Translations under genes and position numbers: made by a program
Assembly (NCBI GenBank): GCA_015660855.1
Contig: JACSDG010000001.1
Span: forward strand, 1 to 64,000
Direction: 5' to 3'
DNA: 64,000 nucleotides
Origin: Magnetococcales bacterium
GTDB lineage: Bacteria > Pseudomonadota > Magnetococcia > Magnetococcales > UBA8363
Notes under the pieces: generated by a model
Database searches by the model: none
Seen by the model: the letters and a program-made list of their open reading frames with translations, nothing else
Told to the model about the DNA's origin: nothing
Shown here: one piece after another, positions 1 through 64,000 of the stretch
How positions within the stretch are numbered: position 1 is the first letter of the stretch
Layout of the letters: every line of letters begins with the position of its first letter

Positions 1-139
1 TGCGGGGGTCCGGGGGGAGGTTCTCCCCCCGGCGGAGGTTTGGAGGCGGAGCCTCCAAGGTTTTTCTTTTGACTTTGATTTTGACTTTCCTGCCCCCCAA
101 GGGGGGTCAGGGGCGCAGCCCCAAGATTTTGATTTTCTT
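1..139 (+). repeat. Composite GC-rich repeat, copy A (left end at window edge)
   Basis: tgcgggggtccggggggaggttctccccccggcggaggtttggaggcggagcctccaagg, then a ttttgactttgattttgac tract, then ccccccaaggggggtcaggggcgcagcccc. Same module order as 13420-13595. Confidence 0.85.
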
Positions 140-185
140 ACACCTGATTCTTTATTTTGTCTCAGCATCTTGATAATAAGGACAT

Positions 186-392
186 TATACCCGTCGGGCA
201 AAAGAATCAAAATCAAAACCCTGGGGCTGCGCCCCTAGACCCCCCTTGGGGGGAAGTAAAATCAAAGTCAAAATCAAAGTCAAAGTCAAAATCAAAATCA
301 AAGTCAAAGTCAAAGTCAAAAGAAAAACCTTGGAGGCTCTGCCTCCAAACCTCCGCCGGGGGGGATGATCCCCCCCGGACCCCCGCAATAGT
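186..392 (-). repeat. Composite GC-rich repeat, copy B (inverted relative to copy A) with expanded hexamer tract
   Basis: ggggctgcgcccctagacccccttgggggg, 10 hexamers AARTCA/AAATCA at 259-318, then ccttggaggctctgcctccaaacctccgccgggggggatgatcccccccggacccccgcaat. Confidence 0.85.
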
Positions 393-409
393 TGCGTGTT
401 CGGTATCCG

Positions 410-1978
410 TCATTCTTCCGAGAGGGGGAGTGACGGGCTTAGTTTTTTCTCGATCTGATATAATTTAATTTTGTTGTGGAGCGACTGCCTGGTGATGTCC
501 AGGAGGGTGGCTGCCTGGATTTTATTGCCTTTTGTTTTTTTGAGTGCTCTAAGGATGAGCTTGATTTCGGTCCGTTTGCGGTGTTCGGGGAGGGAGAGGG
601 TGTCGGGTTCAGGGTCATCATGAGGATGGACGGAGTTTGACCGCAGGGAGCAATGTTGTGCGCAGATGGTATCGCCGTCGGGGGTGAGGGCGACTAGGCG
701 TTCGACTTCGTGCTGCAACTGGCGGACGTTGCCAGGCCAGGGGAAATTTTCAAACAGTTCCATGACCTCGCTGGAAAAGCCGAGGATATGTTTATTGAAG
801 CGGGCATTGATTTCGTCGAGGAACATGAGTGCCAGAGGGACGATGTCTTCGCGGCGTTGGTTAAGGGGTGGAATGGTAATATCGACGGAGAACAGTCTGA
901 AGAAAAGGTCTTCTCTGAATTTGCCTTTGCTGACTTCTTCGCGCAGATCCCGGGAGGAAGCACTGATGATGCGGAATTGGTAGCGGTGAATTTTTTGTCC
1001 ACCGAGACGGGTTCCTTCACTTTCCTGGATGGCGCGGAGAAACTTAGGCTGAATGGAGAGGGGCATGTCGGAGATTTCGTCGAGAAAAAGCGTTCCCCCG
1101 GAGGCTTCTTCAAAGCGACCCATGCGTGAGGAGACCGCTCCGGTGAAGGCACCTTTTTCAAAGCCGAAGAATTCGCTTTCCATCAAGGTTTCGGGGATGG
1201 AGGAGCAGTTGACGGCGACAAAAGGTCGGTTGCGACGGTCTTCGGCAGATTCGTGGATGAGGCGGGCGATGACCTCTTTGCCGGTGCCACTGGCACCGGT
1301 GATGAAAACGTTGACAGGGAGAGGTCCGACTTTGCTGGCAATATCAAGAACCTGTCGCATGGGGTAGGAGGAGGCGATGAAGCGGTGCTTTCCCTTCAAT
1401 ATTTCGCCGGTACGGGTGATCTCTTCGTGTACGCCACGGGATATGCGGACGATTTCGTCACTGACGCGGTTATTTTCGATGGAGAGTGCCAGAAATTTGA
1501 CGATTCGCGTTAGCAAGGCCGCGTCGGCTTCGTCGAAGTCGAAAGGGTCGATTTTGTTAAGAATCTCGACGGCACCCAGGGTGTAGTTTCCGACGATGCT
1601 GATGATGGGGACGCAGAGTATATTGCGGGTGATGAAGTCGGTTTTTTTATCGACTTCCTGATGGAACCCTTCGCTTTTATCCAAGCGGCCCTGGATGACG
1701 GTTTTGCCGGTGGTGATGGCTTTCCCGACGATGGAACCATTTTTTGGGGCGATGATTTCTTTTTCCTTGAGGCCGGTACCAAACTTAAGCCAGATATCGT
1801 CGGATTCGGCATCGGTGAGAAAAACCGAGCAACGTTCCGCCTTGAACAGTTGCGGGAAAATTTCGACAAAAAACTGCATGAGGTCTTCGTAATCGCGGGA
1901 GGCCCAGGCGCGATTGATGCGGTCGAGGAGCGACTTTAAATTGACGAGCCTCTGGTGTATGTCACCGGGCTTGGTCAT
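410..1978 (-). CDS. sigma54-dependent transcriptional activator, GAF + AAA+ + Fis-type HTH
   Basis: 522 aa; GASGTGKEVIARLIHE Walker A, ESEFFGFEKGAFTGA (GAFTGA loop), GGTLFLDEIS, C-terminal NKIQAATLLDITRQSLHNKIK Fis helix-turn-helix; N-terminal GAF-like region. Confidence 0.95.
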   Translation of the reverse strand: MTKPGDIHQRLVNLKSLLDRINRAWASRDYEDLMQFFVEIFPQLFKAERCSVFLTDAESDDIWLKFGTGLKEKEIIAPKNGSIVGKAITTGKTVIQGRLDKSEGFHQEVDKKTDFITRNILCVPIISIVGNYTLGAVEILNKIDPFDFDEADAALLTRIVKFLALSIENNRVSDEIVRISRGVHEEITRTGEILKGKHRFIASSYPMRQVLDIASKVGPLPVNVFITGASGTGKEVIARLIHESAEDRRNRPFVAVNCSSIPETLMESEFFGFEKGAFTGAVSSRMGRFEEASGGTLFLDEISDMPLSIQPKFLRAIQESEGTRLGGQKIHRYQFRIISASSRDLREEVSKGKFREDLFFRLFSVDITIPPLNQRREDIVPLALMFLDEINARFNKHILGFSSEVMELFENFPWPGNVRQLQHEVERLVALTPDGDTICAQHCSLRSNSVHPHDDPEPDTLSLPEHRKRTEIKLILRALKKTKGNKIQAATLLDITRQSLHNKIKLYQIEKKLSPSLPLSEE

Positions 1979-2245
1979 AGGGGTGTCCCATGGGTGTCAA
2001 TGGAATGGACGGCACTGCCAGCTTAACATTCGGTAATGTGCCAGTAAATATACTGTACTCAACTGTTCGTAACAATGAGGAAAAATATTTAGACTTTTTT
2101 TTGCCCATTTTACATCAGGAAATGGGGTTGGCCATAAGATTTTTTGATTTTCATTTTTTCCATTGATGTGTAATGATATGAATAAATTGAAATATTTTAA
2201 ATGGTTGCGGGGAGGAGGGGTGGGCTTGATGACGGATTAAAAAAA

Positions 2246-2260
2246 TGGCCTGAAAGTTGC
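2246..2260 (+). promoter_or_regulatory. Putative sigma54 (-24/-12) promoter
   Basis: TGGCCTGAAAGTTGC against consensus TGGCACGNNNNTTGC: GG and GC elements intact with correct spacing, 49 bp upstream of the 2309 ATG and next to a sigma54 activator gene. Confidence 0.65.
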
Positions 2261-2308
2261 CCTTGGTGGTCTGGTCATTGAATGCGAGTTTAACCAGGAG
2301 GACCGGAC

Positions 2309-2575
2309 ATGTTAGGCAATGGCAGGGCGGGATGGTTTCGTGGTGGCGTAGGTTTTTTGGTGATGAGTGGCATGTTGGGGACGGCAACCCCGGCGATGGC
2401 GGCACCGCAGGATGCGGCGATCGTTTTGGTGGGGCTTATATTGGGTGGTGCCCGGGATCTGGGCGGGCATAAGATGGCGGTACGGACGGTTTCGTCGGGC
2501 AAGGTGTTGAAGCAACCGGTGGGCACGGTATTGGCACCGGGTAGCGTCGCAGTTCCCTCCAAGGGTTACCCTTAA
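2309..2575 (+). CDS. Small exported protein of unknown function
   Basis: 88 aa; RBS-like aggagg upstream; N-terminal hydrophobic stretch and AxA-type site (ATPAMAA) suggest a signal peptide; putative sigma54 promoter upstream. Confidence 0.55.
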   Translation: MLGNGRAGWFRGGVGFLVMSGMLGTATPAMAAPQDAAIVLVGLILGGARDLGGHKMAVRTVSSGKVLKQPVGTVLAPGSVAVPSKGYP

Positions 2576-2604
2576 TAGTAGTTCTTCGCAGTTGCAGGGT
2601 CAGG

Positions 2605-2943
2605 TCAACCGGCAGCGATTTTAGTTTGAGTGATTTTGCGGTTACGCACCCCTGCTGGGGGTGTCGTCAACCGTGACATTTGCTGGAAGACCATAACGAC
2701 TTCATTTTCGGGCAGTCCCAGAGCTTCAGCGATAGCGAAAGGATCGGCACCGTCGAGGGCCAGCTCGATGATGCGCGTTCGCATTGAATGAGCGACGGGC
2801 TGGGATCGGTAGTTCAGCAGAAAAATGGTCCTTTCGCAGCGTGGATCCTGGCAACTGTAGCGTTGCTCGCCGTTGGGCTGTTTGCCATATTTGACCACAT
2901 TGAGTCCATTGCAGTCGGGACAGCGTACTTGTGCCAGGGCCAT
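2605..2943 (-). CDS. IS1 InsA-like zinc-ribbon/HTH protein (orphan, no InsB seen)
   Basis: MALAQVRCPDCNGLNVVKYGKQPNGEQRYSCQDPRCE... followed by RIIELALDGADPFAIAEALGLPENEV resembles InsA. Confidence 0.6.
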   Translation of the reverse strand: MALAQVRCPDCNGLNVVKYGKQPNGEQRYSCQDPRCERTIFLLNYRSQPVAHSMRTRIIELALDGADPFAIAEALGLPENEVVMVFQQMSRLTTPPAGVRNRKITQTKIAAG

Positions 2944-3196
2944 GGGGGTTTCCTTGATCTGTGAAGGGTCTGTCTTTAAGACGGATGCTTTAGCCTTCTA
3001 TCTTCAAGGCTTGTGCCAATTTTTTTTCGCCATATTCTTGTTGATAATGTTCGTTTTTTTATAGTTTTCAATTTTTTCGGTAGGCCTTAGAACGGAAAAA
3101 ATTGCCGGGAGGGAGGGGGTAATTACTTCCGATGGCTCAGGGGGGGGGGCGTTTTCTGCCGGGGGGATTATTTCCTCCGGTTGGCAAGGGACAGGA

Positions 3197-5824
3197 TCAA
3201 TCAAAGGAAGTTTCCATGGTTAAAAGCACTTGGTTTTTGCGGTAACTTGTGCCGGCCTGGTTTGAATTTTTTTGCGTCATTTCATATTTGCTGGAAAGTG
3301 AAATGTTGTCGCGAATTTTATAACTGACGCCAATGGATGGCTTCCAAAGCTGGTCCCTCCGGGATTCATTCTCGCCGACGTAACGCGTAAAGGTCCAGTG
3401 GGTCCCAAGATCCGAAGAAACGCTTTCCGTCCAGTCATGCTTCCAAGTCAACGAAAGCTTTCTTTCCACGTTCAAATCGGCTGTCCCCCCGCTGGATTCC
3501 GCAGTGTCCAATCCCGTTGACAGGGTCAGCTTGGAATATTCCAGAGGGCGCCATGTTAACTCTCCATCCCATCCCAAACTGGAAAAATCACTATTAGAAT
3601 CTGTATTGTCAAACCGCTTCTCCCTGGTTCCAACCTTGACCTTGGTGCTAAAGACATCACCGGGATCCCACTGCGCGCCTATATAATAAAACAGATTAAA
3701 ACTGTTCTGTGCGGTGCGGATGGCGTAATCAAAATTTGTGTATTCCAGGCCAGAAAGCCAATGGGTCATCTCGCTGTAATTGTAGGTTAGCTCCAGTTGG
3801 TTGCCAACCTCTGTCTTTTCAAGATTTCCGGTGATGTCATGGTTGTTGGTATAGATGGTATTCTCCCAACGGCTGGTAATTCTGGAGCTGATGATGGACT
3901 CTGGGTTGCCCAAGGTGAAAGATCCCTCGGTTTTTGGTTTTTGCCATAAATTGGGGGTCTGCGTGCCGGGCAATTGATCATCGGACCCACGATCATCATG
4001 TCCTGTCTGGTAAGACGCCTTGATGTCCATCCCCAGCCTTTCATTTAGGGCCATTTTCAGGCTGGTCTTAAGAGATCCATCTGAAAAATTATCTGCGGAT
4101 GAGCCTGGATAATAGCCAAAATCTCCATTATAGCTTGTCTCCAGATTGGATGACCCCCACTCGGTGCTCCAGGAAATACCTGGTTTCAGTCGCAAAGTTT
4201 CTTTCGATTGGGCGTCGTTTTCGGTATTGAAATAATTGTCGTTGTATCCCATCTCCGTATTCAGGGTAAGACGCACGCCAGAGGATTCCAAAGGATTGGT
4301 ACCGCCTGTCGAAGAATCGCTGGTCCCCGAAGAACGGGGCGCAGAAATATCCTTGATTTCGGACGGCTTGTCGATAATTTTCTCCGCTTTGTTTTCGGAG
4401 ATTGGGGAATCCGTTAAAACAGAACTTTTTTCTTCCGGTGGGGAAGGGGGTTGGGAATGGGACGCATCTCCAATGGCGAGGGATGGCGGTGTCTGTTCCT
4501 GGATGGTTTTTTCCTCGGGAAGACGGGTAGCGTCGGCACCCAAGGGTTGGTAAAGAGGGAACTCGGTTTCGCGGATGAGGGTGTGGATCCCGTTTTGTGG
4601 ATCGCGTTCCATATAGGCTGTTCGCAATTGTTCCGCTTGTTGCCTGTCGGTAAACTTTCCGATGTTGACGGTATACATTGCGGAATGAAGTTTTCCAGGA
4701 ACAAGGAGCAGATAGGGTTTGTATCCTTTGCTTTCCAACTCTGTCAGGGCGTTATGGGTGTTTTCGATGGCGCGAAATGATAAAACCTGCACCGAAAAAA
4801 ACGATACAGGGGATTCTGGGTTTGGTGACAGACGGGGGTTGTCTGGGGTGGTTGGTCCGTCCGAAACAGGTTGGTCGGTCGTCCCAGCGTTTTTTACAGG
4901 ACCCTCTTCTGGGGGAGGGTTTGCGGTTTCAAGAGGCGTTTCGTTGTCTTGCGCGGGTTTCTCCGCGAAAAAATGGGGGGATTGGGTCTCGATAGGTTGA
5001 AAAAGAGTGACTTCAGTTTGGCGTATCTGTGTGTTGCGGGCATTTGGCCCGTCTTGTTGCATTATGGTCGCTTGCAGTTGTTCCGCGCTCTGTCTGTCGG
5101 CAAAATTTCCTACGTTGACAGTGTACATCGCGGCATGGCGTTTCCCAGGAATCAAGAGCAGGTAGGCCGGGTGCCCCTTGTTTGCGGTAGACAGCAGTGC
5201 ATTTCTGGCGTTTTCAATGTTAGGGGAGGAAAAAACCTGCACGGAATAAATAGTTTCGGATGGGGTTGGCTCGGTAGGGCTGGACCCGGATTTTTCAACC
5301 GGTTCCGTGAGAGTGTAATCCAATTGCAAGGGACCCATATCGGTTTTTTCATGGGTCGTTGCAGCAGGGGGGAGACCAGGGACCTTTTCCATCGTTTCCC
5401 CCATGGTGGAAACAAGGGTGCCATGATCGTGGATGGGGCGGAAAAGAGGGGCCTCGGTTTCGCGTATTCGGGCGTTGCCGGTCTTCTCCGGATCGCGTTC
5501 CATGAGCACGGCCCGAAATCGTTCCGCCCGTATTTTGTCGCTGAACCTGCCTATGTTGACGGTGTAGGTGCTCAGGCGGCGTTTTCCTGGGACAAAAAGC
5601 ACATAGGGCTTGTATCCCTTCTTTTCCAGGGTTCGCAATTCTTCAAGGGCAAAATCAAGGTTGATAAAGGTTGAAACCTGTACAGAAAAATAGGAGGGGA
5701 TGGGGGTTGCGGAGACTGGCAAGGATGAAAGAATGCAGGTAAAAAGGACCACAACTGCCGTAAATGCCAAACATTTCCGGAAGGACCACATTTTTTTCAG
5801 ATGTGGGTGGGTAATCCTGTTCAT
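3197..5824 (-). CDS. Three SPOR-type repeats fused to a C-terminal outer-membrane beta-barrel (EPS-associated barrel type)
   Basis: 875 aa; signal peptide; three homologous blocks (YFSVQVSTF...YTVNIGRFSD; IYSVQVFSS...YTVNVGNFAD; FFSVQVLSF...YTVNIGKFTD); C-terminal alternating barrel-like sequence ending LLTMETSFD. Confidence 0.8.
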   Translation of the reverse strand: MNRITHPHLKKMWSFRKCLAFTAVVVLFTCILSSLPVSATPIPSYFSVQVSTFINLDFALEELRTLEKKGYKPYVLFVPGKRRLSTYTVNIGRFSDKIRAERFRAVLMERDPEKTGNARIRETEAPLFRPIHDHGTLVSTMGETMEKVPGLPPAATTHEKTDMGPLQLDYTLTEPVEKSGSSPTEPTPSETIYSVQVFSSPNIENARNALLSTANKGHPAYLLLIPGKRHAAMYTVNVGNFADRQSAEQLQATIMQQDGPNARNTQIRQTEVTLFQPIETQSPHFFAEKPAQDNETPLETANPPPEEGPVKNAGTTDQPVSDGPTTPDNPRLSPNPESPVSFFSVQVLSFRAIENTHNALTELESKGYKPYLLLVPGKLHSAMYTVNIGKFTDRQQAEQLRTAYMERDPQNGIHTLIRETEFPLYQPLGADATRLPEEKTIQEQTPPSLAIGDASHSQPPSPPEEKSSVLTDSPISENKAEKIIDKPSEIKDISAPRSSGTSDSSTGGTNPLESSGVRLTLNTEMGYNDNYFNTENDAQSKETLRLKPGISWSTEWGSSNLETSYNGDFGYYPGSSADNFSDGSLKTSLKMALNERLGMDIKASYQTGHDDRGSDDQLPGTQTPNLWQKPKTEGSFTLGNPESIISSRITSRWENTIYTNNHDITGNLEKTEVGNQLELTYNYSEMTHWLSGLEYTNFDYAIRTAQNSFNLFYYIGAQWDPGDVFSTKVKVGTREKRFDNTDSNSDFSSLGWDGELTWRPLEYSKLTLSTGLDTAESSGGTADLNVERKLSLTWKHDWTESVSSDLGTHWTFTRYVGENESRRDQLWKPSIGVSYKIRDNISLSSKYEMTQKNSNQAGTSYRKNQVLLTMETSFD

Positions 5825-6148
5825 ACCGATTCAGGGCAAGGTATTCTTCGGATCGGAAGGGAGCGAAAATGGAACAAAGCCGTTTTGGACCTGATGCGCA
5901 TGTCCTGCTTTTCCCCCATTTTTCGTAATTTTTTACGGTAGTTCCACCCCCGGATGGACGCTATTGTGGGGCTATACGCAAAAAGCATGCTAAACAATCA
6001 GGTCGCAGGCTATTCCAACCCATTTTCTTTAAAGGATATTTTTTCATATGTCAGGCCGAGAAAATTACCATGATTGTTAATGATAAATTTACGAAATTAT
6101 CCTGCATGAGGATGAATCTGAAGATTTACTATAATATTGGATATTTAG

Positions 6149-7927
6149 ATGCGGGTCATTCTCGGAATTAACGCCTATCATGCCGACGCAGCCGCTGCCC
6201 TCCTGATCGATGGGCGTCTCGTCGTCGCGGTGGAGGAGGAAAGATTTCGTCGTATCAAACATTGGGCCGGATTTCCCTCCCATGCCATACGCTGTTGCCT
6301 GGAAGCTACAGGCATTCCCCTTGAAAGGGTGGATGTCGTCGCCATTAACACCGATCCGCGTGCCAATATGGGGGCGAAAATTATGTTTGCCCTTAAATCT
6401 GTCACCCATCCGGGGTTTCTCCGCCATCGCCTTCAAAGCGCACGCAAACGTTTTTCCATTCGCGACGAACTCCATCCGCTGTGTTCACCTGGATTTCGTT
6501 TTTTCGGAGACATCGTCCGTATCGAGCACCACCAGGCTCATCTTGCTTCCGCTTTTCTCGCTTCTCCTTTCGACCGGGCGGTGACACTTTCCATCGATGG
6601 TTTTGGCGATTTTCGTTCCAGTGCGTGGGGAATGGGGGTGGACAAACGCTTCAGTCTCGACGGTGGCATCAATTTTCCCCATTCACTGGGCTTGTTTTAT
6701 CAGGCGTTAACCCAATATTTGGGGTTTTTAAATTATGGCGATGAATACAAAGTGATGGGATTGGCTCCTTATGGTGCTCTGAAGTACATGGATGAAATGG
6801 AAAAAATGGTGCGCTTGGGAGATCGTGGTTGTTTTAGTCTGGATCTTGATTATTTTATGCATCATAAACATCAGTCGGTTTCTCATTGGGAGGGGGGACT
6901 CCCCGAACTGGCTCCCCTGTTTAATAAAGAAAACATGACCAGACTTTTAGGAAAACCGCGTTTTCCTGGGGAACCTTTGTTGCAGCGCCACAAGGATATT
7001 GCCCATTCGGTGCAGGCGATGTATGAAAAAGCACTTTTTCATCTTCTTGGTTATCTCCATGAAATCTATAATGAAAAATCACTGACTTTGGCTGGAGGGT
7101 GTGCCATGAATTCGGTTGCCAATGGCAAGATTTTGGCCAACACCCCGTTTAAGCATCTCTATGTCCAGGCCGCTGCCGGAGACGCCGGGGGGGCGGTGGG
7201 GGCGGCCATGATGGTCTGGATGCGGCAGCAAACTGGGCCGACCTTGGAGTTGACCATGCGGCATGCTTATTGGGGCCCCGCTTTTTCCAACGAAAAAATT
7301 GGAGAATGGATTCATCAGCAAAGTGACGATCTGGAAAAATCGGGCTGTCTTGTGCTCCGAATGGAAAATGATGCCGCCGTCATCGATTGGACAGTGGAAC
7401 AGATTCAGGGGGGAAAAGTGGTCGGATGGTTTCAGGGGGCCATGGAATGGGGCCCGAGGGCTTTGGGAAACCGTTCCATACTGGGCGATCCTCGCCGGGC
7501 CGACATGCGCGAAATACTCAACTCCAAGATTAAACGGCGCGAATCCTTCCGTCCTTTCGCCTCTTCCATTCTGCGTGCGAGGGTTGGTGAATGGTTCGAT
7601 GCGGATGTCGATTGCCCATTTATGACGCAGGTCTTTCCAGTCCGGCAAGAAAAACGAACCCTGATTCCTGCAGTTACCCATGTCGATGGTTCTGGCCGTC
7701 TGCAAACGGTAACCGAGGAACAAAATCCTTTATTCTTTAGACTTATCGAACACTTCTACCATAGAACAGGGGTGCCTCTGTTGTTAAATACTTCGTTTAA
7801 TGAAAACGAACCGGTGGTGTGTCATCCCCGGGAGGCTTTGGCGTGTTTTCTGCGCACCGAGATGGATTGCCTGATTGCCGGGCATTGGATTGTTTATCGT
7901 GGTGCTTATGTTTTCCAAAAAAAATAA
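6149..7927 (+). CDS. NodU/CmcH-family carbamoyltransferase
   Basis: 592 aa; ILGINAYHADAAAALLIDG, EHHQAHLASAF, LTLAGGCAMNSVANGKI, EWGPRALGNRSILGDPR, LLLNTSFNENEPVV motifs. Confidence 0.93.
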   Translation: MRVILGINAYHADAAAALLIDGRLVVAVEEERFRRIKHWAGFPSHAIRCCLEATGIPLERVDVVAINTDPRANMGAKIMFALKSVTHPGFLRHRLQSARKRFSIRDELHPLCSPGFRFFGDIVRIEHHQAHLASAFLASPFDRAVTLSIDGFGDFRSSAWGMGVDKRFSLDGGINFPHSLGLFYQALTQYLGFLNYGDEYKVMGLAPYGALKYMDEMEKMVRLGDRGCFSLDLDYFMHHKHQSVSHWEGGLPELAPLFNKENMTRLLGKPRFPGEPLLQRHKDIAHSVQAMYEKALFHLLGYLHEIYNEKSLTLAGGCAMNSVANGKILANTPFKHLYVQAAAGDAGGAVGAAMMVWMRQQTGPTLELTMRHAYWGPAFSNEKIGEWIHQQSDDLEKSGCLVLRMENDAAVIDWTVEQIQGGKVVGWFQGAMEWGPRALGNRSILGDPRRADMREILNSKIKRRESFRPFASSILRARVGEWFDADVDCPFMTQVFPVRQEKRTLIPAVTHVDGSGRLQTVTEEQNPLFFRLIEHFYHRTGVPLLLNTSFNENEPVVCHPREALACFLRTEMDCLIAGHWIVYRGAYVFQKK

Positions 7928-7959
7928 TTTTTAGTTTTTTTAATAATTCGGTTTTAATT

Positions 7960-8004
7960 ATTGCGGGGGTCCGGGGGGAGGTTCTCCCCCCGGACCCCCG
8001 CAAT
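7960..8004. repeat. 45-bp palindrome (minimal copy of composite-repeat terminal module)
   Basis: ATTGCGGGGGTCCGGGGGGAG-GTT-CTCCCCCCGGACCCCCGCAAT: 21-bp perfect arms, 3-nt loop. Confidence 0.9.
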
Positions 8005-8216
8005 ACTTTTAAAGAAAAAAAAGGGGGGGGGACTGAACGGTTACCTTGCAAAGTGTGTATAATTTTTTTTTGCCAGACAGCTTCTCATTCAATTCCGCCA
8101 CCACCTGACGGCCCCCCTTCGGCGGTCAGGCGGACGGAGTAGGTGCGACGGGTGGTGGACATGGTTGATAAACCAAAATAGAGTCTTTATTCTGGTCCAA
8201 GAAAAGGAGACATGAC

Positions 8217-8486
8217 ATGAAACTATCAGAACAGGTTAAACCCATCAGCTATTTGAAGGCCCATGCACCCGAGGTCATTCGCGGCTTGGCAGAAGGCAAC
8301 AATCCCGTGATCATTACTCTCCATGGGGAGGCCAAAGCGGTTCTACAGGACATTGAATCCTACGAACAGACCCAGGAAACCCTGGCCATGCTCAAGCTGT
8401 TGGCCATGGGCAATCAGGAGATTGATCTGGGCGAGGTTGTTCCTGCCAAAGATGCCGTTAATCGCCTGCGTAACCGGAAGGCATGA
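8217..8486 (+). CDS. Phd/YefM-family antitoxin (no partner toxin adjacent)
   Basis: MKLSEQVKPISYLKAHAPEVIRGLAEGNNPVIITLHGEAKAVLQDIESYE is typical of Phd/YefM. Confidence 0.85.
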   Translation: MKLSEQVKPISYLKAHAPEVIRGLAEGNNPVIITLHGEAKAVLQDIESYEQTQETLAMLKLLAMGNQEIDLGEVVPAKDAVNRLRNRKA

Positions 8487-8501
8487 ATCGACATGTCTTT
8501 T

Positions 8502-8593
8502 GATCAGAATTCCGGGGACAGTATATCCATTTCCCTACCGCAATCTGGATCAGAATTCCGGGGACAGTATATCCATTTCCCTACCGCAATCTG
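8502..8593. repeat. Perfect 46-bp tandem duplication
   Basis: gatcagaattccggggacagtatatccatttccctaccgcaatctg at 8502-8547 and again at 8548-8593. Confidence 0.95.
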
Positions 8594-8698
8594 GACTCCA
8601 TGGACACCATACTCGACCAAGTTGTATGACCTCCGCAGTTTTTTTGTCGGAAACCGGCCAAATTTATTTTCCATAGAAGCGAATCGCGAAAGTCGGGC

Positions 8699-8747
8699 CA
8701 GGGGCGCAGCCCCAGGGTTTTGTTTTTTTTGTCCGAAGGGCGCAATG
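8699..8747 (+). repeat. Partial composite repeat, copy F
   Basis: aggggcgcagccccagggttttgttttttttgtccgaagggcgc matches the right-hand module of copies A, C and D. Confidence 0.7.
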
Positions 8748-8762
8748 TCTAGAGTCAAAACC

Positions 8763-8805
8763 CTGGGGAAAGAATTCCCCAGACTCCTTCTTTTTTTTTC
8801 AATAG
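8763..8805 (+). terminator. Possible rho-independent terminator
   Basis: ctggggaa-agaa-ttccccag hairpin (8763-8782) followed by a T-rich tract. Confidence 0.4.
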
Positions 8806-8843
8806 TTTTCCGGTCTCTACGCGCAATCCGAGGCCAATCCGAC

Positions 8844-10088
8844 TTATCCAGGCCCGCCCCCATTGACAAATTGACCGAGAACTTCCCTCCAGGCCGCCAT
8901 GGCCTGTTTGTAATCATGGTTCGCCAATAACAGGGATCGCGCATTGTCGCCAAGTTTTTTTCGCATTTCCAAATCATGGCGCAGGGCAAGGATCTGATTC
9001 GCCAAACCTTCGGCATCTCCGACGTTGACATGCACCCCGCAGCGATATTTTTGTATCAGCCCGCTGAGTTCTCCCTCGGGGGCACCCACATAAACAATCG
9101 GTTTGCCTGCGGCGGCGACGCCATAAAATTTGCAAGGGACACACAAACCTTCGAGGGAGGCCATGAGCGAAACCAGATGAACATCGGCTACGCTCATGGA
9201 TTCGGCAAGGGTGTCACGGGATTGGTAAGATCGAAATCGGACGTTTTTCAATCCTAACCTTTTGACTTCATTTATAATCCATGGCAGACGAACGCCACCA
9301 CCGACAAATTCAAAGACAATCTCGGAATGATGCTCGATCTTCTGTGCGGCTTCAAGGATGGTATTAAAATCATGCGCCCGCCCCATGTTGCCGGAATATC
9401 CCACCACAAAATATTTTTCCAGTCCCAATTGGTGTCGGAGCAGATTTTTTTCCAATGCCACCGGGAAAATACGTGTGCTGTCGGACCAGTTGGGTAGTAC
9501 CCGGATGCGCTGGGGATGGATGTTTTGTCGGCGCAGAGCCTGGGCCATTCCTTCCGAAATCGCTACGTTGATCTCTGCTCCCGTTAGAGAACGATTTCTG
9601 AGGCGGCGAAGAATTCCCGCCATGACTCCGCCCAGGCCAATGGTTCCCAGGTTTTCCGCAACTTCCGGGAAAAGATCCTGGAGCCAGTTGACCAGGCGAG
9701 CATTGCGAAAACGGATGACAGGGAGGGCTATGACAGAGGCCAGGGGGGGATCGGTTTTACAAACAACCGTGTCACCTTTACGAACAAAAAACAGCAGCTT
9801 GATGAAAAGAGAAAAGTAAAAGGTAAGATAATCCATCAAGCGGCCAACCATGGTGTAACGACCGAAATGGGTCGTCCAAAGGCGATGGACCAGGACTCCG
9901 TTGACCTGCTCAAATGGGGGCAGTCCGGCGGATGGATCGTCAATACGCATCCTGGATGTCACTATGTGCACCTCAGCGTGATGCGATGCAAGATCAAAGG
10001 CAAGGTCGGACAGAAGTTGACTCGTGGCCGAATGGTCGGGATGGAAATAACGGTTGATAAAAATGATCCTCCCCAACCCTCCCTCCAT
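8844..10088 (-). CDS. Glycosyltransferase family 4, WcaI/WbuB-like
   Basis: 414 aa; INRYFHPDHSATSQLLSDLAFDLA N-terminus, VVGYSGNMGRAHDFNTILEAA. Confidence 0.88.
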   Translation of the reverse strand: MEGGLGRIIFINRYFHPDHSATSQLLSDLAFDLASHHAEVHIVTSRMRIDDPSAGLPPFEQVNGVLVHRLWTTHFGRYTMVGRLMDYLTFYFSLFIKLLFFVRKGDTVVCKTDPPLASVIALPVIRFRNARLVNWLQDLFPEVAENLGTIGLGGVMAGILRRLRNRSLTGAEINVAISEGMAQALRRQNIHPQRIRVLPNWSDSTRIFPVALEKNLLRHQLGLEKYFVVGYSGNMGRAHDFNTILEAAQKIEHHSEIVFEFVGGGVRLPWIINEVKRLGLKNVRFRSYQSRDTLAESMSVADVHLVSLMASLEGLCVPCKFYGVAAAGKPIVYVGAPEGELSGLIQKYRCGVHVNVGDAEGLANQILALRHDLEMRKKLGDNARSLLLANHDYKQAMAAWREVLGQFVNGGGPG

Positions 10089-10547
10089 TGAAAACCCCTG
10101 TTTTGTCTGCTCCCGGGACTGCGGAACATCCGTTTCTCGACTTGGTTAATCATTGTTGGTTAACTTACGGGAGTGCGGGCCACAAAAAACCTTTGAGATC
10201 CCCGACGACATCCGATGAGGAATTTTTTGATCGACAACGACCTGTCCAGTGATTTTCATCGCGGGGCCAATGTTCGATTTCAGGCTGCGCCAACCCCCTT
10301 GCCAACTCTCCCCATGCAGGAGAAAGCTAACACACATTTCCACTACTTTACAACACGCACCTTATGTCTTTGTTCGCATCCCAGGCAGTATTTTTCTTGA
10401 GGCAACGCTTTCTTTATGGTTGGCCGATTCGATCCTGGAAGGTTACAATGGTTGCCGCTGGAGTCAAAAGGGTCGCGATCCGACCGAGGATTTCGTAGCT
10501 TGGCTTTCGCGGGTGTTCCATCGATTATTGCAGGATGGGTTTATCAA

Positions 10548-11144
10548 ATGATGGTGAACGGTCAAGACGCAGCAATGCAAACAATCCCGCATCGTTTGAT
10601 GCGTTGTGTGGCACATGTGCTTGTTTTTGTAATTGTTGCGTTATTGGTTTCTTCCGAGGGCCTGTCTTCGGACAATACGACCTATCGTTTGGCCGCTGGC
10701 GACAAAATCAGTATTCAGGTCTTCGGAGAGCCGGATTTGAGCAGTGATTTTCTTATCGGAGAATCGGAGTCTATCACGTTTCCCCTTCTCGGCCAGGTTC
10801 GGGTCGGGGGGCTTACGGTGCGAGAACTGGAACAGTTGGTCACCGCCCGATTGAAAGGACGGTTTTTGGTTAACCCCGGAGTCAGTGCCCAGGTCACCGA
10901 ATATCGAAAATTTTTTATTAAAGGGGAAGTCAATCAGCCGGGCGGGTTTCCCTATATTCCCGGTCTGACTCTGCAAAAAGCGGTCAGTCTGGCGGGAGGT
11001 TTCACCAACCGGGCCGATAAAGGCAAAATATTTATCCGTGGAGATCGGGATGGTCCAGACGAGAAAAATGAGAAACAACCCTCCAATCTTGATGATTTCG
11101 TTTTCCCTGGAGATATGATTACTGTGGAAAGACGATTTTTCTAA
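10548..11144 (+). CDS. Polysaccharide export protein, Wza-type (ORF-track start at 10416 likely too early)
   Basis: YRLAAGDKISIQVFGEPDLS, FPLLGQVRVGGLTVRELEQLV, FFIKGEVNQPGGFPYIPGLTLQKAVSLAGGFT. ATG at 10548 precedes a signal peptide. Confidence 0.9.
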   Translation: MMVNGQDAAMQTIPHRLMRCVAHVLVFVIVALLVSSEGLSSDNTTYRLAAGDKISIQVFGEPDLSSDFLIGESESITFPLLGQVRVGGLTVRELEQLVTARLKGRFLVNPGVSAQVTEYRKFFIKGEVNQPGGFPYIPGLTLQKAVSLAGGFTNRADKGKIFIRGDRDGPDEKNEKQPSNLDDFVFPGDMITVERRFF

Positions 11145-13411
11145 TGAGTACCGATCTGCACGCGTTGTTCCCCCTGATCAACGAAACCAAACGTGAAGAA
11201 AACCGTTTGCGCCTTATTTGGCAGAGTATCCGCGCTTATCTTTGGAGCATCATCTTTCTGGTGGTCGGGGTTTCCATTCTAGCTATGCTTATGGTTTCCT
11301 CCATCAAGCCGAGCTATCTGGCGACAGCCACACTTCTCATCGAAAACAAGCCAACCAAACTGGTCTCCATCGATGAATTGTATGGTATCGACGGACCATC
11401 CCGCGAATATTTCAATACCCAGGTTGCCGTCTTGCAATCCCGTCAAATGATGGATCGGGTTGTCGTCGCCCTTGGGCTTGACGAACACAGTGAATTCAAA
11501 CCAGCCTCTACGAGCCATCGATTCCATTGGCGCGATTATGTGCCGGATCTGGTCAAAGAGTTGGTCCAGCTTGGAACGGTGGATACGCGATCCCAGGATA
11601 CCCCCCAGTTGCTGGAGAAAAAAAAACGCAACGGTCTTATCGCCCAACTGCAAGGCCAAATGAATATTTGGCACGTCCCGGCCAGTCAATTACTTAAAAT
11701 CTCCTTTGAATCCTATGACCCGGAGTTGTCTGCCCAGGTCGCCAACACCATGGCCGAAGTCTATATTGCCAGCAACCTGGAGGCGCGGCAAAACATCAGT
11801 AGCAAATCGAGCAGTTGGCTCAGTGAAAGGCTTTCTGGTCTGCTAGAAAAATTAAAAATATCCGAAAGCCGATTGCAGGATTATCGCGAACGGCATCACT
11901 TGGTGGACGTTCAAGGGGTCAACAGCATCGCTTCCAAGCAGTTGAATGAGCTGACCACTTCGTTGATGCAAGCGCAACGTGAACGCAATGAAAAACGACA
12001 ACTGTATGAAATGGTGGACCGGGCCAATAAATCCATGAGTGCCCTGCTTGCGATTCCGGCCATTTTGAACAGTCCCGTCATTCAGGAACTGCAAAAGCTT
12101 GAAGCCACCAAAGAGCGCGAAATGGCAGACTTGGTGCAACGATACGGGCCGGAGCATCCACGCATGATATCGGCCAAGTCCGATTTGTCATCGGCCAGGA
12201 ACAATTTACAAAAACAGGCCTTGATGCTTGCCGATGCCATTGTTCAAGACTATCGTATTGCCGCATCCAATGCGTCGGGGGTGGAGCAACGTTTTGAATC
12301 CGTCAAAAAGGAGCTGCAACAGATCAATCGTGAGGAGGCGGAACTCGATGTTTTGCAGAGGGAGGTGGCTACCAACCGGCAGCTCTACAATCTTTTCCTT
12401 ACCCGTACCAAGGAGACTGATGCTACCGGTACCGTGCAGGCGAATGATATACAGGCACTGAATGCTCGTGTTATCGATCCGGCTATCGCCCCCATGGCCC
12501 CCAACAAACCCAATAAAAAACAGATTGTTCTTTTTACCGCCTTAACGACACTGGTAATTGCTGTCTTGTTGGCACTCTTGTCAGAAAACATGAACGATTA
12601 CATCCGTTCCACCGACGATATAGAACAAAAACTAAAACTTCCCTGTCTGGGAACCGTTCCTCTGGTCGTGGATAAACGTTGGAAAAAAGAGGCGGTAACC
12701 ATGGGGCAGTTATTTATCAACCAGGATCATTCTCCATTTTTTGAATCCATCCGCACGGTGCGCGCTGCGTTGATACTTTCCGAGCAGGAACGAAAGTTTC
12801 GGGTGATCGCCATCACATCCACCGTACCTCGGGAGGGTAAAAGCACTATTTCTGCCAACCTTTCTTTGGCCATGAGTCCCATGGAGAAGGTTTTGCTCAT
12901 TGATGGCGATCTCCGGCGACCGTCCATTGCCAAAATTTTTGGCATCGATAAGGATTCTCCCGGATTATCCAATCTGATCAATGGTACGCAACCGCAGTCC
13001 GCATGCCTTCATGATATTCCGGGGACCAACCTGACTGTGATGCCTTCCGGCGATCAGCCTCCCAATCCCCATGTGTTGCTCTCCTCCAAGGTTTTTCAGG
13101 ATTTGTTGAAACAGTTGTCCGAACGGTTTGATCGGGTCATCATTGATACGCCGCCGACCCATGCTGTGGCTGACAGCCTGATCATCGGTGCCATTGCCGA
13201 CGCCAACATCTGTGTCTGTCATGCGGAATCGACGCCGTTTCCTATGATTCACACTTCCATTGCCCACATGCGCCGCACCAATGTTCCCATCGTTGGCGTG
13301 GTGTTGAATCAATTCAAGTCCAAACGACGGCATGGTTATTATTATTCCAGCTATTATTCCTATGGCGGCTATAATTATTCAAAAAAGTCAGGTGGGACCA
13401 AGGGGAGCTGA
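11144..13411 (+). CDS. Polysaccharide co-polymerase / BY-kinase, Wzc-type
   Basis: 755 aa; Wzz-type N-terminus, GNVR-type region, Walker A VPREGKSTISANLSLAM, Walker A' LLIDGDLRRPS, VIIDTPP, C-terminal tyrosine cluster YYYSSYYSYGGYNY. Confidence 0.93.
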   Translation: MSTDLHALFPLINETKREENRLRLIWQSIRAYLWSIIFLVVGVSILAMLMVSSIKPSYLATATLLIENKPTKLVSIDELYGIDGPSREYFNTQVAVLQSRQMMDRVVVALGLDEHSEFKPASTSHRFHWRDYVPDLVKELVQLGTVDTRSQDTPQLLEKKKRNGLIAQLQGQMNIWHVPASQLLKISFESYDPELSAQVANTMAEVYIASNLEARQNISSKSSSWLSERLSGLLEKLKISESRLQDYRERHHLVDVQGVNSIASKQLNELTTSLMQAQRERNEKRQLYEMVDRANKSMSALLAIPAILNSPVIQELQKLEATKEREMADLVQRYGPEHPRMISAKSDLSSARNNLQKQALMLADAIVQDYRIAASNASGVEQRFESVKKELQQINREEAELDVLQREVATNRQLYNLFLTRTKETDATGTVQANDIQALNARVIDPAIAPMAPNKPNKKQIVLFTALTTLVIAVLLALLSENMNDYIRSTDDIEQKLKLPCLGTVPLVVDKRWKKEAVTMGQLFINQDHSPFFESIRTVRAALILSEQERKFRVIAITSTVPREGKSTISANLSLAMSPMEKVLLIDGDLRRPSIAKIFGIDKDSPGLSNLINGTQPQSACLHDIPGTNLTVMPSGDQPPNPHVLLSSKVFQDLLKQLSERFDRVIIDTPPTHAVADSLIIGAIADANICVCHAESTPFPMIHTSIAHMRRTNVPIVGVVLNQFKSKRRHGYYYSSYYSYGGYNYSKKSGGTKGS

Positions 13412-13419
13412 CGTAAAAA

Positions 13420-13595
13420 ATATTGCGGGGGTCCGGGGGGGATCATCCCCCCCGGCGGAGGTTTGGAGGCGGAGCCTCCAAGGTTTTGGTTTTGAACTTG
13501 ATTTTGACTTTGATTTTACTGCCCCCCAAGGGGGGTCTAGGGGCGCAGCCCCAGGGTTTTGATTTTGTTTCTTTGCCCGAAGGGCATCATGTTCA
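13420..13595 (+). repeat. Composite GC-rich repeat, copy C
   Basis: attgcgggggtccgggggggatcatcccccccggcggaggtttggaggcggagcctccaagg...ccccccaaggggggtctaggggcgcagccccagggttttgattttgtttctttgcccgaagggcatcatgtt. Confidence 0.9.
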
Positions 13596-13639
13596 AGTTA
13601 GCGCATATGGGGCGAAGCCCCCAAACCAACCCCCTTGCC

Positions 13640-15175
13640 TCACAACGTCCCACCCCAAATCCCACTTCCAACCCTGAACTGAATCGCCTCGGCCATGTGC
13701 TCCACCCCAATGTCACCAACCTGCGCCAGATCGGCGATGGTTCTGGCCACACGCAACAACCGGCTGTGGGCACGCGCTGAAAAGCCCAACTTTTTCCCTG
13801 CGTCCAGCAATATCTGTCGCGCCGGACCGACAAGGGCGGTGTGACTCTCCAATCCCTTTCCGCTCAACGCCGCGTTGCGTATCCCCATACCGTTGCGCTC
13901 ATACTGCCGCCCCCGTGCCCGCATGACCCGCTCGCGCACCTTCTCGGAAACCTCTCCCCTGGGCAACTCCACCAATATGTCGGTGGGGACCGGTGGCACA
14001 TCCACATGCAGATCGATACGATCCAACAGGGGACCAGAAATGCGTGATTGATATCCAATGACCTGGGAGGGTGAACAACGACATGGACGGCTCCCATTAC
14101 CCAGGTGACCACAGGGGCATGGATTGCAAGCCGCCAAAAGTTGAAAATCGGCGGGAAAACGCACCGTATAGGCGGCACGCGATATGTGCGCCTCCCCAGA
14201 TTCAAGAGGCTCCCGCAATACTTCCAATACCGTCCGGCTAAATTCGGGGATCTCATCCAAAAACAACACCCCCTTGTGCGATAAACTCACCTCCCCCGGG
14301 TGGGGACTACCCCCCCCGCCCACCAAAGATACCTTGGAGGCGGTGTGGTGGGGACTGCGAAACGGACGGTTGGCAATGAATGGCCGACTCGGAGACAACC
14401 GACCGGCAACCGAATGAATCGCTGTTACCTCCAGTGCCTCATCCAATGACATCTCCGGGAGTATCCCAGGCAACGCCCTGGCCAAAAAAGTTTTTCCCGA
14501 CCCAGGCGGTCCAGTCATCAGCATGTTGTGCCCCCCCGCCGCCGCAATTTCTAGGGCACGCTTGGCATATTCCTGTCCCTTAATCTCGGCAATATCGGGA
14601 ACTTCCGCCCTGGCCTCCTCTTTCCAACCGCGCCAATCGGTGGGAACCAGCGACGGCAGTACCGATTCCCCCAACAAATGCCGGACCACATCCAATAATG
14701 TCTCCGCAGCGTACACCACGACATCAGGGGTCAAAGCGGCTTCACTACCGTTATCCTTGGCCACCACCATGCGGGAAAACCCATTTTTCCGGGCAAACAA
14801 CGCCGCTGGTAACGACCCGGGAACCCCCCGCAAACGCCCGTCCAAAGACAATTCACCAAAAAACAAACACCCCGCCAAAGATTCTCCGGGCAACTTTCCC
14901 ATGGCCCCCAACAATCCCAAAGCCATGGGAAGATCGTAGGAAGACCCAACCTTGGGCAAATGCGCCGGGGCCAAATTGACAATGATCCTTTTCGGCGGCA
15001 AATGAAAACCCGAATTGTTTAGTGCCGCGCGCACACGATCCTTGGCCTCGCGTACCGCCCCCTCCGCCAGGCCCACGATGCCCAAGGTTGGCAAACCGGA
15101 ACCAACGTCCACTTCCACCTCGACAGGGACGGCTTGTATCCCGTCCAGGCCAACCGTCTGCACACGGGCCAGCAT
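13640..15175 (-). CDS. comM: YifB/ComM-family Mg-chelatase-like AAA ATPase
   Basis: 511 aa; MLARVQTVGLDGIQAVPVEVEVDVGSGLPTLGIVGLAEGAVREAKDRVRAALNNSGF, GPPGSGKTFLARALPGILP. Confidence 0.95.
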   Translation of the reverse strand: MLARVQTVGLDGIQAVPVEVEVDVGSGLPTLGIVGLAEGAVREAKDRVRAALNNSGFHLPPKRIIVNLAPAHLPKVGSSYDLPMALGLLGAMGKLPGESLAGCLFFGELSLDGRLRGVPGSLPAALFARKNGFSRMVVAKDNGSEAALTPDVVVYAAETLLDVVRHLLGESVLPSLVPTDWRGWKEEARAEVPDIAEIKGQEYAKRALEIAAAGGHNMLMTGPPGSGKTFLARALPGILPEMSLDEALEVTAIHSVAGRLSPSRPFIANRPFRSPHHTASKVSLVGGGGSPHPGEVSLSHKGVLFLDEIPEFSRTVLEVLREPLESGEAHISRAAYTVRFPADFQLLAACNPCPCGHLGNGSRPCRCSPSQVIGYQSRISGPLLDRIDLHVDVPPVPTDILVELPRGEVSEKVRERVMRARGRQYERNGMGIRNAALSGKGLESHTALVGPARQILLDAGKKLGFSARAHSRLLRVARTIADLAQVGDIGVEHMAEAIQFRVGSGIWGGTL

Positions 15176-15282
15176 GCGATCCCCTCACCCTTTATAGGAG
15201 CCGGAAAACAAACACCCCGCCCCTCAACGATCAAAACCCCACATTCCGGCACCCTCACAACCACCTTAGCCCATTTTTAATC

Positions 15283-15522
15283 TCAGGCTTTTTCCATCTC
15301 CGCCACCTGTTTTTCAAGCTGCTCCAGCTTGATTCGTGTCTTGCCCAGAAGTTCCCGGGCAGCGTCAAATTCATCCCGGCTCACCAAATCAAAATGTTCT
15401 ACCCCCTCCTGGACCAAATCCCGGATTTTGCGCGTCATCTCCTCCCGGGTCTGCCCAACCATGTTAAATACCCCCAACACATTCTGGGTGATCTGATCCA
15501 ATATCGCATTATCAATTTGCAT
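15283..15522 (-). CDS. ubiK: UbiK-type accessory factor (BMFP domain)
   Basis: 79 aa from internal ATG: MQIDNAILDQITQNVLGVFNMVGQTREEMTRKIRDLVQEG... coiled-coil C-terminus. The upstream ORF extension lies in repeat D. Confidence 0.8.
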   Translation of the reverse strand: MQIDNAILDQITQNVLGVFNMVGQTREEMTRKIRDLVQEGVEHFDLVSRDEFDAARELLGKTRIKLEQLEKQVAEMEKA

Positions 15523-15588
15523 CGTTTTTTCCTCTGGATAGGCCCGGACTTGAAAACAGGTTTCAATCCCTCGAACGGGCCTGTGAAC

Positions 15589-15685
15589 ATGATGCCCTTC
15601 GGGCAAAAAAACAAAATCAAAACCCTGGGGCTGCGCCCCTAGACCCCCCTTGGGGGGCAGTAAAATCAAAATCAAAGTCAAAAAC
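15589..15685 (-). repeat. Composite GC-rich repeat, copy D (inverted relative to copy C)
   Basis: catgatgcccttcgggcaaaaaaacaaaatcaaaaccctggggctgcgcccctagacccccttggggggcagtaaaatcaaaatcaaagtc. Confidence 0.9.
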
Positions 15686-15712
15686 TTTAGCTTTTTACGA
15701 TACTTACATCGG

Positions 15713-16639
15713 TCACTGCGGTCGCACCTCCGGTTCAACAAACTCAAGACCAGGCCGCCCATTAAAATAACCATTGCAAAATGGCTCACCGCCATTCAGT
15801 TCCAACAAACGGCGAAACGCCTCCCCACCACTCATGCGTCGTTGCAGCCGATCCTTCCAAACCGCCACAATTTCCGCCATCCCCAGACTCTGGGGCGACA
15901 AACGCACCACCCCCACCCCCATGGCCTCTAACCGATCCGTCTCGTCCACAAGGTTGTAAACCCGATGCGACATGGTTTGGGTGCCGTTGATGGCAAGGAA
16001 AGGAACCCCCTCCTGGGTGCGCATGGTCATACCATCGGCAAAATCGCCGCACTTGAACTGACAATTGGCCTTGGAATATCGAAACGCCCGCGCCGTGTAA
16101 CAACGGGCCGAAAACGTCAGCGGAAGCTTGCCATAGGCAAAAATTTCCGTTTCCACCTCCCCGCCATGCCGCCGGATCATGTCCCCCATCGCCAAGGCCG
16201 ACAGCTCCACCGGAAACACCACACGTCTGACACCCACCCGCTGGAGAAAAACGACCGTTTCAGGGTTGTAGGTGGTGATATGCGGCCCCGCAACCATAGG
16301 CCTGCCCTCGCCTACAGCAATCCCCCCCATATCGTTGGCCTCCAACCACCAACCACCCGACCGGGCGGCAACGGCCATCCGGTACAATAAATCCTCCTCC
16401 CCCGCATTCATGACCAATCCCAGGGTAGAAAACACCACCTCCTTACCCGACGGTCCCAACTCCCTGGCCAAATCAACCATCTCCTCCGGGGTCAAGGATT
16501 GTCGTTTGGAACAAACTACCTCGCCAATATAAAGAATATCCACCGGGGTTTCAAAAGCCATCCGCCGATAAAAATCCTTCAGGGCATTTTTTCCCCAGTC
16601 AAATTGGCACGGCCCCAGACTGATTCGCATCACTGCCAC
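15713..16639 (-). CDS. ubiV: U32-family protein, UbiV-like (O2-independent ubiquinone biosynthesis)
   Basis: 308 aa; four Cys in VVCSKRQ and FSARCYTARAFRYSKANCQFKCGDF; overlaps the upstream ubiU. Confidence 0.85.
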   Translation of the reverse strand: MAVMRISLGPCQFDWGKNALKDFYRRMAFETPVDILYIGEVVCSKRQSLTPEEMVDLARELGPSGKEVVFSTLGLVMNAGEEDLLYRMAVAARSGGWWLEANDMGGIAVGEGRPMVAGPHITTYNPETVVFLQRVGVRRVVFPVELSALAMGDMIRRHGGEVETEIFAYGKLPLTFSARCYTARAFRYSKANCQFKCGDFADGMTMRTQEGVPFLAINGTQTMSHRVYNLVDETDRLEAMGVGVVRLSPQSLGMAEIVAVWKDRLQRRMSGGEAFRRLLELNGGEPFCNGYFNGRPGLEFVEPEVRPQ

Positions 16640-17652
16640 CGTTGTTCATAGGTTCCAAGGGTGTGGGTGGCCCCCTCCGAAGTTGCATTCAACTCCCGGA
16701 TCCACTTGCCCTTGGCGCGAAACAAGGTGGGGGCTTCATAATAGGAATCCACCGCCTCCCTGAGGATACGCGTGACGGTCGCCACATAGGATTTGGTACG
16801 CTGTCGCCCCTCAATCTTCAACGACACTACCCCCGACTCGATCACCTCAGGCAACATTTCCAAAATATTCAGCGATCCCGGCTCCTCCATGGTGTGATAT
16901 ACCTGACCATTGGCATCAAACCGCCCTTTGCAGATGGTCGGATAGGCGGCGTCTTCCCCAGGACCATACTCGGCGATCAATACCTCCCCCAACCGCGTTT
17001 TCAAACGCCCCCCGGAATTTTCAAAATGAACCGCCCTGGCTGGGGAACAAACCCCCTCGACGTTGGGCGACACCCCCGTAGCAAAAGAAGAAAGATAACA
17101 TCGACCCTCCGCCATGACACACAAACCACCAAAGGCAAACACCTCCAGATCCACGTCGGTCCGCCCCCGCAAGGAGCGAATTTCCCCAACCGTCAATACC
17201 CGAGGTAAAATCACCCGGTCGATGCCAAAATGACGCCGATAAAAATTGATGGCGGGGGCGTTACTGGCCGAAGCCTGTACCGACAGATGAATGGGGAGTT
17301 TTGGATGTGTCTTGTGACAATAATCCAGCAGGGCCAGGTTGGCCATGATGATGGCATCGGCCCCTAAGGTGACGGTTTGATCCACCGTTCGATACCAAAG
17401 CCCCGGATCGTCCGCCTGGGGAAAAGTGTTTAACACCACATTGGCCTTGACACCATGCCGATGGGCGTAGTCAATACCCGCCTCGGCATCGCTCAGGCTG
17501 AAATTCAACCCTTCAAAGTTGCGAGCGTTGGTCGCATTGCGAAAACCAAAATACACCGCGTCGGCACCATGATCCACCGCAGCGCGCAGGGAAGGGAGAT
17601 TCCCCGCCGGTGCCAAAACCTCAACTTTTTTTCCCATGCGCGGCACTCCCAA
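16630..17652 (-). CDS. ubiU: U32-family protein, UbiU-like (O2-independent ubiquinone biosynthesis)
   Basis: 340 aa; VEVLAPAGNLPSLRAAVDHGADAVYFG, GLCVMAEGRCYLSSFATGVSPNVEGVCSPAR, TICKGRF, SLKIEGRQRTKSYV. Confidence 0.88.
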   Translation of the reverse strand: MGVPRMGKKVEVLAPAGNLPSLRAAVDHGADAVYFGFRNATNARNFEGLNFSLSDAEAGIDYAHRHGVKANVVLNTFPQADDPGLWYRTVDQTVTLGADAIIMANLALLDYCHKTHPKLPIHLSVQASASNAPAINFYRRHFGIDRVILPRVLTVGEIRSLRGRTDVDLEVFAFGGLCVMAEGRCYLSSFATGVSPNVEGVCSPARAVHFENSGGRLKTRLGEVLIAEYGPGEDAAYPTICKGRFDANGQVYHTMEEPGSLNILEMLPEVIESGVVSLKIEGRQRTKSYVATVTRILREAVDSYYEAPTLFRAKGKWIRELNATSEGATHTLGTYEQRWQ

Positions 17653-17722
17653 TCAAACTCCCCCCGATCCTCCATTCCGGCAGTCTACTCCACCCAGATC
17701 CGAATGGCAAAAAACTCCCCCT

Positions 17723-18346
17723 TCATTTCCCCCACGGTTGCAATATCTGCTGCGACAGCCCCAATTGATCCAAAACCCGCGCAACAATGAAATCCACCAG
17801 ATCCAAAACATTTTGCGGCCCCTGATAAAAACCCGGAGAAGCCGGCAAAAGGATAACCCCCAGGCGCGCCAACCGCAGCATGTTCTCCAGATGAATGACC
17901 GAAAGAGGAGTTTCCCTGGGGACCACAATCAATAATCCCCGCTCCTTGATCACCACATCGGCGGCCCGCTCGATTAAATTATCCGACAACCCCATGGCCA
18001 CCGCTGCCGTCGTCCCCATGGAACAGGGACAGATCACCATTCTGCGCCGCCCCCCCGACCCCGAAGCCAACCCGGAATGCCAATCCAATATCCCATGGTG
18101 CCGCAAACGCCGGTACAAAATATCGGCCTCGGGATGGACGGAATGGCCCCTGAATGCGGCCACCACCGCATCCCCATCACCCTGAACATTGAGTCCACAT
18201 TCCTGAGCCAGTACAGTACGGGATGCGGTGGATAGCAGGAGATCCACATCCTCCCCCGCCGCAAGCAACGTTTCCGCCAGACGCAGACCGTAGATCGCAC
18301 CCGATGCCCCAGTCAATGCCAAGATGATCCCGGTCCCAGACATCAA
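17723..18346 (-). CDS. ubiX: Flavin prenyltransferase UbiX/Pad1
   Basis: 207 aa; LALTGASGAIYGLRLAETLL, VICPCSMGTTAAVAMGLSDNLIERAADVVIKERGLLIVVPRETPLS. Confidence 0.93.
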   Translation of the reverse strand: MMSGTGIILALTGASGAIYGLRLAETLLAAGEDVDLLLSTASRTVLAQECGLNVQGDGDAVVAAFRGHSVHPEADILYRRLRHHGILDWHSGLASGSGGRRRMVICPCSMGTTAAVAMGLSDNLIERAADVVIKERGLLIVVPRETPLSVIHLENMLRLARLGVILLPASPGFYQGPQNVLDLVDFIVARVLDQLGLSQQILQPWGK

Positions 18347-18357
18347 CCCCCCTCCCC

Positions 18358-19335
18358 ATGGAGACTCCCGTGTCGGTTTACACCCCCGTCCATCTGCCCG
18401 ACCTTGAACTGTTCACCCACAGCCGTTCTCTCGGCCAACCCCTGCACCTGCACAGCATCGCCCAGGGCATCATCAACAGCAACTTTCGCCTGACAACCAC
18501 CCAGGGACAGTTCATCCTCACCCTGGTGGAAAACCCGGAAGAAGCCCAATCCCTGCCCTTCACCATGACCCTTCTGGACAAACTCGTCCACGCAGGTCTG
18601 CCCGTCCCATCCCCCATTAAAGACCACCACGGCCAAGCCATATTCTCCCTATCCGGTCGTCCCGCCCTCATCGTCACGCTTCTGCCCGGTATCTCCCCCG
18701 ATCCCCCCACCCCAGATCAATGCCGACAACTCGGAACCGCCCTTGGACGCATCCACATCCACGGCAACACCTCCTCCCCTCCCCGACCCAATCCCATGGG
18801 ATCCGAGGCCTGGGAAAAAATGATCCATCAACTCAGTACCACCCTCGATACCATCGACCAGGACATCGTCGCCTGGCTCAAAGGGGAACTGGCATGGTTG
18901 CAAGATCATTGGCTGACGCTGCCATTACCCACAGGACTGTGTCACGCCGATCTGTTCCCCGACAACACCCTGTTTTGCGATAACCAACTGACGGGAATCA
19001 TCGATTTTTACAGTTCCTGCCACGGACCATGGCTGTACGACCTCGCCATCTGCCTGTGTTCCTGGTGCCAGGATGACCTGGGTAAACCGCACCCAGAGCG
19101 AATACATGCCCTGTTGGAAAGCTACGATAGGGTGCGTCCGCGCCACCATGCCGAGCATGAACACCTAGTCGCCGCCTGTCGCGCTGCCGCCTTTCGGTTC
19201 AGTTTAAGCAGATTTTACAACCATTGCTTCCCAAAACTCGGGGCTACCGTCACCCGGCGCAACCCCGAAAGCTTCATGGCCAGACTCAGATTCTGGCAAG
19301 GCAACACCCCGCCCGGAGTTTTTTCTACACGTTGA
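18358..19335 (+). CDS. thrB: Homoserine kinase (APH-fold ThrB)
   Basis: 325 aa; MSVYTPV-type N-terminus, GIINSNFRLTTTQGQFILTLVE, LCHADLFPDNTLFCDNQLTGIIDFYSSCHGPWLYDLAICLCSWC. Confidence 0.9.
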   Translation: METPVSVYTPVHLPDLELFTHSRSLGQPLHLHSIAQGIINSNFRLTTTQGQFILTLVENPEEAQSLPFTMTLLDKLVHAGLPVPSPIKDHHGQAIFSLSGRPALIVTLLPGISPDPPTPDQCRQLGTALGRIHIHGNTSSPPRPNPMGSEAWEKMIHQLSTTLDTIDQDIVAWLKGELAWLQDHWLTLPLPTGLCHADLFPDNTLFCDNQLTGIIDFYSSCHGPWLYDLAICLCSWCQDDLGKPHPERIHALLESYDRVRPRHHAEHEHLVAACRAAAFRFSLSRFYNHCFPKLGATVTRRNPESFMARLRFWQGNTPPGVFSTR

Positions 19336-20434
19336 AGCGAAAGTGCATGACATCGCCATCCATTACGGTGTAATCCTTGCCTTCCACACGCAACTTTCCC
19401 TTTTCTTTGGCTCCCGCCTCGCCACCGCAACTCACAAAATCATCGAAGGAAATGACCTCTGCCCGAATGAATCCCCGCTCAAAGTCGGTATGGATCACCC
19501 CGGCGGCATTCGGTGCCTTGGATCCCTCAACCACCGTCCAGGCCCGCACTTCCTTGGGACCTGCCGTAAAGAAGGTCATCAGCCCCAGCAGACGATAAGC
19601 GTGGCGGATCATCCGGTTGAGTCCCGGTTCCTTGAGACCCAGATCCTCCAGAAAAACCTGTTTTTCATCGGGAGCCAACTGGGCAATCTCCGCCTCCATG
19701 GCACCGCAAATGGCCACCACCTCCGCCCCCTCCCGCTCTGCCCGTGCACGAATGGCATCGGTCATGGGATGCTGGCCGGGAATCTGGGCCTGGGCCGCCG
19801 ACTTGTCATCGACGTTGCACACATACAAAACCGGCTTGGCCGTCAGGGGAAAAAGATCACGCAACACCGCTTTTTCCTCGGGGGACAACCCCAGGGAACG
19901 TATGGGTTTGCCAGCGTTCAGCCCCAAAATGACCTTGTCGTAAACCGCCGTCTGAATACGGGCTTCCTTATCCCCGGAACGTGCCCTGCGTATCACCGAA
20001 TCCCGACGTTTTTCCACACTGGCCAGATCGGCCAACATCAATTCGGTTTCGATGATCTCGGCATCGGCCACCGGATCGATCGTCCCATTCACATGGGTTA
20101 CATCCTCATTTTCAAAACAACGCACCACATGGGCCACTGCGTCCACCTGACGAATATTACCCAAAAACTGATTGCCCAACCCTTCTCCCTTGGACGCCCC
20201 TTTGACCAACCCGGCAATATCCAAAAATTCCATGATCGTCGGAATGGTCTTGGCCGGGTTGACCATTTGGGTCAGTTTGTCCAGACGCGGATCCCCCACC
20301 GTCACCACACCGACGTTAGGCTCGATGGTGCAAAACGGATAGTTGGCAATCTGCGCCCCCGCCGAGGTCAGGGCGTTAAAAATGGTGGATTTCCCCACAT
20401 TGGGAAGACCGACGATGCCACATTGCAGAGCCAT
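19325..20434 (-). CDS. ychF: Redox-regulated ATPase YchF (Obg family)
   Basis: 369 aa; MALQCGIVGLPNVGKSTIFNALTSA, C-terminal TGS domain ...KEKGKLRVEGKDYTVMDGDVMHFRFNV. Confidence 0.96.
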   Translation of the reverse strand: MALQCGIVGLPNVGKSTIFNALTSAGAQIANYPFCTIEPNVGVVTVGDPRLDKLTQMVNPAKTIPTIMEFLDIAGLVKGASKGEGLGNQFLGNIRQVDAVAHVVRCFENEDVTHVNGTIDPVADAEIIETELMLADLASVEKRRDSVIRRARSGDKEARIQTAVYDKVILGLNAGKPIRSLGLSPEEKAVLRDLFPLTAKPVLYVCNVDDKSAAQAQIPGQHPMTDAIRARAEREGAEVVAICGAMEAEIAQLAPDEKQVFLEDLGLKEPGLNRMIRHAYRLLGLMTFFTAGPKEVRAWTVVEGSKAPNAAGVIHTDFERGFIRAEVISFDDFVSCGGEAGAKEKGKLRVEGKDYTVMDGDVMHFRFNV

Positions 20435-20436
20435 GA

Positions 20437-21051
20437 TTATTCCAATCCCTCCCTGTGCACAACATCCCCCTTTTTACCCTTGGGTTGCGCCATGCGCCCC
20501 CAATGATTCATGGCACCCGAAAGATCACCCAGGAGAATAAAAGGCAAGAGTTCCGGTAATTTGGCCAAAGACGCATCCAAAACGGGGCGATCTTCCATGG
20601 AGAAGGGTTCCAACACATAACGGGCCGGATCCATGGACCCTGGGGGACGACCTATCCCCAAGCGGACGCGCTGAAATTCGGGGGAGGAGAGGACCTCCTG
20701 GATGGACTTCAGGCCGTTGTGCCCCCCATGCCCTCCCCCTTGTTTCATTTTGATCCGACCCACGGCAATATCCAGGTCGTCGTGAAAAACGACGCAATCC
20801 TCGGGAGCCAGTTTGTAAAACTGCACCGCCCGCCCGACCGCATCACCCGACAGATTCATGTAGGTTTGCGGACACAGCCACGCCACGGACTGTCCCTCCA
20901 CCCGTCCGGCACCAAACCACCCGCCAAACTTTTCCCCACCGGTAGTCAAGGAAAAATGGCGCACCAGGCACGCTACGGCATCAAACCCGATGTTGTGCCT
21001 CGTCCCCTGGTATTTCGGTCCGGGATTTCCCAAACCCACCAGAAGCTTCAT
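20437..21051 (-). CDS. pth: Peptidyl-tRNA hydrolase
   Basis: 204 aa; MKLLVGLGNPGPKYQGTRHNIGFDAV, CVVFHDDLDIAVGRIKMKQGGGHGGHNGLKSI. Confidence 0.96.
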   Translation of the reverse strand: MKLLVGLGNPGPKYQGTRHNIGFDAVACLVRHFSLTTGGEKFGGWFGAGRVEGQSVAWLCPQTYMNLSGDAVGRAVQFYKLAPEDCVVFHDDLDIAVGRIKMKQGGGHGGHNGLKSIQEVLSSPEFQRVRLGIGRPPGSMDPARYVLEPFSMEDRPVLDASLAKLPELLPFILLGDLSGAMNHWGRMAQPKGKKGDVVHREGLE

Positions 21052-21074
21052 GAATCCCCTTCCTCACAATCCCA

Positions 21075-21716
21075 TCAAGTCGTCGAAGCCGACGCACCAT
21101 CCAGAGCGGTTTCCGTTACCGCGACATCCATATCTTCGGCCTGTTCGGCTTTCACCCCCACAATGGATACGATGGTCATGCTTTGATCACCGTAAACCTC
21201 GGAACCTGGGGGAAGTTGAATATCACGCAGATGCACCGAATGGCCGATTTCCAATCCCTTGATGGAAATGTGGATGGCTTCGGGAATGGCACCCGCCTGA
21301 CAATGAATATCCAGTTCATGTTGCACCAACTGGAGAATGCCACCATCACGCAGGCCGGGGCATTGGTCCTCGTCCATCACATGAACGGGAATCATCACCT
21401 GAATTTTTTGGTGTGCGTCAAACCGCATGAAATCTACATGCTCTGGCCATCCACTGACGGGATGAATCTGCAATCCACGCATGAGAACCTTTTCGTTCCC
21501 CACCCCTTCGATATTCAGATCGATGACCTTGACGCGAATGTTGGATCCTTCGACTTCGAGGGTTTTCAAAAAGGCCCTCAGTTCAAGGGCAAGATTGACG
21601 TTACCCTTGCCCTTGCCACCCCCGTAAAGCACGGCGGGAATACGCCCATCCCGCCGCAGCTGACGGGCCACCCCCTTGCCGGTCCCGTCTCTTTTTGTGG
21701 CTTTGATCAATGCCAT
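21075..21716 (-). CDS. rplY: 50S ribosomal protein L25 (CTC form)
   Basis: Internal ATG gives MALIKATKRDGTGKGVARQLRRDGRIPAVLYGGGK...; adjacent to pth and prs as is common. Confidence 0.92.
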   Translation of the reverse strand: MALIKATKRDGTGKGVARQLRRDGRIPAVLYGGGKGKGNVNLALELRAFLKTLEVEGSNIRVKVIDLNIEGVGNEKVLMRGLQIHPVSGWPEHVDFMRFDAHQKIQVMIPVHVMDEDQCPGLRDGGILQLVQHELDIHCQAGAIPEAIHISIKGLEIGHSVHLRDIQLPPGSEVYGDQSMTIVSIVGVKAEQAEDMDVAVTETALDGASASTT

Positions 21717-21885
21717 GACATGACTCCATTTCAGACTGTATGAATTGAATATTGGGGGAAGATCCCCCGTCATAATCGGCCTCCAGGGGTGCCGATCATT
21801 ATGAACACAAGACACCGACATGGTGCCTGTAAAACATTTTTCTGCAACTGCCGGACCCTGCTGCCTGCAACCGGACGGCACGCCT

Positions 21886-22833
21886 TCAAACAAACAGGGA
21901 ACTGACCGATTCTTCGTCACTGATCCGACGAATGGCTTCTCCCAGAATGCTGGACACGGAATGGCTTTCAATTTTTTTCAATTCCATCGCTTCCGGGGTA
22001 AGACGAATGGTATCGGTAACGATCAAACCTTCCAGGGAGGCTGAGTCTCGAATTCGTTTAACCGCCGGTCCGGAAAGGACGCCATGACTGGCGACAGCGA
22101 TCACACTACTGGCCCCATGCTCTTTCAGGGCATCAGCAGCCTTGACCAGAGTTCCGGCGGTGTCCACCATGTCATCGACGATAATACAATTTTTCCCCAT
22201 GACATCGCCGATGATGTGATGCACCTCGGCAATATTAGCCGCCGGTCGTCTTTTATCGATGATGGCCAGTTCCAAATCCAGCCGTTTGGCGTAGGATCTG
22301 GCCCGGACCACCCCCCCCACGTCGGGAGAGATGACGACACCATTTTTTATCCCTCGGTGCCGGACCGCTCCAAGGAGGACCGGGGTGGCGTAAAGATTAT
22401 CCACCGGCATATTGAAAAAACCCTGAATCTGGCCGGCGTGCAGGTCCATGGTGACCACACGCTGCACCCCGGCGGCCTGGAGGAGATCGGCGACCAGTTT
22501 GGAGGTGATGGGAGTTCTTCCCGCCTCTTTTCTGTCCTGCCGGGCATAGCCAAAATAGGGTATGACCGCCGTAATTCGTCCCGCCGAGGCCCGCCTGAGG
22601 GCATCCACCATGATCAACAATTCCATGAGATGATCGTTGGCAGGAGATGACGTAGGCTGCACGATAAACACATCCCGTCCCCGAACATTTTCATCGATCT
22701 GGACAAATATTTCGCCGTCAGAAAAATGCCTGACGGTGGCATTGGCCAGTTCAATGGACAAATATTCGCAGATGCGCCGCCCCAGTTCCGGATTGGCATT
22801 TCCCGAAAAAATTTTCAGCTTGTCGATAGGCAT
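21886..22833 (-). CDS. prs: Ribose-phosphate pyrophosphokinase
   Basis: [25 protein letters not shown]..., [39 protein letters not shown]. Confidence 0.96.
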
Positions 22834-23016
22834 CGTTTTGGTCAGATCCGGTTGAATGTCGGCGGAAAAAACCCGAAAAATGGTATCGAGAGGCATGAAA
22901 CCAGCGGTAAAACCCAAAACACCTCACCTCAACCACCTTGGGTCGCGGGGGAAACATACACCCATCATCACCGAATGGCAACCGTCCGCCACCAACCACA
23001 CTCAAGGTGCAATAAC

Positions 23017-23046
23017 AAAAAAAGCCGGAACTTGCCCGGCTTTTCT
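23017..23046 (-). terminator. Rho-independent terminator downstream of the ankyrin gene
   Basis: AAAAGCCGG-AACTTGC-CCGGCTTTT stem with poly-A on + strand (poly-U on the minus-strand transcript). Confidence 0.7.
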
Positions 23047-23071
23047 CATGGCGGAAACAAATTTTATTTTG

Positions 23072-24148
23072 TTAAATTTTGGGGCTTGGCACTGGGGGCA
23101 CCGTCCGATTGACGGTATTGAGTGAAGTTCGGGGAAGAAGCAATTTGACAACTTTTTCATGTCCCTTTGCCTGCGCCAGTTGCAGAGGGGTTTTTCCCAG
23201 CGCGTCCAGCGCATTACCATCGGCCCCCGATTCCAACAGAAGAGCCGCTACGTCATAATGGCCACGAAAGGCCGCCCAGTGGAGGGGGGTTTCCCCATAT
23301 TTGGCCCGGGGATCGATCTCGGTCTTTTTCGATAAAATGCGAACCACATCCACACTACCCTGGCCCGCAGCCCAATGCAGAGGGGTATCCCCTGAAACCC
23401 CCCGTCCCTTGAGGTCGGCCCCATGCTCCATAAGTAGAGAGGTGATTTCCAATTGACCGTTCCTCGCCGCTAAATGCAACGGGGAACGTCCGCTCAGGTT
23501 GGCCTTGCCCGGCAGGGCACCGGCACGCAACAACCGTTTGACCACCTCCAGACGCGACGAGTCCACCGCCCAATGCAACGGCGTTTCCCCTTTGACATCG
23601 GTACCGTCAATGTTGGCACCCCGACTGATAAACAAATCGACCAGGGCGACATTGCCCTCACTCGCCGCCCAGTGCAAAGGGGTACTCCCCTGACCGTTGA
23701 CCGCATTCAGTTCAGCACCACTATCCAGCAGGGCCTTGGCAATTTCCTGGGAACCCTGGTGCGCCGCCACCATGTGCAAAGGGGTATCGCCACGCCGGTC
23801 CGCCAATGAAACCTGGGCACCCGCCGCCAACAATCCCCTGACCAGGCCCACATTTTCCTTAATAACCGCAAAGTGCATGGGGGTCAGACCAAAAACATCA
23901 TGATCGTTAATCCACTTTTTTTCCTTGATATAACTCTCGGCCAAACCCGCGTTGCCATCCTCGATGGCCTGGTGCAATGGTGTCCGCGTCGTTTTGTCTT
24001 CCGCTTCCCGGGGGGTATTCACCGACGCCTGAACCTTGTTCTCGGCACAGACAGCCTCACCACCCACCAGCAACAGGCATACCGCCATTCCACCCAGCCA
24101 TGCCGTTCTCCCCACCCGTTGCAGCCACCATTCCTTGTTCATTCCCAT
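23072..24148 (-). CDS. Exported ankyrin-repeat protein
   Basis: Signal-peptide-like GRTAWLGGMAVCLLLVGGEAVCAEN followed by multiple TPLHWAA / TPLHMVA ankyrin units; start at internal ATG likely. Confidence 0.88.
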   Translation of the reverse strand: MGMNKEWWLQRVGRTAWLGGMAVCLLLVGGEAVCAENKVQASVNTPREAEDKTTRTPLHQAIEDGNAGLAESYIKEKKWINDHDVFGLTPMHFAVIKENVGLVRGLLAAGAQVSLADRRGDTPLHMVAAHQGSQEIAKALLDSGAELNAVNGQGSTPLHWAASEGNVALVDLFISRGANIDGTDVKGETPLHWAVDSSRLEVVKRLLRAGALPGKANLSGRSPLHLAARNGQLEITSLLMEHGADLKGRGVSGDTPLHWAAGQGSVDVVRILSKKTEIDPRAKYGETPLHWAAFRGHYDVAALLLESGADGNALDALGKTPLQLAQAKGHEKVVKLLLPRTSLNTVNRTVPPVPSPKI

Positions 24149-24411
24149 GAAATATTCTCCCCGGTCCGCCAAATCGTCGGTCATGCCTCGGAGGGGAACC
24201 TGCAATTCGATTGCCAATTATCAAAACCTACACAATTTCAATAGTTTTAGTCTTTACTCTCCCAGGACCAACAATCCTGGTGTCAAAAAACATTGACCCA
24301 TTCTCCATTGAGAGAAATTGACAACACGTCATGTATTTGCATAGGGTACGACCAAAGGAACGGTCGAAAGGTCAACATTTCAAGTCCAGAACACACCCAT
24401 AAGGGACCACC

Positions 24412-24948
24412 ATGAGGCTGTTTTTGGTACGCCATGGCATGAGCAACTACAACGTTTTGGGATTGTGTAACGATGATCCCTCCGACGATGTTCATCTTAC
24501 CGAAGCAGGAATCAAACAGGCCGAACAAGCCGGCGATACCCTTCGCAACGTCCATCTGGAGCAGATTTTTTCTTCTCCGCTACCACGCGCTTTGCAAACA
24601 GCCGCCATCATCAACCGCCATCACAACCTTCCCATTATCATCCAACCCGGATTGCACGACATCCGCAGCGGATTCAACGGCAAACCAGTCGAAGACTATT
24701 TTGCCGCCATTATCCACGCTCCCCTCACCACCCGCCCTGCGGGGGGAGAGTCGTTGCTGGACTACAAGTCCAGGGTACTGCAATGTCTCCGATACATCCT
24801 TTCCATGCCGTTCGGTAGCACCCTGGCAGTGGCCCACGAGGAAACTTTGCGGATTGTTTACGCCTGGTTCCACCAGATCGAAGATGAAAAACTGCGTGAT
24901 TTCCACTTTGCCAATGGCGCAATCCTTGAGTTCAGTGTAACATCATAA
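24412..24948 (+). CDS. Histidine phosphatase family protein
   Basis: MRLFLVRHGMSNYN RHG motif, FSSPLPRALQTAAII, VAHEETLRIVY. Confidence 0.9.
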   Translation: MRLFLVRHGMSNYNVLGLCNDDPSDDVHLTEAGIKQAEQAGDTLRNVHLEQIFSSPLPRALQTAAIINRHHNLPIIIQPGLHDIRSGFNGKPVEDYFAAIIHAPLTTRPAGGESLLDYKSRVLQCLRYILSMPFGSTLAVAHEETLRIVYAWFHQIEDEKLRDFHFANGAILEFSVTS

Positions 24949-24968
24949 CCTACGTCTCCCCTGCCGCC

Positions 24969-25724
24969 ATGCTCCCAGACCTCCCCTGGTTCCAACTGCT
25001 CTCCGCCTGGCTTGCCGTCGGCGTTGGAGCCATGATCCAGGGAACCATCGGCTTTGGGATCGCCCTGATCGCAGCCCCACTCCTTCTGCTCATCCAACCC
25101 GACTTGATCCCTGGACCGATGATGTTCGCCACCTTTTTTCTGACCTCATTGACTTGGTGGAGGGAACGCACTGAGGTTCGCTGGCAAAATCTCACCTGGG
25201 CCTGGGGGGGACGTGTCACCGGAACCTTGGCCGGAACCGCCGCCATGGTTGCCATCCCCTCCGAACTCCTGGTCTCTACAATGGGACTATTGATTGTGGT
25301 TGCATCGGTCATGAGTGCCAATACTCGACCTTTTCAACCGTCTCACGGACTTTTGATCGTGGCAGGATTCCTGTCCGGACTGATTGGAACCATGACCTCC
25401 GCCGGCGGTCCCCCCATGATTCTGGCGTTCCAACATGTCTCGGGACCAAGATTGCGCGCCACCCTGGGAGCTTTTTTTTCCATTGGCATCGTCATTTCCC
25501 TGATATCCCTCTCCTTCATCCATCGCTTCGGCACCAGGGAAGCCCTGCTGGGACTGTCGTTTGTCCCCCCCATCCTGCTGGGATTTTATCTCTCCAACCG
25601 GCTCCTGCCCGTCGTCAACAAAGACCTGCTCCGACGCCTCGCCCTCATCTTCTCCGCCGGTTCGGGTCTCATGATCGTCATGGGATCCCTCTCCCGCTGG
25701 TTTTTCAAAAATTTCTTTTTATAG
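24969..25724 (+). CDS. TSUP/TauE/SafE-family permease
   Basis: 251 aa; GAMIQGTIGFGIALIAAPLLLL, FLSGLIGTMTSAGGPPMILAFQ, multiple TM segments. Confidence 0.9.
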   Translation: MLPDLPWFQLLSAWLAVGVGAMIQGTIGFGIALIAAPLLLLIQPDLIPGPMMFATFFLTSLTWWRERTEVRWQNLTWAWGGRVTGTLAGTAAMVAIPSELLVSTMGLLIVVASVMSANTRPFQPSHGLLIVAGFLSGLIGTMTSAGGPPMILAFQHVSGPRLRATLGAFFSIGIVISLISLSFIHRFGTREALLGLSFVPPILLGFYLSNRLLPVVNKDLLRRLALIFSAGSGLMIVMGSLSRWFFKNFFL

Positions 25725-25750
25725 TCAATCTTCTGCTAAACATGAGAATG

Positions 25751-26740
25751 TTATCTTGGGTCCACCCCGACGCCTTCACCCTGCTTTGCTTCACCAACAA
25801 CCCTCAAGGGTTCCAAGGTGACAAAATGCAATGGCTCCTCCTGCAAACCATTCTGCGCCTCGCCGCCCGCAACGACCCCCTTGGGGTCACCAACCTGGAT
25901 AACCTTGGACGGTTCGGTCACATGCAACACCTCCGTTGTCGGTTGCACCGCGCCATCCCCCCCCATGGAAGAGACGGACTCGACCAAAACAGCATGGACC
26001 GCATCAGATGTTTCCGACAGTTCAGGTTTGCCATTGATTGTTCCCCCTTCTCCGCCCACCAATATCTCCTGGGATATTGAAACAGGCGTCTTGGCCTCCT
26101 GCACTGGCATGGACACGACCTCCGGAGGAACAGACGGGATCGACGGTTTGGAAACAATGGTTTCCTCCTCCATGGAAGTTTTGGCCGCCCACCCAGGCTG
26201 AGGTAAATCCTGTTGCCCCGTTGGCGGCTGGGAAACCGACACGGAAGTCATCAGGGATGTGGCGGATTTGCGGTCAGGCAGGGCATAAGTTTTTGCTTCC
26301 TCGATCACTGACGCTCCGGGTGAATCTCCTTGGGTAAACAAAAACCAACATCCAGCCACCAGTCCGGAAACCACCCCAACCCCCCCCCACAGCAAACCTG
26401 CGCGTTTGCTTCTGGTCTTTTCCAGTTCCCGCTCCAATTCCTCCTTCTTTTCCATGATTGCCATGGCCCAGCTATCGCCGGTAATTTTCTTGTTGAAAGC
26501 CTCCTCACCGCCAAAAAGTTTGTAAACCGCGTCAAAAACCGCCCGACGCTCCCCTGGGGTTCCTTCCTGGATTAGAACAAGTCCAGAAGACTCTTCAACC
26601 CGGACCCTGGCCAAAAAACCGACGATGGCAAGTTTTTTGACCCGCAGATCCTCACCTTCCAGAGCATCCAAAAACTGCCTCGCCCCAACCGACTGGACAT
26701 CCCGATAAAACCATTTATTATTAAGGAATGAATTCAACAC
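25751..26740 (-). CDS. Hypothetical single-TM protein with charged N-terminal region and low-complexity C-terminal region
   Basis: 329 aa; TM LLWGGVGVVSGLVAGCWFLF; no recognised family. Confidence 0.6.
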   Translation of the reverse strand: MLNSFLNNKWFYRDVQSVGARQFLDALEGEDLRVKKLAIVGFLARVRVEESSGLVLIQEGTPGERRAVFDAVYKLFGGEEAFNKKITGDSWAMAIMEKKEELERELEKTRSKRAGLLWGGVGVVSGLVAGCWFLFTQGDSPGASVIEEAKTYALPDRKSATSLMTSVSVSQPPTGQQDLPQPGWAAKTSMEEETIVSKPSIPSVPPEVVSMPVQEAKTPVSISQEILVGGEGGTINGKPELSETSDAVHAVLVESVSSMGGDGAVQPTTEVLHVTEPSKVIQVGDPKGVVAGGEAQNGLQEEPLHFVTLEPLRVVGEAKQGEGVGVDPR

Positions 26741-26891
26741 TTGGCATCCTCATTGTCGTTCCCTGGCCCAACCCACCCCAGGAAAAAGATTCGCACAGGT
26801 GCAAAAGTACCCGGACCGATGGTACGATGTGCCCGATCTTTTCTACAGATCTCGATGTCCCGGACACTGCCCCAACATGGCGATCCCAAAC

Positions 26892-27638
26892 ATGGAAAAC
26901 CAGATCCAACTTCCAAGGCAACCTTTCCACAACTCTCCCCCTGGTCGTTTCTCTCTCTGGCCTTTCCTCACACTGCTGCTGTGCAGCATTTTCGTTTCCG
27001 TCGGCCACGCCAACAATTATGCCGAACTTGATCGCCATTTCAGCAACTATGAGCAAACATTGGACCGTTTTGTTCGCGCGTTGGACGCCAGACAATGGCC
27101 CGAAGTGCTGTCCCTGACCCAATCCCTCACCCAGCAATCACAACAATTACTCCATATCGGTCGCCAGGCCAACAATCCCTCATGGACCTATTATTCCAGC
27201 AACCTTTACCATCATTGCCTGGAAATGGAACAGGCCGCCACGCAAAAAAATGGCGTCGAGTCCATCTACCTTTTTTCAACCCTCCTCAATCATCTGGACC
27301 AGATTCAATCCTCCGATCCCTTTTGGCTGCGCCACCATATCCGACGTCAACTCGAAATTCTGGAACAAGGAATCGCAGCGAAAAATCTGGACGCCGTCCG
27401 GGACGCTGCGGAAATCATTCATACCAGTGCCAATAAAATCATTCTTTCCATCAGCAGTTCCCCCAAGACCTACCAACACACCTACTGGAAAAACAATATC
27501 ATTGTCATCAACCGTCTGGGAGACACCATCATCGGTGAAACCAACCAGGGAGATTGGTCCAAGGTAGCCGAGAATCTGTTTCATATTCAGCATGTCCTGG
27601 AAAAATGGTTCGACAGTTTTAATGATTTAAAGGAATAA
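26892..27638 (+). CDS. Hypothetical exported protein, co-transcribed with the downstream kinase
   Basis: Internal ATG gives MENQIQLPRQPFHNSPPGRFSLWPFLTLLLCSIFVSVGHANNY signal peptide; stop is 8 bp before the kinase ATG. Confidence 0.6.
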   Translation: MENQIQLPRQPFHNSPPGRFSLWPFLTLLLCSIFVSVGHANNYAELDRHFSNYEQTLDRFVRALDARQWPEVLSLTQSLTQQSQQLLHIGRQANNPSWTYYSSNLYHHCLEMEQAATQKNGVESIYLFSTLLNHLDQIQSSDPFWLRHHIRRQLEILEQGIAAKNLDAVRDAAEIIHTSANKIILSISSSPKTYQHTYWKNNIIVINRLGDTIIGETNQGDWSKVAENLFHIQHVLEKWFDSFNDLKE

Positions 27639-27646
27639 TATTTGTC

Positions 27647-30433
27647 ATGAAACTTGCCCATAGACTATACCTTTTTCTTTTGCCAGTCATTGTTTTGAGT
27701 GCCATCATCAATGCCCTCCATGCATGGAAGGATTATCACGAGCGCATCGAACAGTTTACGCAATTTTCCATGGCAAAGGGATTGGAAAGTTTTAAAATTT
27801 TAGTCAAAAATCCACTTTTTAACTATTATTTCGACGACATAAAGCTTGGGTTTATCGATGACGCCAGCAGAGACATGAAAAATATTTCTTTGCTACTCGA
27901 TGAAGAAGCCCAACGTTCTAAACTGTTGTTCAGAAATCCTTTCCATCTGGGGCTTTTCGACAAAAACTGGAATGTCATCGCGGAACTGTTCCCAAAAGGA
28001 AAAAACAGACACGATCATCTTAGCCTGGATGAAAGCGCGGAAATCTCATCATTTGCGGATTTTTTCAAAAAAGAAAGACCACCAGGGACTCTTTACTCTA
28101 TCAAGATCAATAACAGACACAAAATGGTTGCCCCCATCGGCATCGATGTCAACCAGGACGGAAAAATCAACTCTGAGGAAATCATGGGATACGTGCACCA
28201 TGACGATCTCCTCCCTTTGGACGAGATATTCAACAGCGTCCAGAATGAAACCTTGGAAAATACAAGTATGGCGATCTTGCAAATCGCCTTGCTCTCCATA
28301 GCCTTCTTTTGGATTGGTCGCTGGGTCCCTCGCCCCTTTGAAATGTTCACACACCAGATCTTACGACTCCCGGAAGAAACCTTCGATCCCAAAACCATCC
28401 AACATGCCAATATTCATGAATTGAACGTCCTGGGAAAAGCTCTGGAACACATGAGCCAGGAAATTCAGCGTAAACAGGATGAATTGATCCTGGCGCGGGA
28501 CCAGGCTGAAAATTCCGAAAGAATGTTGCGACTTATCCTCGATACCATCCCGGTGCGGGTCTACTGGAAAGACATCCACGGTGCTTATCTGGGAGGCAAT
28601 GTCCATTTCGCCCAGGCGGCGGGATTTGAAACCATAAGCGAAATCATCGCAAAAACCGATACCGACCTTTGCTGGTCTTCGCATGACGATATCTACCGCT
28701 CCCAAGACGAAGAAATCATCAATAATAAAAAACCATTTTTGAATCTGGAACAGACCCAGACCGACTGTGCAGGGCGAATCCGCTGGATCGACGAAAGCAA
28801 AGTCCCGCTCCTGAATAGCCACGGCAATGTCACCGGCATCCTTGGGACATCGCATGACATCACCCAAAGAATCAAGGCTCAGGAAGAGCGGGACCGATTT
28901 TTCACCGTTTCTCCCGATGTCATGTGCATCATTGGCCCTGACCGCCGTTTTGTCCGCGTCAATCGTGCGTTGCAAGAACTGACCGGCCAACCCGAAGCAC
29001 AACTTCTCACCATCGGTCTGGTGGAAATCACACACCCCCTGGATGTTGAAACCGCCACCCACTTTGTGGATCGACTGTTCCACACCTCCAACCAAGTGAT
29101 TCAGGACGATTTCCGCCTTTCCACCCAAAAACAAGACCAACCCGTCGTCGTCTCCTGGACCGCCATTTCCCAAAACCACGAAATCTATGCCGTGGGTCGT
29201 GATGTCACCCAGCAAAAACAAATAGAATGGAAGCTGAAACTGACGCAAACCTCGGTGGAACAGGCCATGGACACCCTGTTCTGGATCAATCCCGAGGGCA
29301 AGCTGGTTTATGTCAATTCCTCAGCCACACACGCCTTGGCTTATGGTCGTGAAGAACTCATGAACAAATCCATCTTCGACATCGATACGGATATGACCCT
29401 GGAGGATTGGCAGGGGCATTGGCAGGAATTGGTCGTCAACAAAAGAATGCACGCCGAACGTACCCATCGTCGCAAGGATGGTACCACCTACCCGGTCGAT
29501 ATCAACGCCCACTATCTTCACTATCGGGGGGAAGAGTTCAACATCTCCTTTGTACGCGACATCACCTTGCGCAAAGCGGCGGAACAGAATCTGCAAAACT
29601 ACACCGACAACTTGGAAGAAATGGTGCAACAGCGTACACGCGAACTGGCCCATGCCGAACGCCTAGCCAGCCTGGGCACTTTTTCCGCCGGCATGGCCCA
29701 TGAAATCAATAATCCCAACTCTTTCATCTCCGGCAATATTGATTTCCTCCAACAATATTGGAATCTTGCCCGCCCCATTCTTCACAACCATCAGCAAGAG
29801 GACCCATCCGGGCGCATTGGATCTTTCCTGGACGAGGTGGAGGCCACACTGACGGGTATGAAAGATGGCAGTCGCAGAATATCCAAAATCATCGATAGCC
29901 TGAAAGCCTACTCACGCGGAGGAATGGAAGCCGACAAGGTGGAATGTCGTTTGGCCGATCCCATCATGGATGCCCAATATCTGCTGCAACATCGGCTCAA
30001 GTCAGGTTTCCACCTCATAACGGAGGTTCCCAACGATTACCACATCATGTGCGATCGGCAACAGATGTCCCAGGTCTTTGTCAACCTTGTCAACAATGCT
30101 ATGGATGCCCTGGAAAACATGGGTGACAACTATGAAAAACAAATAAAAATCCGTGCGGAAAGAGTGGATTGTCACCTGTGGGTCCGGGTCAGTGACAACG
30201 GCCCAGGCATACCGGAAGAGGCCATGGGACGCATCTTCGATCCTTTTTTTACCTCCAAAGGCAAAACCAAGGGAACTGGACTGGGGCTTTCCATCGTCCA
30301 GGGCATCATCGAAGACCATGCTGGACAGATCACCGTCTTTTCCACATCCAAAAAAACCGAAGGCTCCGAATTCCTCATCATACTTCCCACCCTGGATACC
30401 TATAAACAAGTCCGGGGGAAACAAAAGCGTTGA
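27647..30433 (+). CDS. Membrane PAS-domain sensor histidine kinase
   Basis: 928 aa; two TMs flanking a periplasmic sensor region, several PAS/PAC units, GMAHEINNPNSF H-box, HATPase motifs DNGPGIPEEAMGRIFDPFFTSKGKTKGTGLGLSIVQGI. Confidence 0.95.
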   Translation: MKLAHRLYLFLLPVIVLSAIINALHAWKDYHERIEQFTQFSMAKGLESFKILVKNPLFNYYFDDIKLGFIDDASRDMKNISLLLDEEAQRSKLLFRNPFHLGLFDKNWNVIAELFPKGKNRHDHLSLDESAEISSFADFFKKERPPGTLYSIKINNRHKMVAPIGIDVNQDGKINSEEIMGYVHHDDLLPLDEIFNSVQNETLENTSMAILQIALLSIAFFWIGRWVPRPFEMFTHQILRLPEETFDPKTIQHANIHELNVLGKALEHMSQEIQRKQDELILARDQAENSERMLRLILDTIPVRVYWKDIHGAYLGGNVHFAQAAGFETISEIIAKTDTDLCWSSHDDIYRSQDEEIINNKKPFLNLEQTQTDCAGRIRWIDESKVPLLNSHGNVTGILGTSHDITQRIKAQEERDRFFTVSPDVMCIIGPDRRFVRVNRALQELTGQPEAQLLTIGLVEITHPLDVETATHFVDRLFHTSNQVIQDDFRLSTQKQDQPVVVSWTAISQNHEIYAVGRDVTQQKQIEWKLKLTQTSVEQAMDTLFWINPEGKLVYVNSSATHALAYGREELMNKSIFDIDTDMTLEDWQGHWQELVVNKRMHAERTHRRKDGTTYPVDINAHYLHYRGEEFNISFVRDITLRKAAEQNLQNYTDNLEEMVQQRTRELAHAERLASLGTFSAGMAHEINNPNSFISGNIDFLQQYWNLARPILHNHQQEDPSGRIGSFLDEVEATLTGMKDGSRRISKIIDSLKAYSRGGMEADKVECRLADPIMDAQYLLQHRLKSGFHLITEVPNDYHIMCDRQQMSQVFVNLVNNAMDALENMGDNYEKQIKIRAERVDCHLWVRVSDNGPGIPEEAMGRIFDPFFTSKGKTKGTGLGLSIVQGIIEDHAGQITVFSTSKKTEGSEFLIILPTLDTYKQVRGKQKR

Positions 30434-30457
30434 CTTTGAGGCAAAGTACCCTGCAAC

Positions 30458-31336
30458 TCATTTCTTCCTGGATGATAAAAATCGTTCCAAATCCCGCTTG
30501 ATATCCTTGCGATCAGGCCGGTGCCATGCCCTGTCTTCCGACAAAAGCGAATTGGCGGCGGTACGGCTTGCCATGATATTGGAGAGCCTTTTTTCCTGAA
30601 TCATGCGGATCAAACCTTCCAATCCTCCGCTGCCCACGGAAGACGAACTGCCGAAAATAATCCGGATAATTTTTTCCTTGTTGGTGCTATTCCCCCCGAA
30701 ACCAGGGACAGAATAATCGGCCAGGGTTCCCGCAACATTGACCTCACCACTTCGCCGATGCCGTATCGTCAGGTCCACCCGATCACCGCGATTCAATTCT
30801 GGCCCCCCACCTCCCACACTCAAAAGGGAAAAATCTCCATTCTTCGCATTCATCTTGACTATTTTGGCCCGGACCTGTCCACCCCCTGTTTTCCTTATGG
30901 AAACCTCACAATCAGACCATTCGCTCCCCTCTATCCCTATCCTGCTGCTCATTTCACCAAAAACAGCCTGAGTCACCGCATGGCCAAAATTTTCCCTGGC
31001 ATCCAGGACACGAAGACCCACCCCTCTTTGGGACACATGGGCCACTTCGCAAGCAAAGGCGCGATCTTTGATTCCTGGAATATCCAAACGCAAAACCCCC
31101 TGGATACCAATACGGCACTGGGTGCTGGAAAAACCACTCATGCCAATACCACGGAAGGAGATATCAAAACTCTGCCCCGTGACAATCTCACCAGACTTTA
31201 AGGTGAACGTACAACCAACACGGTACCATGAACGCTCATGCTCGCGTCTGTTGGTCACAGGCTGACTCGGCCCCATCGCCTTTCCTTCAGGGACACCAGA
31301 GCGGTGTAAATGACCATCTATACTGGGAGCGACCAT
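30458..31336 (-). CDS. PilZ-domain protein
   Basis: TNRREHERSWYRVGCTFTLKSGEIVTGQSFDISFRGIGMSGF (RxxxR and DxSxxG motifs). Confidence 0.75.
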   Translation of the reverse strand: MVAPSIDGHLHRSGVPEGKAMGPSQPVTNRREHERSWYRVGCTFTLKSGEIVTGQSFDISFRGIGMSGFSSTQCRIGIQGVLRLDIPGIKDRAFACEVAHVSQRGVGLRVLDARENFGHAVTQAVFGEMSSRIGIEGSEWSDCEVSIRKTGGGQVRAKIVKMNAKNGDFSLLSVGGGGPELNRGDRVDLTIRHRRSGEVNVAGTLADYSVPGFGGNSTNKEKIIRIIFGSSSSVGSGGLEGLIRMIQEKRLSNIMASRTAANSLLSEDRAWHRPDRKDIKRDLERFLSSRKK

Positions 31337-31399
31337 AGATCACCAAATAAAGACCATCCAGAGGATCAGAAACCATCAAAAACGCCTTCGTACAAAAAC

Positions 31400-31440
31400 C
31401 AAAACCTTGGTGGTTTCGCCCCCAAACCCCCATAGGTAAT
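31400..31440 (-). repeat. Degenerate composite repeat, copy G
   Basis: aaaaccttggtggtttcgcccccaaacccccataggtaat is related to the left module of copies A and C. Confidence 0.45.
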
Positions 31441-31547
31441 GAAGCTTTTTGTTTAAATTCAGAACAAAGAACTTTAGGTTTTCGTATCCCCCCCCCCTAG
31501 ACATCCGCAATGATTCTTGGTATGCTTTATTTCATAATACAGTTAAA

Positions 31548-32684
31548 TTATGCAGAAAAAATAATTTTTATAATGCGCTGGGAAGCCAAGCCGTCGCCAT
31601 ATGGATTGCTGGCCTGACTCATGGAACGATAGACATCTTTATTTTCCATAAGTTCCACAATGGCCGCAACAATGACCGCCTCATTGGTTCCAACCAACCT
31701 GGCCGTCCCTGCCCGAACGGCCTCAGGACGCTCCGTGGTGTCACGCATGACCAGGACGGGCTTGCGTAAAAAAGGCCCCTCTTCCTGAACCCCCCCGGAG
31801 TCGGTCAAAATAAAGGTGGCACGTTTCATCAGGTAGACAAAGGAAAGATAATCAAGGGGCTGAATCAAATGGACGTTGGCGATGCCCCCAAGCAGGCGAT
31901 TGACTGGCTCCAACACATTGGGGTTCAGGTGGACCGGATACACGATACGAACATGCGGATAGATCCGGGCAACCTGGCTCAGGGCATGACAGATACGTTC
32001 GAATCCACCCGCAAAACTTTCCCGGCGGTGTCCGGTCACCAAAATCATGGGATGATCAGAATCATTCCGCCCCAAAAATGGGAAACGTCCAGCCAATTCT
32101 CTTTCCAACTCCGGGCGGTCATTCAACTTGTTGACCACAATCTGCAGCGCATCAATGACGGTGTTCCCGGTCACATGGACACTCGCCGGGTCCACCCCTT
32201 CCTTAAGCAAATTTTGCCGCGCAGTTTCTACCGGGGCAAAATGGAGACGGGCAATGACACCCGCTACCCGGCGGTTGGCCTCTTCAGGCCAGGGGGAATA
32301 CAGATTGCCCGTGCGCAACCCAGCCTCAACGTGCCCTACGGGAATACGATGATAAAAACCGGATAAACTGGCCGCCATGGTTGTGGTGGTGTCTCCATGC
32401 ACCAACAACCAATCGGGGCAAAAACTTTTAAACACCTCACGCAGCCCAAACATCACCGCCGAGGTGATGTCGGTCAAATCCTGCCCCGACCTCATGATGT
32501 CAAGGTTAAAATCGGGCCGCATCTCAAACAACTCCAGCACCTGCTGGAGCATCTCCCGGTGCTGGGATGTCACACAAACCCTGGCATCCACCCCCGACCT
32601 TCGGGCCAGACTCTGCACCAGAGGGGCCATCTTGATCGCTTCCGGACGGGTCCCGAATACGGTTAAAATTTTCAACATAGGCAC
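31548..32684 (-). CDS. wecB: UDP-N-acetylglucosamine 2-epimerase (non-hydrolysing)
   Basis: 378 aa; [68 protein letters not shown]. Confidence 0.95.
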
Positions 32685-32740
32685 CGACTTTTCCCGTCTG
32701 GATACGCTTTTCCTAAAACGTCAAAATCACATCCCCAATC

Positions 32741-33817
32741 TCAACCCTTCCCCCCAAACCGATCTTTGACCGCCGAAGACATACCCGGAGTAAAAGCGGC
32801 ATCCCGCTCGATTAAATCCCATTTATCCCTGAACCAGGCAATCGTCTCGGCAAATCCCTCATCAAACGCAACCTTAGGCTCATAACCGATCAGACGCCTA
32901 GCCTTGTCCACCGAAGCCAGCAAACGGCTCTTGGTATCCCACTTGCGGCGGGAGGCAATCGTCACTTTGGATTTTCCGCCAGTCGCCGCCACCACCTTGT
33001 TGGCCAAATCAACAATTTTGGTTTCAGCCCCCGAAGCCAGATTAAAATCTTCACCCACCGCCGCTTCGTAATACCCAGCCCGTAGCAACCCATCCACCAA
33101 GTCAGTCACGTAGGTAAAATCCCTGGTTTCCTCACCCGTACCCGTAATAGGCAGCGTCTCCCCCTTCAAACCCCAATAAAGAAAGTTCGGGATGACGTTA
33201 CGATATTGCCCCGGAACCTCCCCCGGTCCGTAAGAGTTGAAAAAACGGGCTTTGACAACCGGCAACTCAAAATGGTTGAAATAGAAGTTGCAATAAAGCT
33301 CGCCAAGCATTTTTGTGATCTGATACGGCGACGAAAGGTTCATGGACATGAACTCCTCCGTCAATGGCAGAGGCGCGGCACTGCCGTAGATGGAACAACC
33401 GGAGGAGGCATAAACGAACCGGGAAATTTTGCCAAGCGTCGCATATTCCAAAAGCTTCACCGATCCCATGCCATTGACGTGCAAATCCCTTTCCGGATAG
33501 TCGATGGAATTTTGATTGGCAAAAAACGCCGCCAGATGAAAAACGACATCGGGCTTTTCGGTAAAGACCCTCTTAAGATCAATATCGTTGGTAATATCAC
33601 CGCGAACGAATAAAATATTGGGCAATACCGGAATGTTCCAGGTATAGGACGAATACAGGTTATCCAGGATAATCACCATCCGGGCACCCGCCTCCCCCAA
33701 CTTTTTACACAGGTTGCTGCCTATGGCCCCGGCCCCTCCGGTCACCAGAATGGTCTTTCCTTTATAATAATTCAAATATTCAGACACATTTCTCTCCGCA
33801 TGAATTGAAACCGGCAT
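32741..33817 (-). CDS. NAD-dependent epimerase/dehydratase
   Basis: 358 aa; ILVTGGAGAIGSNLCKKL Rossmann motif, SSPYQITKMLGELY (YxxxK). Confidence 0.9.
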   Translation of the reverse strand: MPVSIHAERNVSEYLNYYKGKTILVTGGAGAIGSNLCKKLGEAGARMVIILDNLYSSYTWNIPVLPNILFVRGDITNDIDLKRVFTEKPDVVFHLAAFFANQNSIDYPERDLHVNGMGSVKLLEYATLGKISRFVYASSGCSIYGSAAPLPLTEEFMSMNLSSPYQITKMLGELYCNFYFNHFELPVVKARFFNSYGPGEVPGQYRNVIPNFLYWGLKGETLPITGTGEETRDFTYVTDLVDGLLRAGYYEAAVGEDFNLASGAETKIVDLANKVVAATGGKSKVTIASRRKWDTKSRLLASVDKARRLIGYEPKVAFDEGFAETIAWFRDKWDLIERDAAFTPGMSSAVKDRFGGKG

Positions 33818-33902
33818 CCCGCGAACAAATCACAGGTTTGAAGTTTACCAAAGAAACCCCCACTTCCCAAGGCTCGACTGCAACATGGAGAACGATCATC
33901 CC

Positions 33903-34667
33903 TTACTTGGCCGACTTGTTTTTTTTCGTCCAAAGAAATTTGACAACCAACTCCCGCACCATCAACGCGATAAAGATCGAACCGGTGGTCAGGTAGCGTT
34001 TCCAAAGACGACGTGGTTCCTGAACCAACCGAAAAAACCATTCCATGCCGATGCTGCTGACCCACTGGGGGGCAAGCACCGTATGACCAGCCAACACATC
34101 CACCCCACCTCCCACACCCACCACCACTGGTACACTGTAGGTGGATCCGTTTTGGTCGATGATGCGCTCCTTCATGGGGGAACTCATGGCAACAAAAACC
34201 ACATCAGGTTTTTTTTGGCGCACATCCTCCAAAACCGGTTGATCATCTTTGAAATAACCATGATGCCAACCCACAACGGAGCACCCGGGAAACCGTTCTC
34301 GGGCATTTTCCACCGCCTTCGCCAAAACCTCCGGCTTGGCACCAAGAAAATAACACCGGTACCCTTTGCCCTGAGTGACCTCCAAAAAACGTAGCATCAG
34401 CTTGGCGGTACCCACCGGGCTTTTGACGGGATTTCCCAACAGCCTCGCCGCCCACATCCCCACGGTACCATCGACAGTCAAAATGTCGGTATTTTCATAG
34501 GTGCGCTTCAGGCTGGCATCGTCCAGGGATTTGACAATCAATTCCACCGCCGTTGACATGATCGTCCGGGGATGACCATCGCGGATGAAATCCTCCATGA
34601 TCTTCACCGCCTCGTCCACATCCACATTACTGTACTGTAAACCAAAAAAGGTGAACTTGTCGATCAT
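33903..34667 (-). CDS. WecG/TagA/CpsF-family glycosyltransferase
   Basis: MIDKFTFFGLQYSNVDVDEAVKIM, ADG-like TVDGTVGMWAARLLGNP, GMEWFFRLVQEPRRLWKRYL. Confidence 0.9.
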   Translation of the reverse strand: MIDKFTFFGLQYSNVDVDEAVKIMEDFIRDGHPRTIMSTAVELIVKSLDDASLKRTYENTDILTVDGTVGMWAARLLGNPVKSPVGTAKLMLRFLEVTQGKGYRCYFLGAKPEVLAKAVENARERFPGCSVVGWHHGYFKDDQPVLEDVRQKKPDVVFVAMSSPMKERIIDQNGSTYSVPVVVGVGGGVDVLAGHTVLAPQWVSSIGMEWFFRLVQEPRRLWKRYLTTGSIFIALMVRELVVKFLWTKKNKSAK

Positions 34668-34672
34668 GGCAT

Positions 34673-36850
34673 TCAAACTTTGGAGGGTTTCCAGACGATT
34701 TCTTGAGGCTTTCCGGTGCGGATGGCCTCCAGAATCTTGAAAGTACACAACGTCGTCAAACAAAGTTCTTGGGGAGGGATGGGGGATTGGGGGTTTTGGC
34801 TCATCAAGGCGTCGATGAATGTCGCCATCTCCTTGTTGATCCCCATATCCCTTGAAAATAAATTAAAATCCTCCCCTTTACCTTTGCGGACAAGGCGCAA
34901 CTTTTTAAAGTTGTCCAACACCGCGATGGACTGTCCGCAATACACCTCCATTCTTTCTCTTGGAAAAGAAAGATCCCCCAGGGAGGTATAGACCAGATTG
35001 GCCATGGATCCATCCTGGAAAGTCACAATCACCGACAGATTATCGGTCAACTCCAAAGGTTTGCTGGAAACCGCATCCCTGGCGCAATCGGCATGAACCC
35101 GAACCGGAGGTGATTTGGCCAAAAATTGGAAAAGGTCGATAAAATGACACACCTCCCCCACAATCCGGCCCCCACCCTCCTCGGTATTGGCCCAATGATC
35201 CGCAGGCAGAAACCCCGCGTTGACCCGATAATTGATCACCAACGGACCGGAACGATTACTGAAAAAGGCATCTATCTTTTCTACAAACGGCGCAAACCGC
35301 CGGTTGAACCCGACCATCAGCATCCCTGGATGCTCTTCCAAAGCCTGGGCTACCGCTGTTAACTGTTCCTCGTTGACTGCCAGTGGTTTTTCGACAAAAA
35401 CATGTTTGCCGGCCTTCAGGGCCTCGATAAGAAAACGGGCATGCAGATTATGCCGCGTGGCAATGACAACTGTATTGATCCCTGCATCCCGGATAAGCTC
35501 GCTGGCATCGGTGGAACAATAGCCAAAGGCGAATTTGTCGGCCGTGTTGCGGGCCGTCAGACCCTTGGAAGTGGCAACCCCCACCAGTTGAACCTGGGGA
35601 TGTTTTTTCAAGGGGGGAATCAGATAGTTCTGGGCAAAACTTCCCGCGCCAACAAATCCAACCTTGATCGCCGCCACAGACGCAATCGACGCATCCCGCC
35701 GAACAATTTTTTGTTCTAACGAAACCGCCTCGCCATAAGTCAAAACAATACCAACGTAAGGGGTGCTGTTGGCATTGATCATGTCATAGGCTTCCGCCGC
35801 CCTCTCTAGGGGAAAGGTATGGGTGGTGATTCCTTCCAGTCGGATTTTTTTCTGCCCCAGAAGATTCAAAAAGGATTGCATGTTGCGTTGGGCGGTCCAA
35901 CGCACATACCCAGGGGGGTAATCCTGGGAATCGGCAACATAACGGTTATCGTATGTCCCCGGACCAAAGGCGCGGGATACGGAAAGATTGAGTTCCTTTT
36001 GATAGTAGTGCAGCCGGGGGGCGTGGATGTCTCCTGCCCCAAGCAAAACCACCCGACCCTTTTCCCGACAGAGGGCACCGGCCAGATCCAAAGTTTTCTC
36101 CTGGTCGCTCGCCGCCGCCACAATGACCGCATCCATCCCCAATCCATCGGTAAAATTGGCCGCCATGGCCTCCACCGGATCGGTAGACGGGTTGACTCCG
36201 GCCAGCATCCCCATCTTTTTGGCCATCTGCAACTTGGCAGGGTCGATTTCAATCCCAAACACATCGGCCCCTGAATTCTGGACCAACTGAACGATCAGTT
36301 GACCTATCAAACCCAGACCAATGACCGCGACACGATGCCCAAGTTCAATCCCCGCCAAACGTACAGCCTGTAACCCTATGGCCCCCACCGGGGCATAAGT
36401 GGCATCCCTGGGGTCAACTCCCCGTGGAACGACGGCGCACAAATTTTGCGGGGTGGTCACAAGTTCTGCATGGGCGGCGTAAATTTCCCCGGCGCACGCC
36501 ACACGATCCCCCACTTTCAGGGATTTAACCTCCGACCCGACCGCCACCACCTCTCCACAAGAAGCGTAGCCCAGGGAAACAGGGGTATCCAGCTTGTTGA
36601 GCACCTTCTTTACCGTCGGCAACAAACCTTCCTGCTGAACGTTGGTCACCACCTGGCGCACAAGATCGGGGCGGTTGCGGGCTTTGTTGAGCAGATTCAT
36701 CCGCGCCGTATCCACCTTGATCTTTTCCGTCCCGGCACTGATCAGAGAGGCGATATTCCTTACCAGAACCGTATGGCCCGTAAGCAGGGGGGCTGGAACA
36801 TCCTTGATGTCCAACTCTCCGGTTTTATAATTTTGCATAATCTGCTTCAT
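34673..36850 (-). CDS. Bi-domain oxidoreductase: zinc-type alcohol dehydrogenase + Gfo/Idh/MocA
   Basis: 725 aa; N-terminal MDR part with VAVIGLGLIGQLIVQLVQNSGA; C-terminal VGFVGAGSFAQNYLIPPLKK ... HVFVEKPLAV. Confidence 0.93.
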   Translation of the reverse strand: MKQIMQNYKTGELDIKDVPAPLLTGHTVLVRNIASLISAGTEKIKVDTARMNLLNKARNRPDLVRQVVTNVQQEGLLPTVKKVLNKLDTPVSLGYASCGEVVAVGSEVKSLKVGDRVACAGEIYAAHAELVTTPQNLCAVVPRGVDPRDATYAPVGAIGLQAVRLAGIELGHRVAVIGLGLIGQLIVQLVQNSGADVFGIEIDPAKLQMAKKMGMLAGVNPSTDPVEAMAANFTDGLGMDAVIVAAASDQEKTLDLAGALCREKGRVVLLGAGDIHAPRLHYYQKELNLSVSRAFGPGTYDNRYVADSQDYPPGYVRWTAQRNMQSFLNLLGQKKIRLEGITTHTFPLERAAEAYDMINANSTPYVGIVLTYGEAVSLEQKIVRRDASIASVAAIKVGFVGAGSFAQNYLIPPLKKHPQVQLVGVATSKGLTARNTADKFAFGYCSTDASELIRDAGINTVVIATRHNLHARFLIEALKAGKHVFVEKPLAVNEEQLTAVAQALEEHPGMLMVGFNRRFAPFVEKIDAFFSNRSGPLVINYRVNAGFLPADHWANTEEGGGRIVGEVCHFIDLFQFLAKSPPVRVHADCARDAVSSKPLELTDNLSVIVTFQDGSMANLVYTSLGDLSFPRERMEVYCGQSIAVLDNFKKLRLVRKGKGEDFNLFSRDMGINKEMATFIDALMSQNPQSPIPPQELCLTTLCTFKILEAIRTGKPQEIVWKPSKV

Positions 36851-37160
36851 GGCATCCCTGGACTAAAACCCGATCCAAAAATTAAACCTTTTCCGAGCGT
36901 ACATGATGCCTTTCACAGGAAAAAAATCAAGGCACAATTTAAAATTCAACAAACAAGTCCATTCTTTTGCAACAACGACAAACCCATGATGGTCTGGATT
37001 CGCCAATACCATGACGGTGTCATGATGGGCACTCAAGAGACAAACATATTGAAAATACACTGATTATATTAACTTACAATATTGGCAGGTTGCTTGCATT
37101 AACGACAGAACATACGACTGCAAAGAATGAACCTTCAAGCCTTAAGAAAGTGGTCCTGCA

Positions 37161-37367
37161 ATGACTCAAAGAATGGTTCGCATCACTGAGAAAACCGTTA
37201 CTCTGCAATGTGCAGAGCTCCTTCTGCCGCATGTAGAAGCCCAAACTACAAAATCGCTCCAATCCGGACGCAGCAAACCTTCGGAAGCAGGGATCTTCCT
37301 GGCTCTCACCGCCGTCAGTCTGTTGCTTTCACTGCTGTTGTTTCTGGAACTCTGGTCCGGCAGTTAG
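37161..37367 (+). CDS. Possible small membrane protein
   Basis: 68 aa with a C-terminal hydrophobic helix (IFLALTAVSLLLSLLLFLELW); weak RBS, no family. Confidence 0.25.
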   Translation: MTQRMVRITEKTVTLQCAELLLPHVEAQTTKSLQSGRSKPSEAGIFLALTAVSLLLSLLLFLELWSGS

Positions 37368-37511
37368 CAGACCTTCAAGATGATGAATCAATAAATGGGA
37401 GACTTGTCATGCAATTTCTTCGATTGGTCAACTCGGAAGTTTTGTTCCCCAAGGGGGGGAAACGGCTCCCCCCACCTGGGGCATCGATGAATAAATCCGG
37501 CCAACCTCTTG

Positions 37512-38861
37512 TCAGCCCATTTGTCGCAATGTTTCCGCGACAAGAAAGGCGACATCAAGGCTCTGAGCGGCGTTAAGCCGGGGATCGCAGGTCGTATGAT
37601 AGCGGTGTTCCAGGTGCTCTTCCAAGACCTCCTGGGACCCGCCCACGCATTCGGTAACATTGCCTCCCGTCAGCTCGAAATGCACCCCGCCAGGCCTGGA
37701 TCCCTCCGCCTTGTGGATGGCGAAAAATTGTGTCAATTCCGACAAAATATGTTTAATTGACCGGGTCTTGTAACCACTGGGGGTACCATAGGTGTTGCCG
37801 TGCATGGGGTCGCAACTCCATACAATGGCAAACCCTTCCGCTTGGCAGGCTTTGATGATTCTGGGCAGACAATCGCTAATCCTGGCATGGCCAAAACGAC
37901 CAATCAGGGTCAATCGTCCAGGAATATTTTCCGGGTTGAGACGGGAACACAGTGTCAATACGTCTTCCACGCTGATGTCGGGGCCAATCTTGACACCCAC
38001 CGGGTTTTTCACACCGCGCAAAAATTCAACATGTGCCCCGTTGACCTGTCGGGTCCGATCACCGATCCAAAGCATGTGCGCCGAACAATCGTAATAATCT
38101 CCGGTCAATGAATCCTTGCGGGTCAAGGCACTCTCGTACTCCATGATCAAGGCTTCATGGCTTGTGTAATACTCGATCTCCCGCAAAATGGGGGTGTTGG
38201 CGGAATTGATCCCCAAAACCTCCATGAACCGCAAATTTTCGCTGAGCTGATCGGCCAGTTTGCTGTACCGCTGCCCTTGGAGACTGGCGGCGACAAAATC
38301 CTGGTTCCAGGTATGTACCTTTTTTAAATCGGCAAAACCACCGCTGGTAAACGCTCGCAGCAGATTCAGGGTGCTGGCGGACTGAAAATAAGCCCGCTCC
38401 ATACGGGTGGGATCGGGTTGCCTGGCCTCTTGCGAAAAGCTGGAATCGTTGACGGACTCGCCACGAAAACTCGGCAGCGACACGCCATCTTTGGTTTCCA
38501 TGGGGCTGGACCTGGGCTTGGCGAATTGCCCGGCGATGCGGCCAACCTTGATGATGGGCTTGCCAAGACCGTGGGTGAGAATAACCGCCATTTGCAACAA
38601 TACCTTGAGCTTGTCGCGTATGGCATTGGCGGTGAACTCATTGAAGGATTCAGCGCAATCCCCTCCCTGAAGCAAAAAAGCCTCACCCCGCGTAACCTGC
38701 GCCAGTCTGTCCATCAAGGATCTGGCCTCCCCGGCAAACACCAGGGGGGGGTAACTGGCGAGTCGCTGACAGGCAAGGTCCAGTTCCTTGGGGTCGGGCC
38801 ACTCGGGTTGTTGCTGCGCTGGGTATTTTTTCCATGAATCTTGGGTCCAACTCTCAGACAC
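37512..38861 (-). CDS. Class II 3-deoxy-7-phosphoheptulonate synthase
   Basis: 449 aa; [61 protein letters not shown]. Confidence 0.96.
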
Positions 38862-38955
38862 GGTCTTGTTCCTTGAAGGCTTGAGGTAAAAAATGGTGCG
38901 GGGGAAACAACATGAAATCCCACCGCCGTTGGTTTGTCATTTTCCATCTTTAAAG

Positions 38956-41775
38956 TCAACCGGTGGTCCTTAGATTTTCCTCATCCCCTCCGGTACCGGC
39001 CAAAAAGGGTGCCGATGGTGTTGACAGGCTGCGTCCATCAATATTTTCTATGGCCTTGACCAGATGGGTTTTCAGAGCTTCGATCTTGCGACTGTTGAGT
39101 TTCAAGCCAAACATGTCCCGCAGATAGAAGACATCCACCGCCCGTTCCCCATAAGTGGAAATTTTAGCGGTGCGAATCTGCAACCCCTGACGTTCCACCT
39201 CTCGCGTGATGGTAAACAACAGCCCAACCCGATCCAGAGAGGTGATCTCCAAAATGGTAAAACCGTCGAAACTGTTATCCACCTCAATGGAGACCGGGAC
39301 CCGAAACGGGCTGGGGGAAACAAACGCGGGGACGGCGTTGGACAATAGAGCCTCGGGCCAGGTCTTTCCCTTGAGAACCGATAACAGCGTTTGCTCAATT
39401 TTATCGAGCCGATGTTTGCTTTCGATGGCTTTGCCCTGATTGTTTTGCAGGACAAAAGAGTCGAAAGCCATGCCATCCTTGGTGGTGGTGATACTGGCAG
39501 AAAGAATGTTGACCCCCTCGGCAGTGAGCGCACCGGAAATCCGTGCCATCAGACCGGGATGATCGGGGGTATGCAACAGCAATTCCGTCGTGTTGGTCGC
39601 CGGTGTCGTCCAGAACACCACGCCCATGGGTTCTTCGCGCAGTGAAGCAAACGCTCGGAAATGATCCACCAGGGTGCGCACATCGTATTGAATGAAATAA
39701 TCGGGGTAAAACCGATCAAAATGCCGATCCACCCCCGCCGCATCGTTTTCCGGAACCAGAAGTTTTCGGGCCTCTTCCCGCCGATTCTCGGCATGGCGGG
39801 TAATATCGCTGGTTTTGAAGGCTCCCCTCTCCAATGTTTCCAGGGCAAAATTGTACAATTGCATGAGCAATGTCGCTTTCCATGGTGTCCATACACCCGG
39901 CCCAACGGCCCGTATGTCGGCCATGGTCAACAGCAATAAAAGCTTGAGCCGTTGGGTATTTCCCATCTGCTCGGCAAACTGGGTAATGGTGGCAGGATCA
40001 CCCAAATCCCGACGCAGGGCGGTACGGGAGAATACCAAATGGTTTTCCACCAGCCAAGCCACGATTTCGATGTCATCCGCCGGCAAACCAAAGCGCAAAC
40101 ACACGTCTCTGGCGATGACCGCCCCCTCCTTGGTGTGATCGCCACCCCGACCTTTGGCAATGTCGTGGAAAAGAACGGCAAGAATCAGCAACCCCGGGTT
40201 GTCCAGTTCGGTAAATACTTTGGTTGCCTGGGGCAATTCGTCACGCAAGCGTCCCTCTTGAATCTGCCGGACGGCAGCCACCGCCAGGAGGGTGTGTTCA
40301 TCGACGGTGAACACATGAAACATGTCGTGCTGCGACTGCCACATGATACGGCCAAATTCGGGGAGATAACGACCCAACACCCCGATCTGGTTCATACGCC
40401 GCAACGTCCAGGCTACCGCTTGCCGACCGTTGAGAATCCGTAAAAAGAGTTGGGCCGCTTCGGGATTGCGTTGAAAATCCCGGTCAATCAGATCCATACG
40501 CCGACGGATCAGGCGTTCGGTATCGGGATGGATCGTTTTTAAATGACGTTGGGCAACGTCAAATATTTTCAGAAGCAACAGCGGATCGGCATCAATCAGG
40601 TCGGGCGAGCGTAACGCCACCTTGTCACCCAGCAATTGAAAACTTTCTTCCAGGCGGCGTTTGTTCCACCAGCGAAGTTTTAAATGTTCCTCCTGATATT
40701 TCCGCAGAAAAATTCTGGATAAATCGCCAACCTGCTGCGCCACCTGGTAATAGCGACGCATGAACTGCTCCACCCCCTGCCTGCCCGTTCGATCCCGATA
40801 GCCAAACTCTTTGGCAATTTCCATTTGGTGCGAAAAGGTCAATCGATCTTCGCGACGACCGGCGCGATAATGCAAAGCGTTGCGAATCCGCCGCAAAAAG
40901 GAAAGACTTCGGGTGAAAACCCGGTATTCCTGGGCCGTAATGATCTCCATCTCCACCAAATCTTTGACATGATCCACCTTGTAGCGATACTTGGAAATCC
41001 AGGCGAAAGTCTGAATATCACGCAATCCCCCTGGGTTTTCTTTGATATTGGGTTCAAGATAGAAGAAGGAGTTGCCGAATTTATCGTGCCGCTTGTTCTG
41101 CTCCAACAGTTTGGCACGCAAAAAGCTGTCGGGATCCTTGTCCAACACTTTCTTGAACAATTTTTTTTTGTAGGTGTCGAACAGTTCCCGATTGCCGGCC
41201 AAAAACCGGGATTCCAACATTGATGTACGAATTTCCAGATCTTGGCGTGCCTGTTGCACACAGTCCTCTATCTGGCGCACCGCATGACCAATATCCAAAC
41301 CCAGATCCCACAGACAGTAGAGCATGCGTTCAACCTGTTTTTCATGTTTAGAACGGCTGTCGTCGGGGAGAATGAAGAGCAGGTCGATGTCCGAGTAGGG
41401 TGCCAGTTCGCCCCTGCCGTAACCGCCTGTAGCCACCAGGGCAAGGTTTTCCGCCTCTGTACTGGGATGGGTGTGAATGATGCGGAAGATGCGTTTGAGT
41501 ACCACGTCGGTCAATGCGGAGTGGCCTTTGACGATAAATTCACCCGAAGCACCGTTGCGGTGAATGGCGTGCAGACGCTCCCTGCCTAGACGTATGGTCG
41601 CACGCAGAAAGTCAATTATTTGACGACGGGTATCTTCGGAAATGGCGGTCGCGACCGATGGTGGCAGCAGGGATTGGAGTTTGGATTCAAACTCGACGGA
41701 TTCCAAAAACTCGGAAACCGCAAATTCCTTCGGGATGACCGGAAGCTTTCTGTGGGAGGAAACGTGGCTGTCCAA
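38956..41775 (-). CDS. glnD: [Protein-PII] uridylyltransferase/uridylyl-removing enzyme
   Basis: 939 aa; NTase GGYGRGELAPYSDIDLLFI, ENPGGLRDIQTF, HD domain LFHDIAKGRGGDHTKEGAVIA, tandem ACT domains. Confidence 0.96.
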   Translation of the reverse strand: MDSHVSSHRKLPVIPKEFAVSEFLESVEFESKLQSLLPPSVATAISEDTRRQIIDFLRATIRLGRERLHAIHRNGASGEFIVKGHSALTDVVLKRIFRIIHTHPSTEAENLALVATGGYGRGELAPYSDIDLLFILPDDSRSKHEKQVERMLYCLWDLGLDIGHAVRQIEDCVQQARQDLEIRTSMLESRFLAGNRELFDTYKKKLFKKVLDKDPDSFLRAKLLEQNKRHDKFGNSFFYLEPNIKENPGGLRDIQTFAWISKYRYKVDHVKDLVEMEIITAQEYRVFTRSLSFLRRIRNALHYRAGRREDRLTFSHQMEIAKEFGYRDRTGRQGVEQFMRRYYQVAQQVGDLSRIFLRKYQEEHLKLRWWNKRRLEESFQLLGDKVALRSPDLIDADPLLLLKIFDVAQRHLKTIHPDTERLIRRRMDLIDRDFQRNPEAAQLFLRILNGRQAVAWTLRRMNQIGVLGRYLPEFGRIMWQSQHDMFHVFTVDEHTLLAVAAVRQIQEGRLRDELPQATKVFTELDNPGLLILAVLFHDIAKGRGGDHTKEGAVIARDVCLRFGLPADDIEIVAWLVENHLVFSRTALRRDLGDPATITQFAEQMGNTQRLKLLLLLTMADIRAVGPGVWTPWKATLLMQLYNFALETLERGAFKTSDITRHAENRREEARKLLVPENDAAGVDRHFDRFYPDYFIQYDVRTLVDHFRAFASLREEPMGVVFWTTPATNTTELLLHTPDHPGLMARISGALTAEGVNILSASITTTKDGMAFDSFVLQNNQGKAIESKHRLDKIEQTLLSVLKGKTWPEALLSNAVPAFVSPSPFRVPVSIEVDNSFDGFTILEITSLDRVGLLFTITREVERQGLQIRTAKISTYGERAVDVFYLRDMFGLKLNSRKIEALKTHLVKAIENIDGRSLSTPSAPFLAGTGGDEENLRTTG

Positions 41776-41850
41776 GACCTTTTCTCGACCTTGATGGGTG
41801 TTACAGGGAATGGTAAGTTCCGCTCGGCGGAAGCTTTCCCTGATGCGTAA

Positions 41851-42951
<1,101 letters not shown>

Positions 42952-42969
42952 CACCGGGGAGGTCATCCC

Positions 42970-43941
42970 TTGGATTTCTTTCTGGCCCTCATCAAAGAAC
43001 ACCGGCATTCCATCGTCGCCACAGCAACCCTCGTTGTCTCCCTGCTGTTGCTGCTGGCGGTTCGGCCTGGAAATCGTGACCCCGGATTCATCGAGGACGC
43101 CGCCCTTGATGTTGTCGGTGGCATCCAGGGGGTGGTTCAAAGCCCGGTAGGGGCCTACCGGGATTTTACCTCTCAATTTCGCCAATGGCAGAGCCTTCTT
43201 GAAGAAAACCGCCGGTTCAGCCAGGAGCTCAAGATATTACGCCCCCTGGGAACGCAGGTGGTGGAACTTGAGATGGAAAACCAACGTCTGCGCCGATTGT
43301 TGAAAATGCCGCTGCCGCCACAACTGCACAGCCTTGCCGCCAGGGTGGTGGGAGACACCTCCACCGCCTTCGCCAACGTGTTGTTGCTCGATGTCGGTCG
43401 AAACCAGGGATCCCGTGTCAACGCCTCCGTTCTGGTCCCCAAGGGGGTCGTCGGACGCGTGGTCCAGGTCGGAAACAATACCTCTTTGGTTCTTACCCTG
43501 CTGGATATCAATTCCCGTGTACCCGTCCTTGTTCAGCGCACCAGGACCAATGGAACCCTCGCCGGTTTCAATGGGCCAACCCTCACCATGGAAAACGTTT
43601 CCAAAGACGCCAAGACCCAAGATGTTCAACAAACCGATACTACGGGGATCATCGCCGGTTTCAACGGACAAAGCCTCAGCATGGACTATGTTTCCAAGGA
43701 TGCCAAAATCAAAGCGGGAGACACCATTCTGACTTCCGGCATGGCGGGAAGTTTTCCCAAAGGATTGCCAATCGGCATTGTCAAAGAGGTTTTGGAAGGG
43801 GATACCGGCCTGTTTCAACGAGTCATCATTCAACCCTCCGTGGATTTTGACCGGGTCGAAGAAGTTCGCCTGCTCATTCCCGGAAAACTTTCCACAACCG
43901 CCGACCTCCCCAAACAATCCGATACGATGGAAACACCGTGA
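42970..43941 (+). CDS. mreC: Rod shape-determining protein MreC (TTG start)
   Basis: 323 aa; N-terminal TM, coiled coil, LLLDVGRNQGSRVNASVLVPKGVVGRV, GDTILTSGMAGSFPKGLPIGIV; follows mreB. Confidence 0.95.
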   Translation: MDFFLALIKEHRHSIVATATLVVSLLLLLAVRPGNRDPGFIEDAALDVVGGIQGVVQSPVGAYRDFTSQFRQWQSLLEENRRFSQELKILRPLGTQVVELEMENQRLRRLLKMPLPPQLHSLAARVVGDTSTAFANVLLLDVGRNQGSRVNASVLVPKGVVGRVVQVGNNTSLVLTLLDINSRVPVLVQRTRTNGTLAGFNGPTLTMENVSKDAKTQDVQQTDTTGIIAGFNGQSLSMDYVSKDAKIKAGDTILTSGMAGSFPKGLPIGIVKEVLEGDTGLFQRVIIQPSVDFDRVEEVRLLIPGKLSTTADLPKQSDTMETP

Positions 43942-44432
43942 TTGCCTCCAGACCGATCACTCTGCTGCCGGGGATATCCATCCTCATCGCCCTGGCACTC
44001 CAGGAAACCGCCATCCCCGCCGCATCCTGGAATGTGTTGCGTCCCGACTTGGTCATTATCTGCCTGTTCTACTGGCGCATGTATCGCCCTGACCTGTGCG
44101 GTCCGCTGCTCGCCTTTGGTACCGGCCTGCTCCTGGATGTCATCTATACAACCCCAATGGGTCTGAACGCTTTTTCCAAAACAGTTCTGGTCCTGCTGAT
44201 CGGGCGTTATGGTAAAATCTTTCGCGCTTTGGACTTCATCATGCTGCTGCCCGTCATTGCCATTTTCGTCATGCTGGACGAAATGATACAAGGAATCTGG
44301 ATCATCATAACCAACGGCTTCGCCTTCCGTTGGGATATCCTGGCTGGTCGGCCTGTGGCAACCGTGGTCATCATGCCTTTGATGGTGCGTGCTCTCATCT
44401 TCCTTCATCGCTCCTGGCTGGAGGCCCGATGA
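43938..44432 (+). CDS. mreD: Rod shape-determining protein MreD
   Basis: 164 aa, multi-TM; between mreC and mrdA. Confidence 0.88.
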   Translation: MIASRPITLLPGISILIALALQETAIPAASWNVLRPDLVIICLFYWRMYRPDLCGPLLAFGTGLLLDVIYTTPMGLNAFSKTVLVLLIGRYGKIFRALDFIMLLPVIAIFVMLDEMIQGIWIIITNGFAFRWDILAGRPVATVVIMPLMVRALIFLHRSWLEAR

Positions 44433-44433
44433 C

Positions 44434-46254
44434 ATGCACTCCCTTGAAAACGAAAACGAAACTTTCAAGGTCGATGCCCGAAGACGCCTGGTCATCCTGG
44501 GGGGACTTTTTGCCGGCGGAGCCATGATCATTGGCGGACAGTTGTTCCACCTTCAGGTCATGAATGGTGGTGAGTACCGCAATCTGGCCGAAGACAACCG
44601 TATCAGCCTGCAACCCATACCGGCACTGCGCGGTCGAATCCTTGACCGGCACGGCCGTATTCTGGTGGAGAACAGTGCTGATTTCCAACTTTTTGTCATT
44701 CCTGAACTGGCAGGAGATATTAGGGCATTCATCAGACGCGTACAGCCCTATCTGGACCTGTCCTCCGACAAGATCGAAAAGGTTTTGCGGCAGGCACAAC
44801 GACAACGAGGTTTTTTACCTTTGATGGTTCTGTCGCGTTTGACCTGGCCCCAGGTCAACTGGATTGAATCCAGAATCCATACCCTTCCCGGGGCCTCCAT
44901 TCAGGTCCAGACCACCCGCAGTTATCCCAGTGGCAATGTCGCTGCCCATCTTTTGGGTTATCTGGGTGAAGTCAACAGCAAGGACATTTTGCAATATCCC
45001 TCCATCCATTTCCGTTCCGGGGACATTGTTGGCAAAACCGGGATGGAAAGAATGTTTGAACTGGAACTTCGCGGCAAAGAGGGTTTTCGGGAAATGGAGG
45101 TCAATGCCGTTGGTCGGCATATCCGCGAACTCAAACGCCAGCCCGCCCACCCTGGTCCCGATCTCAGGCTGACCATTGATGCCGATCTCCAAGCCGAGGC
45201 GGAACTTGCCTTGGCTGGCCAATCGGGTTCGACGGTGTGCCTGAATCCCAACAATGGTGAAGTATTGGCCATGGTCAGCCAGCCCGCTTATGACCCCAAT
45301 CAGTTTATTCGCGGTTTTTCCAGCGACGAGTGGAAGATCCTGGTGACCGATCCCAAACGCCCCCTGATCAACAAAGCCATCCAAGGCCAATATCCGCCAG
45401 GGTCCACATTTAAAATGGTCGTTGCCCTGGCCGGCTTGCGGGAAGGAAAAATCAATGCCTCGACACGCCATTCCTGTGGTGGCAGCGTCACTCGGGAAAA
45501 CCATACCTTCTATTGCTGGAAAAGCCATGGTCATGGACAAATGGATCTCGTTACCGCCATTGAACAATCGTGCGATGTTTTTTTCTACAAGGTTTCCGAA
45601 ACACTGGGTATTGATGCCATTGCCCGACAAGCCAAAAGGATGGGATTGGGTGAGATCAGCAATATTGGACTCGAAGGAGAACGTCCAGGACTTATTCCTT
45701 CAAAGGCGTGGAAAAAAGCAGCGTTAGGTCAGCCTTGGTATCCTGGTGAAACGTTGATTTCCGCCATTGGTCAGGGAGCGGTTCTGGCCACTCCCTTGCA
45801 GTTGGCCGTCATGGTCGGAAGCATTGCCAATGGTGGCCATATTTTCCGACCAACGTTCGTACCCACCCCAAAAAACGTGCAACCCAAACCGGCCTTCTCC
45901 CATCCGATCAACCCCACCCACTTGGCTATGGTTCGCAAAGGGATGATCGCCGTACTCCACGGCAAGGGAGGTACGGCACGGCAGTTCAAACCGGAAAGCG
46001 TCATGGCGGCAGGAAAAACCGGAACCTCCCAGGTAGTCAAACACAAACGGGAGAAATCCGGCAAATTGATCAAGGAAGACAATGCGCGTTTCAAAGATCA
46101 CGCCCTTTTTGTATGCTATGCCCCGGTGGAGAACCCCCTCATCGCCCTATCGGTGGTTGTGGAACACGGGGGTCACGGCAGTACTGCTGCCGCACCCATC
46201 GCAAAAAGAATTGTCGATTTTTATTTCAACAAATACGGAATTCCCGGCGCATGA
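44434..46254 (+). CDS. mrdA: Penicillin-binding protein 2
   Basis: VGKTGMERMFELELRGKEGFREMEVNAVG, PPGSTFKMVVALAGL (SxxK), AAGKTGTSQVV (KTG). Start at 44434 preferred over ORF-track 44389. Confidence 0.95.
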   Translation: MHSLENENETFKVDARRRLVILGGLFAGGAMIIGGQLFHLQVMNGGEYRNLAEDNRISLQPIPALRGRILDRHGRILVENSADFQLFVIPELAGDIRAFIRRVQPYLDLSSDKIEKVLRQAQRQRGFLPLMVLSRLTWPQVNWIESRIHTLPGASIQVQTTRSYPSGNVAAHLLGYLGEVNSKDILQYPSIHFRSGDIVGKTGMERMFELELRGKEGFREMEVNAVGRHIRELKRQPAHPGPDLRLTIDADLQAEAELALAGQSGSTVCLNPNNGEVLAMVSQPAYDPNQFIRGFSSDEWKILVTDPKRPLINKAIQGQYPPGSTFKMVVALAGLREGKINASTRHSCGGSVTRENHTFYCWKSHGHGQMDLVTAIEQSCDVFFYKVSETLGIDAIARQAKRMGLGEISNIGLEGERPGLIPSKAWKKAALGQPWYPGETLISAIGQGAVLATPLQLAVMVGSIANGGHIFRPTFVPTPKNVQPKPAFSHPINPTHLAMVRKGMIAVLHGKGGTARQFKPESVMAAGKTGTSQVVKHKREKSGKLIKEDNARFKDHALFVCYAPVENPLIALSVVVEHGGHGSTAAAPIAKRIVDFYFNKYGIPGA

Positions 46255-47408
46255 GCCTCAACTCCGATGAAAAGAACATCCGTTTCCTTGGTGAAAGCCG
46301 CGTTGGCTGGCGTGATCGTTTTTCCCGGTTTCCCACCAGCCTGCTGGTCTTGCTGACGATCCTGTCCCTGGGTGGTTTTGTGGTTCTTTATTCGGCCGTT
46401 GGCGGGGGGGAAAACCTGGACTATGTCTGGCGCCAGGGGGCACGCTTTGGTGTCGGACTGGTCTTGATGCTGGTCATCGCCATGTCGGGCAGTGAGAAGG
46501 TTTATCGCCGCTACGCCTACCTCTTTTATGGCATCTCCCTGGCCTTGCTCATTGTTGTTTTCCTGACCGGCACCATCGGTATGGGAGCACGTCGCTGGCT
46601 GGTCATTGGTTTTCTCAACCTGCAACCTTCGGAGCTGATGAAAGTGACACTGGTCCTGGCACTGGCCCGATATTTTCATGACCGTTCCATTTCCATGCGC
46701 CTGGGGGTTGCCGATTTGATCATTCCCCTCCTGATGATTCTTCTGCCGACGGCACTTATCGTCAAACAGCCCGATTTAGGCACCTCCATCCTTTTGTCGG
46801 GGGTGGGCATGGCGGTCATCGTCGCCGCCGGGCTGGAATGGAAAATTTTCATTGCCGTCATCTGCCTTGTCGGTGCTTCCCTGCCCCTGGGTTGGAATCT
46901 GATGCACGATTATCAACGCCGGCGCATCCTCACCCTGTTTTCCCCGGAAAAGGATCCCCTGGGGGCGGGTTATCACATCATCCAGTCCAAAATCGCCGTC
47001 GGTTCCGGCGGCATCTTTGGCAAAGGATTCATGGCGGGGAGTCAGAGTCAACTCAACTTTTTACCGGAACGACACACCGACTTCATCTTTTCGGTCCTCG
47101 CTGAAGAATGGGGCTTCGTAGGGGGGCTGCTTCTGCTCTCCCTGTATTGTATGATCGTCTTGCGTGCCCTGATCATCGCCTCCATGGCTTCCGACCGCTT
47201 CGGACTTTTAACCGTTGTCGGGTTGACGGCCTTGTTTTCCTTTCAGGTACTGGTCAATATGGGAATGGTCATCGGCCTGCTTCCCGTGGTCGGTATTCCG
47301 TTGCCCATGATCAGTTATGGCGGGAGTTCCATGTTGACGTTGATGATCGCCATGGGTTTGATGATCCACGTCAGCATCCACTCCAAACAACACGGTCGCA
47401 CCATTTAG
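46251..47408 (+). CDS. rodA: Peptidoglycan glycosyltransferase RodA
   Basis: Multi-TM SEDS protein; GARRWLVIGFLNLQPSELMKV, LPERHTDFIFSVLAEEWGFVGG; ATG at 46251 overlaps the mrdA stop. Confidence 0.95.
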   Translation: MSLNSDEKNIRFLGESRVGWRDRFSRFPTSLLVLLTILSLGGFVVLYSAVGGGENLDYVWRQGARFGVGLVLMLVIAMSGSEKVYRRYAYLFYGISLALLIVVFLTGTIGMGARRWLVIGFLNLQPSELMKVTLVLALARYFHDRSISMRLGVADLIIPLLMILLPTALIVKQPDLGTSILLSGVGMAVIVAAGLEWKIFIAVICLVGASLPLGWNLMHDYQRRRILTLFSPEKDPLGAGYHIIQSKIAVGSGGIFGKGFMAGSQSQLNFLPERHTDFIFSVLAEEWGFVGGLLLLSLYCMIVLRALIIASMASDRFGLLTVVGLTALFSFQVLVNMGMVIGLLPVVGIPLPMISYGGSSMLTLMIAMGLMIHVSIHSKQHGRTI

Positions 47409-47432
47409 TGCCGACAGCAAAGGAGTTGCTCA

Positions 47433-48377
47433 ATGAAACTCTCCGAAATAGCGCAAACCCTGAATCTGGAACTCCTGGGGGCCGATGTTGAAATACACAA
47501 GGTTGTACCAGTGGAACAGGCCGCCGCCGGAGATCTGTCCTTTGTCATCGATACCCAATGGCTGGAAAAAGCCCCGCTCCATTCCGTCCTGATTGTGCCC
47601 GAAAACCTAGCATCTCTTATTCAGGGCCGATCTGGCCTCAAAAGCAACCATCCCCACCTGGACGCGGCACGCGCCGCCATCCTCCTGGGGATGACCCCTT
47701 TTGCCGCAGAACCTGGCATTCACCCTCAAGCCATCGTTCATCCCGGTGCCCGACTGGGGGTCGGAGTCTCTGTGGGGCCTGGGGCGATGATTAGTGATCG
47801 AGTCACCATCGGACAGAACAGTGCCATCCACGCAGGAGCCGTCATCCTCCCTGGAACGGTGATCGGGGAACGTTGCGTCATCCAGGCCAATGCCGTCGTC
47901 GGTGCCGATGGTTATGGTTATGAATTGGTCCAGGGCCGTCACGTCAAAATTCCCCATTTTGGGGGGGTTACCATTGGCAACGATGTGGAAATCGGGGCCT
48001 GCACCACCATCGACCGTGCCCGATTCGGTGCCACCACCATTGGCGACGGTACCAAAATCGACAACCAGGTTCAGATTGCTCACAATTGCCAAATTGGCAA
48101 AGGGTGTCTCATCGTCGGTCAGGTGGGACTGTCGGGATCGTGTCAAATCAAGGATTATGTCGTTATCGCCGGTCAGGCGGGGGTTATCCCCCATGTGACC
48201 ATTGGCGAAAGGGCACGCATCGCCGCCGGTACCGGTGTCGCGGAGGATGTCCCCGCCGGGGCCACATGGTCGGGATGGTGGGGGCAAAACCACCGTGACA
48301 CCAAAATTCAGGTTGTCATGATGCGGAAACTTCCGGAAATCATGAAAAAAATGCGCTCTTTCATGGAAAAAACCTGA
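47433..48377 (+). CDS. lpxD: UDP-3-O-acylglucosamine N-acyltransferase
   Basis: 314 aa; left-handed beta-helix hexapeptides, VGADGYGYELVQGRHVKIPHFGGVTIGNDVEIGACTTIDRARFGATTIGDGTKIDNQVQIAHN. Confidence 0.95.
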   Translation: MKLSEIAQTLNLELLGADVEIHKVVPVEQAAAGDLSFVIDTQWLEKAPLHSVLIVPENLASLIQGRSGLKSNHPHLDAARAAILLGMTPFAAEPGIHPQAIVHPGARLGVGVSVGPGAMISDRVTIGQNSAIHAGAVILPGTVIGERCVIQANAVVGADGYGYELVQGRHVKIPHFGGVTIGNDVEIGACTTIDRARFGATTIGDGTKIDNQVQIAHNCQIGKGCLIVGQVGLSGSCQIKDYVVIAGQAGVIPHVTIGERARIAAGTGVAEDVPAGATWSGWWGQNHRDTKIQVVMMRKLPEIMKKMRSFMEKT

Positions 48378-48387
48378 CGCAGACACC

Positions 48388-49032
48388 ATGTCGCCCCTTC
48401 ACCCGATTTTTCTCAACATACTGGGGCGAACCCCTGAATCGGGGAAGGTCAAGACCAGGCTGATTCCCTTGCTGGGGGCCGAGGGGGCTACCAAGGCCCA
48501 TGAATCTCTTCTGACCCATGTGGTTCACACCGGCCTGACCTGGTGTCTTGGTGCTGGCAACCGCAATATATTGCTATGGTGTACTCCTGACACCCGGCAT
48601 CCTTTCTTTGACGGTCTCCTCCCCCACAATCAACGCCGCCTGCAACCGGACGGAGATTTGGGGGTGCGGCTGAACCATATCGCCGTCAGCCAACTTGTCA
48701 ACAACCAGCACGTCATCCTTTTGGGTGGGGATGCCGCTTCGATAACGGTAAAAATTCTCGATCAAACACAGGCCGCCCTCCGTCACCACGATGCAATCAT
48801 GGCTCCCACGGAAGACGGCGGTTATGCCTTGCTTGCCCTGTCCCGTTATCATGCCGGACTATTTCAAAAAATCTCCTGGGGAACGGCGTCTGTGGCAGAG
48901 GAAACCAGAAAATTTTTTTCCGCCATGGGTTGGCAATGGAAAGAACTCCCCATGCAGTGGGACGTTGACCGCCCGCAAGATTGGCAACGCTTTGAAAAAC
49001 TGCGACTAAAGCATCCCAGTCGTAGACTGTGA
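48388..49032 (+). CDS. DUF2064 / TIGR04282-type glycosyltransferase
   Basis: ILGRTPESGKVKTRLIPLLGAEGA, LLGGDAASI, PTEDGGYALLALS. Confidence 0.82.
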   Translation: MSPLHPIFLNILGRTPESGKVKTRLIPLLGAEGATKAHESLLTHVVHTGLTWCLGAGNRNILLWCTPDTRHPFFDGLLPHNQRRLQPDGDLGVRLNHIAVSQLVNNQHVILLGGDAASITVKILDQTQAALRHHDAIMAPTEDGGYALLALSRYHAGLFQKISWGTASVAEETRKFFSAMGWQWKELPMQWDVDRPQDWQRFEKLRLKHPSRRL

Positions 49033-49069
49033 ACAGGACTCCCCACTTGCAAGCCTGGAGGTAAACACG

Positions 49070-49309
49070 ATGACCCAATTTTCCCCCACCATTCGCGTAT
49101 GGGATCTGCCCACCCGCATTTTCCACTGGAATGAAGCCCTTTTTTTCATGATGGCCACCTTGGTCGGAATTCACTTGGCTGGCGTTGTTGTTGAATCCGT
49201 GCTCCACCGGGAAAATTTGGTAGCCGTCATGTTTCACGGTCGCAAAAGAGTTGAAAATTCCAAGGTTGTTCCAGACTCGGTTCCCGCACGCCCCCCGATT
49301 TCCCCCTGA
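49070..49309 (+). pseudogene. Internally deleted b-type cytochrome (cytochrome b561-like) remnant
   Basis: 79 aa: N-terminal IRVWDLPTRIFHW joined directly to C-terminal EALFFMMATLVGIHLAGVVVESVLHRENLVAVMFHGRKR; the middle helices are missing. Confidence 0.7.
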
Positions 49310-49340
49310 TGCTTCTTCTGGAATCGCAGATTACAATCGG

Positions 49341-50402
49341 TCAAACCGATACTGACGGCCCGCCACGATGGACCCAACGATGGATGCGATTGATGATGCG
49401 TTTTTGCTCCTGATCGTTCAGACTCGCATACAGAGGCAAGGCCAACCCGTGACGCGCAAAACGCCGTTGCCAGGTCATGTGTTCAACCTCTGGAGACGAA
49501 AAATACCCCGTCGACTCTGCCAGGATTCCCCCCTTGCGCAAAAAATGACACAACCCATCCCGCTGGGATTCCTCATCAAACCACAGGTAAAACCCATGCC
49601 ACCATCGCGGTGTAACCGAAGGCATGCCGAACATCCCCCCCGTTCGTATGGCGAGATACCTGGAAGCCAGTGATGAACGCCGCGCCAACAGAGGCTCCAT
49701 TTGTCTAAATTGCGACATCCCCAAAGCCGCCATCAATGCCGAAGGTGGATGACGTCGTGCCTGAAGCTGGGCAGCCATTGAAGCATCGCGGCACAGAATC
49801 AATGCCGCATTTCCTCCTTGAATCATGGCGTTGCCATCCAAAACCATCAATTGCACCGCACCATACCCCGTTCCCGGCAGTGGTGCCGGCATGGAGGACA
49901 GATCTTCCAACACTGTCCCCGGCCCGTCAGGGGCTGAAACCGGAATTCCCTGGAAATGATCGACAAACACTCCCGAGAAACCGCCATCTCTGGAAATGGA
50001 AAGGGGATAGGTTGGCTCTACATCATGGAAAACCACCCGAATCCATGCAGCGGCAAAGCCCTCGCGCCAGGCAGGATGCATCCCGGACCCTGCTGCGATG
50101 CGCGCACCGTCCCGCCAGCCGAGGACATCCTTGAGGGCCAGGATTGCATCCACAGGATCGTCAAAAAGGATGGCCCTGCGGTTCCACAATTCAGACCAGG
50201 CCAATTGCCACTGCGACACCAATTCGTCGTTCCTGAATGGCGATAAGGACAGTTGACCTGCTACCGCATCCAGGTCCAGCCGGGTCAGGTCAGGCCGCAT
50301 CAGGGGTATGGTTGTTTTTTTGCGCATCGATTGCGTCCCTGCGGGCTTGTCAGCCCATCTGTTTTCCTCTGTCTGCTGGAACCATTTTTCCTCTCCTGGC
50401 AA
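49341..50402 (-). CDS. DegT/DnrJ/EryC1-like protein lacking the PLP lysine (start may be at 50327)
   Basis: Fold-type-I-like VLEDLSSMPAPLPGTGYGAVQLMVLDGNAMIQGGNAALILCRD ... ALGMSQFRQMEPLLARRSSLASRY. Confidence 0.55.
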   Translation of the reverse strand: MPGEEKWFQQTEENRWADKPAGTQSMRKKTTIPLMRPDLTRLDLDAVAGQLSLSPFRNDELVSQWQLAWSELWNRRAILFDDPVDAILALKDVLGWRDGARIAAGSGMHPAWREGFAAAWIRVVFHDVEPTYPLSISRDGGFSGVFVDHFQGIPVSAPDGPGTVLEDLSSMPAPLPGTGYGAVQLMVLDGNAMIQGGNAALILCRDASMAAQLQARRHPPSALMAALGMSQFRQMEPLLARRSSLASRYLAIRTGGMFGMPSVTPRWWHGFYLWFDEESQRDGLCHFLRKGGILAESTGYFSSPEVEHMTWQRRFARHGLALPLYASLNDQEQKRIINRIHRWVHRGGPSVSV

Positions 50403-50472
50403 GGGTAAAAATCCGACTTTTTATGGAAAATGGTGATGACAACCGGTCGATGGCGAGAGTATAATCAGATCC

Positions 50473-51291
50473 GTGGTGGGGGAAACCATTCAAGCCATGG
50501 TCTCCATCTGCCGAACATGTAGTCAAGGGCACCCAAAATCGGATTATCAAATGTTTTCCACGCTCACTCCAAGGCTTCTCAACAACAGGGAAATCAGATC
50601 CTGGATCGCGGCTGTGCATGCCGCCTCTTCCCGGGTTTTCGCCTTGGTCCACCATGCGGCCATCTTCAATCCGCACATGTTTCACCACTGGGATCTCAGA
50701 GCCAGGTTTCTGGCACTGTTTTCCGTCCCCTCGCTGGCGTTGTCCCGGTCTGTGCATCTGCACCATGCCGACTTTGAAAAAATCCGGAGTTGGCTGGAGA
50801 GTTTCCCCCATATGTGGGCGCACATCAACCCCCTTGCCCACCTTGACGACAGGTTTGTACCCCATCCCGGAGAGGTTGCGGGGAAGGTGGCGGATGTTTC
50901 CCTCGCTTTGTGGTACGCAACGTTGCGGCATGTCGCCATTTTTCTGGGTAGCGACGAGCGGTTGGAAATCATCGTCAAAACCGACAACCATCCCAAGCTT
51001 ACCATTCATCCGGAAAAAGGAAAGCGTGTCATTGTTTTCGGAAACGGCTGTGACAGCCCGAGTCGGAAAAAAGAATATGTGCACATCCCTGATGATGAGT
51101 TGTTTCACGAGCATCTCGTCATTGGCTACAGCCGTTTTCACGGGTGGCAAATCCGAAAAATGGAGGGCGAGTTTGGTTGTGGTTCCCAATATTCGACCGA
51201 CAGCCTCAACGATTCCATTCCGTTGAGCGATTGCGCCATCATGCGCATCGGCCACACATCCATCCTTATCAATGTCGAAAACAAAACCTGA
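50473..51291 (+). CDS. Hypothetical protein (likely start MFSTLTPRLL, 50551)
   Basis: Open reading frame with biased composition; no recognised family. Confidence 0.5.
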   Translation: MVGETIQAMVSICRTCSQGHPKSDYQMFSTLTPRLLNNREIRSWIAAVHAASSRVFALVHHAAIFNPHMFHHWDLRARFLALFSVPSLALSRSVHLHHADFEKIRSWLESFPHMWAHINPLAHLDDRFVPHPGEVAGKVADVSLALWYATLRHVAIFLGSDERLEIIVKTDNHPKLTIHPEKGKRVIVFGNGCDSPSRKKEYVHIPDDELFHEHLVIGYSRFHGWQIRKMEGEFGCGSQYSTDSLNDSIPLSDCAIMRIGHTSILINVENKT

Positions 51292-51300
51292 CCCAGGGCC

Positions 51301-51336
51301 GCCGGGGGGATGATCCCCACTTTAACTCCCGCAATA
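51301..51336 (-). repeat. Degenerate composite repeat, copy H
   Basis: gccggggggatgatccccactttaactcccgcaatag resembles gccgggggggatgatcccccccggacccccgcaatag of copy B. Confidence 0.7.
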
Positions 51337-52038
51337 GTTTTTGCCAGACTTTGTTTTTCCAATATGTGGGCAAATGGACCGCAGGTTGGATTCCTCGGCG
51401 TTGTTTTTGGCAAAGATCACAATTTCTTCCCCCCTGTTTGCGGCAAAAACAAGTTCCATATTGCCACGAAGCAAAGATTTTAAATCTTTTGGAGCTTTGT
51501 TCCACAGGGAGAGACTCATTTTGGCCACGGCCATTTGAATGGATCTTTCCTCTGGGCCTGTGGTGATGGCGTTGGCCATGGCGCGATAAAGTTCATCATC
51601 CCTTTGGTCAAGACGGTATTTGGCCAAAGCCAGATTGACCCACCCGTAGGGCCAGGTTGGTCGAAGTGAGACGGCTTGCCTGAGATGAATCAGGGCCTGT
51701 TGCCGTTTTTCTTTTATTGCTCCATCCCGACCATCCCCGCCCTGCAATCGCCATTGCAGCAGTCGAGCTATGGTTTCATGGTGATCGGGATTATTGGCAT
51801 CCAGACGCATGGCCGTCTGCATCCGATTCCAGGCCAGCTCCCATGTCGTCTGATTTGGGAGCAATGCCCTGCTCTTCCACTGTTCCAACCGCATCTTCGC
51901 CGCCAGGGCATTCAAATCCGCCACCCCTTGGTTGACGGCCACATGGGACAACTGCAGCAAAAGTACCAAAGCACTAATGGCCAGAAGGACGCGAAACAGG
52001 AAGGAAAACACGACTTGGAAGGTAAAGGTGATACTCAT
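51322..52038 (-). CDS. VpsP-like polysaccharide biosynthesis protein
   Basis: 238 aa; N-terminal TM, WELAWNRMQTAMRLDANNPDHHETIARLLQWR, LRQAVSLRPTWPYGWVNLALAKYRL. Confidence 0.65.
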   Translation of the reverse strand: MSITFTFQVVFSFLFRVLLAISALVLLLQLSHVAVNQGVADLNALAAKMRLEQWKSRALLPNQTTWELAWNRMQTAMRLDANNPDHHETIARLLQWRLQGGDGRDGAIKEKRQQALIHLRQAVSLRPTWPYGWVNLALAKYRLDQRDDELYRAMANAITTGPEERSIQMAVAKMSLSLWNKAPKDLKSLLRGNMELVFAANRGEEIVIFAKNNAEESNLRSICPHIGKTKSGKNYCGS

Positions 52039-52289
52039 TCAGCCCCACAAGATTTTCGGTGAATAATTAATCATTCCGTCTTCGCTTCCTTGGTATATAA
52101 TCAATCGGGTTCAAACAGTTTTTATATCTTATTTTTTTCTGTTGATCTGATGCTGTTTTAACGGAATATAAGGTCATGTACTTGTAATGCAATTCTTGCA
52201 GGTAACGACACGGATCGCCGCTTTTGGCAACGGCGGTTGATTATTCGCAAAGTGAATGTGTGTAATACGTGCGAACGCTTGTTTAACAC

Positions 52290-52613
52290 ATGGGAATGCC
52301 AAGCTTCAAGGTATATTTTCAGGCTGGATTTGGTTTAATTTTATCCAGGAAGCAGAAACAGTTTGTGCCAGTTTTTGAAATGGTGCGACTTGAGGCGTTT
52401 TTGTACGGGGCCATCGGATATATTGCCCCTGTGGACAAAGTGGAAGGATGCGCTCAACTCATTTTTGATGAACGTAAACGTAAACTGACTGAGGTTCAGA
52501 AATGCCGGAAGGCAAAGGGATCAAGTCAACTGAGCGAGGGAGACAATCAGTCCAACAATATGAAACCTATTGACATTTCGATCAATACGGAGGAAGGTTT
52601 CGCTACCGGGTAA
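52290..52613 (+). pseudogene. C-terminal fragment of an integrase-core (DDE) transposase
   Basis: GAIGYIAPVDKVEGCAQLIFDERKRKLTEVQKCRKAKG resembles the tail of rve-type transposases (ALGYITPxDKLEGRxxxIFxERxRKL). Confidence 0.55.
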
Positions 52614-52858
52614 AACGGAGGCGGGCATTTGCTGGCGAGCAAACCGTCATAGAGATAATCCTGGTTGGACTCACCGAGCCAATGGTTAGGGCGAGGGGTG
52701 AAAGTCTTCTTGTCCTTCCCCCGTTGGAGGGTAGACCCACCATGCCTGAAAAGACGCAGCCTTCGTTACATTAATGCGTTAAAAAAAGACAGATAAAGTG
52801 GCTTATCCGCGATGGCCTTTTGTCGGATTTCCGCTGAACCAGCACAGGAGATACCCCC

Positions 52859-53092
52859 ATGGCTATAGCCGAGAAAATTTACGAACGCGCCCGGCAATTA
52901 CCCGCAGAGAAGGCAGTGGAAGTGTTGGATTTCATCGGTTATCTGGAAATGAAACTGGGACAGCAACAACAAGACGACGACCGGGAACGCCCTATGACAA
53001 CAAAGGAATTTCTTGATCGTTTTGCTGGAGCAATCCCAGACTTTCCGAACATTGAGGACGAAGGATCACTCCAGGAACGGGATCCGTTGTGA
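52859..53092 (+). CDS. DUF2281-type antitoxin
   Basis: 77 aa; MAIAEKIYERARQLPAEKAVEVLDFIGYLEMK; overlaps the PIN toxin ORF by 4 bp. Confidence 0.8.
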   Translation: MAIAEKIYERARQLPAEKAVEVLDFIGYLEMKLGQQQQDDDRERPMTTKEFLDRFAGAIPDFPNIEDEGSLQERDPL

Positions 53093-53529
53093 TGGTTGAC
53101 TATCTCCTTGACACCAACGTTTGCATCGGCTTGCTGAAGCGGCACTCCACGATTCTGGCCCACATCCAAACAGTTGGATGGGAGCGATTGAGTCTTTGTG
53201 CGCCCGTGAAAGCGGAATTGTGGTACGGCGCATTCAAGAGCGACAGACCGCAGGCAAACTTGGCTGTTCTGCGAGACCTTTTCATCACCATGCCCAGTCT
53301 GCCATTCGACGATCATGCAGCGCGACACTATGGGGAAATCCGTGCCATCCTTGCACGTTTAGGAACGCCCATTGGTCCCAATGATCTGCTGATTGCCGCC
53401 GTAGTCTTGGCGTATAGAATCACCCTGATTACCCACAACACACGCGAGTTTTCCCGGATCCCGGGATTGCAGATTGAGGATTGGCAGCAACAAATGCCTA
53501 TAGACGGCACAAACCAGAATCATAGGTAG
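53089..53529 (+). CDS. PIN-domain VapC-family toxin
   Basis: 146 aa; YLLDTNVCIGLLKRH, LCAPVKAELWYGAFKS, GPNDLLIAAVVLAYRITLITHNTREFSRIPGLQIEDW. Confidence 0.92.
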   Translation: MMVDYLLDTNVCIGLLKRHSTILAHIQTVGWERLSLCAPVKAELWYGAFKSDRPQANLAVLRDLFITMPSLPFDDHAARHYGEIRAILARLGTPIGPNDLLIAAVVLAYRITLITHNTREFSRIPGLQIEDWQQQMPIDGTNQNHR

Positions 53530-53633
53530 CCAGATTCATCAGAATTTATCGCTTCAGGCAACGGCGGTTGTTCAAGGGATGAAGAGGGGGGGCCGCAGGA
53601 TCGAAAAGGGCACCCTGCGGCCTGGAGATTGAA

Positions 53634-54023
53634 TCAAGCGACGTTGATCGTTACGGGATCGCATTCCCAGAGTCCGTGTTTGGTGCAGTAGGACATGGCG
53701 GTCAAGGTCAGTTTGCCGGTGGCGGGGACGATGTTGAAGGTGACTTCGGCGTTACCTTTGGCCCCGGCACCGCCCATCATGCCGCTGGTGAAATTGGCTT
53801 CGCCCAGGAGGGTGGTGGCGTTGTAGAGTTGGATGGATTTGATGAAATGGTCGGGGTCATCGGGATGGGCATAATCTTTGCCCATGCGAACGGTTACCTG
53901 GAATTTTTCTCCCCCTTTGGCGGATGTGGCGCAGTGGATGAAGGGGGAGTGCCGGTCGATGTAGTCTTTTTTGGCTTCCTTGTCCACGGTGGAAATATCG
54001 ACGTACCGATTGACGATAGGCAT
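53634..54023 (-). CDS. Superoxide reductase, neelaredoxin/class II-like
   Basis: RHSPFIHCATSAKGGEKFQVTVRMGKDYAHPDDPDHFIKSIQLY and SYCTKHGLWE iron-ligand motif. Confidence 0.85.
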   Translation of the reverse strand: MPIVNRYVDISTVDKEAKKDYIDRHSPFIHCATSAKGGEKFQVTVRMGKDYAHPDDPDHFIKSIQLYNATTLLGEANFTSGMMGGAGAKGNAEVTFNIVPATGKLTLTAMSYCTKHGLWECDPVTINVA

Positions 54024-54059
54024 GGTGTGCTCCTGTTCAAGGTGAATTGGGGTGTTGGC

Positions 54060-54659
54060 TCAGAGTGATTTGGAATGGGTTGCGAGATATTGGGCTACTC
54101 CGTCGATGGACGCTTTCATGGCGGGTTTGTCCTTGTTCCAGCCGGCGGGGCAGACATCGCCGTGGATTTCGGTGAACTGAAGGGCATCCACCATGCGCAG
54201 CATTTCGTCGATGTTGCGCCCCAGAGGCAGGTCGTTGACCACCTGATGGCGCACGACGCCCGCTTTGTCGATGAGGAAGGAACCCCGCAAAGCGATACCT
54301 GGTCCGAAGTAAAGGTCGTAGTTTTTGGTGATGTCTTTGGAAATGTCGGCGACGAGAGGATACTGGACATTGCCGATGCCGCCGTTTTGGACCGGGGTGT
54401 TTTTCCAGGCCAGGTGGGTGAAGTGGGAGTCAATGGAGACGCCGATGACTTCAACGTTGCGGCTTTTGAACTCCTTGAGGCGGTGGTCGAAGGCAATGAT
54501 CTCGGAGGGGCAGACAAAGGTGAAATCGAGGGGATAAAAAAAGAGAACGACGTACTTGCCTTTAAAGCTGGACAGTGAAAAATCGTCTTTGAAGGTGTTG
54601 TCGGGCATGACGGCGGTGGCGGTAAAATCTGGGGCTGGCTTGGTTACAAGAACGCTCAT
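54060..54659 (-). CDS. Typical 2-Cys peroxiredoxin (AhpC/TSA)
   Basis: YPLDFTFVCPSEIIAF and resolving Cys GDVCPAGW; start MSVLVTKPAPDF at 54659. Confidence 0.93.
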   Translation of the reverse strand: MSVLVTKPAPDFTATAVMPDNTFKDDFSLSSFKGKYVVLFFYPLDFTFVCPSEIIAFDHRLKEFKSRNVEVIGVSIDSHFTHLAWKNTPVQNGGIGNVQYPLVADISKDITKNYDLYFGPGIALRGSFLIDKAGVVRHQVVNDLPLGRNIDEMLRMVDALQFTEIHGDVCPAGWNKDKPAMKASIDGVAQYLATHSKSL

Positions 54660-54883
54660 GTTAGAAACCTCCATTGCGTTAGAATTTGGTTTAAAGATGA
54701 CAATGATAAATTCGCATCCTTGATTAAAACTGGGAGAAGGACGATTGAAAGAACCTCCTGTTGTGTTTCCCTGTGGGCATTAGACTGATTTTTTCCGTTG
54801 GCGTCAAGGGAAAAAAATGATATATCGTCAAAATTGTTGACAAGACAACAATGGAAGGGGGCCACGGGTAAGGGAGAAGCGGA

Positions 54884-55465
54884 TTGATAACCAATCTGGT
54901 GGGGATTCGTATACGTTCGTTACGGGCGCAAAGGAAGCTGACGCAAAAACAATTGGCCGACTTGTCGGGGATACCGCGGGCGACGTTGGCGACGGTGGAG
55001 CGGGATGATGCCAACCCGAGCTTGGCAGTGGTATTCAAGATTGCCAGTGCGTTGGGGATGACGGTGGACCAGCTGATTGAGTCGGCGCACAGGAAGATAC
55101 AGCATTGGCCGGCATCGACGATGGGGGTGGTGGAGTCGGGGGATCGGGCGTACCGGGCGGTAACCATATCCCCGTTGAACGCATTTCATATAACGCAGCT
55201 GATTTTTTCGCTGGTACCCGGCGGCAATTACGAAGGGAGGCCGCATCCGCCGGGAAGTGAAGAATATCTGCATGTGTTGGAGGGGCATATGGTGTTGGAG
55301 GTTGCGGGGGAATCTTTGGCGATGGGAACGATGGATACTGCTTGTTTTCATGGCAATGTTCGGCATTTCTACCGCAATCCGTACCCGGTGAAATCCATGG
55401 GTCTGGTGACGATACTGGAGGGGGTTGGCAGAGAAAAAATGGATGGGGTGGACGAAAGTTCTTGA
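54884..55465 (+). CDS. XRE-family regulator with C-terminal cupin domain (TTG start)
   Basis: VGIRIRSLRAQRKLTQKQLADLSGIPRATLATVERDDANPSLAVVFKIASALGMTVDQLI + cupin GRPHPPGSEEYLHVLEGHMVLEV. Confidence 0.88.
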   Translation: MITNLVGIRIRSLRAQRKLTQKQLADLSGIPRATLATVERDDANPSLAVVFKIASALGMTVDQLIESAHRKIQHWPASTMGVVESGDRAYRAVTISPLNAFHITQLIFSLVPGGNYEGRPHPPGSEEYLHVLEGHMVLEVAGESLAMGTMDTACFHGNVRHFYRNPYPVKSMGLVTILEGVGREKMDGVDESS

Positions 55466-55505
55466 CAATAGGGGGGGGGAAGGTTCAACATCCCGGGTTC
55501 ATTTT

Positions 55506-55590
55506 GGAGGGGTTCCCGAGCGGTCAAAGGGAGCAGACTGTAAATCTGCCGGCTCAGCCTTCGAAGGTTCAAATCCTTCCCCCTCCACCA
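55506..55590 (+). tRNA. tRNA-Tyr (GTA)
   Basis: ggaggggttcccgagcggtcaaagggagcagactgtaaatctgcc...ggttcaaatccttccccctccacca; cloverleaf, CCA encoded. Confidence 0.95.
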
Positions 55591-55700
55591 TAAGGTTCAT
55601 TGGGGCAGGGAGGGAGACTCGGCTGTGCCGTCGGTGTCTGGCTGGGTGCCTAGCCGGGTGCCTGATGGATTCGAGTGGCAGGCCAAAGGGTCGCCAATCG

Positions 55701-55774
55701 GCGGGTATAGTTCAATGGTAGAACGTCAGCCTTCCAAGCTGAACACGGGGGTTCGATTCCCCCTACCCGCTCCA
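55701..55774 (+). tRNA. tRNA-Gly (TCC)
   Basis: gcgggtatagttcaatggtagaacgtcagccttccaagctgaacacgggggttcgattccccctacccgctcca. Confidence 0.95.
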
Positions 55775-55813
55775 GGGAGCAAAGGTTGCGGGTTGGAATG
55801 GTGGAAAAAGTCG

Positions 55814-55889
55814 GCCCATGTAGCTCAGTGGCAGTAGCACTTCCTTGGTAAGGAAGAGGTCATCGGTTCAATCCCGATCATGGGCTCCA
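55814..55889 (+). tRNA. tRNA-Thr (GGT)
   Basis: gcccatgtagctcagtggcagtagcacttccttggtaaggaagaggtcatcggttcaatcccgatcatgggctcca. Confidence 0.95.
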
Positions 55890-56001
55890 AATCAAGCTGG
55901 CCAATCGAACTGGCCGATCGATCTGGCTAATCGGGTTGGAAGAAAACGAGACTTTTGTTCTCGTGCAATTAATCATGAAGCCTCTCTAAGGAGGAAGTCG
56001 C

Positions 56002-57192
56002 ATGTCCAAGGAAAAATTCGAGCGTACCAAACCCCATGTGAATATCGGGACCATCGGGCACGTGGATCATGGCAAGACAACGTTGACGGCGGCGATCACG
56101 AAGACGCTGGCGGCGAAAGGTGGTGCCAAATTCATGGCGTATGATCAGATCGATTCTTCTCCTGAGGAGAGGGAGCGCGGGATTACGATCTCGACGGCGC
56201 ATGTGGAGTACGAAACGACGGCGCGGCACTACGCCCACGTCGATTGCCCTGGTCACGCGGACTACATCAAAAACATGATTACTGGCGCGGCGCAGATGGA
56301 TGGTGCCATACTGGTGGTTTCGGCGGCGGATGGCCCGATGCCGCAGACCCGTGAGCACATCCTGCTGGCCCGACAGGTGGGTGTGCCGGCACTGGTGGTG
56401 TACATGAACAAGGCCGACCAGGTGGATGACCCGGAACTGTTGGAACTGGTGGAGTTGGAGGTTCGGGAACTGTTGAGTCAGTACGAGTTTCCCGGGGACG
56501 ATATTCCCATCATTGTGGGGTCGGCCCTCAAGGCGCTGGAGGAAGAAGGTGGCGAGATGGGTCACGGATCCATACTCAGGCTGCTGGAAGCGGTGGACTC
56601 CTACATTCCCCAGCCCGACCGGCCATTGGACGGCAAGTTTTTGATGCCCATTGAGGATGTGTTTACCATTTCCGGTCGCGGGACTGTTGTGACGGGGCGT
56701 ATCGAGCGTGGTGTGGTCAACGTGGGTGACACGGTGGCTATTGTGGGGTTGAAGGATACCCAGACCACCACCTGCACGGGGGTTGAAATGTTCCGCAAAC
56801 TGCTGGATCAAGGGCAGGCGGGCGACAATGTGGGTGTGCTGTTGCGTGGGACCAAGCGTGAGGATGTGGAACGCGGTCAGGTGTTGGCTGCTCCGAACTC
56901 CATTACGCCGCACACTAGGTTCAAGGCGGGGTGCTATATCCTGACCAAGGAGGAGGGTGGGCGGCATACGCCGTTTTTCTCCAACTATCGGCCCCAGTTT
57001 TATTTCAGGACCACCGACGTGACGGGTATCTTGAAGTTGCCCGAGGGGACCGAGATGATCATGCCCGGGGACAACGTAACGTTGGAGGTGGAACTGATCG
57101 CCCCAATCGCCATGGAAAAGGGTCTGCGTTTCGCCATCCGTGAAGGTGGGCGGACCGTGGGTGCCGGCGTGGTGAGCGACGTCTTACAATAA
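56002..57192 (+). CDS. tuf: Elongation factor Tu
   Basis: 396 aa; [33 protein letters not shown]. Confidence 0.98.
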
Positions 57193-57293
57193 AACCCGAG
57201 CAATGGGGTTTTGCGGTGGCGGGCGGGAGCGGCTGCCGGTAGGGTTGTTATCCAATAAGTTACACCGAGGACAGTCATTGTTGGAGCCATTTG

Positions 57294-57449
57294 ATGCGAG
57301 ACCTGATCAGCCTTTGTTGCGAGGAATGCAAGCGGCGCAACTACACGACCGACAAGAACAAGCGCAACACCCCCGACAAATTGGCCTTCCGCAAATTCTG
57401 CCCTTTTTGTCACAAGCATACCCTGCACAAGGAGGGTAAGATCAAGTAG
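57294..57449 (+). CDS. rpmG: 50S ribosomal protein L33 (absent from the ORF track, 51 aa)
   Basis: Direct translation: [51 protein letters not shown]. Confidence 0.95.
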
Positions 57450-57479
57450 GCTCGTCGGTTTTGGGCGTACGAAGCACGA

Positions 57480-57555
57480 AGGACAGTAGCTCAATTGGCA
57501 GAGCATCGGTCTCCAAAACCGAGGGTTGGGGGTTCGATTCCCTCCTGTCCTGCCA
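57480..57555 (+). tRNA. tRNA-Trp (CCA)
   Basis: aggacagtagctcaattggcagagcatcggtctccaaaaccgagggttgggggttcgattccctcctgtcctgcca. Confidence 0.95.
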
Positions 57556-57787
57556 TGTTTGGAGGTTCTGAAGGGCTGTGATTCGCGCCGATTGAGTGGG
57601 GGACTGCGGGGGGTGATGGTCGGGATGCGGTGCGGGGGTTGTTTGTCGGCGTTTGTTGGCGGCAATCCCAAACGGTTCAAGACACGACTATCCGGATTCA
57701 AATCCGACGGCAAGCGGGCATCCTTGGGGAGTTTCCAAGGTTTCGATGTCGGTTGGCCGCCGTCACAAAAAAGTGGAATCATGATCG

Positions 57788-57979
57788 ATGGGGCGCGCAA
57801 CCCAGTTTAAGGATTACCTCCAGGATGTCAGATCGGAGGCCAGGAAGGTGATCTGGCCGACGCGGAAAGACACCACGCAGACGACGGTGGTGGTTTTTGG
57901 GATGGTGGTCCTGGTATCTATATTTCTTTGGATGGTGGATGCCATCCTGGCCTTGGCGGTTCAATCGATCATCGGTTGA
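57788..57979 (+). CDS. secE: Preprotein translocase subunit SecE
   Basis: 63 aa; FKDYLQDVRSEARKVIWPTRKDTTQTTVVVFGMVVLVSIFLWMVD. Confidence 0.95.
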   Translation: MGRATQFKDYLQDVRSEARKVIWPTRKDTTQTTVVVFGMVVLVSIFLWMVDAILALAVQSIIG

Positions 57980-58062
57980 CGATGTAGGGAGTTCGAGTTT
58001 GCGGTAGAATTCTCTCACCAGGGCATCAGGGGCAATTCGACCGATCCGCGAAAGAGTCTTCA

Positions 58063-58593
58063 ATGGCCAAGAAGTGGTATGTTATTCACGCCTATTCAGG
58101 GTTTGAAAAGCGGGTCAAGTCCGCTTTGGAGGAGCGCGTCCGTTTGGCCGGGCTTGGGGAGATGTTTGATGAAATCCTGATTCCCTCCGAGGATGTGGTT
58201 GAGTTGCGCCAGGGGAAGAAGGTGACATCGGAACGCAAATTTTTCCCCGGTTATGTGCTGGTCAAGATGGAATTGAACGATAAAACTTGGCACATGGTCA
58301 ACGACATTCCCAAGGTGAGTGGTTTTCTTGGGGGCGGGGGCCGACCTTATCCCTTGACCGACAAGGATGTGGAAAAGATTTTGCGCCAGGTGGAAGTGGG
58401 AATGGAAAAACCCAAGCCCAAGGTGACCTTTTTTGTTGGTGAAAATGTTCGGGTGACGGATGGGCCGTTTGTTTCGTTCAACGGTGTGGTGGAAGAGGTG
58501 GATGAAGATAAGACGCGGTTGAAGGTTTCGGTAAGTATCTTTGGCCGGGCAACGCCGGTTGAGCTTGATTTTGTGCAGGTGGAAAAGATTTAA
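58063..58593 (+). CDS. nusG: Transcription termination/antitermination protein NusG
   Basis: 176 aa; KKWYVIHAYSGFEKRVKSALEERV, KOW motif FVGENVRVTDGPFVSFNGVVEEVD. Confidence 0.97.
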   Translation: MAKKWYVIHAYSGFEKRVKSALEERVRLAGLGEMFDEILIPSEDVVELRQGKKVTSERKFFPGYVLVKMELNDKTWHMVNDIPKVSGFLGGGGRPYPLTDKDVEKILRQVEVGMEKPKPKVTFFVGENVRVTDGPFVSFNGVVEEVDEDKTRLKVSVSIFGRATPVELDFVQVEKI

Positions 58594-58730
58594 GAAAGAT
58601 TCATAAGAACGGGCATCAGGGCGTTATGGTGGTCGTGATGAGGTTGGTCGGATCGGGTGCCTGGCGTGGATCAAGGCGGGAAGCCGTGGGGTTCACTGGG
58701 GCTGGAAGCTGAAGCGAGGATAATGGCGAT

Positions 58731-59159
58731 ATGGCAAAGAAAATAACGGCCTATATCAAGTTGGAGGTAGCGGCGGGCCAGGCGAAACCAAGTCCACCGG
58801 TGGGTCCGGCTTTGGGACAGCACGGGTTGAACATCATGGAATTCTGCAAGGCGTTTAACGCGCAGACCCAGAAGATTGAACCGGGTTCTCCCGTGCCTGT
58901 GGTCATATCGGTCTATCAGGATCGAACCTTTAGTTTTGTCATGAAGACGCCACCGGCGGCTTTTTTACTCAAGAAGGCGGCGGGGCTTGCGAAGGGCAGT
59001 GCGACTCCGGGGCGTGGTGACAAGGCGGGGAAGGTGACGTGGCAACAGGTGGAAGACATTGCCCGGTTAAAGTTGACGGACATGAATGCGATGGATGTCG
59101 AAGGGGCCAAGCGCAGCATAGCGGGTTCGGCTCGTTCCATGGGATTGGAAGTGGTCTGA
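58731..59159 (+). CDS. rplK: 50S ribosomal protein L11
   Basis: 142 aa; [43 protein letters not shown]. Confidence 0.98.
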
Positions 59160-59174
59160 TCAGGGGATAAGTTT

Positions 59175-59864
59175 ATGGCTAAACGTGGAAAACGGATGCG
59201 GGCAATCCGGGAGCAGGTGGTCCGAACAGATTCTTATCCCCTCCCCGCAGCGGTGGAGTTGCTTAAGAAGGTCAGTACGGTAAAGTTTGACGAGACCGTG
59301 GACATAGCGGTCAACCTGACTGTGGATCCGCGGCACGCCGAACAGATGGTCCGTGGCACGGTGGCTCTGCCCCATGGGACCGGCAAGACGGTTCGGGTGT
59401 TGGTGTTTGCCAAGGGCGAAAAAGCCAAGGAAGCGACTGCCGCTGGTGCCGATCATGTGGGTGCCGAGGAGTTGGTGGATAAAATTCAGGGTGGCTGGCT
59501 CGAATTTGATCGGGTGGTCGCCTGTCCCGACGTGATGGGTGTTGTTGGGCGATTGGGTCGGGTGCTGGGTCCGCGGGGCTTGATGCCCAATCCGAAGCTG
59601 GGGACGGTGACCTTTGATGTGACCAAGATTGTCGGGGACATCAAGGCGGGTCAGGTGGCATTTCGGGTGGAGAAGGCGGGGATCATCCACGCCGGCATCG
59701 GCAAGGTATCCTTCGACGCGGTCAAGTTGGAGGAAAACGCTAAGGCACTGGTGGATCAGTTGCGTAAGCTGCGTCCGGCATCGGCCAAGGGTTCCTACAT
59801 GAAGCGTGTCACTTTGAGTTCGACGATGGGGCCTGGTATTCAGGTGGACCTGGGTACGGTTTAG
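59175..59864 (+). CDS. rplA: 50S ribosomal protein L1
   Basis: 229 aa; [39 protein letters not shown]. Confidence 0.98.
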
Positions 59865-59879
59865 AGTGTGCGCAAGTTT

Positions 59880-60110
59880 TCGTCCATGACAGCAGGTGAG
59901 GCGGCTTTTGGGTGACCGTCTTTTAATCAGGTGAAGCCTGGCCCGCCGAGACCAAGGGATTACGCAATCCAAGCACTTCTTTTGGTATGGACGTTGTTGG
60001 TCGGTATTGACCGACTGGTTTCGCGTTGGCCGGGGGTTGCTTTTTTCGTTGGCCGGGATTGGAGGTCTGCGATGGGGGTGAACCGGCGGTGAAGATCGAA
60101 AGGAGGGTTA
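59880..60110 (+). ncRNA. Probable L10-type ribosomal-protein leader (autoregulatory)
   Basis: About 250-nt untranslated gap between rplA and rplJ, the usual position of an L10 leader; structure not computed. Confidence 0.35.
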
Positions 60111-60114
60111 TTGG

Positions 60115-60636
60115 GTGAAACAAAATGAGAAGGAAGTCATCATAAACGAGGTACGACAGGTCATGGAGCGGTCGGCCATTGTCGTGGCGACGCACTACCG
60201 GGGGCTTACGGTGTCCCAGATGGGGGCGTTGCGCAAAAGGATGCACGACAGCGGCTGTCAGTATCGGGTAGTCAAGAACACGTTGGCCAAGCGTGCGGCG
60301 ACGGGGACGGCGTTTGAAAATTTGTCGGGACTGTTGAGTGGCCCGACGGGTTTGGCGTTCTCGGTCGATCCTGTCGCCCCTGCTAAGGTGCTGGCTGGTT
60401 TTGTCAAGGACTTCCCGACGCTGGAGATCCGGGGTGCCGTGATGAACGGCCAGGTTTTGGACGACAAGAGTGTCATCAAGCTTGCCACCATGCCGTCGCG
60501 GGAAGTTTTGATTGCCAAGCTTCTGGGCACGATGAACGGTCCGATTCAAAATTTTGTCGGGGTGCTGGCGGCGGTGCCGGCGGGTCTGGTGCGGGTGTTG
60601 GATCAAATCCGCAAGTCCAGGGAAGCGGCAGCTTGA
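60115..60636 (+). CDS. rplJ: 50S ribosomal protein L10 (GTG start)
   Basis: 173 aa; VVATHYRGLTVSQMGALRKRMHDSGCQYRVVKNTLAKRA. Confidence 0.97.
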   Translation: MKQNEKEVIINEVRQVMERSAIVVATHYRGLTVSQMGALRKRMHDSGCQYRVVKNTLAKRAATGTAFENLSGLLSGPTGLAFSVDPVAPAKVLAGFVKDFPTLEIRGAVMNGQVLDDKSVIKLATMPSREVLIAKLLGTMNGPIQNFVGVLAAVPAGLVRVLDQIRKSREAAA

Positions 60637-60706
60637 AGTCTTTAAGCGTAACCAATAAATTCAGGCCACGGGCCTTATTTAAGAGTCATCTGGAGGGAAA
60701 CAATCC

Positions 60707-61093
60707 ATGGGTATGTCGAAGAATGAGTTGATTTCAGCGATTGAAAGCATGACCGTTCTTGAGCTGGCCGATCTGGTCAAGGCTTTGGAGGAAAAGTTTG
60801 GCGTGTCGGCGGCGGCACCGGCGGCGGTTGCGGTGGCTGCGGTGGCTTCTGACGGTGGTGGTGCAGCGGCGGTGGAAGAAAAAACGGAGTTTGATGTTAT
60901 CCTCGTTGATGCCGGCGACAAGAAAATTCATGTCATCAAGGCGGTGCGGACCATTACCGGCCTGGGTCTGAAGGAGGCCAAGGATTTGGTGGAGGGTGCG
61001 CCCAAGCCTGTCAAGGAAGCTGTGTCCAAGGATGATGCCGAGAAGTTTCGCAAGGAGCTTGAGGAAGCTGGAGCCAAGGTGGAAATCAAGTAG
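60707..61093 (+). CDS. rplL: 50S ribosomal protein L7/L12
   Basis: 128 aa; [42 protein letters not shown]-terminal [20 protein letters not shown]. Confidence 0.98.
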
Positions 61094-61297
61094 CCTGATT
61101 ACGGTTCGGTTTTTATTGAACGACGAATCGGTCGAAGCCGTCCTGGGGTGCGAATGGTTGAACCATTCGCGTCCTGGGCGGCTGCCGGCACAGGCAAATG
61201 CCCAATGGGAACGCCGATAGCTGGCAGGTTTCTACGTCCGTCATCCCCAGGATGCGGTTGAGAACAGCCTCCTTAACGCGAAGTCCGAGGAGATCCG

Positions 61298-64000
61298 ATG
61301 GCCCTTACCTTCACAGAAAAAAAACGGCTCCGGAAAAATTTTGGCCAGATCCCGACCATTATCGACATCCCCAATCTGATTGCCATCCAGAAGCAATCCT
61401 TTGCGCGGTTTCTGCAGGAGGATACCCCTCTGGAGGAACGCAGGGACATGGGTTTGCATGGGGTGTTTAAGTCGGTATTGCCGATTCAGGATTATGCTGG
61501 AACCATCAGCCTGGAGTATGTCAGTTATACTCTGGGGGAGCCTAAGTATGACATGGAGGAGTGTCTCCAGAGGGGAATGACTTTTTCGGCCCCTTTGAAG
61601 GTGGTTTTTCGCCTGATCATTTGGGAGGAGAATCCCGATACTGGGGCGACGACGGTTCAGGAGGTTAAGGAACAGGACGTGTATTTGGGGGAAATGCCCC
61701 TGATGACGCCGACGGGGACGTTTATCGTCAACGGGACGGAGCGTGTTATTGTTTCCCAGATGCATCGGTCGCCGGGTGTCTTTTTTGACCATGACAAAGG
61801 CAAATCCCACAGTTCGGGCAAGTTTCTTTTTTCTGCCCGGATTATTCCTTATCGTGGTTCGTGGCTCGATTTTGAATTCGATCCCAAGGATTATCTGTTT
61901 GCCCGGATTGATCGGCGGCGCAAGCTCCCTGTGACCACCCTGCTTCGGGCCATGGGGATGACCTCCGAGGAGATATTGGCGCGGTATTATGATCGTGAAA
62001 CCTACCGTAAGACGGGAGTGATCTGGGAAAAGCGGTTGGATGCGGATCGATTGATCGGCAGCCGGCCCAATTTTGCCATTGTGGATCCCCATAATGGTGA
62101 GGAGCTTGTCAAACCCAAGCGCAAGGTGACGGCGCGTGCGGTGCGCAAGATCAAGGAGCTTGGGCTGGAGTGGATTCAGGTTCCTGCCGAGGATCTTGTG
62201 GGTCGGCATGTCGTGGCTGATCTGAAGGACAGGGAAGGGCGTTTGTTGCTGGAGGCGGGCAAGGAAATCTCGGAAAATGTGATATTGGAGATTGATCATG
62301 CCGGGCTGACCACCATCGAGGTTCTTTATATCGACCAGGTCAATATTGGCTCCTATTTGGTTGCCACACTGAATATCGACAAGAATCAGACACCCGAAGA
62401 GGCGTTGATTGACATTTATCGGATGATGCGTCCCGGGGAGCCCCCCACGGTGGATGCTGCCACCAATCTGTTCAACAATCTGTTCTTCAATTCGGACCGC
62501 TACGATTTGTCGTCGGTGGGCCGAATGAAGATGAACAAAAGGTTGAATGTGGACTGTCCGTTGGAGATCCGGGTATTGCGCAAGGATGACATTCTGAGCG
62601 TGGTGGATGTGTTGTTGAAGTTGAAGGATGGGCATGGTCGGGTGGACGACATCGATCATCTGGGCAATCGCCGGGTTCGCTCGGTGGGGGAGTTGTTGGA
62701 AAACCAGGTGAGGATTGGACTGGTGCGGATGGAGAGGGCGATCCGGGAGCGTATGTCGTCGGCGGAGACGGAGAGTTTGATGCCGCACGACATCATGAAT
62801 TCCAAGCCTTTTTCTGCGGTGATTCGTGAGTTTTTTGGTTCGTCGCAATTGTCCCAGTTTATGGATCAGACCAATCCTTTGTCGGAAATAACCCACAAAC
62901 GGCGGCTGTCGGCATTGGGGCCTGGTGGGATGACGCGGGAGCGGGCGGGGTTTGAGGTGCGCGACGTGCATCCGACCCATTATGGACGCATCTGTCCCAT
63001 CGAGACGCCGGAAGGGCCTAATATTGGTTTGATCAACAGTTTGTCCACCTATGCGCGGATCAACGAGTTTGGGTTCATCGAAAGCCCCTATCGGCGCGTG
63101 GCGGATGGCAAGGTTCAGGGGGAGGTTGCCTATCTTTCCGCGATTGAGGAAGAAAACTTTGTCATTGCCCAGGCGAATGCGGCGTTGGACGCCGGCGGGA
63201 ATTTCATGGGAGAGTTGATTCAGTGTCGGCACAAGCTTGAGTTTTCGGCAGCGGGTCCGGACCGGATCCAGTACATGGACGTTTCACCGAAGCAGATTGT
63301 GTCGGTTGCCGCAGCCTTGATCCCCTTCCTGGAGAATGATGACGCCAACCGCGCCTTGATGGGATCCAACATGCAGAGGCAGGCGGTGCCATTGATCAAG
63401 ACCGATGCCCCCCTGGTGGGTACGGGGATGGAGGGGGTTGTGGCGCGGGATTCCGGGGTGACGATTGTGTGTCGCCGCACGGGGGTGGTGGAAGAGGTGG
63501 AAGCTTCGCGTATCGTCGTGAAGGCGGATGAAGAGCCGGGTTCCACGGAACCGGGTGTGGATATTTACAACCTGATCAAGTTTTCCCGCTCCAACCAGAA
63601 TACCTGCATCAACCAGACGCCGTTGGTGCGGGCGGGTGAGAGGGTGAACAAGGGGGACATCATAGCCGATGGTCCCAGTACCGAGTGGGGTGAGTTGGCC
63701 CTCGGGCGCAACGTCCTGGTGGCGTTCATGCCTTGGAACGGTTACAACTTTGAAGACTCGATTTTGATCTCGGAGCGGTTGGTTCAGGATGATATTTTTA
63801 CATCGATTCACATCGATGAGTTTGAGGTGATGGCGCGGGACACCAAGTTGGGTGCCGAGGAAATTACCCGGGATATGCCCAACGTTGGTGAAGATGCGCT
63901 GAGGAATCTGGATGATTCCGGGATTATCTATGTCGGGGCCGAGGTCAAGGCCGGGGACATTTTGGTGGGTAAGGTCACCCCCAAGGGTGAGACGCAGCTG
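61298..64000 (+). CDS. rpoB: RNA polymerase beta subunit, 3' end beyond window (absent from ORF track)
   Basis: Direct translation from 61298: [40 protein letters not shown]...; open to the last base. Confidence 0.98.

Follow-up and report, generated by a model that had tools for sequence, protein, structure and literature searches.

What sustains a composite hairpin repeat that recurs through a Magnetococcales genome, and which element makes use of it? A first-pass annotation of the window (the whole stretch of 64,000 nucleotides analysed) had described dispersed copies sharing one order of six modules, and proposed either a single strand recognised by a transposase or a 3′-end RNA structure. 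It did not suspect group II introns, the self-splicing elements shown here to use the repeat. Our best reading, which we hold to be probable, is that a REP-like palindrome family without a RAYT provides group II introns with a standing homing site.

A two-hairpin core in a mosaic family

Self-comparison of the window yields blocks that cover every position at which copies had been listed, and the repeats are not chance matches (Table 1). The core, 67 nt long, comprises two palindromic hairpins, H1 and H2. H1 is built from GTCC, a G-run, an ATNAT apex, a C-run and GG, and H2 reads TTTGGAGGC-NNN-GCCTCCAA; aligning 20 divergent copies identifies GGGGTCC as the hairpin foot. H1 is the most conserved hairpin and has no T-run. 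H2 with its T-run scores as terminator-like, although shuffles average 0.6. In this genus, the core is extended by species-specific modules. The family is a mosaic, because most copies in the window are partial and the single module order is found in three only: with all six modules at 13420-13595, with a degenerate module 6 at 186-392 and without module 6 at 1-139. At gathering scores, Rfam returns only tRNAs from the window, its best sub-threshold match reaching 20 bits against a cut-off of 37.

GNA triloops, described at first pass as a shared feature, are indeed kept in modules 5 (GCA in 62/63 copies of this genome) and 6 (GAA or GCA in 73/79). They do not extend to H1, whose apex is a TNA within a near-perfect palindrome, nor to about half of H2. 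The H2 loops of this genome are GGA in 53, AGA in 46 and other in 4 (n = 103), and across taxa 43 of 102 (~42%) have a GNA triloop.

Table 1 Repeat copies and hairpins in the 64-kb window
Feature	Position	Strand	Self-comparison block	Content and context
Composite copy, cut by contig start	1-139	+	1-393	H1 (AGGTTCT-apex variant), H2 (GGA loop), T-rich tract, H4, H5; no module 6
Composite copy, reverse orientation	186-392	-	1-393	H1 with GATCAT apex, H2 (loop AGA; TCT on +), a long T-rich stretch, H4, H5 and a degenerate H6; just past the 3′ end of sigma-54 regulator gene 410-1978(-); R1 match at 324-390, 95.5 bits
H1 alone, full 45-bp palindrome	7960-8004	-	7935-8051	3′ of carbamoyltransferase gene ending at 7927
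Partial copy	8699-8747	+	8695-8810	H5 (GCA loop) and degenerate H6
Complete copy, six modules	13420-13595	+	13413-13612	~9 nt past stop codon of Wzc-like kinase gene 11144-13411; R1 match at 13421-13487, 94.7 bits; 13422-13590 has at least 40 near-full-length copies in the genome, 89-97% identity
H1 hairpin CCGGGGGGGATCATCCCCCCCGG	13433-13455	+		In other copies, a group II intron cuts the same sequence after CCGGGGG
H2 hairpin, GGA loop, then GTTTTGGTTTT	13462-13482	+		Terminator-like
Partial copy	15589-15685	-	15580-15685	T-rich tract, H4, H5, H6 (modules 3-6); 3′ of peptidase-U32 family gene 15713-16639(-)
Related but different, degenerate module	31385-31474 (hairpin 31400-31440)	-	31385-31474	GGGGGTTTGGGGGC-type hairpin; R1 25.3 bits
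Degenerate H1 and its left-flank module	51299-51372 (H1 51301-51336)	-	51299-51372	

Stem covariation and the level of pairing

Double changes occur in 13 of the 18 stem pairs, with 54 double-change cells against 1 one-sided, and 0 of 500 shuffles scored as high. The compensatory changes that the first-pass annotation had suggested looking for are abundant in a broader set of 126 distinct copies spanning several phyla, where 98.4% of the 436 double-change cells are paired, with the reservation that fitting alignment A4 to the model favours pairing. Covariation strongly supports a constraint on the folded or palindromic form, as had been suggested, although mutational correction of palindromes could also give the pattern. 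We infer that the pairing that matters is probably at the DNA level, as a palindromic double strand or an extruded or single-stranded hairpin, because G-T pairs make up ~0.9% of standard pairs in the repeat stems versus 6.9% in 15 tRNAs of the same loci.

Distribution and mobility

The suggested scan of this genome and its relatives found at least 107 scored copies here and the repeat in 47 of 48 genomes of the magnetotactic order Magnetococcales, many with at least 107; such whole-genome counts are lower bounds (at least 40 or at least 107 scored) and draw also on ~390 kb of stretches chosen for holding the repeat. Exact H1 is also present in Desulfovibrionaceae, Aureimonas and a few Clostridia. 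Copy number varies within the genus, from 7–15 in five genomes (G001 and G003–G006) through 44–55 in two (G007 and G002) to the at least 107 here. With two palindromes in its 67-nt core, many copies and a mostly extragenic location (a predicted gene is overlapped by 16 of 180 repeat blocks), the repeat fits the broad sense of a REP, an extragenic palindrome of ~20–65 nt in many copies.

Comparing orthologous junctions in six genomes of the same genus, 19 of 20 have no R1 match at E 0.01 and one has a weak match of 23 bits. Mobility of the repeat is suggested by its dispersal and by this presence/absence. We found no target-site duplication or exact empty site of the repeat, the relatives being too diverged for exact empty sites, and no enzyme mobilising it. 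Inspection by eye of 51 aligned copy ends for the terminal inverted repeats (TIRs) of a MITE gave no general TIR; one copy, at the ruvB locus (L025), has a TIR-like end.

Group II introns occupy the repeat

At least 40 repeat copies in this genome, counted from scored 5′ ends, contain a common intron, with 35 distinct upstream flanks in the stretches covered. Its position is always close to the H1 apex and within the 5′ arm, between CCGGGGG and GGATCATCC. The 5′ exon is identical wherever it was read, the 3′ exon is the H1 apex (G)GATCA(T/C)CC in 13 of 14, and every copy with a junction read lies in the one dispersed repeat family. The common type is a group II intron, with domain V/VI, D1–D4 RNA, an RT/maturase and fixed junctions (GTGTG...AY). 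RF00029 and RF02003 matches are above cut-off. In genome G013 the RT is frameshifted, and TIGR04416 RT/maturase matches its two halves, each below the 300-bit cut-off. In the assembly of the present genome, the intron body is not joined to its ends. Relatives of the intron in other genomes have sites at H1 or H2 apices.

The common intron does not insert behind terminators as group IIC introns do, the site being inside the H1 5′ arm and not 3′ of a hairpin. A candidate EBS1 (CCCCTG) for EBS1–IBS1 pairing occurs in G013. We do not claim a preference of the intron for ATNAT over the AGGTTCT variant of H1 (13:0 versus 77:25 among intact copies, Fisher p = 0.07).

A second group II intron, at locus L397, encodes an intact 447-aa RT (374 bits to TIGR04416, the family to which it is assigned) and is flanked by CCCCCAAG and TTTGGTTTTTGCCC. 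A hairpin of the repeat lies immediately 5′ of it and the T-run follows it, which is the position at which class C introns insert.

Terminators, transposases or mutation

The 3′-end RNA structure raised at first pass would mean that the copies are intrinsic terminators or 3′-UTR RNA hairpins, a family that moves or recombines and spreads because it ends transcripts. Placement speaks for this: copies begin a few nt past stop codons, mostly where there is no resident terminator, and in tandem gene pairs of Magnetococcales 27 are sense versus 5 antisense (p = 0.0001). H2 with its T-run has the sequence form of a terminator, and the L397 intron, with its intact RT, is placed precisely at the boundary of hairpin and T-run, as is usual for class C introns at terminators. 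We nevertheless consider the explanation unlikely. G-U pairs are nearly absent, G-T versus A-C mismatches (40:29) show no strand bias, and copies have inserted into tight co-directional junctions such as ruvB–thioesterase and the operon-like rimM–trmD. The sense bias disappears in Desulfovibrionaceae (10:17), and it is H1, the best conserved hairpin, that has no T-run.

Template-switch correction of imperfect inverted repeats can yield perfect palindromes and double changes without selection. If quasi-palindrome correction by intrastrand template switching made these stems, the family would be plain selfish or neutral DNA; the dominance of double changes and the rarity of G-T intermediates agree with this, as do 69 one-sided versus 81 double changes (model-aligned counts) in young copies of this genome, as expected if correction acts later. 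Such an origin looks quite improbable given that unpaired features are also kept across phyla, namely the H1 apex TNA (~100 of 126), the GTCC foot, the GG after H1 and the H1–H2 order. Barely credible, and largely refuted, is a REP/REPIN mobilised by a RAYT (Y1/HUH transposase), the single-strand recognition first proposed. Short palindromes, high copy number and mosaic arrays would suit it, and this genome has degenerate Y1 fragments, but these are two, both with stop codons; no RAYT link and no intact Y1 domain were found here. Many genomes rich in copies lack Y1 or have it in broken form, and five that score 81 to at least 107 copies (G008, G045, G044, G030 and G026) give no match. R1 matches lie near 1 of 16 Y1 loci of relatives and one of the two fragments here; the hairpin foot has neither a GTAG nor a CGTC tag, and no intact RAYT of this genome is flanked by the repeat.

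In the favoured reading of a RAYT-less homing site, a REP-like family with a core of the near-perfect palindrome H1 followed by H2 would spread as a non-autonomous element through some other activity. Base pairing with the arm's G-run would guide the common intron to its site, and retrohoming into this pre-existing multi-copy repeat would spread it.

Relation to known systems and significance

Neisserial NIME/dRS3 elements are intergenic mosaics of short inverted repeats that serve as insertion sites for other elements. The present family is also a mosaic of inverted repeats invaded by elements, apparently unrelated to them in sequence. With REPs and BIMEs (GTAG- or CGTC-tagged) it shares short, extragenic palindromes in hundreds of copies, near gene ends, in mosaic arrays and as mobile-element hot spots (PMC3733652, PMC1525189, PMC12306157), but it lacks the tag and the RAYT, and combines two palindromes in fixed order, a G-rich 5′ arm and occurrence in several phyla. 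IS elements that target REPs (ISPpu9, ISPpu10, ISPa11, ISPsy8, IS1397 and IS621) always interrupt the repeat at one fixed position (PMC1525189). The break point is equally fixed here, whereas it is a group II intron that inserts; the same survey recorded such introns within REPs for just 2 of 9 cases (P. putida). Group IIC introns insert at intrinsic terminators or attC (Robart 2007, reviewed in PMC4424553); the L397 intron resembles them in having a hairpin directly ahead of it and a T-run after it, unlike the abundant intron, whose site is within the palindrome itself, on the 5′ side of the apex. Explosive spread within a single genome is known from Arthrospira platensis, with 101 group II introns per genome where most bacteria rarely exceed 10 (PMC8919778), but here all junction-read copies are in one dispersed repeat family.

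Newly shown here is the occupation of repeat copies by group II introns. In the literature covered, with most subscription journals outside its scope, we found neither the repeat described nor group II introns reported from Magnetococcales. More tentatively, a palindromic element of several phyla that acts at the DNA level and is moved without a RAYT might form an extragenic repeat class of its own, and its apex region might be a distinct group II intron target beside homing genes, terminators and attC, letting introns reach dozens of copies cheaply for the host.

These findings account for much of the breakage of this assembly. The REP-like family lends itself to study across an order and beyond without RAYTs, and so makes the question of how such repeats spread separable from them. 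As a standing, apparently harmless multi-copy target, the repeat lets a group II intron multiply, and offers a natural system for studying how introns select DNA that is structured or palindromic and how they are retargeted between hairpins.

Paired change in the repeat core

A genome search with bases 13422–13590 scored at least 40 near-full-length copies of the repeat in the 4.52 Mb assembly (238 contigs, with the window as bases 1–64000 of contig C89), and a pattern search for its second hairpin (H2), allowing up to three mismatches, found 494 places versus 157 for a reversed control. The copies reported in the first-pass annotation are real, but the family is a mosaic: most modules are present at only three of the eight places it listed.

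We aligned the core (hairpins H1 and H2) of 20 divergent Magnetococcales copies; its two helices comprise 10 and 8 pairs. Paired cells make up 98.6% of this alignment, with both-side changes at 13 of 18 pairs and 54 double-change cells against a single one-sided change. The covariation exceeded that of every shuffle and was lost when the partner was displaced by 1–3 columns. A wider set of 126 distinct copies from several phyla yields 436 double-change cells and 98.4% pairing, figures in which some lean toward pairing is expected, the alignment having been fitted to the model. The arms change strictly in pairs: the compensatory stem changes that the first-pass annotation proposed as a test are present.

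The predicted fold of H1 and H2 is as stable on one DNA strand as on the other (−21.4 and −21.3 kcal/mol, z about −4.2). G-T accounts for 19 of ~2067 standard pairs in the wider set (0.9%) versus 22 of 321 (6.9%) in 15 tRNAs from the same loci, and one-sided mismatches among own-genome copies show no strand preference (G-T on the plus strand 40, A-C on plus 29; p = 0.23). Few G-T pairs and strand-neutral mismatches thus speak for constraint or correction acting on DNA rather than for a folded RNA, and we infer that the repeat functions as DNA.

Conserved GNA triloops had been proposed for modules 2 (H2), 5 and 6. This stands for modules 5 (GCA in 62/63) and 6 (GAA or GCA in 73/79) of the own genome and fails for H2. 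H2 loops there are GGA (53) or AGA (46) in most of 103 copies; across taxa only 43/102 are GNA, with AGA, AAA, AGC and AAC also frequent. The H1 apex is T-N-A within ATNAT. Its symmetry extends nearly to the centre, a form that fits a palindrome in double-stranded DNA no less well than a hairpin.

Distribution and placement

Scanned over relatives, as had been suggested, a model of the H1–H2 core (R1), built from the 20-copy alignment, matches 47 of the 48 Magnetococcales genomes, many with at least 107 scored copies; within one genus, a genome may hold fewer than ten copies or at least 107. Outside the order, R1 found only two genomes at E ≤ 1e-4 in a 249-genome phylum sample. Among the GTDB matches listed, the exact H1 pattern also occurs in Desulfovibrionaceae (Solidesulfovibrio, Fundidesulfovibrio and Mailhella), Aureimonas, Antarcticirhabdus, Clostridia/Oscillospiraceae and one Dehalococcoidia MAG, many of these with an H2-like hairpin behind it. 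In relatives (L068, L071, L073, L074, L077, L079 and loci of genome G040), a second structure follows H2, running GCGCGC...AAGCC, a TTTTCGC/GCGAAAA hairpin and then GCGCAGCGCGC. It is apparently kept between families of the order, and may have belonged to the element in its ancestral form.

Copies start a median of ~10 bases after the upstream stop codon (simple codon-score gene calls). Between tandem genes, sense copies outnumber antisense by 27 to 5 in the own genome (p = 0.0001) and by 39 to 11 pooled over Magnetococcales; the ratio in Desulfovibrionaceae is 10 to 17, and a preference for sense orientation is therefore not a general feature. We read 20 orthologous junctions in six same-genus genomes, at four loci with speA-, fumarase-, ruvB- and rimM-like genes: 19 lack the repeat and one holds only a 23-bit trace, so gains of copies are recent. 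No exact empty site was readable at these 20 junctions. The ruvB|thioesterase and rimM|trmD pairs (named by sequence recognition, not family search) are separated by only tens of bases in relatives; the own-genome copies therefore interrupt tight, operon-like junctions. The fumarase junction of genome G007 (locus L232, ~1448–1502) carries a native terminator-like hairpin, GGGTCCGGGGAAGATGACCGCCCCCGGACCC, with weak likeness to H1 (23 bits), possibly a hint that H1 arose from, or replaces, terminators.

Neighbouring features in the window
Feature	Position	Score	Remark
Lone Phd/YefM-type antitoxin gene	8220–8486	54.6 bits	Without evident toxin gene beside it
Ankyrin-repeat protein	23072–24217		Its 99-nt repeats account for the direct repeats D2/D3; unrelated to the hairpin repeat

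Candidate mobilising enzymes

The first-pass annotation suggested looking for RAYT/Y1 transposase genes; such a mover is very unlikely. Only two broken RAYT/Y1 fragments were found in the own genome, several relatives with 80 to 107 scored copies gave no Y1 match, and the repeat lies near just 1 of 16 Y1 loci of relatives. The hairpin foot lacks GTAG and CGTC tags (as defined in PMC3733652). The repeat probably spreads non-autonomously. The window also holds an exact 46-bp tandem duplication (8502–8593, GATCAGAATTCCGGGGACAGTATATCC...), which may resemble the flanks of Y1-transposase elements.

Group II introns near palindrome apices

One shared element ends 14 contigs of the own genome, its last 98 nt being group II domains V–VI. 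In 13 of these, the 3′ exon reads (G)GATCA(T/C)CC, which corresponds to the apex of H1 with its 3′ arm; in the fourteenth it is CGAAGCCCCC, an apex belonging to a different hairpin of this family. The 5′ exon ends GGGGGTCCGGGGG at every junction read (two with extra Gs), and together these reads place the intron at CCGGGGG|GGATCATCCCCCCCGG. At least 40 scored matches to its 5′ end, with 35 distinct upstream flanks, all lie at or near contig ends. At least 40 contig ends (for example, C101, C96, C99, C182 and C229) fall inside this intron, whose body is not joined to them, and it is a main cause of assembly fragmentation. Related introns occur elsewhere: ~30 copies in G040, which lie for the most part at the H2 apex of this composite (GTGCAGGGG|CNNNGCCCCTGC), and one in genome G013 at an H1 apex (CCAGGGG|CTATTGGCCCCTGG), with a frameshifted reverse transcriptase (RT). 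Such introns would retrohome by base pairing.

A second intron (locus L397, ~100–2132) encodes an intact 447-aa RT and lies exactly between GGGGGCGAAGCCCCCAAG and TTTGGTTTTTGCCC, a placement known from class C introns, which insert behind terminators (PMC4424553). Three further group II 3′ ends, at L094 (C50), L095 (C93) and L098 (C52), belong to a different type that terminates in ...CCCCTAT; one adjoins a T-rich stretch.

In published surveys, genomes usually hold three or fewer group II introns, rarely more than 10 and at most 101 (PMC8919778). IS elements are known to target REPs; for group II introns in P. putida, a REP was the site in two of nine cases (PMC1525189). The literature searched described no dispersed palindrome that tens of intron copies use almost exclusively for homing. 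REP-like palindromes, and mobile elements targeting these, are known in kind; what is new here is the lack of a RAYT, a two-palindrome architecture across phyla, the strict DNA-level paired change and the repeated homing of group II introns close to palindrome apices.
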